Shown here in pieces: positions 1 through 56,508 of a stretch of 56,508 nt of DNA; within the stretch, counting starts at the first letter, position 1; each line of letters starts with the position of its first letter. Below the pieces are notes generated by a model. The model made no database searches. It was not told where the DNA came from and saw only the letters and a list, made by a program, of their open reading frames with translations. The stretch lies in the IMG/VR virus record IMGVR_UViG_3300042402_005492, positions 1 to 56,508 of that record. The stretch is one strand, 5' to 3'. Source of the DNA: a virus. The translations under genes were made by a program, and so were the position numbers.

Positions 1-2
1 CA

Positions 3-791
3 CAGGCAATAGGACTTTTTTCACACGCAGAAGGATTAGGAACAATAGCATACGGAGGCCGCTCACACGCTGAAGGTAGAGATACATTAGCATCAGGTTC
101 ATATTCACATGCCGAAGGCTATCAAACAATAGCATTAGGTGATAATCAACACGTACAGGGCCAATATAATTTTGTATCACCCGTACAATCCGCTTTTATT
201 GTAGGTAATGGAATTGATGATGTTAATAGAAGTAATCTAATACACGCCGCAGGAAATACAGTGGAGATAACCGGTTCATTAAATGTAAGTGGTTCTATCT
301 ATAAAGATGGTAACAAACAATTTAACTACGGACAATGGGCTTCTTTGGAAACTCAAACTGGTTCGGCGAATACGGCATACGCTATGAAGTTGGAAGTGCC
401 AACTCCTCCATTATCTGGTATGTATGTTGGTAATAATGGTAGTGGATTTCCAACTAGAATTTATGTAGAAAATACAGGATTATATAACGTTCAATTTTCA
501 GCACAATTACATACCACAGCAAATGAATCAGTTGATTTTTCCGTTTGGTTTGCTATGACAGGTTCTAATATAGCTAATTCAAATACGGATTTCTCTATTG
601 AAAAGGTAAGTGGTGGTGGATTCCAAGTGGCAGCTCTAAACTTCTTAACTCCAATTACATCCGGAAGTTATGTAGAATTGTATTGGTCAAAAACAACGGC
701 AAACGGACAATTGCAATATAAGGGAACTCAATCAACTCCAACACGACCAGCAACACCATCGGTAATTGTGACAGTAACGCAAGTAGCATAG
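3..791 (+). CDS. Fibre/adhesin-like structural protein, 5'-truncated
   Basis: The reading frame is open from the left edge of the window, so the true start lies outside it; the GTG at 261 is only an internal Val codon. The first ~50 visible residues hold three SHAEG-type repeats spaced 14 residues apart, the pattern of YadA-like trimeric adhesin heads and some phage fibres. After a short GS-rich linker (ITGSLNVSGSIYKDG), the last ~150 residues form a beta-rich domain with the motif GLYNVQFSAQLH, which looks like a C1q/TNF-like jelly roll often found at fibre tips of marine T4-like phages. It is the first of a run of fibre and tail genes. A trimeric surface-exposed fibre role is inferred. Confidence 0.7.
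   Translation, partial: QAIGLFSHAEGLGTIAYGGRSHAEGRDTLASGSYSHAEGYQTIALGDNQHVQGQYNFVSPVQSAFIVGNGIDDVNRSNLIHAAGNTVEITGSLNVSGSIYKDGNKQFNYGQWASLETQTGSANTAYAMKLEVPTPPLSGMYVGNNGSGFPTRIYVENTGLYNVQFSAQLHTTANESVDFSVWFAMTGSNIANSNTDFSIEKVSGGGFQVAALNFLTPITSGSYVELYWSKTTANGQLQYKGTQSTPTRPATPSVIVTVTQVA
27..150 (+). repeat. SHAEG head repeats (three copies)
   Basis: Three copies of a 14-residue unit with core S-H-A-E-G, separated by hydrophobic/Gly stretches such as LGTIAYGGR, lie at the left edge. This is the left-handed parallel beta-roll signature of YadA-like adhesin heads. More copies probably precede the window. Confidence 0.7.
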
Positions 792-845
792 GATGCTTAA
801 AATAAAGAACTAATTCCTTTCTAAATAATCATTCTTTTAATTTTT

Positions 846-855
846 TATATTTATA
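846..855 (+). promoter_or_regulatory. Candidate late promoter element TATATTTATA
   Basis: A perfect TATATTTATA lies 19 nt before the ATG at 875, the first connector gene. The same element recurs before most structural operons in this window. Promoter activity is inferred. Confidence 0.5.
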
Positions 856-874
856 GATAAATAAAACTATCTAT

Positions 875-2032
875 ATGAACGAACCTATGATATATCCTGG
901 ATCATCATCATTTTTTCCAGGTCAAACTCCATTTGGAATATATGATAATGATTATATATTTGGAGAAGATGCACCTAAAGTTTCCTTATGGTGTGCTAGA
1001 AGATTGGGATATCCAATACAAAATATAGAGTTAATAGATGAAAACTTCTATGCATGCTTTGAGGAGTCTGTATCTGAATATGGAGCTCAAGTAAATCAGT
1101 TCAACATTAGAAACAATTTGAGTAATGTAGTTGGAAATCCTACTGGAACTAACTATTCTCAAAAATTAGTACAAGGTAATAACCTTTCCACTATAATCAA
1201 CATATCAGATAGTTATGGTACATTAGCTGGAGTAGGTGGTAATATAGATATTAAAAGGGGAAGTATAGATTTAGTGACTGGACAGCAGGAATATGACTTG
1301 AATGAGTTATTTGCTGATGTATCCGAAAGTGGAAAGCAGATTGATGTAGTGAGGGTTTATTACGAAGCAACACCTGCTATCAATCGTTTCTTTGATCCCT
1401 ATTCCGTAAGTGGACAGGGAACTCTAAACCTTATTGATGAGTTTGGGTTTGGTTCATTTTCCCCAGCAGCACAATTTGTGTTAATGCCAATTTATGAAGA
1501 TATGTTAAGAATACAGGCAATTGAGTTTAATGACCAGTTCCGTAAATCTGCACATACATTTAATATCGTAAATAATAAATTACAAATATTCCCAATACCA
1601 TCATCAGTTACAACGATGACGAAGTTATTTTTTGATTATATGGTTAGAGAGGAGTTTACACAAAATTCTGTAAGGGTAACTCCAAATGTAGTATCTGATT
1701 ATTCCGATATAAAGTATGATTTTATACAATATAGAAATATAAACGATGTTGGTAAGCAATGGATTAGAAAATACACACTTGCATTGGTTAAAGAATTATT
1801 GGGTGCTATTAGAGAAAAATATTCAACCGTTCCAATTCCAGGTTCGGAGATAAGTTTGGATGGAGCTGCTTTAAGAGCAGAGGCACAAACTGAAAAGGAA
1901 AACCTAATGACTCAATTGAGAGAAAATTTGGAAGAGGTAAGCAGAAAGGTTCAGTTTGAGAACCGAAATACAGAAGCACAACAAATGCAAGAAATGTTGC
2001 AAAAAATACCGTTGGCAATTTACATAGGTTAA
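875..2032 (+). CDS. Neck / head-completion protein, gp13-like
   Basis: A 385-residue protein that begins the gp13-gp14-gp15-like series. The N-terminus carries a motif typical of marine T4-like neck proteins: WCARRLGYPIQNIELIDENF, followed by a cysteine and EESVSEY, which resembles an alpha-helical connector domain. A Lys/Glu-rich helix (about 315-375) ends the protein. T4 gp13 joins gp14 to close the filled head before tail attachment; that role is inferred here from position and the N-terminal motif. The next gene starts 3 nt after its stop and encodes a gp14-like partner. No signal peptide or membrane segment is seen. It could instead be another connector protein, since overall similarity to T4 gp13 is not obvious by eye. 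Confidence 0.55.
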   Translation: MNEPMIYPGSSSFFPGQTPFGIYDNDYIFGEDAPKVSLWCARRLGYPIQNIELIDENFYACFEESVSEYGAQVNQFNIRNNLSNVVGNPTGTNYSQKLVQGNNLSTIINISDSYGTLAGVGGNIDIKRGSIDLVTGQQEYDLNELFADVSESGKQIDVVRVYYEATPAINRFFDPYSVSGQGTLNLIDEFGFGSFSPAAQFVLMPIYEDMLRIQAIEFNDQFRKSAHTFNIVNNKLQIFPIPSSVTTMTKLFFDYMVREEFTQNSVRVTPNVVSDYSDIKYDFIQYRNINDVGKQWIRKYTLALVKELLGAIREKYSTVPIPGSEISLDGAALRAEAQTEKENLMTQLRENLEEVSRKVQFENRNTEAQQMQEMLQKIPLAIYIG

Positions 2033-2035
2033 TAT

Positions 2036-2491
2036 ATGGCTCGTTTTAGTTTAGATAGAGATATTCGTTTTTTTAGGGATATATCCAGAGAATTAGTGGA
2101 TGATGTTATTACAACCTCTGTAATACTATATAAACTCATCGTAGAAGAGAGTAAAACTAATTTGTATGGTGAAGCATTAAATAAAACCTACTACTCTCCA
2201 GTCACCTTAAATACCATCATAGAGAGAGATGATACTGCCGTTCAGTATGAGGGGTTTGGTTCGGATACTACTCAAGGAGTTCAGTTCCGTTTTAATCGAT
2301 TTACATTAGAGGGTGCTGGATTTTATCCTGAAATTGGGGATATTATTTTTCACAACAATGCTTATTTTGAAGTTGATAATGTGAGAGAAGACCAGTTAAT
2401 CGGTGGTAGACCTGAGGAGAAATTTTCTATTATATGCTCTACATTTATGAGTAGAAGAACAACTATACAAACTGAAGAGAGAACTGCGTAA
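2036..2491 (+). CDS. Neck protein, gp14-like
   Basis: A 151-residue protein between the gp13-like and gp15-like genes. The centre has IIERDD, then FGSDTTQGVQFRFNR, and then FYPEIGDIIFHNNAYFEVDNV. The last resembles the P-x-x-GD-hydrophobic-x(n)-FEI-x-x-V pattern of gp14 neck proteins in cyanophages and related T4-like phages. In T4, gp14 forms the neck with gp13 and binds the head vertex. Its TAA stop overlaps the ATG of the next gene by one base, which suggests translational coupling. It is shorter than T4 gp14 (256 aa), so it may keep only the core beta domain. Confidence 0.6.
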   Translation: MARFSLDRDIRFFRDISRELVDDVITTSVILYKLIVEESKTNLYGEALNKTYYSPVTLNTIIERDDTAVQYEGFGSDTTQGVQFRFNRFTLEGAGFYPEIGDIIFHNNAYFEVDNVREDQLIGGRPEEKFSIICSTFMSRRTTIQTEERTA

Positions 2492-3321
2492 TGGAGAAAA
2501 AAAATATAAATAGAGCAAATCAAATACCAATAGAACCCCAATATGTAAAGGGGGTTAGTCTTATTGATATAGATACTACCATAGCGGAGTATATGAGTGA
2601 AGTTATCATTCCAACAGTAGAAGAAAACGGAAATGTTGTTAAGGTTCCACTTATATACGGAAATGCTGAAAGGTGGAAGAATGCTAGAAAAGATGGGTAT
2701 TTAAGAGATGGAAGAGGTAAGATACAGATACCTCTAATAATGTTTAAGAGAAACTCCATAGATAGAGATAGTTCAATCCAACATTTTAAGGAAGCATTAT
2801 CAATGCCATCGTATCAAAAATATTCTGCAAAAAATAGGTATGAAAAGTTCTCACTTCAAGTTGGAGCAAAACCTGTATATGAAGTATATAATGTAAGGGT
2901 TCCATCGTATGTGACGGTAACTTATGAAGTAATGATATGGTCATCATTCACAGAACACATGAATAAAATTGTGGAAGCATATCAGTACGCAACCGATAGA
3001 TATTGGGGTAAAGATGATGGGTATAAGTTTAGAGTAAGGGTGGACTCATTTGATACACAACAGGAAGTGGGTGAAGGTACAGAGAGGATTATTCGTACAG
3101 CATTTACTATGGTTGTAAATGCATATTTGTTACCTGAAACATTTAATGAAATACCAACAGTTGAAAAAGTATTTTCTAAAAAAAGAATTATATTTGGAGT
3201 TGAAACTGATGTTAGTGGGGATCTATTTTCAAACCCACTACTATACAACGAATATGCACAAGTTATAGATTTTATAGCAATTAGAGGATCACAATTGGCG
3301 ATATTTGTAGAAGGAGAATAA
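2491..3321 (+). CDS. Tail terminator / sheath stabiliser, gp15-like
   Basis: A 276-residue protein close in length to T4 gp15 (272 aa). The N-terminal third has VPLIYGNAERW, corresponding to the VPITYAS segment of gp15. The middle has YEVMIWSSFTEHMNKIVE, corresponding to the gp15 stretch in which YELSIFTRYEDDM leads into a helix. gp15 caps the finished tail tube and sheath and makes the tail-side joint with the neck. It is third in the connector cluster, with its start overlapping the gp14-like stop. No membrane or signal features are seen. The family call is by motif and length and is reasonably firm. Confidence 0.75.
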   Translation: MEKKNINRANQIPIEPQYVKGVSLIDIDTTIAEYMSEVIIPTVEENGNVVKVPLIYGNAERWKNARKDGYLRDGRGKIQIPLIMFKRNSIDRDSSIQHFKEALSMPSYQKYSAKNRYEKFSLQVGAKPVYEVYNVRVPSYVTVTYEVMIWSSFTEHMNKIVEAYQYATDRYWGKDDGYKFRVRVDSFDTQQEVGEGTERIIRTAFTMVVNAYLLPETFNEIPTVEKVFSKKRIIFGVETDVSGDLFSNPLLYNEYAQVIDFIAIRGSQLAIFVEGE

Positions 3322-3332
3322 ACTTAATTATT

Positions 3333-3578
3333 ATGGGTCAAAATATTGTTAAATTAGTAAATGTAAAACTTCCAAAACTTCCTATTGAATTAAGAGGTTC
3401 ATTTGATGTTGATAACTGGTTTAGAGTTTATATAAATGGTGATTTTATACCACCTGCAAATTATACATACCGATATGAGCCTTCAACTAAAGAAATATAT
3501 TTTACTTTTATCAATTTGGGATTTTCATTAGATGAAAACGATGAAGTTGCAATAACTGGAAAATTTATAGAACTATGA
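3333..3578 (+). CDS. Small structural protein, first of a related trio
   Basis: An 81-residue protein of unknown function. The central part is beta-rich, with WFRVYINGDFIPPANYTY, and the C-terminus reads DEVAITGKFIEL. The next two genes share the same plan: a Phe/Tyr-rich strand, a two-strand turn, and a closing Asp-x-Val-x-Ile-x-Gly-Lys-like strand. The stop overlaps the next ATG by 4 nt. Location between the tail terminator and the giant fibre gene suggests a virion adaptor or fibre-attachment role; this is inference. Confidence 0.55.
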   Translation: MGQNIVKLVNVKLPKLPIELRGSFDVDNWFRVYINGDFIPPANYTYRYEPSTKEIYFTFINLGFSLDENDEVAITGKFIEL

Positions 3579-3931
3579 AGGTAACTGAGTTAAAAAATAT
3601 AATGAAAGAAATAAATGAACCAAATGAGTTCATATTTCAACCTTTTGATAAAAACCATCCTTTCTATTGGATTTTTAGAGTAGAAAATGTGAGAATAAAA
3701 ACAATTTCACCTAAAATAACCAGTTTAAGAAAACATAGTGCAAGATTTGATATATTTATCAACGGATTATTTATAGCAACTAGAGATTATATAGTTGAGC
3801 AAATAGATAATGATTTATATGTAAAATTAATAAAGAATAATTTTCCTACATTTGATAGATTTGGAAATCCATACGATATAGAGGATACTGATGAAGTTAA
3901 GATAAAAGGAGATGTTGAAAATATAAATTAA
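3575..3931 (+). CDS. Small structural protein, second of a related trio
   Basis: A 118-residue protein with no recognised family. It has an N-terminal extension relative to the preceding protein, then FDIFINGLFIATRDYIVEQ and a C-terminal DEVKIKGDVENI. These match the central and final strands of its two neighbours. The shared pattern implies duplication and divergence of one small beta domain. The ATG overlaps the previous stop by 4 nt, so the pair is likely co-translated. Function is unknown. Confidence 0.55.
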   Translation: MKVTELKNIMKEINEPNEFIFQPFDKNHPFYWIFRVENVRIKTISPKITSLRKHSARFDIFINGLFIATRDYIVEQIDNDLYVKLIKNNFPTFDRFGNPYDIEDTDEVKIKGDVENIN

Positions 3932-3940
3932 AATAAAAAA

Positions 3941-4321
3941 ATGGCAAGACAATTACCAAATATAGTAGTAGGAACATCATTAAAAATGAGGGATAGATTG
4001 GGGTTTAGAGATTTTGTCTTAAAAGTCAATACTGATACATTTTTATATGAGTTCCAACCAACTGAATTAGAAGTAATTAATGATGGTATATTTATTTTAT
4101 ATTTAAGAAACAAACGATTTCTTATAGATGATTTACAGGTTGATACTACGAAAGATTACATAGACATATACTTATATGGAGTAAAACAACCACAAGACCG
4201 TTATGTGATCGATGTGATTGTAAATGATATAGTAATTACATTTACAGAAAGTATTACTCGTTTACCAAATGATGTAGATGTTAATGATTTTATAGTAAAA
4301 GGTAAAATAGCAGAAGTATAA
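3941..4321 (+). CDS. Small structural protein, third of a related trio
   Basis: A 126-residue protein. Residues ~65-126 contain YIDIYLYGVKQPQDRYVID and end in NDFIVKGKIAEV, the same strand layout as the two upstream proteins. The N-terminal half is different and includes FVLKVNTDTFLYEFQPTELE. The start follows an A-rich tract (AAAATAAAAAA) in place of a Shine-Dalgarno site, and the TAA shares its last base with the ATG of the giant gene. Coupling to that gene suggests a linked structural role. No family was recognised. Confidence 0.55.
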   Translation: MARQLPNIVVGTSLKMRDRLGFRDFVLKVNTDTFLYEFQPTELEVINDGIFILYLRNKRFLIDDLQVDTTKDYIDIYLYGVKQPQDRYVIDVIVNDIVITFTESITRLPNDVDVNDFIVKGKIAEV

Positions 4322-7300
4322 TGGCAGTATTAATTCCTCGTAAACAAATTGAAGAACAGAATGATATTAGTGCATCATTTAGAATTGGTGGTGATTTATC
4401 TGTAACGGGTAGTGCCGTAATAGGAGGTTCTTTTGCAGCTGACTCAGAATTTTTTTTAGGTAATCAACTAACAGATAGGGGAGAAATAACAGGATCTGTA
4501 TTCTTAACAGGTTCACTAATTATAGATGGAGATTTTGGATTTGAGGATGTAAATAGGATATTAAATGTAACTGCTTCTCAAGCACTACAATCTCAAGATA
4601 CTTTTAGATATGCGGGTATATTAGCTAGAGATTTTGGTGCCAATGTTCCTACTTTATATGTTTCATCAACGGATGGTGATGATAATAATGATGGTAGAAG
4701 TATTCAATTTCCATTAAGAACTGTAAAAAGAGCGGCTCAATTAGCAAGTCCTGGATTTGATGGTAGATATGGGATACCATTAGGTTCTCTTTTTTCAGGA
4801 TATGTAATTAGAGTTCAAGCAGGTACTTATGTAGAAAATAATCCTGTAATACTTCCTAAAAATACAACAATTTGGGGATCTGGACTTCGTATAACTAAAA
4901 TAAATGCATTAAATCCAGAACAAGACCTTTTCCATGTAAATAGTGGTTGTTACATAGCAGAAGTAACAATGGGTGGGTTAAGATTATGGCCAGACCAAAT
5001 AAATCCTGAAAGAGGATTTGCAGTAGCATTCCAACCAGGAGCATTTATTACAACATCGCCATACATACAGAACTGCTCTCAAATATCAAATCAAGAGAAT
5101 TCATTCACCGAACTTTATGAGGATATTCCACCAGGAGGTGGTGGTCTTTATGTTAATGGTGATGTAATAAATCCAGACTCTCCATTGGCTTCAATGGTAT
5201 TGGATGCCTATACGCAGATTTCTCCAAACGGAGTTGGATGTTTGGTAAATGGTAGGGGCTTCATTCAGTTGGTATCTTTCTTTACCAACTTCTCATACTA
5301 TGCAATTAGAGTAAACAATGGTGGACATGCTACCCTAAACAACTCAAACATTTCATTTGGATTATTTGGTATGTTTGCATCTGGCTCAAGAAAAATTGAT
5401 GCTATTAGTGGTGGTAATGAAGATGCTAGACAAAGAGTAAGAAGGAGTTATTCTGCAATCGTTGATGTTCTAAATAAAGGATTAGAAGATGGGTTACCAT
5501 CAGTAACAACTGTAAATACTGCAGAAGGTATAAAGGTAACACAATTTACACAATCTTTCTCAAATAATTTAGCTACTCAAACGGAAGTAAATAAAGTTAG
5601 TGAAGATTTTCGTATTATAAGTGAAATAGTAGCATCGGGACCTAATAATTACCCAACACTTTTAGCAAAAAGTAGTGATAGAGGATACGATATAAATAAT
5701 CCATATAATATTAGTGGTGGGACTCAACTTACCTCATCTATTTCAGCATCTGCTAGTGATTTATTACAAATTAGTTCATCTTATGCCGATTTATTAGGTA
5801 TATTCGCGGATGGTACAGGATCTTTTATATTCAAATCAAACAATAAAGATGTTGTAAAGGTTAGCAATTTAGAACCCGTATCAGCATCGATTACTGCTTC
5901 AATAGGAACCACATTATACAATAATATAAGTTCATCATTTGATACTGTTATAAAAATAGTGAATGGTGGAACACTTCCTATTATTGTACCAAATACTTCC
6001 GCATCTTTTTATTTAGGAGATATCGAACCGGTATTACCTTCTCAACCTATATCCAGTAGTATAATAAATGTTGTAAGTAGTAGTTTTTCTATCATATACA
6101 ACATATTAGATAAAGGTACTGGTAGTTCTATATTGGATATACCTGAAGATCATCAAACTGATTTTGATGTTAATAGAGGTGCGAATAATAGTGCTTGGGT
6201 ATTTGATGGTGTTGGTAATAATCCAACTCTAACCCTATTTAGAGGTACTAAATATATTTTCAATGTATCAGGTAGTTTTGCTAAGTTTACTAATCCATTC
6301 TTTATTCGTACTCAACCTACAAGTGGATTTATACAAGGATTGGATTATAATACTGGTGTAATAAATAATGGAGATGATTTTGGTGTAGTTACTTTTACAG
6401 TTCCGTTTAACGCACCAAATGAATTATATTATGTATCACAAAACTCATCTCAAATGGTGGGTAAGTTTAATATTGTAAATTCATCAGCAACTCCTTTTTC
6501 GTTGATTGAGAATACAATGTCATATCCAACTTTAGTAACTGGTTCGGTAAGCGCGAGTGTTGTTGGTGAAGTAACTAGTTCATATAATACATTAAACTCT
6601 AATTTAGATTTCTTAAAGAATGAAACTATCACTTATATTTCTTCATCTTGGGATGGGTTTGAGTATAACGAAACAACTTGTAAAAGAGACATAGGATATA
6701 TTGTAGATGCAGTTGCTAATGATTTATTATTTGGAGGAAATAGTGGGAGTATTACTGCGGGATTGGAATACTATTTAGTATCAAGTTCAGCAACAACATC
6801 ACAAAAGGATGCAACACTAACCGCTATTGATTTTTTAAGTAAAACATCTCAAAATCTATTAAGAAGTTCTTCATTTCAACAAATCCAAACCGGAAGTAGT
6901 GAACGATACGCGTTGTGGAGTAGTATTATAGATAATAAACCATTTATTCAGGCAGAAACTATTGCGTACCTTTCTTCATCTTGGAGTGAGTTTGAATATA
7001 ATCAAGTGAGTTGTAGTAGAGATATTGGATTTATCTTAAATGCGGTAGCAACTGATTTACTTTATAGAGGTAATGAAAGAAGTGTGATTGCTGGAGATTT
7101 TTATTATCGTTTCCCATCTGTAGCGGTTACTGATCAATTAATACAGACGGTAGATGGTATAAAATATGCAAGTGGAACTACACTAAATATAATTGAAGGA
7201 AATCAATTCCAATTTGCAGAAACTTCAACATCGGCATCTGTATCTCTTTTGAGACAAAATCGTCAATTGATACAAAATGAAACTATTGAGTTTATAAATG

Positions 7301-10300
7301 CAACATTCCCTACATTAGATTACAATCAAGTAAGTTGTAGTAGAGATACTGGATTTATATTAGATGCTATAACAACTGATTTACTTTATGGTGGAAATGA
7401 GCGGAGCACAACCGCTGGATTTTTCTATTACCGCTTCCCATCAGTAGCAATCACTACACAAAGAACCGAAACTGTTGCAGGTGTTCGTTATTCCAAAATA
7501 CTTACAGATTTTATAGTTCAAAATGTATTATTAGAAACACCTAGAGTTTCAACTAATAACGAAGTTGGTATAAAAATAACTAACGAAGCTAATTTTACAT
7601 CTTCACTATTTGGAACGGAAGTAGAAAGTTCAATTGTTAAATCCAATTTTGGAATTATTGGTGATATAATAAGAGGTGGTATTGAAGTCACAAAAAGAGC
7701 GGTAGCTAAAAATAAAATAACCGATTGGAGTGTTACAACTCCATTTAATGTTGCAGATAGTGTACAATTTGTGACAACTCAATCGTTAACTGATTATAGA
7801 GAACAAATTGGTGATGGATTTGAATTAGTTGCTCAAATAGTAAGTGGTGGATTGAGTGCAAAACCTCAATTAGACAAATCTATAAATGATTTGGTTAAGG
7901 TAAATAATATAGCACAGATAACAGGATCTTTTGTTGAAAACTATGTAACATCATCATTATCCGCATCTTTTGGGTTAGTTGTAAAAATAATATCTAGTGG
8001 AACAGGTTCTATACCGAATGTAATACCAAACACCGCTGAAAACATATTTGTAGGTAATATCTTACCACAAACCTCTTCATTTATAAACCCATCATATATA
8101 TCATCGGTGAGTCAATCTTATTCGGTTGTAACGAATATAGTGAGTGGTGGATTAGCTGTATCACCGGCAGTGGTTAAAAATACAAATGGTAATGTAAGAA
8201 CAAAGAATGTTCAAATATTTACTTCATCATTAGTAGCAACAAACACACAAGTTAATTTTGTATCTGCATCGTTTGATATTGTATTGGATATTGTAGAAAA
8301 TGGAACTGGCTCTTTACCTACCCTAATTGGATATACAACTCCATCAACTGCCTCTGTAGTATTAAATGCATATCAAAATCTTAAAAACAATATTCCATTT
8401 ATTCAAGCTGAAACTATTGCATATCTTTCTTCATCTTGGAGTGAGTTTCAATACAACGAAGCGAGTTGTAGTAGAGATATTGGACATATTGTAAGTGGAG
8501 CTGCTGAAGACCTATTGTACAACGCAAATTCATCCTCAATATTCAATGGTAAGTTCTATTATGATTTTCCATCATCAGCAACTGTAAGTGGTAGTGCTTC
8601 ACCTAATGAAGACGCACAATTACTTCCTACATTAGATGGTATACGATACGCATCCCAACTTGCTCAAAAAGTAATAGTAAACACTCCATTTGTAACTGCG
8701 GATGAAAGTGATGTTGAAGTTGCTAACCTATTGGTAAGTAATAAAGAGTTTATACGAAATGAAACTATTGAGTATGTAAGTTCATCTTGGAGTTTCTTTA
8801 ATTACAATGATTTAACTTGTAAAAGGGATATTGGGTTTATTATAGATGCAGTAGCAACTGATATAATTTATGGTGGAAACGAAAGAGTAGTAAATGCAGG
8901 TGAATACTATTATGAAATACCTTCACTTGCAACATCGACTCAATTAATACAAACATTAGAAGCGATAAACTATGTATCTGCACTATCTCAAAAACTTATA
9001 GAAGGTGTAGAATTTATTACACCTGATAATGATGCAGTGGAAGCAAGTAGATTACTATTGGTAAACAATGAACTTATCAGTAGAGAAGTTGTATCGTATG
9101 TATCTTCATCTTGGAGTGGGGTAGTATATAATGAGTTAAGCTGTAGTAGAGATATTAAACATATAATAAATGCAGCTAGAACTGATTTAGTGTATGGTGG
9201 AAACCAAAGAAGCGTTATAGCAGGTGAGTTCTATTTCTTATATCCATCAAGAGCAACCGTGGGAGGTATTCCTTCGGAGGCAGCTCAATTAGATCCTACC
9301 GTAACTGGAATTGAGTATGGTTCCGAACTTTCACAGAAAATAGCATTAAGTAAAGTATTAACATTAGTTAGTAGTTCTAAATTGGATGTTGTTAATGTTG
9401 TTAGAGAGAACAAACAATTCATAAAAGATAATACTATTGAATATGTAAATGCATTCTATCCATTATTACAATACAACGAAGCAAGTTGTAGTAGAGATGT
9501 TGGATTTATATTAGATGGTGTATTAACAGATTTAGTATATGGTGGAAACCAAAGAAGTATAACTTCTGGAGATTTCTATTATCGTTTCCCTTCACCTGCA
9601 ATTACATCGGCACAAAAAGCGGAAACCGTTGATGGCATTATTTATGCGGGTGAAATTGCTAAATTAGTATCTGTAAACGAACTTATAGATGGAGTTGAAA
9701 TTGGTAGAAATATTGATAATACTATAAAAGTAACAAATACATCTCAATTTACATCATCTAAAAGTGGAAGTGTGACGGAAGTATTAAATGTTAGTTCATC
9801 ATTTACACTTGTGACTGATATTGTAGAAAGTGGTGTGAGTTCATTTACTCCTACTAGTGCTTCATATAATCCTGCTAATGGTCAGTTTGTGATGACTATA
9901 CCAAATCATACATTAAAAGTTGGTAATATTATTTATCTAAGAGATGAGTCATTTGTTTTCACTTGTACAATGGATGGTAATAGAACAGAACACGCTTTAC
10001 CTTCAGTTGGACAACCTGCATACAATAGTAAATTAAAAATACAATCAGTAACTCAAAATACAATAACTGTTAATGTAGGAAAATCAGGACCTAATGTAGA
10101 ATTTAATCCTACTGATGCAACTTATGATCCTGCAACTGGTGAATTTGTAGTCACTGTTGGTGAGCATGATTTAAGTATTGGTGAAGGAATTGTATTCGTA
10201 ACTCGTTCATTCGCATTTACTTGTGATATGGATAATAATCATTCTACAAAATCATATCCTAGATTTGGTATTGACCCATTCTCAGTTCGTTCCATTCCAA

Positions 10301-13284
10301 TTACCGCAGTAACTGAAGATACACTTACTTTTAATGTTGGTGCATCTGGTCCTAATAAATTCTTTACACCTACATCAGCTAGTTATGATGCACTAACAGG
10401 TGATATGGTTTTAACAGTTGGACAGCATGGATTGGGAATTGGAAGAGGTGTTGTTTTGGTGACGGGTTCAATCGCGTTTACTTGTGATCAAGATGGTAAT
10501 ACAACAACTCACTCATATCCAAGAAGTGGTAGTGACCCGTTTGCTGGTAAATCAATAGATATTATTGCAGTTGGGGTTACCCAACATACTGTAACAAATG
10601 CACCATATAATGCTGAAACTGGTGATGTTACTATAACAATAGTATCTCATAGCTTTAGTAATGGAGATTATATTAAACTTTCTGACAATTCCCTAACTTA
10701 TACTTGTGTATTGGATGGCAATACCGTTACTAAATCATATCCAAGACCTGGATACGATTATCCAAGCGGAAGATGGTTAGAAATATCAAATGTAACTACA
10801 AATACATTTGGTATTAATATAGGTTCTTCTTCATATGTAGACTCACACACATTTATTACCGCGAGTGTTAATGGATTGCAAAGACAAGATGGTACATTTA
10901 CAATTAATGTAGGGAATGCTGGAAGTGCTTCTGGTTCAATACACACTTTTGTATCTGCATCCGCAAACGCTGTTCAACATTTACCACAAACGCTTCATAC
11001 ATTTGTATCTGCATCAGCTGGGGCACTCAGACATTACCCACAAGCAGAACATACATTTGTAAGAACAACTCCAAACTCAGTTAGCACTTTACCAATAGTA
11101 ATTGAAAATATAAATAATACTATAAAAGTAACAAATATAACACAATTTACTTCATCTATATCAGCTTCACTGCAGGATATTGAATTTGTATCTTCATCTT
11201 TTGGTATTGTTTTAGATATAGTGAAGAACGGATCTGGTTCATATACTGCAAGTAACTACGGAGCTCCTGATGAAAATATCAGAGATGTATATAATTTACT
11301 TAAAAGTAATATTCCATTTATTCAAGCGGAAACAATTGCATACATCTCTTCATCTTGGAGTGATTTTGAATACAACGATTTAAGCTGTAGTAGGGATATT
11401 GGATTTATTGTAAGTGGAGCTGCGGAAGACCTTTTACATGGTGTAGACTCTGCATCAATTGTAAATGGTAAATACTATTTTGAGTTTCCATCATCAGCAA
11501 CTGTAAGTGGAAGTAGCTCTCCTACTTCTGCATCCCAATTATTCCCTACATTAGATGGCATTCGTTATGCGAGTAGATTGAGTGAAAAAATAATTCAAAA
11601 TATAGTATTCCAAACTGCTTCTTTGGAAGTATCCGCATCAAATGTGTTGATAGCTGAAAATAAACAATTTATTAAAGAAGAAACTATAGCATATCTTTCT
11701 TCATCTTGGAGTGATTTCTCATATAATGAAGTGACCTGTAAAAGAGATATTGGGTTCATATTAGATGCAGTAAGAACTGATTTAGTATATGGTGGAAATG
11801 AAAGAAGTGTAAATGCAGGTGAATTCTATTATCGTTTTCCATCCGCAGCAATTACTGGTGGTATTGTATCTCCAACACCTGATGCACAATTATTCCCAAC
11901 TTTAGATGGTATCCGTTATGCGGGTGATGTATCTCAAAAGTTAGTTAGTGGTAGTATATTCCAAACTGCTTCATTAGAAGTATCTGCATCGGTAGATTTG
12001 ATACGAAAAAATAGAACATTTATACGAAGAGAAGTAATTGAATATGTATCATCGTCTTGGTCACAAGTTGTATATAATGAAGAAAGTTGTAGTAGAGATA
12101 CTGGTTTCTTAATTGATGCGGCTGTAACTGATTTATTATATGGTGGTGAAGAAAGAAGTGTAAATGCAGGTGATTTTTATTATCGTTTCCCTTCAAGAGC
12201 AACGGTAGCAGGGGTTCCATCGGAGGCAGCACAATTAGACCCAACTTTAAGTGGTGTAAGATATGCAGGCGGATTGGCATCTAAAATTGTTCTTAATCAA
12301 CAATTTACATTCCCATCACAATCGGTGTTAAATGGAAGAAGTTTACTATTGGCAAACAAACAATTAGTACAGAAAGAAACCATAGCATTCTTATCTTCAT
12401 CTTGGAGTGGATTGAAATATAATGAAGTAAGTTGTAGTAGAGATTTAGGATTTATCATAGATGCCGTTTCTACGGATTTGGTGTATGGTGGTAATGAGTC
12501 TTCTATACAAGCTGGTACTTATTACTACATAAAACCATCGGTGGCAATTATTGATAGTTATGCAGATAATTTTGGACAGAGACAACAAACTGTTGATGGT
12601 ATAAACTTCGCAAAGGGAGTAAGTGAAAAAGTAGTTGCACAAACTCAATTAGTATTTCCTGGTGTTAGAAGATTGGAAGCGGCACAGAGATTAGTTGCAG
12701 CAAAGGAAGAATTGAAAAGAAGAGCATTGAGTTATACAAACGGAGCATTCCCTGCGTTGGTTTACAATGAGGCAAGTTGTAGTAGAGATACTGGATTAAT
12801 TGTGGATGCATTAGCAACTGATTTGATTTATGGTGGAAATGAAAGAGGTATTGAAGCAGCAACATCATACTTCACAGGTCAGTACGGAAGTGCTGCGGAA
12901 GTTGTTAATAACCAAAGATTGGAAACTTTAGAAACGAATAGATACCTAAGAACTAGAGCAGAATTTATAGCTGCAAATGCTCCTAAAGAAGATTTTGGTT
13001 CTCTAATTGTTGCAACTGGTATTGATTACTCTTACAATGGTAGTGGTGTGACCTTTAAGGCATTACCTCCAAATCAAGGTGGTAGTGGTATTCCAAATCC
13101 TGACTTTGAAATTACCGAATTGGGTGGTGGTAGAATATTCTTTACATCTGGTAATCAAGATGGTGACTTCCGAATTGGTACTGGATTAACTATTAATCAA
13201 GCAACTGGTACTTTGGTGGGTAGAACATTTAGTAAATCTCTATTCTCATTAGTAACTCCTTTCTCATTGGCTTTGGAAGGATAA
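4321..13284 (+). CDS. Giant repeat-containing fibre/structural protein (2987 aa)
   Basis: One of three giant virion proteins. After an N-terminal GS-rich strand segment (GDLSVTGSAVIGGSF), residues ~110-340 hold a right-handed beta-helix-like domain beginning YVSSTDGDDNNDGRS, a start common in phage fibre and tailspike proteins. A degenerate cupredoxin-like domain follows (nt 6212-6480). Most of the rest is 12 copies of a ~65-residue unit centred on YN-x-x-SCSRD (nt 6613-12882). These are interrupted by four Asp/Gly-rich beta repeats (nt 9841-10840) and short HTFVSASA-type repeats. The C-terminus is Gly-rich with an SLFSLVTPFSLALEG end. A long trimeric fibre or whisker is likely. No enzyme active site is seen. 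Confidence 0.75.
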   Translation: MAVLIPRKQIEEQNDISASFRIGGDLSVTGSAVIGGSFAADSEFFLGNQLTDRGEITGSVFLTGSLIIDGDFGFEDVNRILNVTASQALQSQDTFRYAGILARDFGANVPTLYVSSTDGDDNNDGRSIQFPLRTVKRAAQLASPGFDGRYGIPLGSLFSGYVIRVQAGTYVENNPVILPKNTTIWGSGLRITKINALNPEQDLFHVNSGCYIAEVTMGGLRLWPDQINPERGFAVAFQPGAFITTSPYIQNCSQISNQENSFTELYEDIPPGGGGLYVNGDVINPDSPLASMVLDAYTQISPNGVGCLVNGRGFIQLVSFFTNFSYYAIRVNNGGHATLNNSNISFGLFGMFASGSRKIDAISGGNEDARQRVRRSYSAIVDVLNKGLEDGLPSVTTVNTAEGIKVTQFTQSFSNNLATQTEVNKVSEDFRIISEIVASGPNNYPTLLAKSSDRGYDINNPYNISGGTQLTSSISASASDLLQISSSYADLLGIFADGTGSFIFKSNNKDVVKVSNLEPVSASITASIGTTLYNNISSSFDTVIKIVNGGTLPIIVPNTSASFYLGDIEPVLPSQPISSSIINVVSSSFSIIYNILDKGTGSSILDIPEDHQTDFDVNRGANNSAWVFDGVGNNPTLTLFRGTKYIFNVSGSFAKFTNPFFIRTQPTSGFIQGLDYNTGVINNGDDFGVVTFTVPFNAPNELYYVSQNSSQMVGKFNIVNSSATPFSLIENTMSYPTLVTGSVSASVVGEVTSSYNTLNSNLDFLKNETITYISSSWDGFEYNETTCKRDIGYIVDAVANDLLFGGNSGSITAGLEYYLVSSSATTSQKDATLTAIDFLSKTSQNLLRSSSFQQIQTGSSERYALWSSIIDNKPFIQAETIAYLSSSWSEFEYNQVSCSRDIGFILNAVATDLLYRGNERSVIAGDFYYRFPSVAVTDQLIQTVDGIKYASGTTLNIIEGNQFQFAETSTSASVSLLRQNRQLIQNETIEFINATFPTLDYNQVSCSRDTGFILDAITTDLLYGGNERSTTAGFFYYRFPSVAITTQRTETVAGVRYSKILTDFIVQNVLLETPRVSTNNEVGIKITNEANFTSSLFGTEVESSIVKSNFGIIGDIIRGGIEVTKRAVAKNKITDWSVTTPFNVADSVQFVTTQSLTDYREQIGDGFELVAQIVSGGLSAKPQLDKSINDLVKVNNIAQITGSFVENYVTSSLSASFGLVVKIISSGTGSIPNVIPNTAENIFVGNILPQTSSFINPSYISSVSQSYSVVTNIVSGGLAVSPAVVKNTNGNVRTKNVQIFTSSLVATNTQVNFVSASFDIVLDIVENGTGSLPTLIGYTTPSTASVVLNAYQNLKNNIPFIQAETIAYLSSSWSEFQYNEASCSRDIGHIVSGAAEDLLYNANSSSIFNGKFYYDFPSSATVSGSASPNEDAQLLPTLDGIRYASQLAQKVIVNTPFVTADESDVEVANLLVSNKEFIRNETIEYVSSSWSFFNYNDLTCKRDIGFIIDAVATDIIYGGNERVVNAGEYYYEIPSLATSTQLIQTLEAINYVSALSQKLIEGVEFITPDNDAVEASRLLLVNNELISREVVSYVSSSWSGVVYNELSCSRDIKHIINAARTDLVYGGNQRSVIAGEFYFLYPSRATVGGIPSEAAQLDPTVTGIEYGSELSQKIALSKVLTLVSSSKLDVVNVVRENKQFIKDNTIEYVNAFYPLLQYNEASCSRDVGFILDGVLTDLVYGGNQRSITSGDFYYRFPSPAITSAQKAETVDGIIYAGEIAKLVSVNELIDGVEIGRNIDNTIKVTNTSQFTSSKSGSVTEVLNVSSSFTLVTDIVESGVSSFTPTSASYNPANGQFVMTIPNHTLKVGNIIYLRDESFVFTCTMDGNRTEHALPSVGQPAYNSKLKIQSVTQNTITVNVGKSGPNVEFNPTDATYDPATGEFVVTVGEHDLSIGEGIVFVTRSFAFTCDMDNNHSTKSYPRFGIDPFSVRSIPITAVTEDTLTFNVGASGPNKFFTPTSASYDALTGDMVLTVGQHGLGIGRGVVLVTGSIAFTCDQDGNTTTHSYPRSGSDPFAGKSIDIIAVGVTQHTVTNAPYNAETGDVTITIVSHSFSNGDYIKLSDNSLTYTCVLDGNTVTKSYPRPGYDYPSGRWLEISNVTTNTFGINIGSSSYVDSHTFITASVNGLQRQDGTFTINVGNAGSASGSIHTFVSASANAVQHLPQTLHTFVSASAGALRHYPQAEHTFVRTTPNSVSTLPIVIENINNTIKVTNITQFTSSISASLQDIEFVSSSFGIVLDIVKNGSGSYTASNYGAPDENIRDVYNLLKSNIPFIQAETIAYISSSWSDFEYNDLSCSRDIGFIVSGAAEDLLHGVDSASIVNGKYYFEFPSSATVSGSSSPTSASQLFPTLDGIRYASRLSEKIIQNIVFQTASLEVSASNVLIAENKQFIKEETIAYLSSSWSDFSYNEVTCKRDIGFILDAVRTDLVYGGNERSVNAGEFYYRFPSAAITGGIVSPTPDAQLFPTLDGIRYAGDVSQKLVSGSIFQTASLEVSASVDLIRKNRTFIRREVIEYVSSSWSQVVYNEESCSRDTGFLIDAAVTDLLYGGEERSVNAGDFYYRFPSRATVAGVPSEAAQLDPTLSGVRYAGGLASKIVLNQQFTFPSQSVLNGRSLLLANKQLVQKETIAFLSSSWSGLKYNEVSCSRDLGFIIDAVSTDLVYGGNESSIQAGTYYYIKPSVAIIDSYADNFGQRQQTVDGINFAKGVSEKVVAQTQLVFPGVRRLEAAQRLVAAKEELKRRALSYTNGAFPALVYNEASCSRDTGLIVDALATDLIYGGNERGIEAATSYFTGQYGSAAEVVNNQRLETLETNRYLRTRAEFIAANAPKEDFGSLIVATGIDYSYNGSGVTFKALPPNQGGSGIPNPDFEITELGGGRIFFTSGNQDGDFRIGTGLTINQATGTLVGRTFSKSLFSLVTPFSLALEG
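6212..6480 (+). other. Cupredoxin-like domain, copper ligands lost
   Basis: The translated segment follows the same pattern as the two cupredoxin-like domains in the next giant gene: NPTLTLFRGTKY, NNGDDFG, then NAPNELYYVSQNSSQM. Here the His of the HPF motif is Asn, and the Cys and second His of C-x2-H-x2-M are Ser and Ser or Asn, leaving only Met. The fold is probably kept as a spacer while metal binding is lost. Confidence 0.6.
6613..12882 (+). repeat. Twelve-copy Cys-containing protein repeat
   Basis: Twelve copies of a unit with consensus ETI-x-Y-x-SSSW...YN-x-x-SCSRDIGFI...DLxYGGNERS...GxFYYRFPSxA. Each copy keeps one Cys in the SCSRD or TCKRD motif. Spacing varies because other small domains are inserted between copies. 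Confidence 0.85.
9841..11085 (+). repeat. Four beta-domain repeats plus short HTFVSASA repeats
   Basis: Four ~75-residue units share ASYNPANGQF-like starts, then an FTCxMDGN-like strand pair and an end such as ITVNVGKSGPN. They are followed by four short units with the core HTFVSASAN-x-(V/L)-x-H. They sit between copies 7 and 8 of the SCSRD repeat. Confidence 0.75.
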
Positions 13285-13285
13285 C

Positions 13286-13295
13286 GATATTTATA
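13286..13295 (+). promoter_or_regulatory. Candidate late promoter element (GATATTTATA)
   Basis: A one-mismatch version of the TATATTTATA element lies 28 nt before the ATG at 13324. Assigned by position and similarity only. Confidence 0.35.
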
Positions 13296-13323
13296 AAAGA
13301 TAACAAAATAAAATAAAAAAGAA

Positions 13324-14184
13324 ATGGCAGACGTATTTGTTCCCTTAAATAGGTTCCAGTCAGTAATATCAAATCTGACTGGTGAAGAAGATGAAGTATA
13401 TAAGACTCCTGTTGGGGTATCAACGATTATGTTATCCGCACAAATAACAAATACTGGAGTAACAAATAATCCTTTAACTGTATTGATAAACTCAAACCGA
13501 TTAATTCCTGTAGCGAATTTTGATGGAATTGAAGTTACAAGTAGTTTTGTAACTGCTTCTGCTCTATTGGACTTAAATAAACAATTTATTATTACAGAAA
13601 CATTTGCATTTATGCAATTCGAAAATAATTTATTGGAAGAGCAATTACCTATATCTGCATCATTTTATCAACCACAGATACAACGAAATATTGAAGCGAT
13701 ATCATTTGATATTACCAATAACACTACAATCCGAACAACCAAAGCAGCCCGCTCATATTATGATAAAAACGGTGTTAGTTTGGTGATAAGTGGACAATTG
13801 AGTGCATCACTCCAATCCGTAGATTACGCAAATTTATTATCCCAACAGGTCTTAAAGAATGAGCATGTAACGGGTTCCGCATCCATAACTAGGTTGTATC
13901 AAACCGCGGTAACTCAATCATACAATTTTGATTTAACTGCAGAGTCGGGATCAGTTGAATTAGTAGAAGATTTATATAATGTAATTAGAAATAATATAAA
14001 TAATCCTATAACAGAACCTCAACCAATTATAGATTTAATAAAAAATGTAGAAATACCTAGACAGGACTCATTATCGCCTGTTGTAGCTGGTAAATTAGTA
14101 TTGGAAGAGGGGTATGGTTTGATTTTTTCTGGATCAACAGAACTGACTGTCATTCTTTCACTTTTAGAAAGTGCTAACGAATAA
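13324..14184 (+). CDS. Virion structural protein with an inserted repeat-like domain
   Basis: A 286-residue protein. Its two ends together match the whole of the 110-residue protein at 25266-25598. Residues ~25-70 (VYKTPVGVSTIMLSAQITN) correspond to its N-terminal half, and the last ~35 residues (KLVLEEGYGLIFSGSTELTV, then ILSLLE) to its C-terminal half. The middle ~150 residues resemble the Leu/Ser-rich helical parts of the giant upstream protein, such as ALLDLNKQFIITETFAF. This points to insertion of fibre repeat material into a small beta-sandwich domain. The role is unknown; an adaptor or fibre-linked virion protein is likely. The start follows an A-rich leader and has Ala as second codon, like several structural genes here. 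Confidence 0.6.
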   Translation: MADVFVPLNRFQSVISNLTGEEDEVYKTPVGVSTIMLSAQITNTGVTNNPLTVLINSNRLIPVANFDGIEVTSSFVTASALLDLNKQFIITETFAFMQFENNLLEEQLPISASFYQPQIQRNIEAISFDITNNTTIRTTKAARSYYDKNGVSLVISGQLSASLQSVDYANLLSQQVLKNEHVTGSASITRLYQTAVTQSYNFDLTAESGSVELVEDLYNVIRNNINNPITEPQPIIDLIKNVEIPRQDSLSPVVAGKLVLEEGYGLIFSGSTELTVILSLLESANE

Positions 14185-14188
14185 AAAT

Positions 14189-14207
14189 AACTATATTATA
14201 GTTTTTT
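14189..14207 (+). terminator. Weak hairpin plus T-run
   Basis: AACTA/TAGTT can pair across a 5-nt loop, followed by a run of T. The stem is short and AT-only, so termination may be inefficient. It lies just after the stop at 14184 and immediately before the next late element. Confidence 0.3.
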
Positions 14208-14217
14208 TATATTTATA
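14208..14217 (+). promoter_or_regulatory. Candidate late promoter element TATATTTATA
   Basis: A perfect TATATTTATA lies 19 nt before the ATG at 14237, the same spacing as for the element at 846. It would drive the second giant fibre gene. Confidence 0.5.
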
Positions 14218-14236
14218 GGAAACCTTTTATATACGA

Positions 14237-17200
14237 ATGGCCAAAAGTAATTTATTAAGCGGAAGGGTAAGAGTTGTCAACCCCAAAGATGTTTCTAATG
14301 ATAGATACCAATTTTTAGACTTATCTCAGGCAGAACCTAATTTAGGAGTTCCTGATTTTAGTGCATCGCTTAGTGGAAGTCCTGCTATTGTAGTATCGGA
14401 TAGTGATGGTAATAGAGGGTTTGTACGAAGTTTAGATTTAGATAGAGTAACAGGTCAATTTACAGGATCTTTTACTGGTTCATTTACTGGAGATGGTAGT
14501 GAGTTAATCAACCTACCTGCAGCAACCTTTATAGCGAGTGGAAGTTCTACTGCATCGTTTGTAGAGGGTGATTTAGTTGTAAACACCAATACCACAATTT
14601 TAGGTAATTTAATTGTATCTCAATCTATAATTGCAGATCAACTTATAGTAAACCTAATTTCCTCATCAGTAATATACTCTTCTGGAAGTAACATTTTTGG
14701 TAATGAGGTTACTGATATACAACAATTCACAGGTTCGGTACAGATACAAACAGAACTTATTGCAAATTCAATAACTGCATCTTCTGCAACTGGTTCATTT
14801 ACTGGTTCATTTAGAGGTGATGGTAGTGGTTTATTTAATGTACCTGCAGAGGTAGCACCTTTGATTGCGAGTGGTAGTGTGACAGCATCTGTAAGTGATA
14901 CTTTAGGATTTGTAGTATCATCGAGTGTTAGTGGATCACTATTTTTCGGTGATGTAAGATTAGCAAGTGGTAGTGTATTCAGTGGAAGTGGTAGAGACCT
15001 TTTTAATATACCAAGATCTGCATTAACCGAAGATGCGCAGATTTCATCCTTAATTGCAAGTGGAAGTGTAACTGCTTCTGTAAGTGATAATTTTGGATTT
15101 GTGGTATCATCAAGTGCTAGTGGATCATTATTCTTTGGTGATGTAAGATTGGCTAGTGGGAGTGTGTTTAGTGGTAGTGGTAGAGACCTTTTTAACATAC
15201 CTCGTTCCGCTCTAACCGAAGATGCTCAGATATCTGCTCTCATAGCAAGTGGTAGTGTAACTGCATCTGTATCACCGGATAGAGGATTTGTGGTGGAAAG
15301 TGTTGACAATGGTTCTACCTTTAGTGGTAGTATATTTCTTTCTTCTGGAAGTTTCTTTAGTGGTAGTGGAGCTGGGTTATTTGATATCCCACAATCCGCA
15401 CTGTCACAAGAAGTATTCCGTATTGCAAGTGGAAGTATAACCGCTTCTGTTTCTCCAGATAGAGGATTTGTAGTAGAAAGTGAAGAAAGTGGCTCTACCT
15501 TTAGTGGGAGTATATTCCTTTCATCTGGTTCATTCTATTCTGGTAGTGGAGCAGGTTTATTTGATATTCCACAATCAGCGCTATCTCAGGAAGTATTTAG
15601 AATAGCAAGTGGGAGTATAACTGCATCCGTATCTCCTGATAGAGGATTTGTGGTAGAGAGTGTGGATATTGGTTCACATTTTACAGGTTCTGTAAATGTA
15701 TTCGGATCTGTAAGATCAACTGCTGGATTTTTTAGTGGTAGTGGTGCACAATTATTTGATATTCCACTATCCGCACTTGCTGAAGAAGTTACAGCAGCAA
15801 CTAAAATACAAAGTGGTAGTGTAACTGCTTCTGTATCTCCGGTTGATGGGTTTGTAGTAATTTCTCCTAATAGTGGATCATTATTCTTTGGAGATGTTAA
15901 ATTAGTAAGTGGTAGTGTATTTAGTGGTAGTGGAGCAGGTTTATTTGATATTCCAAAATCTGCTTTAGCTGATGATGTATTTATTTCTAATTTAATTGCA
16001 AGTGGAAGTATAACCGCTTCTGTTTCTCCAGATAGAGGATTTGTAGTAGAAAGTGAAGAAAGTGGTTCAACATTTAGTGGAAGTGTATTTCTTTCATCTG
16101 GAAGTTTCTTTAGCGGCAGTGGTGCTGGGTTATTTGATATCCCACAATCTGCATTATCTCAAGAAATATTCCGTATTACAAGTGGCAGTGTAACAGCATC
16201 TGTATCTCCAGAAAGAGGATTTGTGGTAGAGAGTGAAGAAAGTGGTTCAACATTTAGTGGTAGTATATTCTTATCATCTGGAAGTTTTATATCCGGTTCT
16301 GGTATAGGTTTATTTGATATTCCATTTTCTGCACTTTCGCAAGAATTGTTTAGAATTTCAAGTGGAAGTGTAACTGCTTCAGCATTACCTGATAGGGGAT
16401 TTGTGGTAGAGAGTGTGGATAGTGGTTCTACATTTAGTGGAAGCATATTCTTATCATCTGGTTCATTCTACTCCGGCAGTGGTGCGGGATTATTTGATAT
16501 CCCACAATCAGCATTGGCGTTTGAGATTAATCAAATAGCTAGTGGTAGTGTAACTGCATCCGTATCTCCTGTTGATGGATTTGTTGTAACATCGTTTGAT
16601 AGTGGTTCAAGCTTTTTTGGAGATGTAAAACTACAAACTGGTTCATTTAGTGGTAGTGGTGCTAATTTATTCGATATTCCTAGATCTGCATTATCGGAAG
16701 AAGTATTCCGTATTGCGAGTGGAAGTATAACTGCATCCGTATCTCCTGACAAAGGATTTTTGGTAGAGAGTGAAGAAAGTGGTTCTACCTTTAGTGGAAG
16801 TATATTTTTAAGTAGTGGTAGTTTTTATTCTGGCAGTGGAGCTGGTTTATTTGATATCCCACAATCCGCAATTACTGAAGATGCAATACGAATAGCAACA
16901 GGTTCTGTAACTGCATCGGTTGATGTTAATACTGGATTTGTAGTACAATCTCCAGATTTTGGTTCAACTATAAGTGGTAGTTTGGTAATAGATACAACAC
17001 ATACTAATTTCACACCAGATGTTACTACATTTGAGGTTAGTAATAATGGGTTCTCTGCGTATGTAATAAATGGGGAAGAAAATCCTACATTAACTCTTAC
17101 TGAAGGTGAAACATATACCTTTAACATAAACGCAAGTGGACATCCGTTTTGGATTAAGACTGTAAACTCAACTGGCACTGGAAACGCATATAATGATGGT

Positions 17201-20200
17201 GTAACTAATAATGGTACTGATAATGGAACTATAACATTTGTAGTTGCAATAGGAGCGCCTACTACACTTTACTACAATTGTCAGTTTCATTCATCTATGT
17301 TTGGAACAATTAACATAGTTGAAGCGAGTGAAGAGGCACCTGTTAATACTGGAGTAAAAATTATTGGAGATACTGAAATAGATGGTGATATAACAATTAC
17401 AGGATCACTTATTATATCGTCATCCAATACATTTAGAAACATTGGACCTGCACAATTTACTGGAAGTTTATTTATAACTGGTGGAAATGTAATAGTGGCA
17501 TCTGGAAGTTTCTTTAGTGGTAGTGGTGAGGGATTATTTGATATTCCAAGAGCTGCATTAGCGGATGATGCGTTAATTTCCAATATAATGTCAAGTGGAA
17601 GTGTAACTGCTTCAGTAAGTGATGAATTTGGATTTGTAGTCACCTCCGTGTTAAGTGGTTCGATATTTAGTGGTAGTGTATTCCTTTCATCTGGAAGTTT
17701 CTTTAGTGGTAGTGGTGAGAAATTAATCAATATACCTAGATCAGCTTTAACCGAAGATGCACTTATTTCAACAGAAATTAAATCTGGTTCAGTAACAGCA
17801 TCTGTATCTCCTGATTTTGGGTTTGTAGTTATATCCGCTGATAGTGGGTCTGAGTTTACAGGATCTGTAGATGTAAGTGGAAGTGTAACTGCGCAATTTT
17901 TCATAGGTGATGGTTCTCAATTAACAAATGTACAAGCAGCTGCAGCTCCTTTAATTGCAAGTGGTAGTGCAACTGCATCGGTAGCGAGTGGTGATACATT
18001 TGTAGTAACATCACCAGTGAGTGGTTCTCAATTTACAGGATCAATAAATGTAACAGGATCGATATCAGCATCTTTATTTCAAGGAGATGGTAGTGGATTA
18101 TTTAATCTAGACTTCTCAGAAATAACAATTGCTTCTCAATTGATAGCATCTGGTTCGGTAACTGCATCTACATCGCCTGACAGAGGATTTGTAGTTTTAT
18201 CCGCTGATAGTGGTTCGGAATTTACTGGATCAATTAATGTTAGTGGTAGTGTTACTGCATTTTCATTTATAGGTGATGGTTCTCAATTAACAAATGTTCA
18301 AGCAGCAGCTGCACCTTTGATTGCAAGTGGTAGTGCAACCGCATCCGTAGCAAGTGGTGATACATTTGTAGTAACATCACCAGTGAGTGGTTCTCAATTT
18401 ACGGGTTCAATAAGTGTATCTGGTTCAATAAATGTATCTGGTTCTGTAACAATTGTAGATGGTGTATATACCGGTGATGGTAGTGGACTGTTTAACATTC
18501 CACCTGAGGCGATTGAGAATTTGGAGTTAGATAGAATTTTGTCTGGTTCTGCATTAGCATTAATAACTACATCTTCATTTAATGTAAATGTGCCAATTAG
18601 TGGAGCTAGGTTTGATGGAGATGGTAGCGGATTATTTAATATCCCACCTGATGCTCTTGAAAATCTAGAATTAGATAGAATTGTAACTGGATCTGCACTC
18701 GCAGTTATTTCGGAGCCACGAGGATTGGAGGTAAATGTACCAACAACTATAACCGGTTCTTTAACTGTAAGTGGTGGATTATTTTTGACTGGAAGTAATT
18801 TAGTAGTTGGTAGTGGTAGTATAATAATTGGTGATGGTAGTGGTTTGACAAACATTACAATCGCTAACTTATCATTTGAGACCGAATTACTAAACTCTGG
18901 TTCAGCTGAAGCAAGAATTTCACCTAACTTAGGTTTGGTGACGAATGTTGGAGTTAATGTGGGTGGTGATTTAGTAGTAAGTGAAAGTATAACCGCACCA
19001 CAAATTATATCACCAAACTTCACAGGTTCTTTGAGTGGAACATATCGTTTTGATGGTGAAGGACCTACTGCATCCGCAGACTATAATTTATTACGATACG
19101 ATGAAAATAGAAATTATTACATTCCTCAACCAGAATTTTCTTTAACAGAAACTGTACCTTTTGAGAATGTATCGGATTTAACAATAACTCACAACTTGGG
19201 TATACGATATCCAGTTGTGCAGATATATGAAACAGGTTCTTTAGGAACTGAAGAGCAGATTATACCTTTAGCAGTTATACCATTAAATGAAAATAGTGTA
19301 AGAATTACATTTAGTGGATTGACAAGTGGACACGCCGTAATTGGTAGTGGGGGTTCTTTAATAAGTGGTACAATTCAAGGCGATAGAGTAATTGGGACTG
19401 TATTATCAGCATCTTACGCAATTAATGCGGGAACTGCTGAAAATGTTGCAGGATTTGACTCAGCATCACTATCGAATTTATCAGCATCTATTGCAGAATT
19501 GAATTTAGATGGATATGTGACAACAAACCAAACTTCTTCAATGAGTGTATTTGGAGCAGTAAGTGCTTCTTACGCATTAACTGCATCTTTTGCATTGAAC
19601 GCCGGTGGAACTGAATTATACATATTACATACGGGTTCAATAGTACAAACTGAAACTGCAAAAATAAACTTTAGTGGTAGTGGTGTAGATGTAATCGCAT
19701 CTGGTTCCGATGGAGTATTAGTAATCATAAATGGTGGCGGGGGAGAAGGTGGTACTTCGGATACCGCATCCTATATTGAGTCTATAAATGTAGATGGACC
19801 TTTGGGAATGGATAGTGTAGGATTTGCACTTACCGCATCTTTTGCATTAAACGCAGCGGGAGTTGATACTGCATCTTTCCTAAATGTAAATACAGATACC
19901 ACAATAAACGCATCATTAGTAATTAGTGGGAGTTTAGGAGTAAGTGGAAGTGTTTACTTTGGAGATATAGATACCGGTTCATTATCTCAAACTGTATTGG
20001 TTTGGGACGCTGCAACAAACAGAGTTGAAGCAAGAGATTTGGCTGAAGCTAGTGGTACTAGTGGAACTGCTGGAACAAGTGGAACTTCTGGAACAAGTGG
20101 TAGAGAAGGTGGTGGATTATTTGTTGTAATAAACGAAGGATTTAATTATGGAATAGAAGGGTATGCAGATACCACATTTCCAACCTTAACAGTAGTAAGA

Positions 20201-23200
20201 GGTGAATTATATTATTTCGATGTAAGTGGAGTTTCGGCATCACATCCTTTTGCTTTAAGATTAGCAACAGGTTCAAATGCAGAAGTACCTGGTACAATAA
20301 ATAATGATCCAATAAATGGTTTATATGGTAGTGGTTCACTAATAGAATATAGAGTACCGGATAGTGCACCTAATAGTATAGTATACCAATGTGCGGTTCA
20401 CTCTAATATGATTGGTATTATACTAATTGTAAATAAAAACGGAACATCGGGAACAAGTGGTACTTCTGGTACATCAGGTACAAGTGGTACTAATGGCACT
20501 TCGGGTACAAGTGGAACTTCAGGAACAAGTGGAACTTCAGGAACAAGTGGTACTTCTGGTACTTCTGGAACCAGTGGTACATCTGGAACCAGTGGTACAT
20601 CCGGAACTTCTGGAACTTCTGGAACAAGTGGTTCATCTGGCAGTAGCGGTACATCAGGTTCATCTGGAAGTAGTGGTTCATCTGGAAGTTCTGGAAGTAG
20701 TGGAACATCTGGAAGTAGTGGTTCATCTGGAAGTAGTGGTTCATCTGGAACAACAGGTTCTGCTGGAACATCGGGTTCATCTGGAACATCTGGTTCATCT
20801 GGAACATCTGGTAGTGGGGGATCATCTGGAAGCAGTGGTTCAAGTGGTTCTTCAGGAAGTAGTGGTTCGTCTGGTACAACTGGTTCAAGCGGCACATCCG
20901 GTAGTGGAGGAACATCTGGTTCTTCTGGCAGTGGAGGAACATCTGGAAGTAATGGTTCCGCTGGTACATCTGGTAGTGGGGGAACATCTGGTTCATCTGG
21001 TACAAGTGGTGTAAGTGGTTCAGCCGGTACTTCGGGTAGTAGCGGTACATCTGGAAGTAGAGGTACTTCAGGTAGTAGCGGTACATCTGGTAGAGATGGT
21101 TCATCTGGAAGTAGTGGTACATCTGGTAGAGATGGAACTTCGGGAACATCAGGTACAAGTGGAACTTCGGGAACAAGTGGAACTTCAGGAACAAGTGGTA
21201 CTTCAGGAACAAGTGGTACTTCAGGAACAAGTGGTACTTCAGGAACAAGTGGTACTTCTGGTACAAGTGGAAGCAGTGGAAGTAGTGGAACATCTGGTAC
21301 AAGTGGAAGTAGTGGAACAAGCGGAACAAGTGGAACAAGCGGTAGTGGTGGTACTTCTGGAACTTCTGGAAGTAGTGGTACATCTGGAACTACTGGAAGT
21401 AGTGGTACAAGTGGTACATCTGGAACAAGTGGTACATCTGGAACTTCTGGAAGTAGTGGTACAAGTGGTACATCTGGAACAAGTGGTACATCTGGAACTT
21501 CCGGAACGAGTGGAACATCTGGTATAGATGGTACATCTGGGACAAGCGGAACTTCGGGAACAAATGGAACATCTGGCTCAGCTGGAACTTCGGGTACAAG
21601 TGGTATAAGTGGTACTGATGGAACTTCTGGAACATCTGGTATAGATGGAACTTCGGGAACTTCGGGAACTTCGGGAACAAGTGGTACTTCTGGAACAAGT
21701 GGAACCTCGGGAACAAGTGGAACTTCGGGAACAAGTGGAACTGCTGGTTCATCTGGAACGAGTGGGATAGATGGAACTTCTGGAACTAGTGGAACTAGTG
21801 GAAGTAGTGGTACTTCTGGAACTAGTGGTACAAGCGGTACTTCTGGTTTAGATGGAACTTTCTTCGGTAGTAGTGGTACATCAGGAACAAGTGGCACTTC
21901 TGGTACAAGTGGAAGTAGTGGTACATCAGGAACTAGTGGTACAAGTGGTACATCTGGTTTAGATGGTACATTCTTTGGAACTAGCGGAACTAGCGGAACT
22001 AGCGGAACTAGTGGTACTTCTGGTACTTCTGGGACAAGTGGAACATCGGGAACAAGTGGTACTTCAGGTACAAGTGGAGTAGATGGAACATTCTTTGGTA
22101 GCAGTGGTTCATCGGGAACAAGTGGAACATCTGGTACAAGTGGTAGTAGTGGAACAAGTGGTACATCAGGAACAAGTGGAACTTCTGGTTTAGATGGTAC
22201 ATTCTTTGGTTCATCTGGAACAAGTGGTACTTCTGGAACATCTGGTACTAATGGAACTAGTGGAAGTTCGGGTACTAATGGTACTTCAGGAACATCTGGA
22301 ACAAGTGGAGTTGATGGTACATTCTTCGGTAGTAGTGGAACTACTGGCACGAGTGGTACAAGTGGAACTACTGGTACAAGTGGAACTACTGGTACGAGTG
22401 GTACTTCTGGGACAAGTGGAGTGGATGGAACCTTCTTTGGAAGTAGTGGAACTACTGGTACGAGTGGTACTTCTGGTGTAAGTGCTACTGATGGAACTAG
22501 TGGTACAAGTGGAACATCTGGTTTAGATGGTACTTTCTTCGGTAGTAGTGGTACAAGTGGAACTGCTGGAACAAGTGGTACTAATGGTACATCTGGTGTA
22601 AGTGGTACTGATGGTACATCCGGAACAAGTGGAACTTCTGGTTTAGATGGCACATTCTTTGGTTCATCTGGTACAAGTGGTACATCAGGAACTTCTGGAA
22701 CTGCTGGTATAAGTGGTACAAGTGGTACAAGTGGAAGTAGTGGAACTAGTGGATTAGATGGTACTTTCTTTGGTTCGTCTGGTACAAGTGGAACCGCGGG
22801 AACATCGGGCACTGCTGGAATTAGTGGAAGTAATGGAACAAGTGGTAGTAGTGGAACAAGTGGTACATCTGGTTTAGATGGTACATTCTTTGGAAGTAGT
22901 GGAAGTAGTGGAACTAGTGGAAGCAATGGTACTAGTGGAATTAGTGGTACATCAGGAACTTCTGGACTAGGTACAAGTGGAACAAGTGGTAGAGATGGTA
23001 CATTTTTCGGAAGTAGTGGTTCATCTGGAATTAGTGGAAGTAGTGGAAGTAGTGGGGTTAGTGGCACTTCGGGAACATCTGGTGTAGGTACAAGTGGTAC
23101 TTCTGGATTTTTACTACTATCTGGAACTACTGATAACGGAGTATTAACATATATCAATTCATCAGGACAAGGACAGGTTGAGTCAACCCTAACTTTTGAT

Positions 23201-23563
23201 GGTACTATTTTATCAGTAACTGGGCATGTTGCACCGACTACATTTAGAGAAGTTCACTCTGCATTAGGTAGTGGAGGAAGTTTTACTATAAATCTCGCTA
23301 CCGCAAATAACTTTAGTAGAACTGTAACTGGTGGTGGAACAGTGACTGTTGCATTTAGTAACCCACCTTCTGGTAGAGCATTTGGATTTACTTTAGCATT
23401 AACAGATGGTGGTTCCGCTACAATTCAGTGGCCAGCTGGTGTTAGATACGCGGATGGTACTGCACCTATTTTGACCTCAAGTGGAACGGATGTATTGACA
23501 TTCTACACATTTGATGCAGGAAGTACTTATTATGGATTTTTAGTTGGACGAAATATGAGTTAA
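14237..23563 (+). CDS. Giant fibre protein with cupredoxin-like and collagen-like regions (3108 aa)
   Basis: The longest protein in the window. Residues ~75-200 contain FTGSFTGSFTGDGSELINLP and the SSGSNIFG...QFTGS motif seen in many phage fibres. Then come about 20 copies of a ~60-residue unit, (I/L)ASGSVTASVSPDRGFVV...SGSGAGLFDIPQSAL (nt 14861-19015). A cupredoxin-like domain interrupts the twelfth copy (nt 17080-17330), and a second lies at nt 20161-20430. A ~890-residue Gly-Thr-Ser/Gly-Ser-Ser tract (nt 20441-23110) follows, broken 11 times by DGTFFG. The last ~150 residues form a beta-rich tip ending YYGFLVGRNMS. This is probably a long trimeric fibre with a collagen-like shaft. A 919-residue frame on the opposite strand is only a composition shadow. 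Confidence 0.8.
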   Translation: MAKSNLLSGRVRVVNPKDVSNDRYQFLDLSQAEPNLGVPDFSASLSGSPAIVVSDSDGNRGFVRSLDLDRVTGQFTGSFTGSFTGDGSELINLPAATFIASGSSTASFVEGDLVVNTNTTILGNLIVSQSIIADQLIVNLISSSVIYSSGSNIFGNEVTDIQQFTGSVQIQTELIANSITASSATGSFTGSFRGDGSGLFNVPAEVAPLIASGSVTASVSDTLGFVVSSSVSGSLFFGDVRLASGSVFSGSGRDLFNIPRSALTEDAQISSLIASGSVTASVSDNFGFVVSSSASGSLFFGDVRLASGSVFSGSGRDLFNIPRSALTEDAQISALIASGSVTASVSPDRGFVVESVDNGSTFSGSIFLSSGSFFSGSGAGLFDIPQSALSQEVFRIASGSITASVSPDRGFVVESEESGSTFSGSIFLSSGSFYSGSGAGLFDIPQSALSQEVFRIASGSITASVSPDRGFVVESVDIGSHFTGSVNVFGSVRSTAGFFSGSGAQLFDIPLSALAEEVTAATKIQSGSVTASVSPVDGFVVISPNSGSLFFGDVKLVSGSVFSGSGAGLFDIPKSALADDVFISNLIASGSITASVSPDRGFVVESEESGSTFSGSVFLSSGSFFSGSGAGLFDIPQSALSQEIFRITSGSVTASVSPERGFVVESEESGSTFSGSIFLSSGSFISGSGIGLFDIPFSALSQELFRISSGSVTASALPDRGFVVESVDSGSTFSGSIFLSSGSFYSGSGAGLFDIPQSALAFEINQIASGSVTASVSPVDGFVVTSFDSGSSFFGDVKLQTGSFSGSGANLFDIPRSALSEEVFRIASGSITASVSPDKGFLVESEESGSTFSGSIFLSSGSFYSGSGAGLFDIPQSAITEDAIRIATGSVTASVDVNTGFVVQSPDFGSTISGSLVIDTTHTNFTPDVTTFEVSNNGFSAYVINGEENPTLTLTEGETYTFNINASGHPFWIKTVNSTGTGNAYNDGVTNNGTDNGTITFVVAIGAPTTLYYNCQFHSSMFGTINIVEASEEAPVNTGVKIIGDTEIDGDITITGSLIISSSNTFRNIGPAQFTGSLFITGGNVIVASGSFFSGSGEGLFDIPRAALADDALISNIMSSGSVTASVSDEFGFVVTSVLSGSIFSGSVFLSSGSFFSGSGEKLINIPRSALTEDALISTEIKSGSVTASVSPDFGFVVISADSGSEFTGSVDVSGSVTAQFFIGDGSQLTNVQAAAAPLIASGSATASVASGDTFVVTSPVSGSQFTGSINVTGSISASLFQGDGSGLFNLDFSEITIASQLIASGSVTASTSPDRGFVVLSADSGSEFTGSINVSGSVTAFSFIGDGSQLTNVQAAAAPLIASGSATASVASGDTFVVTSPVSGSQFTGSISVSGSINVSGSVTIVDGVYTGDGSGLFNIPPEAIENLELDRILSGSALALITTSSFNVNVPISGARFDGDGSGLFNIPPDALENLELDRIVTGSALAVISEPRGLEVNVPTTITGSLTVSGGLFLTGSNLVVGSGSIIIGDGSGLTNITIANLSFETELLNSGSAEARISPNLGLVTNVGVNVGGDLVVSESITAPQIISPNFTGSLSGTYRFDGEGPTASADYNLLRYDENRNYYIPQPEFSLTETVPFENVSDLTITHNLGIRYPVVQIYETGSLGTEEQIIPLAVIPLNENSVRITFSGLTSGHAVIGSGGSLISGTIQGDRVIGTVLSASYAINAGTAENVAGFDSASLSNLSASIAELNLDGYVTTNQTSSMSVFGAVSASYALTASFALNAGGTELYILHTGSIVQTETAKINFSGSGVDVIASGSDGVLVIINGGGGEGGTSDTASYIESINVDGPLGMDSVGFALTASFALNAAGVDTASFLNVNTDTTINASLVISGSLGVSGSVYFGDIDTGSLSQTVLVWDAATNRVEARDLAEASGTSGTAGTSGTSGTSGREGGGLFVVINEGFNYGIEGYADTTFPTLTVVRGELYYFDVSGVSASHPFALRLATGSNAEVPGTINNDPINGLYGSGSLIEYRVPDSAPNSIVYQCAVHSNMIGIILIVNKNGTSGTSGTSGTSGTSGTNGTSGTSGTSGTSGTSGTSGTSGTSGTSGTSGTSGTSGTSGTSGTSGSSGSSGTSGSSGSSGSSGSSGSSGTSGSSGSSGSSGSSGTTGSAGTSGSSGTSGSSGTSGSGGSSGSSGSSGSSGSSGSSGTTGSSGTSGSGGTSGSSGSGGTSGSNGSAGTSGSGGTSGSSGTSGVSGSAGTSGSSGTSGSRGTSGSSGTSGRDGSSGSSGTSGRDGTSGTSGTSGTSGTSGTSGTSGTSGTSGTSGTSGTSGTSGTSGTSGSSGSSGTSGTSGSSGTSGTSGTSGSGGTSGTSGSSGTSGTTGSSGTSGTSGTSGTSGTSGSSGTSGTSGTSGTSGTSGTSGTSGIDGTSGTSGTSGTNGTSGSAGTSGTSGISGTDGTSGTSGIDGTSGTSGTSGTSGTSGTSGTSGTSGTSGTSGTAGSSGTSGIDGTSGTSGTSGSSGTSGTSGTSGTSGLDGTFFGSSGTSGTSGTSGTSGSSGTSGTSGTSGTSGLDGTFFGTSGTSGTSGTSGTSGTSGTSGTSGTSGTSGTSGVDGTFFGSSGSSGTSGTSGTSGSSGTSGTSGTSGTSGLDGTFFGSSGTSGTSGTSGTNGTSGSSGTNGTSGTSGTSGVDGTFFGSSGTTGTSGTSGTTGTSGTTGTSGTSGTSGVDGTFFGSSGTTGTSGTSGVSATDGTSGTSGTSGLDGTFFGSSGTSGTAGTSGTNGTSGVSGTDGTSGTSGTSGLDGTFFGSSGTSGTSGTSGTAGISGTSGTSGSSGTSGLDGTFFGSSGTSGTAGTSGTAGISGSNGTSGSSGTSGTSGLDGTFFGSSGSSGTSGSNGTSGISGTSGTSGLGTSGTSGRDGTFFGSSGSSGISGSSGSSGVSGTSGTSGVGTSGTSGFLLLSGTTDNGVLTYINSSGQGQVESTLTFDGTILSVTGHVAPTTFREVHSALGSGGSFTINLATANNFSRTVTGGGTVTVAFSNPPSGRAFGFTLALTDGGSATIQWPAGVRYADGTAPILTSSGTDVLTFYTFDAGSTYYGFLVGRNMS
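14861..19015 (+). repeat. About 20 copies of a GS-rich ~60-residue repeat
   Basis: Units contain SGSVTASVSPDRGFVVES, then GSTFSGSIFLSSGSF and SGSGAGLFDIPQSAL, with spacing close to 180 nt. The last copies drift to a shorter form with GDGSGLFNIPPEAI. Copies 3, 4, 7, 8 and 11 are nearly identical at protein level, which indicates recent tandem duplication or gene conversion. Confidence 0.85.
17080..17330 (+). other. Cupredoxin-like domain with intact type 1 copper ligand set
   Basis: The segment reads NPTLTLTEGETYTFNI, HPF (His codon at 17141), DGVTNNGTDNGT, then C-Q-F-H-S-S-M (Cys 17279, His 17288, Met 17297). His plus C-x2-H-x2-M is the ligand order of type 1 copper proteins and has amicyanin-like spacing. 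It sits inside a repeat unit of the fibre. Copper binding is inferred. Confidence 0.65.
20161..20430 (+). other. Second cupredoxin-like domain with intact ligand set
   Basis: The segment has FPTLTVVRGELYYFDV, SHPF (His codon at 20243), then C-A-V-H-S-N-M (Cys 20390, His 20399, Met 20408). The four putative ligands match the domain at 17080. It directly precedes the collagen-like shaft. Confidence 0.65.
20441..23110 (+). repeat. Collagen-like Gly-X-Y tract with regular breaks
   Basis: About 890 residues of GTS, GSS and related triplets. Eleven DGTFFG motifs add one residue and break the Gly-every-third register (G-x-x-x-G); GLG and GVG breaks occur near the end. At DNA level it is a degenerate 9-nt tandem array (GGNACNAGN-type) and so probably length-variable. 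Confidence 0.9.
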
Positions 23564-23565
23564 TT

Positions 23566-24453
23566 ATGGGAATATTTAGAAGATTAATACCCTCTGATGA
23601 GGAAGTAGTGCCGTTTAGAGTACAGGTAACAACATCAGTATCAAATACTGTGTTTACATTGCCATTGGTAAACTATGGCACATTTACACCTAATTTTTCG
23701 GTAAATTGGGGCGATGCTAGTAGTGGTACCGTAGTATCAATTACAGACTCGAATAGAATACACACTTATGTTAATCCTGGAGTTTATACTATAACTATAA
23801 CAGGTTTTATGCCTGGATGGAAAGTAAATAATAGTTCAGCAATTAGAACCCTTATAACTGGAATTATAGATTTTGGTAGAGTTGGATTGAGAACATTAGA
23901 TTTTTTTGGTTGTGGTAATATAACTTCTATACCTGCATCTGGAACTATGGAAGTTGGATATGATGGATTGAGTGAAATGGTTTCATTTGCTGGTTTTATG
24001 AGAGGTACTGGTATAACAACAATACCTACTGATATATTCCAATCATCACCTTTAGCACAAACATTTACAGATAGTTTTTCATTTACATCTATAACTTCGA
24101 TACCATCTGGTTTATTTTCATCAAATCCTTTAGCATCTGTATTCAGTGGTACATTTAACGGATGTCAATCACTAAGTTCATATCCATCTAATTTATTTGA
24201 TGCATGTCCAAATGTAATTAACTTTTCATCTACATTTAGAAATTGTAGAGCTTTAACACAACCATTACAATTTACATTTAACACTCAAGTTACCACTTTT
24301 GGTAATATTTATAACATGGTTTCAACTACAAACTCTATGAGTGGAACTGCACCAACTTTGTGGTTAAGAGTACCTGAACCATTGGGAACTGCGGCATTTA
24401 GAAATTGTACTGGATTGAGTAATTTTGCTTCTATACCTGTAAACTTTAAGTAA
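23566..24453 (+). CDS. PKD-like plus BspA/DUF285-like repeat protein
   Basis: A 295-residue protein that starts 2 nt after the giant fibre stop. Residues ~40-85 resemble a PKD-type beta sandwich: FSVNWGDASSGTVVSITD followed by HTYVNPGVYTITITG. Residues ~130-290 carry BspA-type repeats in which IPSGLF...F...FNGCQSLSSYPSNLF recurs with conserved Asn-Cys and Phe positions. In other proteins these repeats form leucine-rich-repeat-like surfaces used for binding. There is no signal peptide, which fits a virion tip or fibre-associated protein. A receptor-binding or fibre-tip role is inferred from position between fibre genes. Confidence 0.6.
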   Translation: MGIFRRLIPSDEEVVPFRVQVTTSVSNTVFTLPLVNYGTFTPNFSVNWGDASSGTVVSITDSNRIHTYVNPGVYTITITGFMPGWKVNNSSAIRTLITGIIDFGRVGLRTLDFFGCGNITSIPASGTMEVGYDGLSEMVSFAGFMRGTGITTIPTDIFQSSPLAQTFTDSFSFTSITSIPSGLFSSNPLASVFSGTFNGCQSLSSYPSNLFDACPNVINFSSTFRNCRALTQPLQFTFNTQVTTFGNIYNMVSTTNSMSGTAPTLWLRVPEPLGTAAFRNCTGLSNFASIPVNFK

Positions 24454-24455
24454 TT

Positions 24456-24902
24456 ATGTATTTAAGAATAAAAAACGAAACTATTGAATACCCATATACT
24501 CTATTACAATTAAGAAGAGATGAGAATACTGTTAGCTTCCCTCAAAATATAACTAATGATATTTTGGAAGCATTTGGTGTATATGTGGTGATGCAAACTC
24601 CAAAACCAAACGATTATACGAAAACCATAACAGAAGGTACACCGAATTTAGTAGATGGTGTATATTATCAAAATTGGGTATTGGAAGATAGTACAGAAAG
24701 TGAGATACAGTCTAGAATTGAGTATAAGTGGGATGAAATTAGAAATCTAAGAACTGAATTATTAAAAGAGTGTGATTGGAGAGTTTTACCTGATAGTCCT
24801 GTAGGCGATACTCTTAATAATTGGGTACAATATAGACAAGAATTAAGGAATATAACATCACAAGAAAATCCATTTAATATAGTATGGCCTACTCAACCTT
24901 AA
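24456..24902 (+). CDS. Tail fibre assembly chaperone-like protein
   Basis: A 148-residue protein with a C-terminal helical pattern of phage tail assembly chaperones: W-x-x-IR-x-L-R-x-x-LLKECDW-x-x-LPDSPV, then W-x-x-YRQELRNI and NPFNIVWPTQP. The N-terminal half (YPYTLLQLRRDENTVSFP) is typical of the accompanying small beta domain. Such proteins help fold or attach fibres and usually lie just downstream of fibre genes, as here. It starts 2 nt after the BspA-like gene and is followed by a late promoter element. Confidence 0.65.
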   Translation: MYLRIKNETIEYPYTLLQLRRDENTVSFPQNITNDILEAFGVYVVMQTPKPNDYTKTITEGTPNLVDGVYYQNWVLEDSTESEIQSRIEYKWDEIRNLRTELLKECDWRVLPDSPVGDTLNNWVQYRQELRNITSQENPFNIVWPTQP

Positions 24903-24925
24903 ATGGGGATAAAAGATAAATAGTT

Positions 24926-24935
24926 TATATTTATA
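24926..24935 (+). promoter_or_regulatory. Candidate late promoter element TATATTTATA
   Basis: A perfect match 15 nt before the ATG at 24951, in a 48-nt intergenic gap. Confidence 0.5.
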
Positions 24936-24950
24936 CACAAATAGAATGAT

Positions 24951-25253
24951 ATGAAAATACATAGTCCCAGTTTTTCTGGTTCAATAACACAAGATTTAGA
25001 TAATGCATACGCAGATCTTAGTGGTTCATTCACAGGATCATTCACAGGTTCATTTACAGGTGATATTTCAGTAAGTCAGGCAGAATTTGATATATTGACT
25101 GTTACAACTCAGACTAATTTATCAGGATCAGTATTTGCATCTGCATCATTTGAGGTAAACGGAAATGTAAATGTAATAAATGGTGGGGAATTGCAGGTTG
25201 AAGGTGTAAATGTATTGGATACTGCAATTGCATTTGCGATAGCATTAGGATAA
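24951..25253 (+). CDS. Small GS-repeat fibre-type protein
   Basis: A 100-residue protein that starts with SFSGSITQDL and contains SGSFTGSFTGSFTGD, the same module found near the N-terminus of the 3108-residue fibre protein. The C-terminal half is a beta-strand repeat (FEVNGNVNVINGG) ending in an Ala-rich helix-like tail. It may be a minimal fibre unit or a fragment spun off from the larger genes. Function unknown. Confidence 0.5.
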   Translation: MKIHSPSFSGSITQDLDNAYADLSGSFTGSFTGSFTGDISVSQAEFDILTVTTQTNLSGSVFASASFEVNGNVNVINGGELQVEGVNVLDTAIAFAIALG

Positions 25254-25265
25254 AAAAATAAAAAA

Positions 25266-25598
25266 ATGGCAAACGTATTTAAGAATAGTGTAACTGGTTC
25301 AATTGGAATAACAAACACAAGGGTTTATCAAACACCGATATCTACCGTATCAACGGTTATTGGATTGAATGTTTCTAATGTAATTTCTAACAACATAAGT
25401 GTGAATGTGACGATAACCGATGCAACTGCAACTCAAACGAGATATTTAGTTAGAAATGCTTTAATAGTAGAAGGTAGTTCGATGGTGGTTGTTGGAGGTC
25501 TACAGAAAGTTGTATTAGAAAGTGGAGATTTTATATCAGTAGTATCATCAGCAGCGGCATCTGCTGATGTAATTGTTTCAGTTTTAGAGATATCATAA
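25266..25598 (+). CDS. Small beta-sandwich virion protein
   Basis: A 110-residue protein with a layout seen in many T4-like marine phages: MANVFKN start, VYQTP, a long run of strands (NNISVNVTITD), and KVVLESGDFISVVSSAAASA then VIVSVLEIS. The 286-residue protein at 13324-14184 has the same two halves separated by an insertion, so this is the uninterrupted form. The start follows AAAAAAATAAAAAA and has Ala as second codon. It probably attaches to fibres or the capsid; the exact role is unknown. Confidence 0.6.
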   Translation: MANVFKNSVTGSIGITNTRVYQTPISTVSTVIGLNVSNVISNNISVNVTITDATATQTRYLVRNALIVEGSSMVVVGGLQKVVLESGDFISVVSSAAASADVIVSVLEIS

Positions 25599-25612
25599 AA
25601 GTTTTATATTAG

Positions 25613-28600
25613 ATGGATTATATAGGAAAAAACCCAAATGGATTAAATCAGCTCAGTTCTAGTTTAGTTTCTATTTTTGTAAGTGGAAGTAGAGTAGTTG
25701 ATATCAATACGGGTTCAGTTCAAGTTTACGGACAAGTTTCATCATCATTATTTAGAGGTGATGGTAGTGGATTATTCAATATACCGGCGGAGTCAATCGG
25801 TGATATTAACCGAATACGATCCGGTTCTGCTGAATTAGAAATATCCCCAAATAGAGGATTGGTAGGAAATACCAATTTATCATTATCGGGTTCTGCTGAT
25901 GTAAGTGGATCATTAAGAGTTGGGAAAGACCTTAATGTAAGTGGTAAAATAACTGCAGAATTAATAAATGTAAATATCGTTTCATCATCTATAATTTTTT
26001 CATCTGGAAGTAATATTTTTGGAGATAGTATAACTGATAAACACCAATTTACTGGTAGTTTAGGTATAAGTGGTAGTATTTTTGTTGATAAATTTGATGA
26101 AGATGAAACTACCAACGATGTATTGGTAATAAACCAATCTACCCAAAAAATAGGATTTAGAACTGCAGCCGCATCATCTGGTACTTCTGGTACATCTGGT
26201 TCATCTGGAAGTAGTGGTACAACGGGAAGTAGTGGTACATCAGGTTCTTCTGGGACATCTGGTAGTGGAGGAAGTAGTGGTACTTCGGGTACAAGTGGAA
26301 GTAGTGGTACTTCAGGTACTTCTGGTTCTAGTGGAACATCTGGTTCTAGTGGAACAACCGGTAGTGAAGGAACATCTGGTTCTTCTGGAAGTAGTGGTAG
26401 TAGTGGTTCATCTGGAACGAGCGGAACTTCAGGAACAAGTGGAAGTAGTGGTACATCTGGAAGCAGTGGCACATCTGGTTCGTCTGGAACTACAGGTAGT
26501 GAAGGAACTTCTGGAACATCAGGAACTTCTGGAACAAGTGGAACTTCTGGAATAGATGGAACCTCTGGAATAGATGGAACATCTGGTTCTTCTGGAGTAG
26601 ATGGTACATCGGGAACTTCTGGTATAAGCGGAGCGGGTGGTAGTAGTGGAACATCTGGAAGTAGTGGTTCATCTGGAAGTAGTGGAATAAGTGGAGCTGG
26701 TGGTTCAGCTGGAACATCAGGATCTTCTGGAAGTAGTGGTACAAGTGGTACTTCTGGTTCTGCTGGTACAAGTGGTACTTCTGGTACTTCTGGTTCATCT
26801 GGTGTAACTGGTGCTGGAGGTGGTAGTGGTTCATCTGGAACTGCTGGAACAAGTGGTAGTAGTGGTTCATCTGGAACTTCAGGAACTAGTGGAAGCAGTG
26901 GTTCATCTGGTAGTAGTGGAGAAAGTGGAAGTAGTGGAACTTCAGGAATATCTGGAAGTAGTGGAGAAAGTGGAAGCAGTGGTTCATCTGGAAGTAGTGG
27001 AAGTTCTGGTATATCAGGTACTTCAGGAACAAGTGGAGTAGATGGTTCTAGTGGAAGTAGTGGAATATCTGGAAGTAGTGGAATAGATGGAACATCTGGT
27101 TCTAGTGGTGTTTCTGGTTCATCTGGAAGTAGTGGTATAAGTGGTACATCAGGAACTAGTGGAAGTGCTGGAACGAGTGGTTCAGTAGGAACTAGTGGTT
27201 CAGCAGGAACTAGTGGAAGTGCAGGAAGTAGTGGTACATCTGGAAGTGGTGGTACTTCTGGCTCTAGTGGAACAAGTGGAAGCGGTGGTACATCTGGTTC
27301 TGGTGGAACATCAGGAAGCGGTGGAACATCTGGGACTAGAGGTACTGCTGGCAGTGGTGGAACTTCTGGTTCTGGTGGTACATCTGGTTCTGGTGGTACA
27401 TCTGGTTCTGGAGGAACATCTGGTTTATTAGCATTAACTGGTACAACTGATAATGGTGTAATTACCTTAAACGGAACTGCTCCAAACGCAACGGTTGAAA
27501 GTAATTTAACTTTTAATGGTGCTACTAATTTATTAACAGTTACTGGTGATGTAACTGCAACCTCTTATTATAATGCGCAAGCAAATAGTGGATATCGATT
27601 AAGAAATGCTGCTAATAGTGCAAATGTGGGTGGATTTACTCGTAGAGGTTTATGGGAAGGTAATGCAAATTATGACCCTGCTTTATGGGCTGAAACTGGA
27701 TATGGTCTTTATTTTTATACAGATGGAAGTGCTACAATAAAAGGTTTATTGGATACAACCGGTAATTTTACTTTATCAGGTAATTTAGTATCAGCACAAG
27801 TTAATACTGGACAAGGTTTAACTGAAGTTCATTTGATGAACCAAAATATTCGTACAACTGATGATGTAACTTTTGGTAACATAACAGTTTCTGGAGCAAG
27901 TAAAGGATTATATTTTACAGGAGGTAATAACAGAATATATTTTGCTGGTAATAGAGCGATAGAAGGAAATGGAACTAATCTGCAAATAGGAGAAGGACAT
28001 TCTCTAACTCTATTACAAAGTACAACCACTAGTGTCGGTGGAGCTACATCAGGAAGAATTAACTTTGGAACAGATGGACCCGATATTGCACTTTTTAGAG
28101 ATAATAGCTATGATTTAGTTTTACAACAGGGAGCTTCTTCTGGCAATGCACTATATATGGCAGGAGCTGGAAATGTTGTTGTTAGCATTGATAGTAATAA
28201 CAATGAAACTGATAGAAAATTCATAGTAGGTAGTAATGCAATAAAATCATCAAATGAATTATTTTCCGTAAATGAAAGTGGTACTGTATTTGCATCGAAT
28301 AATTTTAGAGCACCAATATTCTATGACTCCAACAACACAGGATTTTATGCAGATCCAAATAGTACTTCTAAATTTAATACATTAAATGTGGATAACCTTA
28401 ATACGGGTAACTACGTTAATATTGGATATACTAATAACGGTGGTGAATCAATAGCAACATCTGCATTTAGAGGAATTGATTTCCACACTACTGGAGATTT
28501 TAATTATTATATAGGTAAACCTGCAGGTGCGTGGACACAACCTTTACACATCCATTTCTACACCGGCATCAGGTTAAGAGCACACCAAGCATATGGTGGT

Positions 28601-31600
28601 ACTCAAATTTTCAACATAGCATCCGGTGCAACCATTGCTGATTTTGGAAATGGTGATAACCACTTTAGAACATACTATAATAACTACTTAGGTAATAGTA
28701 ATGGTGATTTAACTTGGGTTAATGATACCCTATATGTTGGTGCAAGTGATAGTGGAGATGCTGAATTCCGTTTTGGTGAAGATAGTAGTGGTTGGTATGG
28801 TGATAGATGGTATTGGGATTCTGCATATACCGTATATCGTTATAGTAGAGATGCCGGAACTGATTCACTAATTCATTACCATGATACTCGTGATACTACT
28901 AGAATTACTTATGGTAGAAACATCGTATTTAATGATTATGGTAAAGGTATAGTTGGTAACTATGATTCAACCCGATATCAAGCGGTATTTGCAATGGGCG
29001 ATTCATACAAATTACCTGCAAACGGAACTAACACCGGAACTTTATATGGTATAGCGTGGTCACACCCCAATGCTGGAGGAGTTGCAGGAAACTTAGCAGA
29101 TCATGGAATGCTAATACTTCAAAACGGAGCATTTAGAGGTGCTTGGGGTGGTGGTAGACTAGTAACAACTGCGGATATTAGAGCTACTATCTATTACGAT
29201 TATAATGATACAAGTTATTATGTAAATCCACGTTCTGATTCCAGAATGAGTGGACTTCGTTTGGATGGTATTGATAATGAGGCATCTGGAACCGATGCAA
29301 TTCTTTGGATAAATAAACCAAACAACAATGACTGGGCAATGATTGTTACCGGTAATTTGGAGTTTGGTATTGATATGAGAATGGCAGGTTCCCACTCTTA
29401 TGCATATAGAGCATTGAGAGCCGGAACTGAATACTATAGAGTTGGTAGTGATATGGTGTTTCATGATAACCAAATACGTACACCAACTTTCTATATTTCA
29501 AATGATACAACTTATTTATGGAATAATAATAGAATAGTAGTAAATCAAGTAACATTCCCTTATAGAGAATGGGATTTTAGTTGGGGAGCTCATGGTAATG
29601 GTAGTGGTACACAATCAATGACATTCCGAATGTGGGATAATTACACACAATCTGGTGCACCTTCTTCTTATGGTACTTTAATTGAATACTATGGGTTAAG
29701 TGGACACCAACATGACCAATTCTATTTCTATCAGGGTGAAATTCTTCATAGATACGGATGGTATGGTACTACAAACTGGCAAAGTGGGTGGAGAGCAATG
29801 TTGCATGCCGGAAACTATTCCGGATACTCAAACTTTAGTGGGGCTGTATATGGTACAATTTATTATGATGCAAACAATACTGCATTTTTTGCAGACCCTA
29901 ACTCTCGTTCTCGCTTATCTTCATTAGATTATGGATCTAGTGGATACTTTTTTGCAGGTGGTGATTGGGGCTGGAGACATAACACTCCATTTGGTTGGAT
30001 ACAATTTGGACCAGCTAACTCATCACACGCACACATTTATACATCATTATCAAACTTTTATTTCAACGCTCAATTACAAGTCAATGGTGGTAGCTTAATA
30101 AATACTAGTGATATTCAGGCAAATATATTCTACGATAGACAAAATACAGGATATTATACAGATCCTAATGGTTCATCTCAAATGAGTGCAGTATTTGCAG
30201 ATAACTTCTTTAGACCTCAGGGAGCAACCGGAGTATATTGGCAATCATACGATACTAGGATATTCTCCGATGACTCAACTTATATCAAATCTAGATCAAA
30301 TAATGGTTGGGTAATTTATGATAGAAGTGCTGGTTTAAGAGGATACCTATACTTTGATGGAAGTGGATTTGGATTATTACACTCTAGTGGTGGCTGGGCT
30401 GTAAGAACTACACCTAGTGAAGTTGAGTTATACAATATAACTTATGCTAACGATATGCGGGCATATATTTTCTACGATAGAGATAATACTGCATATTATG
30501 GTGACTTTGCTGGTCAGTCAAGAATAAACACAATGAATATGGGTCATGGTGGCGGACAGGTTTATGATACGGCCAGACAAGGAATTTTATTCTTTAACTC
30601 AAAGGGAGAGAGTGATATACAGGGATACTCAATTGGTACAACTTTAGAAAATTATAATGGTAATTATACAAAACTTACTTTAGATTGGCATACTGGTATA
30701 AAAATTGGAGCAGCCTTTAACTATGGTGGTATAAGATTTTATAACAACTCTGTCAAATATTATGGAGGTTCTCAGCTGTTTTCAATTGGGGAAGGGGATC
30801 AACACGTTAGAGTAAGTAATGTATTGTTTGCTTATGGTGATACAAGATCACCAATATTTTATGATAGTCAAAATACTGGATTTTATATAGATCCTGCAAG
30901 TCAAAATAGCTATATATATGGATTGGTATTATCAGGAGCAACTTATTTTAGACCAAATAGCTGGATACAAATAGATGGTCTTACGGGTATATACTGGCCT
31001 GGTTATTACGGAGCACACTTCTATCCTAACAATGGTAGTACATATACTCAATTAAGATATGATGGGCAAAAAAACGGATACGATGGTTTATGGCTAAGTT
31101 ATAGTCGCGTAAACGGAATGATGTATGATGGTGCTGGAAATGGTGGTGTATATAGAGAAGATAATGGTAGGTGGTTTTTTTACCATTATTTACCAGCCAA
31201 CTGTATGGGTATTGGTACATCCGCTACAAACTCAGCGTATGGTGTCTATGTTGTAAAGGGTGGATATTTTGATGGGCGTGTTGATGGTACAATATTTTAT
31301 GATGCAAATAATACCGGATATTATGCAGACCCAGCATCTACAAATAACTTCAACCAAACAGAGCAAAATGGTAGAATGTGGTATAGTAACTATACTGTAA
31401 GCCGAAATGAAGGTGGTATGATGGGTAGTTATAATGCTACTGGTACTGCTGCAAAAGTAATTTGGACTATTGGAGAGAGCTGGCCATTAGGAAATATGTA
31501 TGGTTTGGCTTACGAATATGGAGCTGGATATGACCACCACCTATCATTAAAAAATAATGGGTCAACCTATTCTCGTTTTGGATTTGCGGGTGGGGCATTT

Positions 31601-32641
31601 ATAGGTGGTACTGTAACTATCTCAGGTGCAACATATTCTCCAATTTATTATGATAATAACGATGGTAGTTATTATATGGATCCTAATGGTACATCACAAC
31701 TCCATTATGTGATGGCAAACAACTGGTTTAGAGCTCAAGGCGATAGTGGGTTTTACACTCAAAGTTATGGTTCACATTGGAGAACATCAGTACAAGCATC
31801 TTATGGTACATGGGAGAGCTTTGGATACGCTAGAAATGGGTATGGTGGTGTTAATATTATAGATCCTTCTGGATATTGGAATAACTATATGCACGAAAGT
31901 GGAAATGGTGGATTATATCAACAAAACGGAAGTGGTTGGGTTTGGTATTGGAGTAGAGGTAACGGATGTTTAGGATTGGGTGGATCAGATACTGTAGGTG
32001 GATATAGAGCAAGAGTAAACGGAGGATTATATGTTAACTCTACACTATATGTTCCAGCTGCTGTTTATGGTACTATATTCTATGATGCAAACGATAGTTA
32101 CTATGTAGTAGATCCTAACGGAAGTACTAGATTAGGATATACTGAAACCCGAAGTTTATTTGCGGCTTTTGGTATAGGTGGTGAAATGCGAATGCACCCT
32201 AATTCGGGTACATTTGGTGGATATTTCCAATGTGCTAGACACTTAGTAATAGAAACATTCCAATCTGGTCACCATACTTATGTTTTGGATGCTACCGGAA
32301 CAGGAGTTGTTAAGCTTTGGACAAATCAGTTCTGGTCTGCACACTCGGATGTGACTATGAAAATCGTTCATTCTAGCATTACTAATGTATTGGAAAAATT
32401 GGAAACAATTACACCTATATATTATTCATTTAATCATATTGAAAATGATAAAAATAGAATAGGATTAATAGCTCAAGAAGTTCAAATGCATTATCCTGAA
32501 TTAGTGGAAACTGATCCTATGAATGATAAACTTGCATTAGATTATACGGGAATGATACCTATATTATTAGCTGCGATAAAAGAATTGAAAGCGGAATTGG
32601 ATGTAGTTAAAGAGGAATTGAATACATTAAAAAATCAATAA
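25613..32641 (+). CDS. Long fibre protein with collagen-like shaft and S74 chaperone (2342 aa)
   Basis: N-terminal residues share DGSGLFNIPAES and SSGSNIFG...HQFTGS with the 3108-residue fibre. A ~415-residue Gly-X-Y tract (nt 26180-27424) forms a shaft. Then comes a beta-rich body with about 10 copies of FYDSNNTGFYADPNS (nt 28306-32140), a repeat common in T4-like distal fibres. The last 98 residues are a Peptidase_S74 intramolecular chaperone: S2245-D-V-T-M-K2250 and GLIAQEV, then a coiled coil. In this family the chaperone trimerises the fibre and cuts itself off before the Ser, using a Ser-Lys dyad; both residues are present. Cleavage is therefore predicted between His2244 and Ser2245. 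The His/Gly/Trp-rich body may be the receptor-binding part. Confidence 0.85.
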   Translation: MDYIGKNPNGLNQLSSSLVSIFVSGSRVVDINTGSVQVYGQVSSSLFRGDGSGLFNIPAESIGDINRIRSGSAELEISPNRGLVGNTNLSLSGSADVSGSLRVGKDLNVSGKITAELINVNIVSSSIIFSSGSNIFGDSITDKHQFTGSLGISGSIFVDKFDEDETTNDVLVINQSTQKIGFRTAAASSGTSGTSGSSGSSGTTGSSGTSGSSGTSGSGGSSGTSGTSGSSGTSGTSGSSGTSGSSGTTGSEGTSGSSGSSGSSGSSGTSGTSGTSGSSGTSGSSGTSGSSGTTGSEGTSGTSGTSGTSGTSGIDGTSGIDGTSGSSGVDGTSGTSGISGAGGSSGTSGSSGSSGSSGISGAGGSAGTSGSSGSSGTSGTSGSAGTSGTSGTSGSSGVTGAGGGSGSSGTAGTSGSSGSSGTSGTSGSSGSSGSSGESGSSGTSGISGSSGESGSSGSSGSSGSSGISGTSGTSGVDGSSGSSGISGSSGIDGTSGSSGVSGSSGSSGISGTSGTSGSAGTSGSVGTSGSAGTSGSAGSSGTSGSGGTSGSSGTSGSGGTSGSGGTSGSGGTSGTRGTAGSGGTSGSGGTSGSGGTSGSGGTSGLLALTGTTDNGVITLNGTAPNATVESNLTFNGATNLLTVTGDVTATSYYNAQANSGYRLRNAANSANVGGFTRRGLWEGNANYDPALWAETGYGLYFYTDGSATIKGLLDTTGNFTLSGNLVSAQVNTGQGLTEVHLMNQNIRTTDDVTFGNITVSGASKGLYFTGGNNRIYFAGNRAIEGNGTNLQIGEGHSLTLLQSTTTSVGGATSGRINFGTDGPDIALFRDNSYDLVLQQGASSGNALYMAGAGNVVVSIDSNNNETDRKFIVGSNAIKSSNELFSVNESGTVFASNNFRAPIFYDSNNTGFYADPNSTSKFNTLNVDNLNTGNYVNIGYTNNGGESIATSAFRGIDFHTTGDFNYYIGKPAGAWTQPLHIHFYTGIRLRAHQAYGGTQIFNIASGATIADFGNGDNHFRTYYNNYLGNSNGDLTWVNDTLYVGASDSGDAEFRFGEDSSGWYGDRWYWDSAYTVYRYSRDAGTDSLIHYHDTRDTTRITYGRNIVFNDYGKGIVGNYDSTRYQAVFAMGDSYKLPANGTNTGTLYGIAWSHPNAGGVAGNLADHGMLILQNGAFRGAWGGGRLVTTADIRATIYYDYNDTSYYVNPRSDSRMSGLRLDGIDNEASGTDAILWINKPNNNDWAMIVTGNLEFGIDMRMAGSHSYAYRALRAGTEYYRVGSDMVFHDNQIRTPTFYISNDTTYLWNNNRIVVNQVTFPYREWDFSWGAHGNGSGTQSMTFRMWDNYTQSGAPSSYGTLIEYYGLSGHQHDQFYFYQGEILHRYGWYGTTNWQSGWRAMLHAGNYSGYSNFSGAVYGTIYYDANNTAFFADPNSRSRLSSLDYGSSGYFFAGGDWGWRHNTPFGWIQFGPANSSHAHIYTSLSNFYFNAQLQVNGGSLINTSDIQANIFYDRQNTGYYTDPNGSSQMSAVFADNFFRPQGATGVYWQSYDTRIFSDDSTYIKSRSNNGWVIYDRSAGLRGYLYFDGSGFGLLHSSGGWAVRTTPSEVELYNITYANDMRAYIFYDRDNTAYYGDFAGQSRINTMNMGHGGGQVYDTARQGILFFNSKGESDIQGYSIGTTLENYNGNYTKLTLDWHTGIKIGAAFNYGGIRFYNNSVKYYGGSQLFSIGEGDQHVRVSNVLFAYGDTRSPIFYDSQNTGFYIDPASQNSYIYGLVLSGATYFRPNSWIQIDGLTGIYWPGYYGAHFYPNNGSTYTQLRYDGQKNGYDGLWLSYSRVNGMMYDGAGNGGVYREDNGRWFFYHYLPANCMGIGTSATNSAYGVYVVKGGYFDGRVDGTIFYDANNTGYYADPASTNNFNQTEQNGRMWYSNYTVSRNEGGMMGSYNATGTAAKVIWTIGESWPLGNMYGLAYEYGAGYDHHLSLKNNGSTYSRFGFAGGAFIGGTVTISGATYSPIYYDNNDGSYYMDPNGTSQLHYVMANNWFRAQGDSGFYTQSYGSHWRTSVQASYGTWESFGYARNGYGGVNIIDPSGYWNNYMHESGNGGLYQQNGSGWVWYWSRGNGCLGLGGSDTVGGYRARVNGGLYVNSTLYVPAAVYGTIFYDANDSYYVVDPNGSTRLGYTETRSLFAAFGIGGEMRMHPNSGTFGGYFQCARHLVIETFQSGHHTYVLDATGTGVVKLWTNQFWSAHSDVTMKIVHSSITNVLEKLETITPIYYSFNHIENDKNRIGLIAQEVQMHYPELVETDPMNDKLALDYTGMIPILLAAIKELKAELDVVKEELNTLKNQ
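26180..27424 (+). repeat. Second collagen-like Gly-X-Y tract
   Basis: About 415 residues of GTS, GSS and SGG-type triplets with occasional GID, GVD and GES units. It lacks the DGTFFG breaks of the first tract. The final third changes to GSGGTSG units. Confidence 0.9.
28306..32140 (+). repeat. About ten FYDxNNTGFYxDPNS repeats
   Basis: Ten units, one degenerate (TFYISNDTTYLW), are spaced irregularly through the fibre body. Each marks the start of a beta-rich segment. The pattern is widespread in distal phage fibres that end with S74 domains. Confidence 0.8.
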
Positions 32642-32653
32642 AATAAAAAAATA

Positions 32654-32663
32654 TATATTTATA
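32654..32663 (+). promoter_or_regulatory. Candidate late promoter element TATATTTATA
   Basis: A perfect match 22 nt before the ATG at 32686, in an intergenic gap after the fibre gene. Confidence 0.5.
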
Positions 32664-32685
32664 CTAAACAAAAACAAAAAATAAA

Positions 32686-33135
32686 ATGGCAGAATTAAGC
32701 ACAGCAAACGATATCTATGGTTTGGAATATGAGTGGAAGCTCACCGGATTAAGAAAAGTTAATTCAAATGGATTAGATGGTATCGTAATTGGAACAAATT
32801 GGAAACTCACCGGTACGGATATGGATGGTTATAGTGGATCTTTTACTGGAGCAACTCCATTTAAGGTAGAAAACTTAAACACCGCATCATTTACTGCATA
32901 TAGTGAACTGACAGAAAGTACTATAATAGATTGGGTACAGAATGTAGTATATGATTTACCATCATATTGGGAGCATATCAATACTCAAATCCTAAAATCG
33001 GTTAGAGATAGTAAAAGTCCAGTTGATGTTCTTCATGAGAATGATTTACCGTGGGCACCTTTAAGTGGTTCAGCTGTAATACCTGCTGAACCTGATCCTA
33101 ATGTAGTACCATCGGTTCCACACTCGGCAGGTTAA
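32686..33135 (+). CDS. Conserved phage protein of unknown function (DUF7936-like)
   Basis: A 149-residue protein. It has YEWKLTGLRKVN near the N-terminus and NWKLTGTDMDGYSGSFTG, then FTAYSELTESTIIDWVQN. This Trp-x-(I/L) strand, Gly-rich turn and LTE-x-x-x-x-x-WV pattern is seen in a small family of phage proteins. The C-terminal 35 residues are Pro-rich and probably flexible. It lies between the fibre genes and the sheath, so a virion role is likely. The family assignment is from memory of the pattern and is tentative. Confidence 0.5.
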   Translation: MAELSTANDIYGLEYEWKLTGLRKVNSNGLDGIVIGTNWKLTGTDMDGYSGSFTGATPFKVENLNTASFTAYSELTESTIIDWVQNVVYDLPSYWEHINTQILKSVRDSKSPVDVLHENDLPWAPLSGSAVIPAEPDPNVVPSVPHSAG

Positions 33136-33201
33136 TATATATCTAATTGTATTACTAAAATCAAAACATAAAAAATAAATTTGTGTTTTGGGATGTTATG
33201 T

Positions 33202-33211
33202 TATATTTATA
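33202..33211 (+). promoter_or_regulatory. Candidate late promoter element TATATTTATA
   Basis: A perfect match 49 nt before the sheath ATG at 33261. The long leader contains a possible 9-codon frame (33225-33254) that ends 6 nt before the sheath start. Confidence 0.5.
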
Positions 33212-33260
33212 TGTGTATTTCAATATGGATTACGCAAAAAATAATAAAATATAAAAAACA

Positions 33261-35585
33261 ATGGCAGAAAGAATTGTATCACCTGGTGTTTTTACAAGAG
33301 AAAATGATTTATCATTCCTATCACAAGGAATTGGTGAAATTGGAGCGGCATTTATAGGACCTTTTAAGCAAGGACCGGCATTCGTTCCAACAATCGTTAG
33401 AACCCAGTCCGAATTTGAGGAGATTTTTGGAACTCCTGATGGAACTTATTATACTGATTATGCAGTTCAAAATTATTTAAGAGAAGCTGGAGTAGCAACA
33501 ATTGTGAGAGTTGGTGGTGTTGATGGTTATACTCAAGCTGCACCTTTAGCAATCGTAGCATCTGGTTCAGCTGGTGAAAAAATTGTAGGTGTACTACATA
33601 ACACCAATAGATTATATCAAAATGTTGGTTTTACCGGAACTACTATTGCTAATGATGTAGATGGTAAATTTTTATTAACATTTTCATCAAGTTTTGCTGG
33701 AATAGCAGGAGCTACTTCAATATCTGCATCTATTTTACCTAGAGATATAAATGATTTATCTGATGTATTTGGCGAGTCACCGTTTTATTTTGTAGCTAGT
33801 CCTGCTAATGTAGTTTCTAACATCTATACTTACGCATATTTTGAGCATTTTGCATCTCAATCAATTGATGCGGTTGTAAGTAGAATTGTACTTCCATCTC
33901 AAGCATATACTCAAGATGCTACATTCGCTTCAACACCTTTTGTAAAATCACAAAACATTAGTGGAACTAGATTTAGTTTATTCCGTTTCCACACTTTAGG
34001 TGATGGTACTTTATATAATACTAAATTTAAGATTGGTATTTCTAATGTAAAAGCTGCTGGTGAAGATGGTGGAACTGATTACTCTGTATTTAGTGTAACT
34101 GTAAGAAGTTTCAGTGATACTGATAGAAGAAAAGTTGTATTGGAAACATTTAATAATGTTAACTTAGATCCAGCATCTCCAAATTATATTGCAAGAGTAA
34201 TTGGTGATAGAAACCTAACAATTGATGCTAACGGAAAAATCTCAGAAACTGGTGATTACACAAACCGATCAAAATATATTAGAGTAGAAGTTTCTACTCC
34301 AGGCTCATTCCCAATTTCTGCAGCACCATTTGGACATGATACATACCTTAATCCAATTAGAACAACTGGACAGGATACATTAGTACCTGCGGTAACATAT
34401 TCAACATTATCTACTGGTAACGATACATCATCTCCAATTAATTTTAGTGGATTTGATTTTGAGAGTGCAGGAATTAAAATTGATAATAATCAATATCTAA
34501 AACCAATACCAACTAATGCTGGAACCGGTTCGAATGTACCATTCTCCTTTGATGCTAACGGATTAACATTACAGATGACAGGTTCTAACTCAACTGATAT
34601 GGTGAGAAGACAATTTATCTTAGGATTTCAGGAAGGATTTGATGGAATGAATCCTGTTATCAAACCTTCATTAGGAGCGGATATTAGTAATGATAATACT
34701 CAAGGATTTAATTGTTCTAGTGCGGTTAGTAGTGGTACAGAAGCATATACTAAAGCGATTAACGCTGTATCTAATCCTGATGAGTGGGATATCAATATGG
34801 TAGTAACTCCTGGTATTATTAGAAGATTACACCCATTTGTGACTGCAAGAGTTATTGATATGGTAGAAGCTAGACAAGATGCATTCTACATCGCTGATTT
34901 TAACGGAGCAGATGATACAATTTCACAAGCAACCGAACAAGCTAATTCAGTAGATACAAATTACGCAGCAACTTATTATCCTTGGGTAAAAACTATTATT
35001 GCTCCTACTAACAAATTAGCGAGTGTACCACCTTCCGTATTGTTACCTGCAGTATTTGCAGCAAACGATAGATTAGCGGCAGAATGGTTTGCACCAGCTG
35101 GTTTGAATAGAGGTGGTATCATTGGAGCTGTTAATGTTCTAAACAGATTGACTCACTCCGAAAGAGATACTCTATATGAGAACAAGGTAAACCCAATTGC
35201 GGCATTCCCTGGACAAGGTATTGTTGCATACGGACAAAAAACTCTTCAAGATAGAGCATCTGCATTGGATAGAATTAATGTGAGAAGATTATTGATTGCG
35301 GTTAAGAAATTTGTAGCATCTACATCTAGGTTCTTGGTATTTGAGCAAAACACATCTACTACTAGAACCCGTTTCTTAAACACCGTAAATCCATACTTTG
35401 AGGCAATCCAACAGAGACAGGGACTTTACGCATTTAATGTAGTAATGGACGAAAGTAATAACACACCTGATGTTATTGATAGAAATATATTAGCTGGACA
35501 GATTTTCTTACAACCTGCTAAGACTGCTGAATTCATCGTAATTGATTTCAACATCTTACCAACTGGAGCAAGTTTCTCAGCATAA
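33261..35585 (+). CDS. gp18: Tail sheath protein, gp18-like
   Basis: A 774-residue protein with the classic sheath N-terminus: VSPGVFTREND, then GAAFIGPFKQGPAFVPTIV and EEIFGTP. The C-terminal ~250 residues contain MVEARQDAFYIADF and the Pro/Ala/Gly-rich ADRLAAEWFAPAGLNRG, then INVRRLLIAVKKFV, as in T4-like sheaths. Sheath subunits polymerise around the tube and contract to drive it into the cell. At 774 residues it is longer than T4 gp18 (659 aa); the extra length lies in the variable central domain. It is followed by the tube gene, the usual order. A late element at 33202 and an A-rich start region precede it. Confidence 0.92.
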   Translation: MAERIVSPGVFTRENDLSFLSQGIGEIGAAFIGPFKQGPAFVPTIVRTQSEFEEIFGTPDGTYYTDYAVQNYLREAGVATIVRVGGVDGYTQAAPLAIVASGSAGEKIVGVLHNTNRLYQNVGFTGTTIANDVDGKFLLTFSSSFAGIAGATSISASILPRDINDLSDVFGESPFYFVASPANVVSNIYTYAYFEHFASQSIDAVVSRIVLPSQAYTQDATFASTPFVKSQNISGTRFSLFRFHTLGDGTLYNTKFKIGISNVKAAGEDGGTDYSVFSVTVRSFSDTDRRKVVLETFNNVNLDPASPNYIARVIGDRNLTIDANGKISETGDYTNRSKYIRVEVSTPGSFPISAAPFGHDTYLNPIRTTGQDTLVPAVTYSTLSTGNDTSSPINFSGFDFESAGIKIDNNQYLKPIPTNAGTGSNVPFSFDANGLTLQMTGSNSTDMVRRQFILGFQEGFDGMNPVIKPSLGADISNDNTQGFNCSSAVSSGTEAYTKAINAVSNPDEWDINMVVTPGIIRRLHPFVTARVIDMVEARQDAFYIADFNGADDTISQATEQANSVDTNYAATYYPWVKTIIAPTNKLASVPPSVLLPAVFAANDRLAAEWFAPAGLNRGGIIGAVNVLNRLTHSERDTLYENKVNPIAAFPGQGIVAYGQKTLQDRASALDRINVRRLLIAVKKFVASTSRFLVFEQNTSTTRTRFLNTVNPYFEAIQQRQGLYAFNVVMDESNNTPDVIDRNILAGQIFLQPAKTAEFIVIDFNILPTGASFSA

Positions 35586-35606
35586 TAACTAAAAATCAGG
35601 CAAACG

Positions 35607-35616
35607 AATATTTATT
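35607..35616 (+). promoter_or_regulatory. Weak late-type element (AATATTTATT)
   Basis: Two mismatches from TATATTTATA, located 22 nt before the tube ATG at 35639. It may give extra tube-only transcript; alternatively it is chance in AT-rich DNA. Confidence 0.25.
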
Positions 35617-35638
35617 AATATAATTAAAAAAAATAAAA

Positions 35639-36127
35639 ATGGCAGAAATATTAGAATTCGATAAAATGTTCTATACGAACTTTGAACCAAAGATGAAGAA
35701 CAGATACGTCATGGAAATTGATGGTATCCCTTCATATATGATTAAAGCTGCAGCTAGACCTTCAATTAACTTTGAAACCATTACTATGGATCACATCAAT
35801 GTTAAAAGAAAGTTGCAAGGCAAAGGTGAGTGGCAGGACATTACAATTACTCTGTTTGACCCAATCGTTCCTTCTGGAGCACAGGCGGTAATGGAGTGGG
35901 TTCGTTTAGGACATGAGTCTATTACTGGTAGAAGAGGATATGCCGATTTTTACAAAAAAGATTTGGATATCTATATGTTAGGACCTGTTGGTGATAAAAT
36001 TGAACAATGGAAACTAAAAGGAGCATTCTTAACAACTGTAAACTTTGGTGACCTTTCATTTGACTCTAACGAACCTGCATCAATCGAATTAGGAATTGCT
36101 TACGATTACGCAATACTTGAGTTTTAA
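35639..36127 (+). CDS. gp19: Tail tube protein, gp19-like
   Basis: A 162-residue protein, almost the same length as T4 gp19 (163 aa). It reads FEPKMKNRYVMEIDGIPSYM, then KRKLQGKGEWQDITITLFDP and MGPVGDKIEQW-like features (LGPVGDKIEQWKLKGAFLTT). These match the T4-like and generic contractile tail tube fold. It stacks as hexamers inside the sheath. A strong terminator follows at 36156, so sheath and tube form the end of one transcription unit. Confidence 0.92.
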   Translation: MAEILEFDKMFYTNFEPKMKNRYVMEIDGIPSYMIKAAARPSINFETITMDHINVKRKLQGKGEWQDITITLFDPIVPSGAQAVMEWVRLGHESITGRRGYADFYKKDLDIYMLGPVGDKIEQWKLKGAFLTTVNFGDLSFDSNEPASIELGIAYDYAILEF

Positions 36128-36155
36128 TTTTAGTGATTATATAATTAATAAGAAA

Positions 36156-36184
36156 AACCTCTACAATGTAGGGGTTTTTTTATT
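36156..36184 (+). terminator. Rho-independent terminator after tail tube gene
   Basis: AACCTCTAC and GTAGGGGTT pair over 9 bp with one G-U pair and a 3-nt loop, followed by a T-rich run. It separates the tube gene from the next late element. Confidence 0.85.
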
Positions 36185-36203
36185 TCTAACTTTTTAAAGT
36201 TTA

Positions 36204-36213
36204 TATATTTATA
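36204..36213 (+). promoter_or_regulatory. Candidate late promoter element TATATTTATA
   Basis: A perfect match just downstream of a terminator and 29 nt before the ATG at 36243. The terminator-element pairing supports a promoter role. Confidence 0.6.
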
Positions 36214-36242
36214 TATGAAACTAAAAAATATAATGTAAAGTT

Positions 36243-37001
36243 ATGGAACAACAAAAATATGATTTTCCAACCGAATTGTTGGATTTACCATCAAAAGGTT
36301 TAGTATATCCAAAGGATCATCCATTATCAAGCGGAACAATTGAAATTAAATATATGACGGCAAAGGAAGAGGATATTCTTTCAAATCAAAATCTTATCAA
36401 AAAAGGAGTAGTATTGGATAAATTATTTGAGTCTATAATTGTAGATAAAAGTATAAATCCAAATGATATTACTATTGGAGATAAAAATGCAATAATTGTA
36501 GCAACTAGATTATTGGGATACGGACATGAATATAAAATGTCATTCTATTCTTCAAAATTGACTAAAAGTGTTGAAACTATTATTGATTTATCGGAAATTA
36601 AAACAAAAGATGTAGATTTTTCACTCTTCAAAAATGCAAATGAGTTTGAATTCACAACTCCATTAGGTAAAAATAAAATTAAGTTTAAGTTATTAACTCA
36701 TGGTGATGAGAATGCGATTGAAAAAGATATTACTGCATTAGAAAGACTAGGAAAGGATGTATCTGCGGATATTACAACTAGATTGAGATATATGATTATT
36801 TCAGTAGATGGAAACTCAGAGGTATCACATATTAACCGTTTCGTAAACGGAATGTTAGCTAAAGATAGTAGAACATTTAGAAATTATATAAAAAGTATAT
36901 CACCCGATATGGATATGACGTTTACATATACCCACGATGATGGAGAGACGGAGGCTCTACCTATAACTTTAGGTGTGAACTTTTTTTGGCCTACCGAATA
37001 A
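36243..37001 (+). CDS. Tail assembly chaperone / baseplate protein, gp26-like
   Basis: A 252-residue protein resembling the T4 baseplate protein family (gp26/gp51 type, PF12322). It has FPTELLDLPSKGLVYP, LSSGTIEIKYMTAKEEDILS, and a C-terminal half with DEFxFTTPLG-like and RYMIISVDG segments, ending in FFWPTE. In related phages this gene sits between the tube and tape measure genes and acts in tail or hub assembly. A run of seven T residues (36981-36987) lies just before the stop; a +1 slip there would extend the protein through the next small frame (to 37206). The length and position fit the shorter product of a frameshifting chaperone pair. Confidence 0.7.
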   Translation: MEQQKYDFPTELLDLPSKGLVYPKDHPLSSGTIEIKYMTAKEEDILSNQNLIKKGVVLDKLFESIIVDKSINPNDITIGDKNAIIVATRLLGYGHEYKMSFYSSKLTKSVETIIDLSEIKTKDVDFSLFKNANEFEFTTPLGKNKIKFKLLTHGDENAIEKDITALERLGKDVSADITTRLRYMIISVDGNSEVSHINRFVNGMLAKDSRTFRNYIKSISPDMDMTFTYTHDDGETEALPITLGVNFFWPTE

Positions 37002-37035
37002 CCATAGTATATTATTACATACTCAAATATTTGAA

Positions 37036-37206
37036 ATGTGTAATTATGGGAATGGGTTTACGATGATGGAATTATACCAAATGCCAACAAAGTTTAGAAG
37101 GTTTTACTATAATAAATTAGTGGAAGCAAAAACTGCGGAAAGTAAAGCTATAGAAAAAGCAAATAAACCAAGCACTAATAGTGGAAGAGTTAGGATTAGA
37201 AAATAA
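37036..37206 (+). CDS. Small chaperone-type ORF, probable frameshift extension
   Basis: A 56-codon frame beginning MCNYGNGFT and containing MMELYQMPTKFRRFYY, then a Lys/Ala/Glu helix and a basic tail. It could start at 37036 or at 37063 (Met-Met). Its frame is open without interruption upstream to the T7 run at 36981 in the preceding gene, so it may be made mainly as a C-terminal extension of that protein. Short Met-Pro-rich segments of this kind are common in the extended tail chaperones upstream of tape measure genes. Its stop overlaps the stem of a strong terminator. Whether it is also translated alone is unknown. Confidence 0.6.
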   Translation: MCNYGNGFTMMELYQMPTKFRRFYYNKLVEAKTAESKAIEKANKPSTNSGRVRIRK

Positions 37207-37222
37207 TCCTAACTTTTTTTTT
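37189..37222 (+). terminator. Strong Rho-independent terminator
   Basis: GTTAGGATTA and TAATCCTAAC pair perfectly over 10 bp with a 5-nt loop, followed by nine T residues. The 5' arm and loop encode the last codons of the small chaperone ORF. Confidence 0.9.
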
Positions 37223-37227
37223 AAATC

Positions 37228-37237
37228 CATATTTATA
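37228..37237 (+). promoter_or_regulatory. Candidate late promoter element (CATATTTATA)
   Basis: A single mismatch from the consensus, 5 nt after the T-run of a terminator and 25 nt before the ATG at 37263. It would start the tape measure and baseplate unit. Confidence 0.5.
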
Positions 37238-37262
37238 TATAATAAACATAAAATTTAGAATT

Positions 37263-37469
37263 ATGCCTAAATATAAAATTTCAAAATCAAACCTCAAAGA
37301 ATTTTTTGGGTGGTTCGGTGATAAGAAAAAACCAAAAGATTTGCAGACTATAATTGATAATGACCCTCAACTTAAAAAATTGGATGCGGATATAGCTGCT
37401 ATACAACAAAAACATGGTAAATTGGATCCTGAGTATGTAAGATTACTTAAAAAGTATGGTGCATACTAA
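37263..37469 (+). CDS. Small conserved protein upstream of tape measure
   Basis: A 68-residue charged protein: KISKSNLKEFFGWFGDKKKP, then LQTIIDNDPQLKKLDADIAA and a helical C-terminus. Similar short proteins are common in T4-like marine phages next to tail genes, but no function is known. It starts 25 nt after a late element and is 15 nt from the tape measure start, so the two are likely co-expressed. It may assist tape measure folding; this is a guess from position. Confidence 0.6.
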   Translation: MPKYKISKSNLKEFFGWFGDKKKPKDLQTIIDNDPQLKKLDADIAAIQQKHGKLDPEYVRLLKKYGAY

Positions 37470-37484
37470 TAATATATCATAATA

Positions 37485-39875
37485 ATGATAACAAACGAAG
37501 ATTTAACAATTTTAGAAAGATACCAGAGGCAAATTAACCGACTTAGGGCGGAAGAAGCGGTTCTGTCTACTCAAAATACGGCACAATCTCAAGCGCAGTT
37601 AGCAGCTGCTCGTGCAAGATTGGATATAGTGAGAAGAGGAGCTCAAATTCAAAGAGAGAGAAACATAGATGAGGCTACTTTTCAAAAAGAGCAACTTTCC
37701 TTTGTACGATCTTTTGCAAAATTAAACAAGGATGTAAGAAAGTTATTAATAGATCAAACTACCCAAAGTTCAGTTTTTGCAAGTATTGGTAAAGATATTG
37801 CTAAAAGTAAAGCAATTCAAAAAAATCTTACAGGAGATGAACTAGCGAGGGAAATTGAAAAAGAGCAATTGATGGTTCAAATAAATGACTCTTACTTACA
37901 ACAAGCTAAATCTTTAGCAAAAACTCAGGCTGAAGCAAAAGGATTAAGTGAATTTGATCAAAGAAGATTGGAATTGCAAGAAAATCGACTGGAGTTAACT
38001 GCGGAAGAATTAGGTAGATTAAAAGCCGCTATAGATTTAGAAGAAAAACTATTTAAAAAAGAAGAACGAACAAAAGCTATACAAGAAGAACAAAAAACTT
38101 TATATGAAGCAGTTCCTGAGTCAATGAGAGGTAGTATTGATTTTGCAAAAAAATTAGGGGATACTTTAAAAACTGCTGGCGCAGGTGCAGTTGCATTTAT
38201 GTTATTAGCGGCTGTTGTAACTTCTATGGTAGCTGCATTTACGGCTTTGGATGCTGCCGCTGAAGATTTTAGAAAAGAGACAGGACTTACAAATAGTCAA
38301 ACTAAGGAAATAACTAAAGATGCAAATGCTATAACTGGAGAATTTAGAAATTTAGGTGTTGAAGCAAAAGATGTATTTGATACTGTATCCGCATTAAAAA
38401 CTGAGTTTGGTGATATATATAATACTTCTAGAGAAACAACTGCCGCTTTAAGTGTATTGAGTGCAAACTTTGGAGTAGCTGCAAAAGATGCAGCAAAAGT
38501 TCAAGGGGTTTATGAAAGAATGGGAGGTGTATCAGCAGAAACCGCTGCAAATCTTCAAATGCAAGCTGCCGAAATGGCTAATATGGCAGGGGTTGCTCCT
38601 GCTAAAGTTGCGGAAGATATTGCGGAAGCGGCAGAGGAGTCCTATAAGTTTTTCAAAGGTGATGTAAACGCACTAACTGCAGCCGCAATTCAAGCTAGAA
38701 GGTTGGGTACTAATCTTAAAGATGTATTAGAGACTAACCGAAAACTTTTAGATTTTGAAGGTGGTATTGAAGATGAGTTAGTAGCAGCAACTTTTGCTGG
38801 TGGACAATTTAATCTAACACAGGCTAGAACACTAGCTGCGTCTGGAAAGCAAGTTGAGGCACAAGAGGAGATATTAAAACAAATCCAACGAAGTGGTGAT
38901 TTTAGAAAACAAGACTTATTTACCCAAGAAGCTCTTGCAAAAGGTGCCGGAATGGAAGTTGGTGAAATTATTAAACAATTAGATGCTCAAGAAAAATTAG
39001 CTACATTGAGTGATGAAGAGCGAACAAAAGCAGAAGAGGCAATTAGGCAAGGATTGGATATTACAGATATCAATGCAGAACAGTTAGCTCAAAAAACTGA
39101 GGAGTTTGCAAAACAACAAGAAATACAGGGTTCGTTAACAAATGTAAAAAATACATTTGATGCTTTAACTGCAAGTCTTGGTACTACACTTTTACCAGTA
39201 ATGCAAGGTCTGGCATCCATATTTGAGTTTATATCATCAAGCACGGCTGGATTAATTGGATTTGTTGGAACATTGGTTATTTTATTTGGTGCACTATACG
39301 CCATTAAATTAAGAACATTCGTATTAGACACACGAGCCGCAATTCTAAAAGCTAGAGAAACGGGTTCTAGTATTATTGGTGCAGTTGCTGAAATTTTCAA
39401 AGGACAAGGAAAGATTCCAGTAATAGGTGCTGTAATAGCAGCAGCTATGATAGGTGCTTTGTTTGCCGCAATTAGTAAAGCGTCTAGTGTAAAAACTGCT
39501 GCAGACGTTTCATCTCCAGCTGATGGTAAAACTATAATATCTACAAAAGAAGGTGGGTTATTTGAATTATCACCGAATGATGATTTAGTAGCAGCTCCTG
39601 GAGCAGCATCCGCTTTAGCTAATGCAAGTAATGGAACAGGTGCAACTGCCAATGATGATGGTGATGGAAGAGGTAGAGGAAGAAATGTAAATGTAAACAA
39701 CCTATCACAATTAGCAGCACCATTACAAGCTATGATAAACGAAATAAAAGGTTTGAGAGCGGATATGGCAAGTGGTAAAATAGGAGTATATATGGATACT
39801 TCAAAGGTTACTTCTACTATCGGAAAAAAAGTTGACTCTGCTACAAGAAACAACTATAGTTTAGGACAGGCTTAA
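37485..39875 (+). CDS. Tail tape measure protein
   Basis: A 796-residue protein placed after tube and chaperone genes, where the tape measure lies. Residues ~1-215 are long charged coiled coil. Residues ~225-255 are a hydrophobic segment (AVAFMLLAAVVTSMVAAFTA). Two more hydrophobic stretches occur at ~585-610 (GLIGFVGTLVILFGALYAI) and ~645-665 (VIAAAMIGALFAAI). The C-terminus ends with DTSKVTSTIGKKVDSA, typical of tape measure ends that bind the tube. It sets tail length and enters the host membrane during DNA injection. Using about 1.5 A per residue as in other phages, a tail near 120 nm is inferred. Confidence 0.85.
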   Translation: MITNEDLTILERYQRQINRLRAEEAVLSTQNTAQSQAQLAAARARLDIVRRGAQIQRERNIDEATFQKEQLSFVRSFAKLNKDVRKLLIDQTTQSSVFASIGKDIAKSKAIQKNLTGDELAREIEKEQLMVQINDSYLQQAKSLAKTQAEAKGLSEFDQRRLELQENRLELTAEELGRLKAAIDLEEKLFKKEERTKAIQEEQKTLYEAVPESMRGSIDFAKKLGDTLKTAGAGAVAFMLLAAVVTSMVAAFTALDAAAEDFRKETGLTNSQTKEITKDANAITGEFRNLGVEAKDVFDTVSALKTEFGDIYNTSRETTAALSVLSANFGVAAKDAAKVQGVYERMGGVSAETAANLQMQAAEMANMAGVAPAKVAEDIAEAAEESYKFFKGDVNALTAAAIQARRLGTNLKDVLETNRKLLDFEGGIEDELVAATFAGGQFNLTQARTLAASGKQVEAQEEILKQIQRSGDFRKQDLFTQEALAKGAGMEVGEIIKQLDAQEKLATLSDEERTKAEEAIRQGLDITDINAEQLAQKTEEFAKQQEIQGSLTNVKNTFDALTASLGTTLLPVMQGLASIFEFISSSTAGLIGFVGTLVILFGALYAIKLRTFVLDTRAAILKARETGSSIIGAVAEIFKGQGKIPVIGAVIAAAMIGALFAAISKASSVKTAADVSSPADGKTIISTKEGGLFELSPNDDLVAAPGAASALANASNGTGATANDDGDGRGRGRNVNVNNLSQLAAPLQAMINEIKGLRADMASGKIGVYMDTSKVTSTIGKKVDSATRNNYSLGQA

Positions 39876-39887
39876 TAAATAAATAAT

Positions 39888-41981
39888 ATGCCATCATTAA
39901 AGGATCTTTTTAGAACACAAAAATTACCAACTCAAGATAATAAAGTTGGGGCAGAGGTATATGATATACGAAATAGTAAGGATATCCGAATTACTACTGC
40001 AAATGGTATATTAAACGCTACCATATTTCCCCTTGTGCAAAAAACATTAAGAAGTAGTGGATTACTAACTGCAAGAACCAAAGAAAACCTAGTAGAGTCT
40101 GAATTGGTAGGATTAAGAGCAATTAGGGGGTTATCATCGCCTGTAATTTATGGAACTAGTTTAATACGATTTAAGAGAAAAACTACTAATGCGGTTGAAG
40201 TAATGAAAAACGCAACTGCAGGGGGTAGTGAAGGTACTAACTTTGTTTTAGGTAGTACGGTTGCTAAACTTCAAGGTAAGGCATTAGAACTTGCATCTAA
40301 AATAGGAATACAATTTCCAGAAAATTTAATACCAACTAAAATATCCGAAAAATCTGAGTTTGCTAATAAAAAAGTACAGAATACTATGGTAGTATTGAAG
40401 AACTTAAAAGAAGGTTCTGAAGGAAACTTAGTTGGTAAATTATTAGCATCAACTGTACAGGGTACGCCAAACCAAATCGGAAGACAGGTATTGGGTACTG
40501 CAATAAGTTTGGCTAGAGATGAGATTAGAAGAAGTTTAACTTCATCATTTACCTTACCATCAGCACCATCTATTGGAAATCTTGATCCAACAACTGAACA
40601 AACTATTAGATTGAGAAACTATACCCCAAAACCATACGATAATCTAAACGATAGATACAGTAAAAAAGTTTCCAGAAGAGGAAATATAGCGTTTGATGGA
40701 TTGAGTGGAATACTAACCGGATTGCAAGGTAATAGAACTGCATATACAGATTTTATTTCTCAAAAAAATCAATTTGATTTATCAAATTTTGCAGATCCTA
40801 GAAAGGCTGCTATACCTGAAAAAGGTGGTTTTAGTTCTGTTATTGCTTTTGCTGAAGATCCTGAACAGGCGCTTAATGATTTTATTGGTAAAACAATTAA
40901 AAATGCTACAACTCCTATTAATATAACTAATAATATACCTGCTAGACCTACCGCTAAAAGATATAGCAAAGGAGGACTGGTAACTGGAAGAGCTAATCAC
41001 ACTTTAGAAGGTAAATTAGGAATTAGAAATGGTAGTGATACATTAAATCAATCTGCTACTTGGTATAGTGTAGATGGTACACCTCCACCACTTGGTAATG
41101 ATAAAACATTAGATGATTTTGATTTAATACCTTTTCGTTTTTGGTCGATATCAAAAAAGACTGGAGTTCATTTTAGAGCAACTATAAGTGGATTGAGTGA
41201 AACTGTTTCTCCATCTTGGAATTCATCTAAATTTATAGGTAATCCATATAATTTTTATACATACGAAGGTGTTGAGAGGAGTGTTTCGTTTACTTTCAAA
41301 TTATATGCATTAAACGGTGAAGAGCTAAAGCGAATGTGGGAAAAATTATCGTTTCTAAACACATTTGCGTATCCACAACAATATGCGGATCCGTATGTAA
41401 CACCTCCTTTTATGAAGTTTACATTAGGTAATATGTATAAGGATAAAGAAGGTTTTATTGAGTCATTAACTTTTACAGTTGATGATACTACACCTTGGGA
41501 AACTGGAATACCTCATATTAATAGTAGTGGATTACCATATTTGGATGACTCATTAGTTGATTATAAATTACCAACTATTATAGAAGTACAAATGACAATT
41601 AAATTTGTTGAGTCTCAAAGTACATATTGGGGATCTGTATCTGGATCACTTACTCCAAAAAGAGTTTATTATTATGGAGTGGATAGATCAATACAAACTA
41701 AAAGTGAAATTGATGGTAATATGCTTCCTGATGGTTCAACTCCAGGAGGATTGGAAATCCCAGAAGTACGTGAGCGAAGAATAGCAGCAGCATCCGCGCC
41801 TGATACAGGTCCAAGTAAGGAAGTTATTGATAACGCCAGAAAACAATTAATGATTGGTGATAGGCAAATTGAATTACCAACTGGAATGTCTGGTATACAA
41901 ATGCCTGTGCAACAACAAAAATTAGCAGCTAAAAAAGCTGGTGGTCTTGGTTTTGTTAAAAAACTTTTTGGTGGAAAATAA
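39888..41981 (+). CDS. Baseplate/tail-tube initiator protein, gp48/gp54-like
   Basis: A 697-residue protein. The C-terminal half (about 415-580) contains RFWSISKKTGVHFRATISGL, then SWNSSKFIGNPYNFYTYEGV and VSFTFKLYALNGEELKRMWE. These resemble tube-like baseplate proteins that cap the hub and nucleate the tail tube (gp48 and gp54 in T4). A SAYPQ-like/Tyr-Pro segment and LPTIIEVQMTIKFVESQ strand follow, as in these families. The N-terminal half is helical with no clear match. It lies directly after the tape measure, as expected for a baseplate centre protein. One large protein may do the job of two T4 proteins. Confidence 0.6.
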   Translation: MPSLKDLFRTQKLPTQDNKVGAEVYDIRNSKDIRITTANGILNATIFPLVQKTLRSSGLLTARTKENLVESELVGLRAIRGLSSPVIYGTSLIRFKRKTTNAVEVMKNATAGGSEGTNFVLGSTVAKLQGKALELASKIGIQFPENLIPTKISEKSEFANKKVQNTMVVLKNLKEGSEGNLVGKLLASTVQGTPNQIGRQVLGTAISLARDEIRRSLTSSFTLPSAPSIGNLDPTTEQTIRLRNYTPKPYDNLNDRYSKKVSRRGNIAFDGLSGILTGLQGNRTAYTDFISQKNQFDLSNFADPRKAAIPEKGGFSSVIAFAEDPEQALNDFIGKTIKNATTPINITNNIPARPTAKRYSKGGLVTGRANHTLEGKLGIRNGSDTLNQSATWYSVDGTPPPLGNDKTLDDFDLIPFRFWSISKKTGVHFRATISGLSETVSPSWNSSKFIGNPYNFYTYEGVERSVSFTFKLYALNGEELKRMWEKLSFLNTFAYPQQYADPYVTPPFMKFTLGNMYKDKEGFIESLTFTVDDTTPWETGIPHINSSGLPYLDDSLVDYKLPTIIEVQMTIKFVESQSTYWGSVSGSLTPKRVYYYGVDRSIQTKSEIDGNMLPDGSTPGGLEIPEVRERRIAAASAPDTGPSKEVIDNARKQLMIGDRQIELPTGMSGIQMPVQQQKLAAKKAGGLGFVKKLFGGK

Positions 41982-42000
41982 ATTATAATTTGTAATATAT

Positions 42001-42297
42001 ATGAGTAATAGTAGGTATCAACGAAGTGCACGTAAAAAATTAATTGATGGTAGAGAAGTATATAGACCAAAAATATATCCAAATATACCATTAAGAGATG
42101 ATGATGTTTATATTGCAACCGAATTGGGTGATAGATTGGATACATTAGCATTTGATTACTATGAAGATGCTACTTTATGGTGGATAATTGCATCTGCAAA
42201 CAACATACATGGTGCTAAATTCGCTTTTGAACCTGGAACCGTATTAAGAATACCTCAAAACTATATTCAAATACTTAGAAATTTTACTGAAGAATAA
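42001..42297 (+). CDS. LysM-like baseplate protein, gp53-like
   Basis: A 98-residue protein. Residues ~38-85 read ATELGDRLDTLAFDYYEDAT, WWIIASANNI and PGTVLRIP, the pattern of a LysM or tail protein X domain. T4 gp53 and many small tail proteins use this domain in the baseplate wedge or hub. The TAA shares bases with the next ATG, coupling it to the hub-like gene. The small size means it could also correspond to protein X of other phages. Confidence 0.7.
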   Translation: MSNSRYQRSARKKLIDGREVYRPKIYPNIPLRDDDVYIATELGDRLDTLAFDYYEDATLWWIIASANNIHGAKFAFEPGTVLRIPQNYIQILRNFTEE

Positions 42298-45017
42298 TGT
42301 GGCCAACTATATCAAACATTGATCTAAAAATTGCAAACAAAATTAAGAGCTATGCAAATGATAATCTAGCAGCATCAGGATTGAATGCTTGGGTTAGAGT
42401 ATACTCTGGAGCAATAAATGATAAAGGTCAACCGGGATTAATTTTACAATCAAATACCGATTTTAAAATATTTAGTGCAGCTGGTGAAAAATCTATATAT
42501 GGAAATTCTCAATTATCGGGAACCATTGGAACAGATTGGGATGGAAATCCTGTTGTTAGTGATGTTGGAAGAGTTTTAAGACCATCTCCAATAATAACTA
42601 CATTAAATTCCAAAGAAGGTCAGGATCAAATATCAAGAACTTGTGACTTTAGTATAACTTGTTTTTCATTAGAACAATTAGAATTAATACAAACTTATTT
42701 TATGGAACCTGGATATTCAGTTGGTGTTGAATGGGGATGGAATACTGGAGAGAGTGCTAAGGGGTTGATAAATACAGGCACTAAACAAAATGGAATACTC
42801 AACGCTATAGCAGATGTGACATTAAATAATGAACAACTTAGTTCAAAGCGTATATTTACTAGTGGTGAATATGATATATTTTTAGGATTTATAGTTGGCT
42901 CTACAGTTACTAGTGACGGTGAAAATTTTAAAGTTGATGTAAGATTAAGAGGAGCACCCTCATTACCCACGTATTTACAATCTCAAAACAGAATAACTAT
43001 AAAATCTGCAGGAACAGAACCTGATCCTGACAAATCTAAAGCCCTTTATCCTGAAAACGAACTTACTAGTGATGCTAATACCGAAGAAGAAGCTAAAAAG
43101 AGAAGGTTTAAATATATGTTTAACGAACTACCTGCTTTTAGACAAACTGAAAGTGTTAAAAAACTAATCGATAAAGCTAAAGCGATTGATTTTATAAATT
43201 TTGATAGAGTTATTCAAGCGAGAATTGATGAATTTTTAGCATCACAAACTGTGGACTCGGGAGAAGAGGAGGCTGCTCTAACCGGAGGTGAAGCTGTACC
43301 AGTGGTATCAGTGACTTTATCAGATGTTGGTGAAATTGAGGTGCCAAGAGAAAAATTATTCTCAACAAATAGATACCTTAGATTTGAATTGGCAATTGCT
43401 ATATTAAACGAAATAGGTACGGTTGATAAATATGAGTTTGGTGGAAAATCCGTGTCTTTTAAAATAAACATTGACACTACTGTAATAGGAGCGTTTCCTT
43501 ATATGTTTTCAACTAAAAAATCCAAACTACTTATTCCTGGAGCAGTTCCTGATTTTAAAAACACATATTTTTTATCTTCGGAAGAAATAGAGCAAAGGCA
43601 AAATGGATTATTAAATAACTATAATATCGTAAAAGCTGCCAATTTTGTAGCGTTTGTTGAACAATTTAATGCTTTGAACGATTTTGGATTAAAGGAAAAA
43701 AAAGGATACTATGGATATTTAAAAAATCTGTATGTAAATTTTGATATGTTCAAAGCCAAAATTGAACAAAAAAATAAAAACATAAGAGAAATACTTGAAG
43801 ATATTTTAAATGAAATGTCATCGGCAGTTAACTCATTTTGGAATTTTCAAATAGTAGAAGGAGAAATTAGAAAAACTGCGGAAGGAAGAGCAGCTGATTT
43901 TAGAAGAAACGCTCCAGGTGTTGCCGCTCCAGTGGCCACTAATACAGGTACATTTAATCCGCGTGGGGGATATATTGTGGGTGCAGGAGCTACTAATGTT
44001 GTAGCAGAATCGGATAGTAGTACATTCAGTGCCACTGGAGTAGAAAATGATATTGTGATAACGGTTGTAGATGAAAACTGGATTGGTGAAAATCCTGATC
44101 CAGGTGGACTTATAACATTTAATCATACTGGAGTAGGTTCTCCATTTTTAAACGCAACATTGGATATATCTATACCTGCTGAACTTGGTGCAAAAATTAT
44201 TAACACTAGATTGGGTGCTGTCAGTCAAACAGACGTTAGAGATGTAAGAATAACTAAAGATACTTTGTTTAATTCGGAAACAGATTTATTCTTAAAAAAA
44301 GTTCAACCACCTGTTTCTGGTTCTGATTCTGATAAAGATACAAACACAGACTTAAATGAAGATGAGCAAGTTACTGAAAATATAAAACAAATAGCAGAAC
44401 AGGAAGCGAAAATTGATAAATCTAAAACTGTAGATAGTACCCGTACAGAAAGTTCTGTGAATGGAGCAATACTTGTACGTCCTGTCCAAACTTTTTATGA
44501 TAAGGATGGTAACGTAATTAAAGTCACTGTAGATGGGGTTACTGAATACTACGCACAACTAAGATTAACTCAAGAACAGATTAGGGCAGCCGCTACTCAA
44601 GAAACTCAAATTAAAGTAGATCGTGTGACAACAAATTTGGAAAAGATAGATGTAGTTGCTAAACCAACTATATATACACTTTCAAATATGGCATTTCAAA
44701 CGGACTCTGGAGTAAAAGGTGGAGTTAAGGCATATTTTATGGTATATTGTTTAGATGATACTGATTTTCTTGAAAAAATGAAAACTTATTATTTTGAAGC
44801 AAAAGGAACTGGAGCATTATCTCAACCGTTACCAATAAAATATTCATTTACAATATTAGGAAATAGTGGAATACGAAGAGGTGATACCTTTAAAATAGAT
44901 GGTATTCCTAGAAAATACGCAGAAAAAGGAGTATTTCAAGTAACTGGAATAGAACATTCACTATCAGGTATGAGATGGGAAACTACAGTTGAAGGATTAT
45001 ATAGACAAATAGAATAA
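42297..45017 (+). CDS. Baseplate hub protein candidate (gp27-like C-terminus)
   Basis: A 906-residue protein. The N-terminal ~250 residues include TCDFSITCFSLEQLELIQTY and GYSVGVEWGWNTGES, a conserved phage tail motif. The middle is low-complexity and Lys/Glu/Thr-rich (about 640-740). The C-terminus reads GIRRGDTFKIDGIPRKYAEK, GVFQVTGIEHSL and RWETTVEGLYR, the pattern of hub proteins that form the tube-like ring under the tail tube (gp27 type). It overlaps the LysM-like gene. No lysozyme domain is seen, so penetration activity must lie elsewhere. A long insert relative to T4 gp27 (391 aa) is evident. Confidence 0.55.
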   Translation: MWPTISNIDLKIANKIKSYANDNLAASGLNAWVRVYSGAINDKGQPGLILQSNTDFKIFSAAGEKSIYGNSQLSGTIGTDWDGNPVVSDVGRVLRPSPIITTLNSKEGQDQISRTCDFSITCFSLEQLELIQTYFMEPGYSVGVEWGWNTGESAKGLINTGTKQNGILNAIADVTLNNEQLSSKRIFTSGEYDIFLGFIVGSTVTSDGENFKVDVRLRGAPSLPTYLQSQNRITIKSAGTEPDPDKSKALYPENELTSDANTEEEAKKRRFKYMFNELPAFRQTESVKKLIDKAKAIDFINFDRVIQARIDEFLASQTVDSGEEEAALTGGEAVPVVSVTLSDVGEIEVPREKLFSTNRYLRFELAIAILNEIGTVDKYEFGGKSVSFKINIDTTVIGAFPYMFSTKKSKLLIPGAVPDFKNTYFLSSEEIEQRQNGLLNNYNIVKAANFVAFVEQFNALNDFGLKEKKGYYGYLKNLYVNFDMFKAKIEQKNKNIREILEDILNEMSSAVNSFWNFQIVEGEIRKTAEGRAADFRRNAPGVAAPVATNTGTFNPRGGYIVGAGATNVVAESDSSTFSATGVENDIVITVVDENWIGENPDPGGLITFNHTGVGSPFLNATLDISIPAELGAKIINTRLGAVSQTDVRDVRITKDTLFNSETDLFLKKVQPPVSGSDSDKDTNTDLNEDEQVTENIKQIAEQEAKIDKSKTVDSTRTESSVNGAILVRPVQTFYDKDGNVIKVTVDGVTEYYAQLRLTQEQIRAAATQETQIKVDRVTTNLEKIDVVAKPTIYTLSNMAFQTDSGVKGGVKAYFMVYCLDDTDFLEKMKTYYFEAKGTGALSQPLPIKYSFTILGNSGIRRGDTFKIDGIPRKYAEKGVFQVTGIEHSLSGMRWETTVEGLYRQIE

Positions 45018-45024
45018 AAATATT

Positions 45025-45393
45025 ATGGCAATAAATATTCTCAGATATAATAAAATTTTGGAAAATGATGTAAAGGACTTTACTATTCGTAAAATACGGA
45101 CATCTGCCCTATTACCAACTGAAGATGATTACAAAATAGGATATATTCAACGATACTTTATTCAAAAAAGAAACGATGAGGGATCTTACATATATGAAGT
45201 GACGAAACAATATTTTGGCAATATATTAGATAACCCATTTTTTAAAGGGGTAACACTAAAATGGAAAATATCAGGAAATAGAGAGGAAGTTAGAGAGATG
45301 AACCGAAAATCTGTAAGTTATTCATCTAAGGATATGAAAACACTTTCATTGTATCTACCAAATCATTTACAATTTCATAAAGAAAGAGTATAA
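45025..45393 (+). CDS. Conserved tail-cluster protein of unknown function
   Basis: A 122-residue protein just after the hub candidate. It contains IGYIQRYFIQKRNDEGSYIY and VTKQYFGNILDNPFFKGVTL, then a charged helical region. The pattern is reminiscent of short conserved proteins near baseplate genes in related phages, but no family or fold was recognised. Basic, with no membrane or signal segment. A structural or assembly role is inferred only from position. Confidence 0.5.
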   Translation: MAINILRYNKILENDVKDFTIRKIRTSALLPTEDDYKIGYIQRYFIQKRNDEGSYIYEVTKQYFGNILDNPFFKGVTLKWKISGNREEVREMNRKSVSYSSKDMKTLSLYLPNHLQFHKERV

Positions 45394-45415
45394 AATAAGT
45401 TTTGAAAAAAAAGGT

Positions 45416-45425
45416 TATATTTATT
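45416..45425 (+). promoter_or_regulatory. Candidate late promoter element (TATATTTATT)
   Basis: A single mismatch from the consensus, 24 nt before the ATG at 45450. Confidence 0.45.
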
Positions 45426-45449
45426 CAAAAATAAACTCAAATAAAGTAT

Positions 45450-45581
45450 ATGGCAAAAGGTGGTAAGGGTGCTGTTGCATCTCAAAAGATTTCGTTTGGT
45501 AAGAAAAGAACTGGAGTAGCTAAAAAGTCCTACTCAAAATACGAAGAAAAACCAAAAAAATATAGAGGACAGGGTAGATAA
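45450..45581 (+). CDS. Small basic Lys/Gly-rich protein (43 aa)
   Basis: A 43-residue protein with about one third Lys and Arg. It begins MAKGGKGAVASQK and ends KKSYSKYEEKPKKYRGQGR. Short basic proteins with this ending occur in many phages and their function is unknown; nucleic acid binding or virion packaging is possible. It has its own late-type element upstream, and the next gene has a host-like promoter overlapping its stop region, so it forms a short unit of its own. Confidence 0.6.
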   Translation: MAKGGKGAVASQKISFGKKRTGVAKKSYSKYEEKPKKYRGQGR

Positions 45582-45585
45582 ATAA

Positions 45586-45617
45586 TTTGGAATTGTGGAA
45601 TTTTTTTATTACCTTTG
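45586..45617 (+). promoter_or_regulatory. Bacteroidota-type promoter before DNA polymerase
   Basis: TTTG at 45586, a 20-nt spacer after TTG, and TACCTTTG at 45610-45617. The expected start of transcription is ~5 nt later, at or next to the ATG at 45623, so the mRNA may be leaderless. The sequence is nearly the same as the promoter at 54996. Confidence 0.75.
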
Positions 45618-45622
45618 TATAA

Positions 45623-46912
45623 ATGAATGTAGTAGAGACAGCTTCCGAACTAAAAGAATTAAAGGAGTATATTAGTGGTAAATCCTCATATTGGTTTCCG
45701 ATGTGGGTTGATTTTGATCTACACCCACTAAACAACCAATTATCCTTTATTTTCATCCGATGTGACGAGCGAGAATATATTCTACCACACAATCATATAG
45801 ATACTCTCTCAATAGATTTGGAGGGTATATACGATGTTCTTTTAACAAAAGGGTATAAATGGGTGTTTGGATGTAAGAAGTTCTTAAACACTCTTAAAAC
45901 CCCTAATTTGGAATTATACGATATTGATACCGCTTGGTTCTTAAAAACATCCCAAACGATAGATTATCGTACTCCATTCGAAGGTTTATTGCATGGTTGG
46001 AAAACCAAAGGATATTATGATAATCTCATACAATCCATCCCAATTCTAAAATTATGTGAAGTAATACAAACTATAATTCCAAAATATACCGATTTGGACG
46101 ATAGTGATTATAACTTCTATTGGTACAACCTAACATATATCCCCCTCCTTTCAGAAATTGAGAAATGTGGGGTTCGAGTCGATGGGAAAAAATTTACAGA
46201 TAGATGGTCTCACTCCCAAAAACACATTTCCTCCACTAACCGAGTCTTCACCGAATACAATCCATTCACAATTACGGGTAGACCTTCCAACCGATTTGGG
46301 GGTATCAACTTTGCAGCCCTTAACAAAACCGATGGGAGTAGAGAATGTTTCGTATCTGATGGGATATTCCTACAAATGGATTACGATGCGTACCACCCTC
46401 GTCTTATCGGTAAGTTGATTGGATACGAACTCCCTAAAACCTCCGTTCACCGATGGTTGAGTGAGCAATACGGAACAACATACGAAGAGGGTAAAGGGGT
46501 AACATTCCAACTCCTCTATGGGGGAATACCTGATGAGTTTTTGCAAATCCCATACTTTAAGAGTGTAGATGAGTACATTAAAGATTTGTGGGTAAAAGTA
46601 CAAAGGGATGGGTATTTAACCACATTAAAAAGAAGGATACCTCTGAGTTGGATAGAAGGAGCAAACCCACAAAAGGTGTTCAACTACTTATTACAGGCAG
46701 TAGAAACAGAACTCAATGTGGATAAGATTGGTAAGATATTGGATTATATAAAGGGTAGTGGAATAACTTTTTGTTTATATACCTATGACTCGTTCCTTTT
46801 TGATGTACCTATAGATGTGGATACTGATACGATAGTAAAACTCAAAGGGATTGTAGAAGGGGGTGGATTTCCGATAAAAGCGAGTTGGGGTGAAAATTAT
46901 GGAAACCTATAA
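45623..46912 (+). CDS. Short divergent family A DNA polymerase
   Basis: A 429-residue protein, far shorter than usual phage PolA proteins. Motif A is QMDYDAYHPRL (D253), where families usually have D-Y-S-Q-I-E-L-R. ITGRPSNRFGGINFAALN (218-235) matches the TGRLSS...LQN region. Motif B is KGVTFQLLYGG (291-301). Motif C is YTYDSFLFDV, so the usual H-D-E is Y-D389-S. The N-terminal ~110 residues include VDFDLHP, possibly a worn exonuclease-like domain with DxD. It replicates or repairs phage DNA if active. A host-type promoter sits just upstream. Loss of Glu in motif C may lower activity or point to a special role. Confidence 0.8.
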   Translation: MNVVETASELKELKEYISGKSSYWFPMWVDFDLHPLNNQLSFIFIRCDEREYILPHNHIDTLSIDLEGIYDVLLTKGYKWVFGCKKFLNTLKTPNLELYDIDTAWFLKTSQTIDYRTPFEGLLHGWKTKGYYDNLIQSIPILKLCEVIQTIIPKYTDLDDSDYNFYWYNLTYIPLLSEIEKCGVRVDGKKFTDRWSHSQKHISSTNRVFTEYNPFTITGRPSNRFGGINFAALNKTDGSRECFVSDGIFLQMDYDAYHPRLIGKLIGYELPKTSVHRWLSEQYGTTYEEGKGVTFQLLYGGIPDEFLQIPYFKSVDEYIKDLWVKVQRDGYLTTLKRRIPLSWIEGANPQKVFNYLLQAVETELNVDKIGKILDYIKGSGITFCLYTYDSFLFDVPIDVDTDTIVKLKGIVEGGGFPIKASWGENYGNL

Positions 46913-46916
46913 ACCC

Positions 46917-46926
46917 GATATTTATA
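46917..46926 (+). promoter_or_regulatory. Candidate late promoter element (GATATTTATA)
   Basis: A single mismatch from the consensus, 26 nt before the nuclease ATG at 46953. Confidence 0.45.
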
Positions 46927-46950
46927 GTATGTAACAAAAACTATACTATA
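46923..46950 (+). repeat. Inverted repeat before nuclease gene
   Basis: TATAGTAT (46923-46930) and ATACTATA (46943-46950) are a perfect 8-bp inverted repeat with a 12-nt loop, ending 2 nt before the ATG. It overlaps the late-type element and could be an operator or a hairpin that hides the start. All-AT except one pair, so chance is possible. Confidence 0.4.
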
Positions 46951-46952
46951 AT

Positions 46953-47561
46953 ATGAAAAAAACGGTGTTTCTTTTAGGATTTCTATTCATTTCTTTAAGT
47001 GGATTTGCTCAACTTCCTGATGTAAAGGTTAAGAACGAAGTGTTCGAAGTACTTTACTCACAATCGTTGGAGCAACCCATTTGGATTAAATACCGTTCGA
47101 TAAACCGTCCTACTAATGTGAATAGGGGACACATGAATTTTTACAAAGAGAAGGATATACACACTTCGGATGATTTAGATTATAAAGCGAATGTATACGA
47201 TAAAGGACATGGAGCACCTGCGGCAACATTTTCTGATAATGAAGTAAACCTAAAACAAACATTTTCATACCTAAACTCAATAATGCAGGACCAGTACCTT
47301 AATAGAGGTGAGTGGAGATTGTTAGAAGAGCAAGAAAGAAAATGGGATGATATCGAACCATTGACTGTAGTAATAAAAACATTTTATGATAACCCAGTAC
47401 TTAGAGTACCAACTGGAGCGGCAATTCCATCTTATATAGAAAAACATATCTACTTTGAAAAGAGTAAAAGGTGGGAATGTTTTGTATTCCTAAATGAAAG
47501 ACCTAAGTATAAGTGGAGTGAGTTGGGAAAACTTTGTAAGGATGTAGAACACAAATTTTAA
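46953..47561 (+). CDS. Secreted DNA/RNA non-specific endonuclease (NUC family)
   Basis: A 202-residue protein. Residues 1-20 (MKKTVFLLGFLFISLSGFAQ) are a typical Bacteroidota-like signal peptide with cleavage expected after FA. The active-site motif is YDKGHGAPA (D83-K-G-H86), matching the usual DRGH, followed by TFSYLNSIMQD and N117-R-G-E-W121, which supply the metal-binding Asn. The rest, with LEEQERKW, fits the beta-beta-alpha metal nuclease fold. Export to the periplasm is predicted. It could degrade DNA outside the cytoplasm, such as that of superinfecting phage or lysed cells; this is inference. An inverted repeat and a late-type element precede it. Confidence 0.8.
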   Translation: MKKTVFLLGFLFISLSGFAQLPDVKVKNEVFEVLYSQSLEQPIWIKYRSINRPTNVNRGHMNFYKEKDIHTSDDLDYKANVYDKGHGAPAATFSDNEVNLKQTFSYLNSIMQDQYLNRGEWRLLEEQERKWDDIEPLTVVIKTFYDNPVLRVPTGAAIPSYIEKHIYFEKSKRWECFVFLNERPKYKWSELGKLCKDVEHKF

Positions 47562-47566
47562 TAAAT

Positions 47567-49366
47567 ATGACTTTAACTGAATTAATAAAAGAAATACTTT
47601 CTGAGTGGGGATGTAGAGTAGATGATGGGATGCCAAATCCTAAAAATCCACAACACATTGGAGAATTGGTGGAAGTATTAGAGGTTATGGGGTTATCCTC
47701 CATTAAAAACGAATTGATTGCAAATATTTTAGAAGGGGATGATTTTAAAAATCCTGCTCTAAATAAAGTAATCAGTTATAAAAGTGTAAATGGTGAAGAT
47801 GCGGAAGGTAAAGTTGGAAACCTACTAAGAAGACCTTCAGAAGAAGATGCTCACAAACAAGCAGTAGCTGCGTTAGGTGGTGAAGGGAGTGATAACTATA
47901 AAAAAGCAATGAAAGATTTGGGTGGAGAAGGTCAACCTGAAAAGAAAGCTGAGAAAGAAAAGGAAGGAGATGGTGAAGGTGGTGGAGAAAAGGGGGAACC
48001 TCAAACTGGTAATGCTTTAGATCCTAGTACTCCAGCTGGAAAGAAATTTACTGATCAATTATCACCAACCGATCCTGAATACACCGGACCAGATAAAAGT
48101 GAAGACTCTGTTGAGGGAGATAAAACGGCTGATAAAGGAGAAACTAAACAATTATCAGCAGCAACTATAAAAAGTAAACAAAAACAATTAGAGGATGCTA
48201 GAAGGAGAATGGACTCCGGAAATCATAACGATGATACTAAACAGGCGTTTAAGGTGTTTGATGAGAGTATGAACAAATTATTAAATGCTAAAACTGATGA
48301 AGAACGAGTAGAAGCTTTAAGAGTTTTATCAGATAACGGATTTTTAAAAAGAAATGCGAATGGTAAAAAACTTTACATAGATAACTTACCACTTCCAAGT
48401 AAACAAATAACTGGCGATAGTGGTGATGCGTTTGGTTCAATGATAAATAAGTTGGCGGAGGATAACGAAATAGATATTCCATTAAGAGATGAGTCATCCG
48501 ATAGAGCTCTTGCTGATGTGAGTGGTAAGCATAATGAAGCTGGTGTTGCGTATTTGTTAGACCCATCTGAAAAGAACAAAAATGAGTATGATAACTACAA
48601 AGACCAGTATGAAAGTTATGGTGGTGATGAAGAAGCAGCCCACAAACAAAATGAAGCAGCTGTTCAGGCGATAAACGAAGAAATAGGAAGAAGTTTTCCT
48701 GGAGGAAAAGTAAAATCCGCAACTCAAGTAGGTGGTATAGGACCTGAAAAATTAAAAAAATTAGGTATAGATCCTAAAAAAGACCCTACCGATGTTTTGA
48801 TTGAAATTGAAATGCCAGATGGTACTACTAAGTATATGAAAGTTAGTATGAAGGTATATGCAGATCCAAGTAGTATTACTATGAAAAATTCTGGAATGGG
48901 TGATGCTGGCTCTCATTATTTGGGAAGTCCTGAAATTGATAGTCAATTAAAAGCCCTTAGAGAAAAACATAATTATTTAGAACCTGGAATATCACCCGAA
49001 GAAGTAAATACCCGAAAAAGAGCATTTAAAGAAGCGTATTTAACACTATTTTCCGAAAAAATGGTAGAACTTTCAAGCACACCTGAAGGACAAGAAAAAC
49101 TTATGGAAATGTGGAAAGAAGTTCATGGATGTGGAAATGATGTTTATACTTCTGTGACAAATAAGACAACAGGTGAAACAAAAGTACATAAACCGGAACA
49201 CTATTGTGAGCCAGAAATACCATTTAAAGTTGAATATGATGGTGTGAAGGTAGTAATTCGAATGGGTGGTGAAAATGATAGCTCTTTCTTAGAGATAGTA
49301 TGTAAAACTGAGTCAGGCGGTTCTCCAAAAATTTTATTTAATCACAAAAAGAGTAAAAAGAAGTAA
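47567..49366 (+). CDS. Large unknown protein with a possible nuclease-like core
   Basis: A 599-residue protein. The N-terminal ~90 residues are helical (TLTELIKEILSEWGC) with KVGNLLRRPSEEDAHKQAVA. Residues ~115-225 are highly charged and disordered. Residues ~405-440 read D-P-T-D-V-L-I-E-I-E...Y-M-K-V-S-M-K, a D-x(n)-S-x-K layout that recalls PD-(D/E)xK-type cores but is not decisive. The C-terminus has Cys-Gly-Cys-like and His/Cys features (VHGCGNDV, HYCEPEI). No signal peptide. Similar proteins with the N-terminal motif occur in related phages, often as virion proteins. Function not assigned. Confidence 0.4.
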   Translation: MTLTELIKEILSEWGCRVDDGMPNPKNPQHIGELVEVLEVMGLSSIKNELIANILEGDDFKNPALNKVISYKSVNGEDAEGKVGNLLRRPSEEDAHKQAVAALGGEGSDNYKKAMKDLGGEGQPEKKAEKEKEGDGEGGGEKGEPQTGNALDPSTPAGKKFTDQLSPTDPEYTGPDKSEDSVEGDKTADKGETKQLSAATIKSKQKQLEDARRRMDSGNHNDDTKQAFKVFDESMNKLLNAKTDEERVEALRVLSDNGFLKRNANGKKLYIDNLPLPSKQITGDSGDAFGSMINKLAEDNEIDIPLRDESSDRALADVSGKHNEAGVAYLLDPSEKNKNEYDNYKDQYESYGGDEEAAHKQNEAAVQAINEEIGRSFPGGKVKSATQVGGIGPEKLKKLGIDPKKDPTDVLIEIEMPDGTTKYMKVSMKVYADPSSITMKNSGMGDAGSHYLGSPEIDSQLKALREKHNYLEPGISPEEVNTRKRAFKEAYLTLFSEKMVELSSTPEGQEKLMEMWKEVHGCGNDVYTSVTNKTTGETKVHKPEHYCEPEIPFKVEYDGVKVVIRMGGENDSSFLEIVCKTESGGSPKILFNHKKSKKK

Positions 49367-49389
49367 TTAATACCTTTCATTTCGTTTTT

Positions 49390-49399
49390 TATATTTATA
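49390..49399 (+). promoter_or_regulatory. Candidate late promoter element TATATTTATA
   Basis: A perfect match 25 nt before the ATG at 49425. It would drive the unknown gene and the endolysin. Confidence 0.5.
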
Positions 49400-49424
49400 G
49401 TGGAAAACAAATATAAAGAGTGAT

Positions 49425-49826
49425 ATGAATACACAGTTACTATGTACTTTCACTACAAAAGGTGAAATGGAGTCTACATTACATACGATTAGAGAAAAAT
49501 ACACTATAGTTTATAACTATATATACATACTACAAAACAAGTCCAATTTAGATGAATTATTTGTGACCTATAACATAGATACAAATAATCAACCTGATAA
49601 ACCACTAAATGGTACTATATTAATCCACAGAAAGAAGGAAAGTAATACATTATATACCATTAATGCGTTAAATGAATTAATCAAAGAAGAAAACGGAGGA
49701 AAATTAGATAAATCCTTTGTTTTAGATTGGGATAAGTTCAAAAACTCAATTATCTTAACAAATGTTAGTGGAACAAAAAGGATACAGACTAGAGTATATG
49801 AAGTAATATCTTTTAGTGAAAATTAA
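49425..49826 (+). CDS. Unknown protein upstream of endolysin
   Basis: A 133-residue protein with no recognised motif. It has an N-terminal strand-helix-strand layout (LLCTFTTKGEMESTLHTIRE, then YTIVYNYIYIL) and a charged C-terminal half with LNELIKEE and FVLDWDKFKNSIILTN. No signal peptide or membrane segment. It shares a late element with the endolysin 35 nt downstream, so it may belong to late gene expression or lysis timing, but this is only positional. Confidence 0.5.
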   Translation: MNTQLLCTFTTKGEMESTLHTIREKYTIVYNYIYILQNKSNLDELFVTYNIDTNNQPDKPLNGTILIHRKKESNTLYTINALNELIKEENGGKLDKSFVLDWDKFKNSIILTNVSGTKRIQTRVYEVISFSEN

Positions 49827-49861
49827 ATCGGTTACGGATAAACAAAAAACGAAAAATTGAT

Positions 49862-50695
49862 ATGCTACTTAAAAAAGGTGATAACAACGAAAATGTTAAG
49901 TTAATGCAACAAAAGCTGGGTATTGAACCAGCGGTAACTAATTTTGGACCTAAGACTGAAGAAGCAGTAAAGGCATTCCAAGCAAAAAATGGTCTTCCTG
50001 CTGATGGTGTTGTAGGACCGGCAACTTGGGCAAAGATTATGGGACAGGAAGCACCTAAAGCACAACCATCTGCTCCAATAGTACCAGTAGCGGGATTGAA
50101 ATTGGATAAACTAAAAGGACATATTCCTGATGCGGTAATCCAAATGATACCTGATACGGCTGCTAAGTTCCAAATCAACACTCCATTAAGATTGGCACAC
50201 TTCTTAGCACAATGTGGACACGAAAGTGGTGGATTTAAGGCAACACAAGAAAATCTAAACTATTCTGCTAAAGGATTAAATGGTATCTTCAAAAAGTATT
50301 TCCCAACTGAAGCAGCAGCAACTCCTTATGCAAGACAACCACAAAAGATTGCAAACAAAGTGTACGCAAATCGTATGAGTAATGGTGATGAAGCGAGTGG
50401 TGATGGGTATAAGTTTAGAGGTAGAGGATATATCCAATTGACTGGTAGAGCAAACTATACTTTGTTTGGAAAAGCAATCGGTGAAGATGTAACTGGAAAT
50501 CCAGATGTAGTAAGTGGTAAGTACGCATTACTTTCAGCAGCTTGGTTCTGGTCAAACAACGGATTGAATAAATTAGCAGATGGTGGTTCAACTGATACTG
50601 TAGTAACAACTATTACTAAAAGAGTAAATGGTGGAACTATTGGATTAGCTGACCGTATCAAACACTTTAAGGAGTATTACCATCTATTAGCCTAA
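49862..50695 (+). CDS. Endolysin: peptidoglycan-binding domain plus GH19
   Basis: A 277-residue protein. Residues 1-60 form a peptidoglycan-binding domain (LKKGDNNENVKLMQQKLGIE, FGPKTEEAVKAFQ). After a Pro/Ala linker, residues ~85-275 form a GH19 lysozyme/chitinase-like domain with AQCGHESGGF (catalytic Glu121 proposed) and YKFRGRGYIQLTGRANY. It cuts cell-wall glycan at the end of infection. There is no signal peptide, so a holin is needed to release it. The next gene encodes a one- or two-helix membrane protein that could contribute. Confidence 0.9.
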   Translation: MLLKKGDNNENVKLMQQKLGIEPAVTNFGPKTEEAVKAFQAKNGLPADGVVGPATWAKIMGQEAPKAQPSAPIVPVAGLKLDKLKGHIPDAVIQMIPDTAAKFQINTPLRLAHFLAQCGHESGGFKATQENLNYSAKGLNGIFKKYFPTEAAATPYARQPQKIANKVYANRMSNGDEASGDGYKFRGRGYIQLTGRANYTLFGKAIGEDVTGNPDVVSGKYALLSAAWFWSNNGLNKLADGGSTDTVVTTITKRVNGGTIGLADRIKHFKEYYHLLA

Positions 50696-50706
50696 GATAT
50701 ATTAGT

Positions 50707-50898
50707 ATGAAAAAGTTTTATAGAAGTGTTAGTGATAAAAAAATATTTGGAGTTTGTTCTGGATTAGCAAGATACACCAACACCGATGTTATTTTATGGA
50801 GATTGGGATTTGTGGCTGGATTATTTACACCACTACCTGTTATCATATTTTACTTTATAACCACTATTGTATCTGAGGGGATAGAATTTACAGATTAA
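50707..50898 (+). CDS. PspC-domain small membrane protein
   Basis: A 63-residue protein of the PspC type: KKFYRSVSDKKIFGVCSGLA, then Y-x-x-x-D-x-x-LWRLGFV and a hydrophobic stretch FVAGLFTPLPVIIFYFITTI. In bacteria PspC proteins sense or transmit envelope stress and pair with other Psp proteins. The phage copy has only the PspC core. It starts 11 nt after the endolysin stop, so it is probably co-transcribed, and ends before a terminator. It may act as a lysis regulator or as a way to manage host membrane damage; neither is proven. Confidence 0.8.
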   Translation: MKKFYRSVSDKKIFGVCSGLARYTNTDVILWRLGFVAGLFTPLPVIIFYFITTIVSEGIEFTD

Positions 50899-50923
50899 AA
50901 AAAAATAATTAAAAATAATTTAG

Positions 50924-50952
50924 AAAAGACTTGGAAATCCCAAGTCTTTTTT
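50924..50952 (+). terminator. Terminator fused to promoter, cassette 1
   Basis: AAAAGACTTGG pairs with CCAAGTCTTTT over 11 bp with a 5-nt loop, then TT. The 5' arm contains the TTG used as the -33 box of the downstream promoter. Confidence 0.85.
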
Positions 50953-50961
50953 GTATGTTTA
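50931..50961 (+). promoter_or_regulatory. Bacteroidota-type promoter, cassette 1
   Basis: TTG at 50931, exactly 20 nt, then TATGTTTA at 50954 (last base A instead of G). The -33 box lies in the terminator stem. A leader with AGAGTTCAACCCCTAAA (50972-50988) follows. Confidence 0.7.
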
Positions 50962-50971
50962 TACTGTGATA

Positions 50972-50988
50972 AGAGTTCAACCCCTAAA
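50972..50988 (+). promoter_or_regulatory. Conserved 5' leader element ACCCCTAAA, copy 1
   Basis: AGAGTTCAACCCCTAAA lies about 10 nt before the ATG at 50999. Closely matching copies occur in the other cassette leaders and a shorter core before 51882. It may be a translation signal or binding site. Confidence 0.5.
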
Positions 50989-50998
50989 CCCCTCAAAT

Positions 50999-51262
50999 AT
51001 GAACACAGTAAGATTTAACCGCCACGAATTATTCACCGCTGAATGGATGGATTACCACACCATCACCCTCCGAATGGTAGAAGATTTCCACCTCAATCAA
51101 AACGAAAGTTGGTACACCCCCCTATATAATATGTTATGTGGTGTGTGGGATGGATACCTTTACACCGAAATGTTGGAAACGGGTAAGCAAATGGGATTAC
51201 CTACCTACATTCTTCAACGAATTGCAAACACAATTCAATTTATTGGAACTAGCGCAAAATAA
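50999..51262 (+). CDS. Small accessory protein, cassette 1 (87 aa)
   Basis: An 87-residue protein; the start is set at the ATG at 50999 because the in-frame upstream codons overlap the promoter and lie before the expected transcript start. It is rich in Trp and Tyr: FNRHELFTAEWMDYHTITLR, then WYTPLYNMLCGVWDGYLYTE. No family was recognised. It forms a unit of its own between two terminator-promoter cassettes, as expected for an early or middle host-takeover gene. Confidence 0.55.
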   Translation: MNTVRFNRHELFTAEWMDYHTITLRMVEDFHLNQNESWYTPLYNMLCGVWDGYLYTEMLETGKQMGLPTYILQRIANTIQFIGTSAK

Positions 51263-51265
51263 TTA

Positions 51266-51296
51266 AAAAAAGACTTGGATATACGAAATCTTTTTT
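51266..51296 (+). terminator. Imperfect terminator-like hairpin, cassette 2
   Basis: AAAAAAGA and TCTTTTTT pair over 8 bp, with a mismatch and two more pairs inside and a 9-nt loop. Weaker than cassettes 1 and 3. The GACTTGG sequence that carries the TTG box is kept although its pairing partner is degraded. Confidence 0.5.
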
Positions 51297-51305
51297 GTAT
51301 GTTTG
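51275..51305 (+). promoter_or_regulatory. Bacteroidota-type promoter, cassette 2
   Basis: TTG at 51275, exactly 20 nt, then a perfect TATGTTTG at 51298. Promoter boxes are better conserved here than the hairpin, so the promoter seems to be under selection. Confidence 0.75.
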
Positions 51306-51314
51306 TAAAGTAAT

Positions 51315-51332
51315 GAGAGTTCAACCCCTAAA
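51315..51332 (+). promoter_or_regulatory. Conserved 5' leader element ACCCCTAAA, copy 2
   Basis: GAGAGTTCAACCCCTAAA, 13 nt before the ATG at 51346. Near-identical to copies 1 and 3. Confidence 0.5.
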
Positions 51333-51345
51333 TCCGTTAAATGTT

Positions 51346-51519
51346 ATGAGTTCTACTGAAAGAGTATCCAGATTTTTTGAGTTGCAGGAAATGATTAATT
51401 TCCAAATTGATTTGACTGGCGAGGCTAGTCTTGAAATGGCAGACGAATTAGAAGAGATTTCCAACTCTTTAAATTCAGATGAAATTGAATATATATTTGA
51501 AATGTTTTCTAATAACTAA
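51346..51519 (+). CDS. Small acidic accessory protein, cassette 2 (57 aa)
   Basis: A 57-residue, Glu-rich, mostly helical protein: STERVSRFFELQEMINFQID, then ASLEMADELEEISNSL. The start at 51346 is chosen because upstream in-frame codons fall inside the promoter and leader. The acidic helices suggest binding to a basic partner, but no family was recognised. A short leader with AACCCCCTTAG links it to the next gene. Confidence 0.5.
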   Translation: MSSTERVSRFFELQEMINFQIDLTGEASLEMADELEEISNSLNSDEIEYIFEMFSNN

Positions 51520-51530
51520 CCCCCTTAGAT

Positions 51531-51857
51531 ATGAATAAGTTAGAAGTAACCTCCGAATTGATTGGTAAATATATCAACCAAGTCCTTTATACTGATGTGA
51601 ATCCTGTTGGTAAAATCATCGGTATCAAAGGTAAAACAAAAGTTCTCATTCAGCCTATAATGGCCGGTCCCAATAAAGCTAAGATGGAATACATTCCTGG
51701 TGGATTTGCTGGACATTGTTACAACCAATCCGAACAAGAGTATGATTTTGTTGAGGTAGGTGAGCCATTCGAAGCTCCAATATCCAATTCATCCCTAAGA
51801 GGTAGAATGTGGAGAATAGGTGAAACACCGCGAAAGTATTATGATTACAACTTCTAA
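51531..51857 (+). CDS. Accessory protein of unknown function (108 aa)
   Basis: A 108-residue protein with a compact beta-rich look: VGKIIGIKGKTKVLIQPIMA, then a Gly/Pro turn and GFAGHCYNQSEQEYDFVEVG. The C-terminus is basic and aromatic (RMWRIGETPRKYYDYNF). No recognised family. It follows the 57-residue gene by 11 nt and is probably read from cassette 2. A small cytoplasmic regulator is possible. Confidence 0.5.
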   Translation: MNKLEVTSELIGKYINQVLYTDVNPVGKIIGIKGKTKVLIQPIMAGPNKAKMEYIPGGFAGHCYNQSEQEYDFVEVGEPFEAPISNSSLRGRMWRIGETPRKYYDYNF

Positions 51858-51864
51858 AATATAT

Positions 51865-51877
51865 AAAACCCCTAAAA
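51865..51877 (+). promoter_or_regulatory. ACCCCTAAA leader core before 51882
   Basis: AAAACCCCTAAAA lies 4 nt before the ATG at 51882 without an accompanying promoter, so the element seems linked to translation rather than transcription. Confidence 0.4.
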
Positions 51878-51881
51878 ACTT

Positions 51882-52133
51882 ATGGACATAGTAAATCAAT
51901 ATCAAAAAGCAGCAGAGGAATTTGCATTAGAATATGATGTAACCAATCCTCACATTATCCGAATTATTGCATCAGTAATGATGACAAGAGATGGTAAAGG
52001 ATTGCAAGGTGGGAGTTTCGTTCAATCGGTAGTAGATAACGATTTGTTCGGAGCAATCTCAAAAGCAGATAATGAGTGTTATAATCACTTAAAAGTAATA
52101 GTAGCAGCAAATCAGTATTCGTATCTAAACTAA
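51882..52133 (+). CDS. Accessory protein of unknown function (83 aa)
   Basis: An 83-residue helical protein: VNQYQKAAEEFALEYDV, then HIIRIIASVMMTRDGKGLQG and GGSFVQSVVDNDLFGAISKA. No known motif. The start is preceded by the ACCCCTAAA core. It is 6 nt from the next gene, part of the cassette 2 unit. Confidence 0.5.
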   Translation: MDIVNQYQKAAEEFALEYDVTNPHIIRIIASVMMTRDGKGLQGGSFVQSVVDNDLFGAISKADNECYNHLKVIVAANQYSYLN

Positions 52134-52139
52134 TAAAAA

Positions 52140-52322
52140 ATGAAAATGTTAAAAAAGTTCAGTATAAGTGAAATTCTTATCCTAGTAGTATGTGTAGTGT
52201 GTATTTTTGTAAGTGAATACATCTATTTGGTTCAAGGTGACCCATTTAAGGCAATCTTTATTGGATTGTGGCCTCCAACAATTTTGGGTTTGCTTAATTT
52301 TGTAAATATAAAACGAAGATAA
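52140..52322 (+). CDS. Two-helix membrane protein (60 aa)
   Basis: A 60-residue protein with two predicted membrane helices (ISEILILVVCVVCIFVSEYI and FKAIFIGLWPPTILGLLNFV) and a basic C-terminus (NIKRR). Size and layout resemble small phage membrane proteins such as holins or exclusion proteins. It starts 6 nt after the previous gene and is 1 nt from the next. Function is not assigned. Confidence 0.5.
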   Translation: MKMLKKFSISEILILVVCVVCIFVSEYIYLVQGDPFKAIFIGLWPPTILGLLNFVNIKRR

Positions 52323-52323
52323 A

Positions 52324-52695
52324 ATGGAAAATTTAGAGATTATAATTCTAACAACTATTGTATCCATATTATTTGTGGTTTTTTTCGTACTGATGTATAA
52401 AGAATTCTCAAAAATGGAAAAGGAAGAGTATACCTATAACCCTAATGTGAAACGATATGGTAGAGATGGTATTTACAATTTGTTGGAAAGATTATTTGAT
52501 GATGAAACGAAATCTAAATCTCAAAAGGCAAAATTGTTTAAGACAATCGATAGAACTATCGCAGATATGGAAAGTGATGGAATGTATTTTTCCGAAGATA
52601 TAAAGGAAAAGTTGGAAAAGGAAAGAGAAGAGTTGTTTTGCGAGTATAGTGGATTACCATCTCCCAAAGCATACGAAAGAGATGATCAACTATAA
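52324..52695 (+). CDS. Membrane-anchored charged protein (123 aa)
   Basis: A 123-residue protein with one N-terminal membrane helix (IIILTTIVSILFVVFFVLMY) followed by a charged cytoplasmic region rich in Lys and Glu. That region contains GRDGIYNLLERLFDDETKSK and EDIKEKLEKEREELFCEY. No family was recognised. The layout suggests an inner-membrane anchored scaffold; co-encoded with the two-helix protein, it may act at the membrane. Confidence 0.5.
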   Translation: MENLEIIILTTIVSILFVVFFVLMYKEFSKMEKEEYTYNPNVKRYGRDGIYNLLERLFDDETKSKSQKAKLFKTIDRTIADMESDGMYFSEDIKEKLEKEREELFCEYSGLPSPKAYERDDQL

Positions 52696-52707
52696 AACGG
52701 ATACCAA

Positions 52708-52938
52708 ATGGAATTTTTAACAGATATTGGAGTTGTGACATTAGAAACTGCTAAGCAGTTAAAAAGTGATGGATTTGATACTCCTACAAACTTTTACTTT
52801 GTGGACGAAAAATCAACTGAAAGTGATAGTGGTAAGTATTTACTACGGTGTGGAAAGGGTAGAGATAACCACAATCGAAAAGGTAGAGAGTTTTATTCAG
52901 CTCCATCTAGTGTAGAATTAGAAAGATGGAAAAAATAA
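52708..52938 (+). CDS. Small conserved protein, Bacteroidota-phage type (76 aa)
   Basis: A 76-residue protein: VTLETAKQLKSDGFDTPTNF, a short variable part, then FYSAPSSVELERWKK. The plan of an N-terminal A-x-x-LK-x-x-GF and a C-terminal SAP-x-x-x-E-x-x-W recurs in small proteins of Bacteroidota phages and mobile elements, whose function is unknown. It is the last gene before the third cassette. Confidence 0.55.
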   Translation: MEFLTDIGVVTLETAKQLKSDGFDTPTNFYFVDEKSTESDSGKYLLRCGKGRDNHNRKGREFYSAPSSVELERWKK

Positions 52939-52942
52939 AACA

Positions 52943-52972
52943 GAAAAGGCTTGTATTATTCAAGTCTTTTTC
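52943..52972 (+). terminator. Terminator fused to promoter, cassette 3
   Basis: AAAAGGCTTG pairs with CAAGTCTTTT over 10 bp with one G-U pair and a 7-nt loop, then T. The TTG of the next promoter lies in the 5' arm. Confidence 0.8.
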
Positions 52973-52981
52973 GTATGTTTG
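52951..52981 (+). promoter_or_regulatory. Bacteroidota-type promoter, cassette 3
   Basis: TTG at 52951, exactly 20 nt, then a perfect TATGTTTG at 52974. It would drive the nuclease-methyltransferase unit. Confidence 0.75.
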
Positions 52982-52990
52982 TAAGGTAGT

Positions 52991-53008
52991 GAGAGTTAAA
53001 CCCCTAAA
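52991..53008 (+). promoter_or_regulatory. Conserved 5' leader element ACCCCTAAA, copy 3
   Basis: GAGAGTTAAACCCCTAAA, 16 nt before the ATG at 53025. Confidence 0.5.
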
Positions 53009-53024
53009 ACGTTAAAACAAAAAT

Positions 53025-53597
53025 ATGAAAAATTTTAAAATCGAATACAATGTTAATAATGGTAAACAAATTGAATTAAGAACAATTGATTTATCTAAAG
53101 AGTTAAGTGTAGTTCAATTTGGTAAGCTTGGTTTTAAAAAAGTAGCTGATATGGTTTTAACCGATTCAAATAACATTGGATTGAAAATGATGTATAAAGA
53201 TTATATTTCAACAAAAGAATACAATGAACATTGTCATGGTGTTTATTTAATTGTTATCGATGGTAAAATTGTTAAAATCGGTGGAACTGAAACGGGTTTA
53301 GCAAAAAGATGGGGTTCTTACAATAATGGAACTGATAAAATTAGAAATGGCGCTGCGAACGGTTCTGTGACAAATTATTATGTTGCAACCGCACTTAAAG
53401 CCGCATTAAAAACTGGTCACTCAGTTGAATGGTATTATAAAAAAATGAATTACGAAACTAGAACTTTAAATTTATATGGTATAGAAATTACTGAAAATGT
53501 ATGTGTTGATGGAACATATAAGATGCATGAAAAAACACTATTGGAATTTTATAAAAATAAATCAAATAATTACCCAAAATTATCGGCTAATTCATAA
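53025..53597 (+). CDS. GIY-YIG-type nuclease, probable restriction endonuclease
   Basis: A 190-residue protein. GVY (72-74), VKIG (83-86), an Arg in LAKRWGSY (R95), Glu in MHEKTLLEFY (E169) and a late Asn (N189) follow the order of a GIY-YIG active site. The N-terminal ~60 residues lack known motifs. Small GIY-YIG enzymes include restriction enzymes such as Eco29kI-type and homing enzymes. Here the next two genes encode the halves of an adenine methyltransferase, so a restriction role is favoured. Gap to the next gene is 8 nt. The DNA is more AT-rich than its neighbours, which hints at transfer. Confidence 0.65.
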   Translation: MKNFKIEYNVNNGKQIELRTIDLSKELSVVQFGKLGFKKVADMVLTDSNNIGLKMMYKDYISTKEYNEHCHGVYLIVIDGKIVKIGGTETGLAKRWGSYNNGTDKIRNGAANGSVTNYYVATALKAALKTGHSVEWYYKKMNYETRTLNLYGIEITENVCVDGTYKMHEKTLLEFYKNKSNNYPKLSANS

Positions 53598-53605
53598 TTA
53601 TATAT

Positions 53606-54520
53606 ATGATAAAATTTGATGGTATTATTACCAACCCCCCTTATGCTGATTCATCCCATGCTGAACAGAAAAATACATTATGGAGAAAGTGGTTTACATT
53701 TGATAAATTAATTAAAGAGAATGGAGTTTTCGCTGAAATAATTCCATCATCTTGGATGGGTAGTCCGCCTTTGATAAAAGATAATTTTTTAGATGAAAAT
53801 TTAAAAATTTCTAAAAATATAACTCACATAAATTTAGATGAATGTGGTAAATATTTTAAAGGAGTTGGTCAAAAATTTTCTTATTTTGTTTACACTAAAG
53901 ATGAATATAAAAACGAAACAAATTTAGTGGTAAGAAATATTGATGGCAGTATTGAGTCATTTACCGAAAACTTAAATAATGTTATTTTTGATGTATTTCC
54001 AAGAGACTTAAGCCCACTCGCAATATCTATTTTAAATAAAACAATTGTAAATACAAAACCTATTGGTATACTGAATACAACGGTTTGTCATGGAAACAAT
54101 AAACATTTATGGAAACATAATCCTCAAGATGAGTTTATACATGCGGTTGAAAAAACTCCAAATAAAACTATTTTTTATAAAAAACAACATCCGCATCAAG
54201 GTATCCCTAAAATTATAATACCAACAACTACTTATTATAGATCAATGTATTATACTGAAAACGGTACATCTCAAAGTTTTTGTTATTATAATCTTAAAGA
54301 TGGCGAAGAACGAGATATAGTATTAAATAACTTAAATAATAAACTATTTGATTATATCAACGAATGTTTTAGATATTCAAATTGGAATTCTGTAAATCTT
54401 TTAAAAAAATTACCCACATTACCATTAAATATTCAATTAACTGATAGCGAAATATATGAGTTTTTTAACTTAACTGAGGATGAAATTTCACATATAAATA
54501 AAATAATCTTATGGAGATAG
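53606..54520 (+). CDS. Adenine methyltransferase, catalytic/target-recognition half
   Basis: A 304-residue protein that begins FDGIITNPPYAD: the catalytic motif IV N-P-P-Y is at residues 10-13. Then FTFDKLIKENGVFAEIIPSS and a ~200-residue variable region likely to be the target recognition domain. The AdoMet-binding motif I is absent; it is in the next gene. In usual gamma-class N6-adenine methyltransferases motif I comes first, then IV. Here the halves are separate and in reversed order. The stop overlaps the next ATG by 10 nt, which suggests that both halves are made together and must combine to be active. Recognised by motif; function is inferred. Confidence 0.7.
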   Translation: MIKFDGIITNPPYADSSHAEQKNTLWRKWFTFDKLIKENGVFAEIIPSSWMGSPPLIKDNFLDENLKISKNITHINLDECGKYFKGVGQKFSYFVYTKDEYKNETNLVVRNIDGSIESFTENLNNVIFDVFPRDLSPLAISILNKTIVNTKPIGILNTTVCHGNNKHLWKHNPQDEFIHAVEKTPNKTIFYKKQHPHQGIPKIIIPTTTYYRSMYYTENGTSQSFCYYNLKDGEERDIVLNNLNNKLFDYINECFRYSNWNSVNLLKKLPTLPLNIQLTDSEIYEFFNLTEDEISHINKIILWR

Positions 54521-54990
54521 CCGTTTATAAAAATTTTGTTCGTTCTTATGGGTATATGAGTGGTATTGCTAGAAATAAATCTCGACAAGACTCTACACAA
54601 GAATACTTTACTTGTCAAGAATTTGTAGAAGAGGTACTAGATAAAGTTGAATACTCAAAAAAAGACATTTTTACAAATGCTGATAATAAACTATTAGATA
54701 ATGCAGCGGGAGATGGGCAATTTTTAACGGAAGTTGTAATTCGTAAAATGGAAAGAAGCCATTGTACCTTAGAACAAGCACTTTCTACAACCTATGGGGT
54801 AGAGTTAATGGAAGATAATGTAAAGTTGTGTAAAGAAAGATTAGCAGGTCCAAATCCAACACAAGAAATTTTGGATATTATTGATAGAAATATAGTATGT
54901 GCAGACGCTTTAACTTATCATTATCGGTTTGATGGCACTCATCCAACAGCTTCACTAACCGAATTAAAAAAAGATGAATTCTTTACTTAA
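54511..54990 (+). CDS. Adenine methyltransferase, AdoMet-binding half
   Basis: A 159-residue protein. FTCQEFVEEVLDKV (33-46) resembles motif X, LLDNAAGDGQFLTEVV (61-76) is motif I with a D-x-x-x-G-D-G core, YGVELMEDN (95-103) is motif II, and VCADAL (129-134) is motif III. It ends soon after motif III, just where motif IV would follow; that motif opens the preceding gene. It has no N-P-P-Y of its own. The likely product is one subunit of a two-part methyltransferase. An alternative start at 54556 (MSGIARNKS) is also plausible. This is an N-half gene placed downstream of its own C-half. Confidence 0.7.
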   Translation: MEIAVYKNFVRSYGYMSGIARNKSRQDSTQEYFTCQEFVEEVLDKVEYSKKDIFTNADNKLLDNAAGDGQFLTEVVIRKMERSHCTLEQALSTTYGVELMEDNVKLCKERLAGPNPTQEILDIIDRNIVCADALTYHYRFDGTHPTASLTELKKDEFFT

Positions 54991-54995
54991 AAACC

Positions 54996-55027
54996 TTTGG
55001 AATTGTGAATTATTTTTAGTATCTTTG
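54996..55027 (+). promoter_or_regulatory. Bacteroidota-type promoter before gp32-like gene
   Basis: TTTG at 54996, a 20-nt spacer after TTG, then TATCTTTG at 55020-55027. Its spacer carries the same GGAATTGTG as the promoter before the DNA polymerase (45586), so the two may be co-regulated. Confidence 0.75.
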
Positions 55028-55035
55028 TATCATTA

Positions 55036-55097
55036 GTAATCACAAAAATCCAGGTTTTTAATATTTATATACGATGTGTAATCACATATTAAAACCT
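55036..55097 (+). promoter_or_regulatory. Structured leader upstream of gp32-like gene
   Basis: AGGTTTT-T-AATAT (55052-55064) pairs with ATATTAAAACCT (55086-55097), a 12-bp stem with one bulged T. An inner ATGTG-TAAT-CACAT hairpin (55074-55087) competes at its edge. GTAATCACA occurs twice (55036, 55078). An unstructured A/T-rich stretch of ~38 nt follows up to the ATG. T4 gene 32 mRNA has a 5' structure plus an unstructured A/T-rich operator for self-repression, so this could be its counterpart. Confidence 0.5.
55060..55069 (+). promoter_or_regulatory. Late-type element (AATATTTATA) inside gp32 leader
   Basis: A single mismatch from the consensus, but 66 nt from the ATG and inside the leader hairpin. 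It would allow late transcription of the gp32-like gene without the full leader. Confidence 0.3.
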
Positions 55098-55135
55098 AAA
55101 ACAAATTAAATTATAAACCTTTAAATGTTAAAACT

Positions 55136-55972
55136 ATGGCTATTAACTTAGACGCAATCAGAGGTAGACTGAACAAACTACAAAACACAACAGCTAAGAC
55201 TGTAGAACAATGGAAACCAGCTCCTGGTAAACATCAAATTCGATTAGTTCCTTACAAATTCAATAAGGAAAATCCTTTTATCGAATTACTATTCCATTAC
55301 GGAATTAACAACAAAACTTATCTATCACCACAATCTTTCGGTAGACCTGATCCGATTGTGGAATTCGCTGAAAAACTGAAAAGAATGGGCGATAAGGAGG
55401 ACTGGAAAAGTGCCAGAAAAATGGAACCAAAACTTAGAACTTTTGTACCAGTATTGGTAAGAGGTGAAGAAGGTGATGGAGTTCGTTTTTGGGGATTTGG
55501 AAAGACGGTATATCAAGAAATTTTAGGATACATTGCAGATCCTGATTACGGAGATATTACTGATGCACATCAAGGAAGAGATATCGTTGTTGAAATTGTA
55601 TCAGCGGAAGATAGTGGAACATCTTATCCAGTAACAACTATTAGAGTTAAACCAAAAGAAACACCTTTGGCTGATACTAAAGAAGCAACTGATAAGTTTC
55701 TAAATGAGCAAAAGAACATTACTGAACTTTACCAAGAACTTAGTTATGCAGAATTGAAAGCGGTATTAGAAGGTTGGTTAAATCCATCAGCAGGTGGAGA
55801 TGATGATGTGGTAGAAGCCGTATCAACAGAGCAACTTTCTAATGTAGCATCAACAGGAAAAACTCAATCGCATGATATGGGTGGACCTACATCACCATCA
55901 AAGGAAGTAGAAGCACCAACTAAAAAGTTGGATGATGTAGCTGCAGCATTTGATGACCTATTCAATTCTTAA
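55136..55972 (+). CDS. gp32: Single-stranded DNA-binding protein, gp32-like
   Basis: A 278-residue protein. The N-terminus (MAINLDAIRGRLNKLQN) is the basic, cooperative-binding part of gp32-like proteins. The core has KHQIRLVPYKFN, PFIELLFHYG and VRFWGFGKTVYQEI, the OB-type region. The C-terminus is acidic and ends DDVAAAFDDLFNS, the partner-binding tail. It covers single-stranded DNA in replication and recombination. There is no Cys in the whole protein, so the zinc-binding subdomain of T4 gp32 is replaced: the segment SPQSFGRPDPIVEF stands where T4-like proteins have C-P-x(n)-C-P-I-C. It lies just before UvsX, as in a replication module. Confidence 0.85.
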   Translation: MAINLDAIRGRLNKLQNTTAKTVEQWKPAPGKHQIRLVPYKFNKENPFIELLFHYGINNKTYLSPQSFGRPDPIVEFAEKLKRMGDKEDWKSARKMEPKLRTFVPVLVRGEEGDGVRFWGFGKTVYQEILGYIADPDYGDITDAHQGRDIVVEIVSAEDSGTSYPVTTIRVKPKETPLADTKEATDKFLNEQKNITELYQELSYAELKAVLEGWLNPSAGGDDDVVEAVSTEQLSNVASTGKTQSHDMGGPTSPSKEVEAPTKKLDDVAAAFDDLFNS

Positions 55973-55984
55973 TAACCAAAACTT

Positions 55985-56508
55985 ATGGCGAAAGCAACTA
56001 AGGAAGTGGACTTGGCGGAAATACTCGCCGAGTCCCTTAATAAACAATCAAAAGACCAGAAAGTAGCATTCTTTTTGGACAACAATGACTCCCCTACTAA
56101 TGTAGAAGGTTGGGTATCAACTGGAGCATCAATGTTGGATGTGGCAATTTCTAATAGACCTTATGGAGGTTTGCCTGTTGGTAGAATTACCGAAATCACC
56201 GGATTGGAACAAAGTGGTAAATCATTGGTATCAGCTCACTTACTTGCCGAAACACAAAAGTTAGGTGGTATTGCTGTATTGATTGATACTGAAAATGCTG
56301 TAAGTAGAGAATTCTTAGAAGCCATTGGAGTAGATACAACCAAATTACTTTATGTAACGGCTGAGACTGTTGAGCAATGTTTTGAATATACGGAAACAAT
56401 CATCGAAAAGGTGAGAGTTGCATCGAAAGATAAGTATGTGACAATTGTTGTGGACTCAGTAGCAGCGGCATCAACTGAAAAGGAGATGGAAGCTGATTAT
56501 GGTAAAGA
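55985..56508 (+). CDS. uvsX: UvsX/RecA-family recombinase, 3'-truncated
   Basis: The frame starts at ATG 55985, 12 nt after the gp32-like stop, and runs off the window end (174 codons seen). Walker A is GLEQSGKS (73-80), a variant of GPESSGKT. The catalytic Glu is in DTENA (E103), and Walker B is YVTIVVDSVAA (D157). These match T4 UvsX and RecA, which coat single-stranded DNA and drive strand exchange. Gene order gp32-like then UvsX fits cooperation of the two proteins. The C-terminal part is not visible. Confidence 0.9.
   Translation, partial: MAKATKEVDLAEILAESLNKQSKDQKVAFFLDNNDSPTNVEGWVSTGASMLDVAISNRPYGGLPVGRITEITGLEQSGKSLVSAHLLAETQKLGGIAVLIDTENAVSREFLEAIGVDTTKLLYVTAETVEQCFEYTETIIEKVRVASKDKYVTIVVDSVAAASTEKEMEADYGK

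Follow-up and report, generated by a model that had tools for sequence, protein, structure and literature searches.

Tail assembly chaperones (TACs) of tailed phages are known for programmed frameshifting, and shifts of -1, -2 and +1 are named for their genes in the consulted part of PMC5009743. In lambda (gpG/gpGT) as well as in HK97-type systems the chaperone gene lies upstream of the tape measure gene and yields two forms via a shift near its 3' end, which in lambda is a -1 shift (PMC5009743). Phage T4 is stated to be an exception to chaperone frameshifting in the same part of that source, and its gp26 and gp51 are listed as hub assembly chaperones in a review of T4 tail assembly, as far as the consulted sections go (PMC3004832). 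Similar by description is the TAC gene of the Vandenendeviridae phage Adele, a myovirus gene with a poly-T shift site at its 3' end, but there the site is GTTTTT and the direction -1 (consulted part of PMC12846349). In the same text, poly-T -1 signals of T4-like TAC-N genes are attributed to Vladimirov et al. 2022 (Virology 566:9-15). Judged by its title, that paper deals with T4-like chaperone genes using another mechanism; it may have priority over the T4 part of the present work and possibly over the cyanophage -1 shift or more.

Here, we describe a gp26-like gene from the IMG/VR virus record IMGVR_UViG_3300042402_005492 (positions 1 to 56,508; this whole stretch of 56,508 nucleotides is called the window below) together with its relatives. 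The gene very probably yields a second, longer protein by a +1 shift at a run of seven Ts. What appears to be new is the +1 variant at UUU-Y in gp26-like genes, for which no report was found in the open-licence literature by title or abstract start.

Gene order and reading frames at the locus

The window is AT-rich (GC 0.35). A tail sheath gene (33261-35585, phrog_23, E 1.8e-66) and, on the + strand, a tail tube gene (35639-36127, phrog_4542, E 1.3e-29) are followed on the same strand by the gp26-like gene (36243-37001) and by a gene for a probable tape measure protein of 796 aa (37485-39875). The latter assignment is based on position and length as well as on the syntenic gene, which is annotated as tape measure in the phages immuto and SP-15; its own product finds no family better than E 0.009. 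The order of tube, chaperone and tape measure genes, which the first-pass annotation had given for the window, was also found in immuto, Mel-JY01 and SP-15.

The gp26-like gene encodes a zero-frame product of 252 aa, the probable N form of a tail assembly chaperone, and its 3' end reads AAC TTT TTT TGG CCT ACC GAA TAA (36978-37001). The putative shift site AAC TTT TTT T|GG on the + strand thus consists of C 36980, T7 at 36981-36987 and GG at 36988-36989. In the +1 frame no stop occurs between a point 20 nt 5' of the zero-frame stop codon and the TAA at 37204-37206. Read from 36988 to 37206 (+ strand), this frame would add a C-terminal extension of 72 residues with three predicted helices before the stop, giving a long product of 320 aa. 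In the -1 frame a stop at +65 (about 37065) is reached without the C-terminal domain, and the site does not have the -1 slippery heptamer T_TTT_TT[TC] but reads C_TTT_TTT. A gene caller would list a 56-codon ORF (37036-37206, + strand), which we read as the end of the long product and not as a gene of its own. All of this agrees with the first-pass annotation, which had described a gene stopping shortly after TTT-TTT-TGG in the T7 run, a +1 frame open through the small ORF ending at 37206 and a -1 frame that closes near 37065, short of this ORF. Runs of seven or more Ts occur ten times on the + strand of the window, so the T7 run alone is not striking and the case rests on the relatives.

A terminator-like hairpin with a T9 tail (37187-37222, + strand, -14.6 kcal/mol, z -4.88) holds the +1-frame stop codon in its 3' arm, and a hairpin with T5 near the +1 stop was found in 86 of 183 loci. 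Another strong hairpin (36151-36182, -15.3 kcal/mol, z -5.32) ends in a T7 tail and lies 3' of the tail tube gene, and tube and chaperone genes may therefore belong to separate transcripts. A scan for promoter-like and terminator-like sequences gave nothing above shuffles, although folding reveals these two clear T-tailed hairpins, and the TTTATATATWATA motif showed no enrichment. The gap from the +1 extension to the tape measure gene holds a 68-aa ORF (37263-37469) with tblastn relatives in 85 of 265 loci.

Relationship to T4 gp26 and gp51

Sequence comparison places the gene in the T4 gp26/gp51 family. Its zero-frame product matches phrog_150 (baseplate hub) with E 8e-9 over residues 6-249 and reaches 24.3 bits with PF12322 (T4_baseplate), just below the cut-off of 24.5. 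The same Pfam family scores 37.6-100 bits in LR756508, GXN1, SP-15 and RM378; for immuto and Mel-JY01 no PF12322 match is listed. Both T4 proteins belong to PF12322 (8.8e-64 for gp26, 3.9e-52 for gp51) as well as to phrog_150, and they match each other in BLASTP with E 2e-6. In KVP40 (NC_005083.2, 186755-187627) one phrog_150 and one PF12322 match were obtained, and T4 gives two.

The C-terminus of T4 gp26 (...KEFFELL) falls at the position of the shift in the window, and gp51 runs about 45 residues further. Positions 227-282 of the PHROG profile, a stretch that gp51 contains, match the -1-frame ORF of P-SSM2, S-PM2, HTVC008M and phiM12 (E 1.4e-10 to 7.4e-5), and an un-iterated profile of the +1 domain matches the -1 domains of the same four phages and of LR756511 (E 7.1e-7 to 2.7e-3). 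Direct HMM similarity between the +1 extension and T4 gp51 is weak (E 0.11 un-iterated and 0.0012 iterated, both against four sequences), so this link is a chain of reasoning that passes through the -1 domains. When the fused proteins are compared with phrog_150 (length 282), the match extends to position 251 in the window and to 274 in Mel-JY01, and to at most 236 in the other three.

Modelled with AlphaFold2 (pLDDT 90.5), the short form has as its best PDB match the HK97 tail assembly chaperone 2ob9 (VIA-align; Z 4.5, rmsd 4.2, 97 of 104 residues), with a Z that can be reached by chance, but the match covers most of the chain and tops the list. In BFVD it matches hub proteins, among them those of SP-15 and CP220. 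No sequence similarity was detected between the window gene and the chaperones of lambda or HK97 type. Members of the gp26/gp51 family are probably tail assembly chaperones with a short and a long form. T4 differs from the window in that gp26 and gp51, though of the same phrog_150 family as the zero-frame product, are encoded by two separate paralogous genes without a shift and not between tube and tape measure genes. The first-pass annotation had remarked that T4 is not known to shift; as a refinement, the equivalent job would be done in T4 by the genes 26 and 51, in keeping with the title of Vladimirov et al. 2022.

Survey of related loci

When IMG/VR was scanned with the zero-frame protein, 80 loci were obtained, i.e. 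81 rows with the window. In 80 of these 81 rows a T run preceded by C or G stands in the final 36 nt of the gene, with TGG or TAC behind it. In the exception (L081) the zero frame is broken at codon 183, with the T7 run and the +1 domain intact 201 nt further on, probably because of an assembly or sequencing error. For a wider survey loci from profile searches and named phages were added. Twenty loci were left out, namely the window copies L001 and L113, the 500-nt stubs L092-L097, T4, KVP40 and the duplicate or partial loci L089, L098, L103, L106-L112, L114 and L115; 266 remained. After L285, which lacks a stop, had been dropped, the 265 loci were reduced to 204 that are distinct in the 210 nt around the stop.

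With an iterated profile the domain was found in the +1 frame in 191 of the 204 distinct loci, in the -1 frame in six (LR756511, Atu_ph07, P-SSM2, S-PM2, HTVC008M and phiM12), in both frames in none and in neither in seven. These counts are over related sequences and not over independent events. Because the +1 group supplied the seeds of the survey, the +1 to -1 ratio is no natural frequency. The seven unassigned loci include L229, L238 and L265, whose contigs end too early yet show TTT TTT T, and the broken L081. L197 and Rhodothermus phage RM378 have an open +1 frame at TTT_CGT or TTT_TGG sites and a diverged extension that gives no HMM match, and phiW-14 has an open -1 frame after T_TTT_TTC. 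RM378 retains TTT TTT TGG and the open +1 frame at about 22% identity. The relatives come from metagenome bins of Flavobacteriales and others, and a Flavobacterium isolate phage is among them. The +1-frame peptide alone gave no tblastn match among the named phages at E 0.01, and the link to them was obtained through the zero-frame gene.

Putative shift site

An in-frame TTT followed by T or C lies inside the overlap in all 191 +1 loci, as against 1-26 of 191 when the same TTT[TC] test is applied to equal windows 45-210 nt further upstream. The sites comprise TTT_TGG (123 loci), TTT_TAC (49), TTT_CTT (10) and nine others. The T run has a length of 7 in 167 loci, 8 in two, 6 in five, 4 in six and 3 in eleven; runs of at least seven Ts are thus present at the site in 169 of 191 loci, and in the rest of the same ORFs only three were counted in 138,390 nt. 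Elsewhere in the +1-group ORFs phenylalanine is encoded by TTT 1348 times and by TTC 433 times.

The 22 loci with a shorter or interrupted run, among them immuto, LR756508, GXN1, SP-15 and LIS04, all keep TTT plus T or C. Immuto and nine others read TTT CTT TGG, LR756508 reads TTT CTA, GXN1 TTC TTT CGT, SP-15 TTT TTT CAC and several loci TTC TTT TGG. At the interrupted sites a tRNA-Phe moving by +1 from UUU to UUU or UUC would again be fully paired, and judged by these sites perfect +1 re-pairing of tRNA-Phe (UUU to UUY) does explain the +1 family. The first-pass annotation had proposed searching relatives for the T run and the open +1 frame. Both are kept, together with a conserved +1-frame domain, but the essential element turned out to be TTT followed by a pyrimidine rather than T7 itself. 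Relatives that keep both genes and have lost run and overlap were not encountered in the survey, and the interrupted runs still retain the TTT-Y slip quartet.

At the ten TTT_CTT loci (L082 at 3724-3735 and nine others) the sequence TTT CTT TGG leaves two possible slip codons. These sites are one base away from the CTT TGA site of RF2. The prfB gene of E. coli, which encodes RF2, carries this +1 site as an autoregulatory stop-codon site with a Shine-Dalgarno stimulator. There too the P-site tRNA moves by +1 onto UUU, and the ten loci read CTT TGG next. At TTT CTT TGG sites a slip of tRNA-Leu on CTT-T in the manner of RF2 would be an equal alternative. The gp26-like site differs from prfB in being a sense codon for which no stimulator was found. 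In the window sequence the region downstream of the site (36988-37088) folds no better than shuffles (z -0.29), and z was -1.41 for 36994-37044 and -1.39 for the upstream stretch 36950-36990. As a candidate for an upstream Shine-Dalgarno-like stimulator a conserved GGN GTN was considered and rejected, since the protein sequence G-V accounts for its conservation. A phage-borne tRNA as shift agent finds no counterpart in the window, which has no tRNA gene.

Two other kinds of slippage have to be weighed against +1 re-pairing. RNA polymerase could slip on T7, so that a minority of T6 (or T9) transcripts would encode the long form by ordinary translation, and the long runs at 169 of the 191 sites as well as the AT-richness of the window would suit such a mechanism. 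Five loci with six Ts and 17 with only 3-4 Ts (e.g. immuto with TTT CTT TGG, GXN1 with TTC TTT CGT) keep the same architecture, however, and 3-4 Ts offer the polymerase little to slip on. Moreover, polymerase slippage would profit from a longer run, yet among the 173 +1 loci with TTT TTT the preceding codon ends in T only once (L176, AAT), compared to 89.3 expected from the codon usage of the same ORFs; a preceding asparagine is encoded by AAC 37 times and by AAT once. We regard polymerase slippage as improbable. A ribosomal -2 slip, which would insert one extra phenylalanine before the extension, is less probable still: T7 permits -2 re-pairing and phage Mu uses a -2 shift (consulted part of PMC5009743), but in the same 17 loci (e.g. 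TTC TTT TGG, TTT CTT TGG) tRNA-Phe would meet a mismatched codon. The loci with short runs mean that both polymerase slippage and -2 re-pairing fail to explain the family.

Extension encoded in the +1 frame

The +1 frame of the close group encodes one conserved domain with a consensus HxQIF stretch followed by YGNGF and MPxxLRxFY. In 40 close alleles the substitutions in the stretch from the zero-frame stop to the usual first ATG are distributed 2661/993/3902 over the +1-frame codon positions, and 1510 single-base codon differences are silent versus 1066 changing, all of these counts being pairwise sums over related alleles. In the same stretch the other two frames hit stops in 40 of 40 alleles. 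This pattern marks the +1-frame domain as being under selection at the protein level. AlphaFold2 predicts helices at residues 8-23, 28-32 and 36-61 of the extension (pLDDT 82.8). A structure search with this model gave no meaningful PDB match (best Z 3.8, unrelated chains), and a PDB sequence search with A5 gave none.

The domain could alternatively be the product of an independent gene starting at 37036 or 37063, with an incidental overlap. Current annotations would be in line with this, since none of seven annotated relatives joins the extension to the gene: five list the shifted domain as a separate hypothetical gene (immuto, L082; Mel-JY01, L083; SP-15, L087; RM378, L088; Atu_ph07, L090, in the -1 frame) and two leave it unannotated (GXN1, L085; LIS04, L091). 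The conserved protein sequence, however, begins at the shift site ahead of any ATG, with the HMM match starting at position 1 in 175 of 191 loci, and the protein-like substitution pattern lies 5' of the place where the first ATG usually stands. An ATG is missing from these initial 31 codons of the +1 frame in 73 of 191 loci, which makes independent initiation unlikely, and in 46 of 191 they contain no start even if GTG and TTG are allowed; the extension of L138 has no methionine at all. In the window the first predicted helix spans Met19, and a start at 37036 would cut it; many relatives have no methionine at the corresponding place. We therefore consider a separate gene about as improbable as the -2 slip. 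Chance, meaning a random open frame behind one of the ten T runs of the window or a sequencing error that splits one gene, is practically negligible, as the arrangement is shared by 191 of 204 distinct loci, which come from many assemblies, and by isolate genomes.

Relatives with the domain in the -1 frame

Cyanophage, pelagiphage and rhizophage genomes (P-SSM2, S-PM2, HTVC008M, phiM12) have the same Phe-Phe position and a homologous shifted domain (un-iterated HMM, E 3e-6 to 3e-3), but their gp26-like genes differ in having a -1 shift site, T_TTT_TTC or T_TTT_TTT. With P-SSM2, LR756511 and RM378 as queries 69 distinct loci were collected, with the domain in the -1 frame in 66 and in the +1 frame in none; the remaining three are two cut contigs and RM378 itself. 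The whole -1 group comprises 75 distinct loci, all with T_TTT_TT[TC]. This means that the preceding codon ends in T in 75 of 75 where 51.8 would be expected. The second phenylalanine codon is TTC in 73 of 75, though TTC makes up only 159 of 830 Phe codons in those ORFs. In LR756511-type phages (L086, L366, L368), which have T_TTT_TTC and a -1 domain, the zero frame continues for 14-23 codons beyond the site, compared to 2-4 codons in the remaining named -1 phages of the list.

The run is preceded by T in 1 of 173 +1 loci versus 75 of 75 -1 loci, which suggests a switch of direction by one base; in the window this base is at position 36980 (+ strand), the proposed direction-setting base, which is non-T in 172 of the 173 loci. 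In its full form the proposal is that opposite shifts at the same Phe-Phe pair are set by a code of one or two bases, with non-T followed by TTT TTT T giving +1, T followed by TTT TTC giving -1 and each class avoiding the bases that would permit the other. At least one change of direction would then have taken place in phage evolution, in which the homologous extension moved to the other frame, and T4 gp26/gp51 would be what gene duplication made of the same system. We hold the odds for and against this scheme to be even. In a tree of 56 rows a well-supported branch (100/99) separates P-SSM2, S-PM2, HTVC008M, phiM12, phiW-14 and both T4 paralogues from LR756511, Atu_ph07 and the whole set of 47 +1 rows (thinned from the 191, with named phages added). 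At least three changes of state are needed; branches are long, and the placements of T4, RM378, Atu_ph07 and LR756511 are unsure.

Proposed mechanism and significance

Taking conserved site, conserved domain, family membership and gene position together, we propose, with a probability of about 0.88, that this tail assembly chaperone gene of the gp26/gp51 family makes two proteins by a +1 shift. Most ribosomes would stay in the zero frame and stop at 36999-37001, giving the short form. We infer that the shift occurs at some rate by P-site re-pairing: a fraction of ribosomes would pause while tRNA-Phe occupies TTT 36984-36986 in the P site and TGG stands in the A site. The tRNA would re-pair one base downstream with TTT 36985-36987, and reading would resume at GGC and end at the stop at 37206 with the long form. 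By analogy with lambda gpG/gpGT the short form would serve as a coat of the tape measure protein, and tail tube subunits would be recruited by the helical tail of the long form.

This deep family adds putative +1 shifts at UUU-Y sites that are sense codons and for which no stimulator has been found to date. For annotators it names products to be joined that are now filed as a baseplate hub and a hypothetical protein, and the natural pair of +1 and -1 sites at the same codons would allow a direct test of what sets the direction of a shift. Finally, it connects the two hub chaperones of T4 with chaperones for which other tailed phages use frameshifting; in T4 two separate genes seem to have taken the place of the shift.

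Follow-up and report, generated by a model that had tools for sequence, protein, structure and literature searches.

The small-gene block and its three cassette copies

The window, by which we mean the whole 56,508-nucleotide stretch of viral DNA that was analysed, is a 56.5-kb record with T4-like and other myovirus genes, and it encodes a tail sheath, a baseplate hub, a gp32-like single-strand binding protein and a DNA polymerase-like gene. In the best explanation it would derive from a T4-like phage of Bacteroidota, the host of which is probably a Flavobacterium-like bacterium. Small genes, few of which belong to a known family, form a block between endolysin/PspC-like genes on the left (49862-50898) and the gp32-like gene on the right (55136), and this block is interrupted by three copies of a cassette. 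No tRNA genes, which were sought as exchange points, were found in the window, and an Rfam scan of 45.0-56.5 kb gave no credible match.

Each cassette copy occupies about 60-80 bp between two co-oriented genes, and all three copies are on the + strand. In a preliminary description of this DNA a fused terminator-promoter-leader unit had been reported at three sites, with exactly 20 nt between a TTG box and a -7 element; all three units are present in the sequence and the distance is 20 nt in each. Copy 1 starts with a terminator-like hairpin (50921-50953; 14 pairs, a 5-nt loop and T6) which is just downstream of the PspC-like gene and contains the -33 TTG at 50931. This is followed by the -7 element TATGTTTA (50954-50961) and the leader AAGAGTTCAACCCCTAAACCCCTCAAAT (50971-50998), which runs up to the ATG of accessory gene F1 (50999-51262, +; 87 aa, no family). 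Copy 2 consists of a weakened hairpin (51268-51297) around the TTG at 51275, the -7 element TATGTTTG (51298-51305) and a leader that begins GAGAGTTCAACCCCTAAA and extends to the ATG (51315-51345), and the first gene after it is F8 (51346-51519, +; 57 aa). The terminator-like hairpin of copy 3 (52943-52971) is located 5 nt past the stop codon of F12 and encloses the TTG at 52951; its -7 element is again TATGTTTG (52974-52981) and its leader begins GAGAGTTAAACCCCTAAA and continues to the ATG (52991-53024). Behind copy 3 is a block that is exchanged between relatives (53025-54990, +), with an endonuclease-like gene (53025), an Eco57I-like methyltransferase gene (53606) and a gene at 54511. The right border of this block is the ordinary promoter of the gp32-like gene (54997-55027, +; TTTGG..TATCTTTG), which is without a hairpin.

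The leader previously proposed to be shared, GAGAGTTNAACCCCTAAA, matches at 50971 (with one mismatch, AAGAGTT), 51315 and 52991. It has the form (A/G)AGAGTT(C/A)AACCCCTAAA, at a fixed spacing after TATGTTT(G/A) and followed by the start codon; matches in shuffled sequences averaged 0.22 and never reached three. A search of the rest of the record using a 64-column weight matrix, as had been recommended, detected no fourth copy, the next-best site scoring approximately 90 bits below the three.

Hairpin stability, covariation and distribution

The hairpin that had been described, which ends in a T-run and carries the TTG box in its 5' arm, is strong in copies 1 and 3. The hairpin of copy 1 folds at -16.6 kcal/mol (z -5.7) and that of copy 3 at -12.2 kcal/mol (z -4.9), and in neither case was any of 200 shuffles as stable. 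Both copies have the layout of an intrinsic terminator, with a stable hairpin, a T-run and a preceding stop codon, and both were classed as terminator-like in a consensus scan. Copy 2 was thought to have lost its pairing and kept the promoter boxes and leader; the boxes and leader are indeed kept, but the pairing is weakened rather than fully lost, with 10 of 12 stem positions still pairable in the common register, and in isolation a different fold (-8.6) wins over the weak stem. The hairpin is also weak or absent in several relatives (G003, G008 and G004-G006), and termination would therefore not be kept everywhere. As the window stems are A+T-rich, with 3-4 G-C pairs, the efficiency of termination is uncertain.

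In an ungapped alignment of 12 sites, 85% of the stem cells are paired and nine cells are changed on both sides; each of these values was reached by 0 of 500 shuffles, and pairing falls to 66% or less when the partner register is slid. An independent pattern, AAAAGNNTTGN7CAANNCTTTTTNNTANNTTT, in which the outer stem is fixed and two stem positions (NN/NN) are free, finds 40 distinct viral sites, and the free positions pair in 37 of them (15.1 in shuffles, maximum 23). Most of these sites are shortly past a stop codon, and the -7 box at most of them is TATATTT or TATCTTT. Judged from these sequences, the hairpin is under selection.

The palindrome might instead be a DNA operator, bound by a phage or host protein over the -33 region, with no terminator at all. 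An operator would suit two observations: a short TTTGG...CAAA dyad is seen in roughly the same position at many clade promoters that are poor in hairpins, and some cassettes are without a stable stem. It is an unlikely explanation, however, as the stem sequence varies freely while its pairing is kept, which a sequence-specific operator would not allow, and as the stems follow stop codons and have A-runs before them and T-runs at their ends; furthermore, two hairpins of the Flavobacterium phage immuto, described below, have loops of the CUUCGG type, which are a feature of RNA. A significant hairpin was found at 16 of 50 independent clade promoters compared to 6 of 84 in-gene controls (p=0.0005), and the excess over host promoters, a small sample in which 4 of 27 had one, was not significant (p=0.11). 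Weaker dyads are present at other clade promoters, where the palindrome could have another role. A search for covariation across the full set of 48 clade promoters, with the dyad centre held fixed, gave no signal, and the stem therefore belongs to a subset of promoters and not to every one.

Nested units were also counted under a strict definition, stricter than the hairpin-significance measure. There are two such units in the window, four in record G002, two in record G001 and eight in immuto, compared to 0 to 0.7 in shuffles, and 800 kb of sequence drawn from two flavobacterial genomes contained none. Some resemblance to terminators is to be expected at AT-rich promoters that have a T-tract, and the -18 region is T-rich anyway, but chance resemblance is contradicted by these counts, against 0 to 0.2 per shuffled phage genome, as well as by the covariation in the 12 aligned sites and the pairing of the free positions, and has a negligible probability. 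The pattern matched in 0 of 296 genomes of the phylum and in 1 of 150 genomes of the genus Flavobacterium, and this comparison of viral with bacterial sequences is not normalised for the share of viral contigs that come from Bacteroidota phages. Bacterial genome contigs were also scanned and did not contain the strict cassette form.

The expectation that related genomes would carry other copies was borne out, as the unit is present in 12 further viral records, most of which are related to the window. Three carriers that are not (G004, G005 and G006) have almost nothing but the cassette in common with it. The portal (PHROG 33693) and head protease of G006 differ from those of G001, which has a T4-type portal (PHROG 213); on this gene content, the cassette is also found in a second, non-T4 phage lineage.

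A BLAST search of the cassette against phage records returned weak matches only, one of which pointed to immuto (MW353176), a cultured Flavobacterium phage with T4-like gp20 and gp23 and a known host, Flavobacterium sp. LMO8. At 11 intergenic sites of its genome a hairpin encloses TTG or TAG, 19-21 nt ahead of a TATATTTA-type box. In the region from 67.5 to 71.3 kb, nearly all small genes have a unit of their own, with a leader, TTTAGGTATCAATAATTAAAAC, that hardly changes; a strong hairpin is kept in about half of these units and the stems vary. Immuto is therefore like the window in its nesting, spacing, use of one cassette per small gene and T4-like nature, whereas its stems, its -7 element (TATATTTA) and its unrelated leader (GGTATCAATAATTAAAAC) are different. 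Nesting is thus independent of the particular stem or leader seen in the window.

Gene exchange at the cassette borders

At the sequence level the cassette does border gene gain and loss, as had been anticipated, both between the window and G002 and between G001 and G008. Identity between the window and G002 is approximately 92% as far as 53017, where the copy 3 leader ends, and homology resumes at 54975, just upstream of the next promoter; between these positions the window has the endonuclease-like and methyltransferase-like genes and G002 has the unrelated genes F17 and F18. G002 also carries an extra gene (u71) directly behind copy 2 and ahead of F8, and a further extra gene, F4, at the C-rich leader of F10. 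DNA-level sharing between G001 and G008 is confined to approximately 680 bp, comprising the cassette and two genes in permuted order (cassette-F7-F6 in one and cassette-F6-cassette-F7 in the other), and the break is at the leader. Depending on the record, F6 is preceded by the cassette, by F7 or by a third gene, and the short leader is identical each time. In all, at least eight genes with no similarity to one another stand first behind the window cassette: F1, F8, F6, F7, F14, the endonuclease-like gene, u71 and F17.

It is conceivable that the units are recent duplicates or gene-conversion products which have spread together with genes, in which case the hairpin would be a passenger and the unit would amount to promoter and leader. 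The copies closely resemble one another, both inside the window and between it and G002, and few parts of them are better conserved than the leader. Duplication of whole units was rejected because no homology was found among the first genes between families at E below 0.05, and this lack of homology downstream, the compensatory changes in the stems and the recurrence of nesting in immuto and further viruses, where stem and leader are different ones, make such an origin very unlikely.

The C-rich leader appears to be a second module. It precedes the start codons of two internal genes, at 51518-51530 (+) for F9, where there is no promoter, and at 51866-51881 (+; AAACCCCTAAAAACTT) for F10, the junction at which F4 is found in G002. 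The motif AAACCCCTnAAATATG precedes the cassette genes and the internal block genes and was not found before structural genes; CCCC is present within 30 nt of 5 of the 40 starts in the window, all of them inside the block. A structured RNA was considered for the leader and dismissed, as it folds no better than shuffles. The leader may act as a signal in translation, or it may be no more than the junction that recombining genes have in common.

The proposal of a modular device for accessory genes is supported by the observed exchange at the borders, whereas a dedicated 'insertion device' is something we only infer; the junctions would be explained equally well by ordinary recombination at shared cassettes or by a dedicated mechanism.

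A putative terminator-promoter and its relation to known systems

The -33 (TTTG/TTG) and -7 (TANNTTTG) boxes of sigma-ABfr promoters, approximately 20 nt apart, are present in copies 2 and 3; the -7 element of copy 1 departs from this, as it ends in TTTA and has an A at -5. The T-tract and boxes of the cassette fit the published F. johnsoniae promoters, which have the form TAHHTTTG with AT-rich motifs near -18 and -28, and in which a G at -9 is nearly absent (PMC6847099). All three window copies have a G at -9, and so fail the rule of no G at -10/-9 from the F. johnsoniae consensus, which most other nested sites obey; the promoter is therefore labelled sigma-ABfr-like. Compared with the Bacteroidota sigma-ABfr promoters (PMC6847099), the window copies are thus alike in their boxes, their spacing and the AT-rich -18 region, and unlike in the G at -9 and in having a hairpin that overlaps the -33 box.

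We put the probability at roughly three in four that the cassette is a bifunctional terminator and sigma-ABfr-type promoter, repeated as a unit that allows gene exchange. Polymerase leaving the upstream gene would transcribe the inverted repeat, and the RNA hairpin and U-tract would end the transcript. The same DNA duplex would be read as a sigma-ABfr-type promoter, in which the TTG(G) of the 5' hairpin arm would serve as the -33 box and TATGTTTG as the -7 element, and the T-tract would fall within the AT-rich -18 region. A new, possibly early, transcript would begin approximately 5 nt past the -7 element and run through the shared leader into the gene behind it. Since such a unit recurs and is complete in itself, a gene placed between two of them would be insulated and still expressed, and the genes in between would be exchanged, added or deleted by homologous recombination, the putative route, acting on either the units or their C-rich leaders.

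Given the atypical G at -9, the promoter may be weak or the polymerase a modified one. If the latter, the -7-like element would be read by a phage-modified polymerase rather than by the host sigma-ABfr holoenzyme, and the conserved segment, from the -33 box into the leader, would be a phage-specific (e.g. middle) promoter; this is compatible with the terminator half of the explanation given above. The host consensus has neither the G at -9 nor the A at -5 of copy 1, TATG is a rare variant (3 of 50 clade promoters) and conservation continues into the leader; this possibility is nevertheless a doubtful one, as most viral sites, and those of G002 and G001, combine the nesting with consensus TATATTTG/TATCTTTG boxes.

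The unit had been likened to the promoter-stem-loop cassettes of T4-like phages, an analogy which is apt for function but not for architecture, the two parts being nested here and adjacent there. The PeSLs (promoter early stem-loops) of T4-like myoviruses were reportedly described by Arbiol et al. in 2010 and Comeau et al. in 2014. According to PMC4503421, the T4 PeSL is a composite of promoter and stem-loop located between small accessory genes, and PeSLs occur in many copies in gene-shuffling regions and are implicated in gene exchange between relatives. Similarly, a promoter and a predicted stem-loop terminator form one unit in copies 1 and 3, and weakly in copy 2, and several copies border accessory genes that are shuffled between relatives. 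Unlike in the PeSL, the boxes are TTG-N20-TATGTTT(G/A) and not of the TTGACA/TATAAT (T4 early sigma-70) type, the terminator stem encloses the -33 box, the promoter spacer contains the T-tract, and a conserved C-rich leader is attached. In the two 49-50 kb stretches of T4 that the comparison covered, four strong terminators are upstream of and beside early promoters and not around the upstream box. As promoter type and stem position differ, the window cassette is a PeSL-like variant and not a T4 PeSL.

Lambdoid phage morons are accessory genes with their own promoter and terminator (PMC1524935). The accessory genes of the window also appear to have both, but here the terminator and the next promoter are a single shared segment, and the genome is T4-like. 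No description of the nested terminator-promoter form was found in a limited literature set. The cassette would extend PeSL-type shuffling from enterobacterial T4 relatives to Bacteroidota phages, with an unlike promoter and in a more compact, nested form whose stems and leaders differ from phage to phage. The cassette marks entry and exit points of accessory genes, including nuclease and methyltransferase genes, and could serve as a simple sequence signature for finding such genes and as a source of natural single-piece terminator-promoters for Flavobacterium genetics.

After intrinsic termination, bacterial polymerase often stays on the DNA and can restart nearby (PMC6978322, PMC11347151). 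If the cassette is a terminator-promoter, it may be speculated that polymerase ending at the T-tract stays on the DNA (recycling termination) and reinitiates at the next unit's -7 element, which is a few bases away. A row of cassettes would then hand the same polymerases on from one gene to the next, with the transcripts kept separate and exchangeable, and the arrangement would provide a clean system for asking whether a terminated polymerase passes to an overlapping promoter.

Promoter consensus of the phage clade

Across 50 intergenic promoters of the phage clade (L055-L133 together with the viral records G001-G012), the extended consensus approximates ATTTGGAAATTTCAAAAATTTTTCG TATATTTG TA and is far sharper than that of the host sample. 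A G lies immediately 5' of the -7 element in more than 90% of these 50 promoters. In the cultured Flavobacterium phage immuto, the annotated start of immuto35A_114 (MW353176.1 64455) coincides with the TTG of the -33 box within a terminator hairpin, and is therefore probably wrong.

Host of Microcystis phage Mel-JY01

The closest sequenced isolate by gp32 is Microcystis phage Mel-JY01 (PP395634.1; L134-L137), at 53% identity. Its record lists a cyanobacterial host. The phage encodes ribosomal protein S21 and has approximately 17 intergenic TTG-N20-TANNTTTG sites with an extended motif of Bacteroidota type. Its real host may be a Bacteroidota bacterium that was present in the culture.

C-rich leader and other window genes

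A C-rich start-codon leader, AAACCCCTnAAATATG, was found at small accessory genes only, including genes that have no promoter. It is located in the window at 50989-50998 (cassette copy 1), 51518-51530 and 51866-51881 (both at internal genes), in L071 at 8809, 9105 and 9403, and in the related viral record G008 at 10290. It is possible that this leader is a phage-specific translation signal or a recombination junction.

A phage gene at 50707-50898, which adjoins the endolysin gene, encodes a PspC-domain protein (63 residues, E 1e-18). An unlisted basic protein of 43 residues (MAKGGKGAVASQKISFGKKRTGVAKKSYSKYEEKPKKYRGQGR) is encoded at 45450-45581, and its gene is shared with G006 at 88% DNA identity, the two phages being otherwise unrelated. 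An open frame of 919 codons (20398-23157, minus strand) runs antisense within the 3108-codon gene at 14237-23563, and is probably a by-product of repetitive coding sequence.

Follow-up and report, generated by a model that had tools for sequence, protein, structure and literature searches.

A probable phage-borne restriction-modification set with an adenine methyltransferase apparently divided between two genes in swapped order

Results

Three adjoining genes in a 56,508-nucleotide viral sequence (IMG/VR record IMGVR_UViG_3300042402_005492, positions 1 to 56,508; hereafter the window) probably constitute a phage-borne, Type II-like restriction-modification set, in which the methyltransferase would be rebuilt in trans from two proteins. 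The first gene encodes a GIY-YIG nuclease of the same type as the restriction endonuclease Hpy188I. The second and third encode what look like the complementary halves of one gamma-class N6-adenine methyltransferase, with the C-half placed before the N-half. Computational analysis establishes the genes, their motifs and family identities, the complementarity of the two halves and the conserved linkage of all three. The features of the locus are as follows.

53025..53597, + strand: GIY-YIG nuclease, Hpy188I restriction-endonuclease type, 190 aa (profile matches and active-site residues)
53606..54520, + strand: methyltransferase C-half, 304 aa, from motif IV (NPPY) to the target-recognition region (Pfam, PHROG, profile and Foldseek matches)
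53633..53644, + strand: catalytic motif IV, NPPY, C-half residues 10-13 (sequence and C-half alignment)
54511..54990, + strand: methyltransferase N-half, 159 aa, with motifs X, I, II and III, ending just before motif IV (profile and PHROG matches)
54511..54520, + strand: 10-nt overlap of the C-half stop and the N-half start, ATGGAGATAG (same overlap in L054, L021 and L083)
54601..54612, + strand: motif X (EYFT), N-half residues 31-34 (E31, F33 and T34 invariant in 33 sequences)
54697..54723, + strand: motif I (DNAAGDGQF), N-half residues 63-71, SAM-binding glycine loop (G67 and G69 invariant, D63 and F71 nearly so, in the 33-sequence alignment)
54802..54804, + strand: motif II acidic residue E98 (YGVELMEDN) of the N-half (invariant in 33 sequences)
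54904..54906, + strand: motif III acidic residue D132 (CADAL) of the N-half (sequence; conserved block NIVCADAL in the alignment)

Locus organization

The three open reading frames, their order and the 10-nt overlap lie where an earlier note, made from the sequence alone, had placed them. The C-half starts 8 nt downstream of the nuclease gene, and its overlap with the N-half gene likely allows translational coupling of the two. The order nuclease, C-half, N-half is also found in three further phage lineages (L054, L021 and L083), each with the identical 10-nt overlap (ATGGAGAT...). The product of the next gene (55136-55972) resembles the single-strand binding protein gp32 (Pfam gp32, 3e-13) and is closest to those of Microcystis phage Mel-JY01 and Flavobacterium phages; on this basis, the window is most likely a fragment of a T4-like phage. 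Elsewhere in the window, giant ORFs contain collagen-like Gly-Thr-Ser repeat tracts (20441-23100 and 26175-27440), which give rise to a long antisense ORF (20398-23157, minus strand) that is probably no gene.

The nuclease resembles Hpy188I

The active site of Hpy188I consists of Y63, K73, R84, Y88, E149 and Q169 (PMC2630997). The window nuclease has the equivalent set, Y74, K84, R95, Y99, E169 and N189, with an asparagine replacing the last glutamine; the first five residues are invariant in a three-sequence alignment. Its second tyrosine is replaced by lysine (VKIG), a trait reported for R.Hpy188I and some homologues (PMC2630997). A profile built from the window, L054 and L021 nucleases found Hpy188I (3oqg) as its best match (E 3.7e-12) and matched T4 endonuclease II more weakly (E 1.2e-4); the nuclease also matches the endonuclease family phrog_1111 (6e-10). 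The GIY-YIG-like nuclease that had been read from VKIG, R95, E169 and N189 is thus borne out by its catalytic residues and the Hpy188I match. The nuclease has no Pfam match, and neither homing enzymes as closest relatives nor NUMOD-type DNA-binding domains were found for it. A homing endonuclease was rejected as the leading reading of this protein, since its top match among PDB sequences is the restriction enzyme Hpy188I.

In the Hpy188I family, a methyltransferase flanks 19 of 25 members, one of them in a cyanophage, and the partner in the Hpy188I branch is a gamma-class N6 methyltransferase (PMC2630997). A DNA methyltransferase likewise adjoins the nuclease in the window, L054, L021 and L083. 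Because the nuclease is Hpy188I-like and this family is regularly linked to methyltransferases, the suggestion of a restriction-modification system appears stronger than when it was first made. A metagenome contig of the same branch has a two-ORF methyltransferase that was ascribed to 'rearrangement(s) and frameshift(s)' (PMC2630997), and which may be the same natural split.

A different reading is that the split methyltransferase is real but is an orphan with a protective role, while the GIY-YIG protein is no more than a neighbour that serves in homing or in the breakdown of host DNA, in the manner of T4 SegA or EndoII. Free-standing GIY-YIG homing endonucleases are numerous in T4-like phages, and T4 EndoII is among the matches of our profile. 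In addition, L177 and L091 carry the split pair without a GIY-YIG gene, and its absence beside the C-half relative in L177 implies that the methyltransferase pair can stand alone. We nevertheless consider this reading unlikely, as the far stronger match is to a Type II restriction enzyme that shares the VKIG lysine, four divergent lineages show linkage of the nuclease to this split pair, and Shigella phage PSD9 has a GIY-YIG domain (LEM-3-type; PF22945, 4e-9) fused in front of its C-half.

By eye, the split pair of L177 is surrounded by PurA-, dUTPase-, ThyX-, IMPDH- and ClpP-like genes (L177:364-9658). Cyanophage loci L043-L051 have a protein of 187-190 aa between the methyltransferase and the N-half (e.g. 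L051:5409-5972); a PD-(D/E)XK-like D...QxK pattern is visible in it by eye, and it perhaps stands in place of the GIY-YIG protein.

Two apparent halves of one gamma-type enzyme

The C-half opens at motif IV, in agreement with the earlier reading of its sequence; among 20 C-halves, N10 and P12 of the NPPY are invariant and P11 is nearly so. It has no SAM-binding motifs of its own. Its Pfam match to Eco57I (2e-5, 25.0 bits) falls just under the cutoff of 25.3, and it matches phrog_3689, a DNA methyltransferase family (3e-14). A profile built from 14 C-halves found M.TaqI (3e-5) and residues 157-304 of CamA (3e-4). The AlphaFold2 model of the window C-half is confident (pLDDT 88, pTM 0.84), and Foldseek searches with it retrieved CamA (2.4e-11; TM 0.64 by query length), M.TaqI (7e-9) and also BrxX. 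In BFVD, the model matches a 305-aa phage protein labelled Eco57I methylase (TM 0.90), which, judged by its length, is probably another C-half. Direct matches of the C-half or the nuclease were not found in named phage genomes.

The N-half carries R25, E31, F33, T34, D63, G67, G69, Y95, E98, D102, N103 and D132, of which F33, T34, G67 and G69 are kept in 33 of 33 trans N-halves. It ends 27 residues past motif III, so that the expected series of motifs X, I, II and III, stopping before motif IV, is indeed present. The window N-half has no Pfam match and matches phrog_11371 (6e-15), phrog_4376 (4e-13) and phrog_21201 (1e-12). The profile of 33 N-halves matches residues 24-160 of CamA (E 9e-7) and M.BseCI (5e-5). 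A pattern-based scan for the N-half in cellular genomes of ~85,000 species gave one match, on a short MAG contig; within the limits of such a scan, the family looks phage-borne.

The two profiles therefore tile CamA (residues 24-160 and 157-304), adjoining each other almost without overlap. Their junction is the strand just before NPPY, where the halves come within a few residues of each other: the N-half end YRFDG is aligned with the CamA sequence YKFD, and KFDGIITNPPY is the start of the C-half. Since the regions matched by the two profiles lie side by side in a gamma-class enzyme of solved structure, the halves look like complementary pieces of a single enzyme. The tiling supports the original proposal that the two genes jointly specify one gamma-class N6-adenine methyltransferase, and speaks against each half belonging to a different, unrelated family: in comparisons with single-chain methyltransferases, CamA is common to both halves (also by the C-half model), with M.BseCI matched by the N-half and M.TaqI by the C-half. 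A naturally fused, permuted homologue from an Aeromonas phage (L063), modelled as one chain, gave a poor model (pLDDT 61, pTM 0.39).

Motifs X, I, II, III and IV all have gamma-type sequences and are shared between the two proteins. The linear order of the gamma class, X-I-II-III-IV...TRD, is not followed, as IV...TRD precedes X-I-II-III in the gene order. The pair is thus related to the gamma class and would work like it, without being a standard member.

In the proposed restriction-modification set, the N-half protein would bind S-adenosylmethionine through motifs X, I, II and III, and the C-half, which contributes NPPY and the target-recognition region, would pair with it, so that the two form a gamma-type N6-adenine methyltransferase in trans. 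DNA without the methyl mark would be cut by the Hpy188I-like enzyme. The phage could in this way mark its own DNA, and cut the unmarked host chromosome or the DNA of competing phages. We infer the assembly of the halves, their activity, a specificity common to nuclease and methyltransferase, and the biological target.

Distribution and module arrangements

The N-half profile located ~385 encoding places in viral contigs. Clustering of 126 N-half ORFs at 90% identity gave 65 groups, 60 of which have usable flanks; pattern-based scans capture only a portion of the family, and these and the following counts are not independent events, since many of the loci share descent. A methyltransferase part adjoins the N-half in 59 of the 60 groups: 55 have a motif-IV ORF beside it by pattern, and inspection added four more, three with a variant motif IV (L108, L089 and L101) and one with a contig-truncated C-half (L064). 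The remaining group is L093. Nine groups, with L176-L178 as a tenth, have a C-half starting at motif IV, and the C-half comes first in nine of these ten lineages. A search in which the C-half was the sole query returned 7 loci (~4 distinct lineages), all 7 with an N-half directly downstream.

The same break, exactly at motif IV, is accordingly found in ten phage lineages. This qualifies the novelty ascribed to the window in the earlier note: the arrangement is no one-off but is spread widely among phages, and the swapped order in a single chain is already in GenBank for Aeromonas phages. The part of the claim that stands is that no published counterpart was found, as the open-access literature yielded nothing relevant on a split or permuted gamma-class N6 adenine methyltransferase, an absence that is not proof.

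The two modules occur in four arrangements: N-C fused in one chain (e.g. L028); C-N fused in one chain of ~384 aa, annotated in GenBank simply as adenine methylase (Aeromonas phages 65, CC2 and G2; XDQ84367.1, L058/L061-L063); C then N as split genes (the window and others); and N then C as split genes with a 1-nt overlap (L032). The beta-class linear order, IV...TRD-X-I, is present as gene order in the window and within a single chain in L058. Pfam gave no match to the beta-class model N6_N4_Mtase for either, the DNA methylase families matched being Eco57I only (window) and N6_Mtase/Eco57I (L058). Because the motif sequences and best matches are gamma-type, the swapped order looks like a separate arrival at the order of the beta class. 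As all four arrangements exist in phages, these modules provide a worked example of a possible route from gamma to beta-like order, by splitting, swapping and fusing.

Larger relatives and the possible role of the N-half

In many relatives, a long helicase-like stretch precedes or is fused to the methyltransferase part, with weak ResIII matches in 4 of the 7 long proteins scanned; the window is a minimal version without the helicase. The N-terminus of this stretch appears GIY-YIG-like by eye in several relatives.

Many of the neighbouring methyltransferases are longer, with a lobe of their own before motif IV. Regular expressions, which are approximate, detected motif X in 7, motif I in 14 and both in 2 of 39 such cis lobes, and for nearly half of the 39, no similarity to the N-half profile could be detected. 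Motif X or I has been lost from most cis lobes, and the key residues persist in the separate N-half, which suggests that SAM binding in many of these systems may be done by the trans N-half. In L028 and L009, an apparently intact cis lobe coexists with a trans N-half, which may therefore have another or additional role.

The N-half could accordingly be a regulatory or accessory SAM-binding protein that acts on the adjacent methyltransferase as activator, inhibitor or chaperone; its retention beside methyltransferases with their own lobe, occasionally with intact motifs, would allow this. At least ten lineages, however, combine an N-half with C-halves devoid of any SAM-binding lobe; the tiling of one enzyme by the two profiles and the existence of fused C-N chains also argue against an accessory protein, which we regard as improbable.

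A methionine lies 7-11 residues before motif IV, where the split C-halves begin, in 52 of 53 longer relatives, compared with 2 of 16 bacterial Eco57I-family controls. Strong ribosome-binding sites precede 11% of these conserved methionines and 9% of other internal ATGs (rank test p 0.02, on loci that are not independent), which is no convincing support for a functional internal start. The methionine is possibly a shared ancestral residue.

Tandem arrays and possible recombination seams

L012 (1712-6486) contains five tandem C-half-only genes, each beginning at motif IV and 19-30% identical after it (51% in one pair), followed by a single N-half gene. In L099 (1478-8516), five tandem methyltransferases share 92-96% identity as far as motif IV and 24-46% beyond it; L096 (1671-8456) has a similar array, and both end in one N-half gene. 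Shortened copies of the N-half 5' end lie between array units (L012:5131-5190; L099:2666-2725, 3976-4035, 5319-5378 and 6655-6714), as if each added unit had brought the beginning of the N-half gene with it and the copies were insertion scars. These observations point to probable recombination at two constant seams, one at motif IV and one where the N-half gene begins. Phages may possess a modular kit, to which we give an even chance, with one conserved SAM-binding half acting in trans with many interchangeable catalytic and target-recognition halves, and with arrays (L012, L099) that would supply several specificities, swapped at these seams. At L036, the last 41 residues of a Dam-like (DPPY) methyltransferase (337-1494) are ~80% identical to the N-half tail, which suggests recombination at that locus.

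Selection

All three genes are under purifying selection, with pN (0.11-0.32) far below pS (0.60-0.72) in the pairs window/L054 and L021/L083. Splits and rearrangements are often degradation, and the two-ORF precedent beside an Hpy188I homologue was so explained (PMC2630997), but it is very improbable that the halves result from the decay of a broken methyltransferase, given this selection, the recurrent and conserved split point and 10-nt overlap, and the intact catalytic and SAM-binding motifs of the window.

Comparison with known systems

If assembled as proposed, the pair would be a natural adenine methyltransferase with its SAM-binding lobe apart from the catalytic and target-reading lobe, kept as exchangeable parts; the split enzymes AquI and EcoHK31I are C5 methyltransferases cut elsewhere. 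Should one N-half serve several C-halves, target specificity would amount to a plug-in cartridge, which could serve in building programmable or split m6A writers. The locus would also extend the tools of T4-like phages by a compact restriction set of the Hpy188I type.

Like members of the Hpy188I family, the window combines the same active-site set with a gamma-class N6 methyltransferase partner, as in the Hpy188I branch; unlike them, its partner consists of two genes in swapped order and its last active-site position is Asn instead of Gln. The gamma-class enzymes CamA, M.TaqI and M.BseCI (Pfam Eco57I) share the motifs and fold of the window pair, and both halves match CamA, whereas the chain in the window is cut before motif IV and its order is swapped. 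To our knowledge, the known gamma-class members are single chains with the order X-I-II-III-IV...TRD. The beta-class amino-methyltransferases have the motif order of the window genes and the fused Aeromonas chain, IV...TRD-X-I-II-III, but the motif sequences and best matches of the window are gamma-type.

M.AquI and M.EcoHK31I make one methyltransferase from two polypeptides, as would the window pair. The break in AquI lies in the variable region, and in EcoHK31I motif IX alone is set apart (PMC3404938). Both are C5 enzymes, while the window encodes a putative N6 enzyme with its SAM-binding and catalytic lobes separated. Among phages, the Aeromonas phage 65, CC2 and G2 chain has the C-half followed by the N-half as in the window, but fused, and no GIY-YIG gene is annotated beside it. 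In Shigella phage PSD9 (ORF103/ORF102) and cyanophage S-CAM7 (_075/_076), a methyltransferase part is followed by an overlapping N-half gene, as in the window, and PSD9 also shares a GIY-YIG domain, there fused in front; the two differ from the window in an extra N-terminal segment before motif IV and in their annotation as hypothetical.
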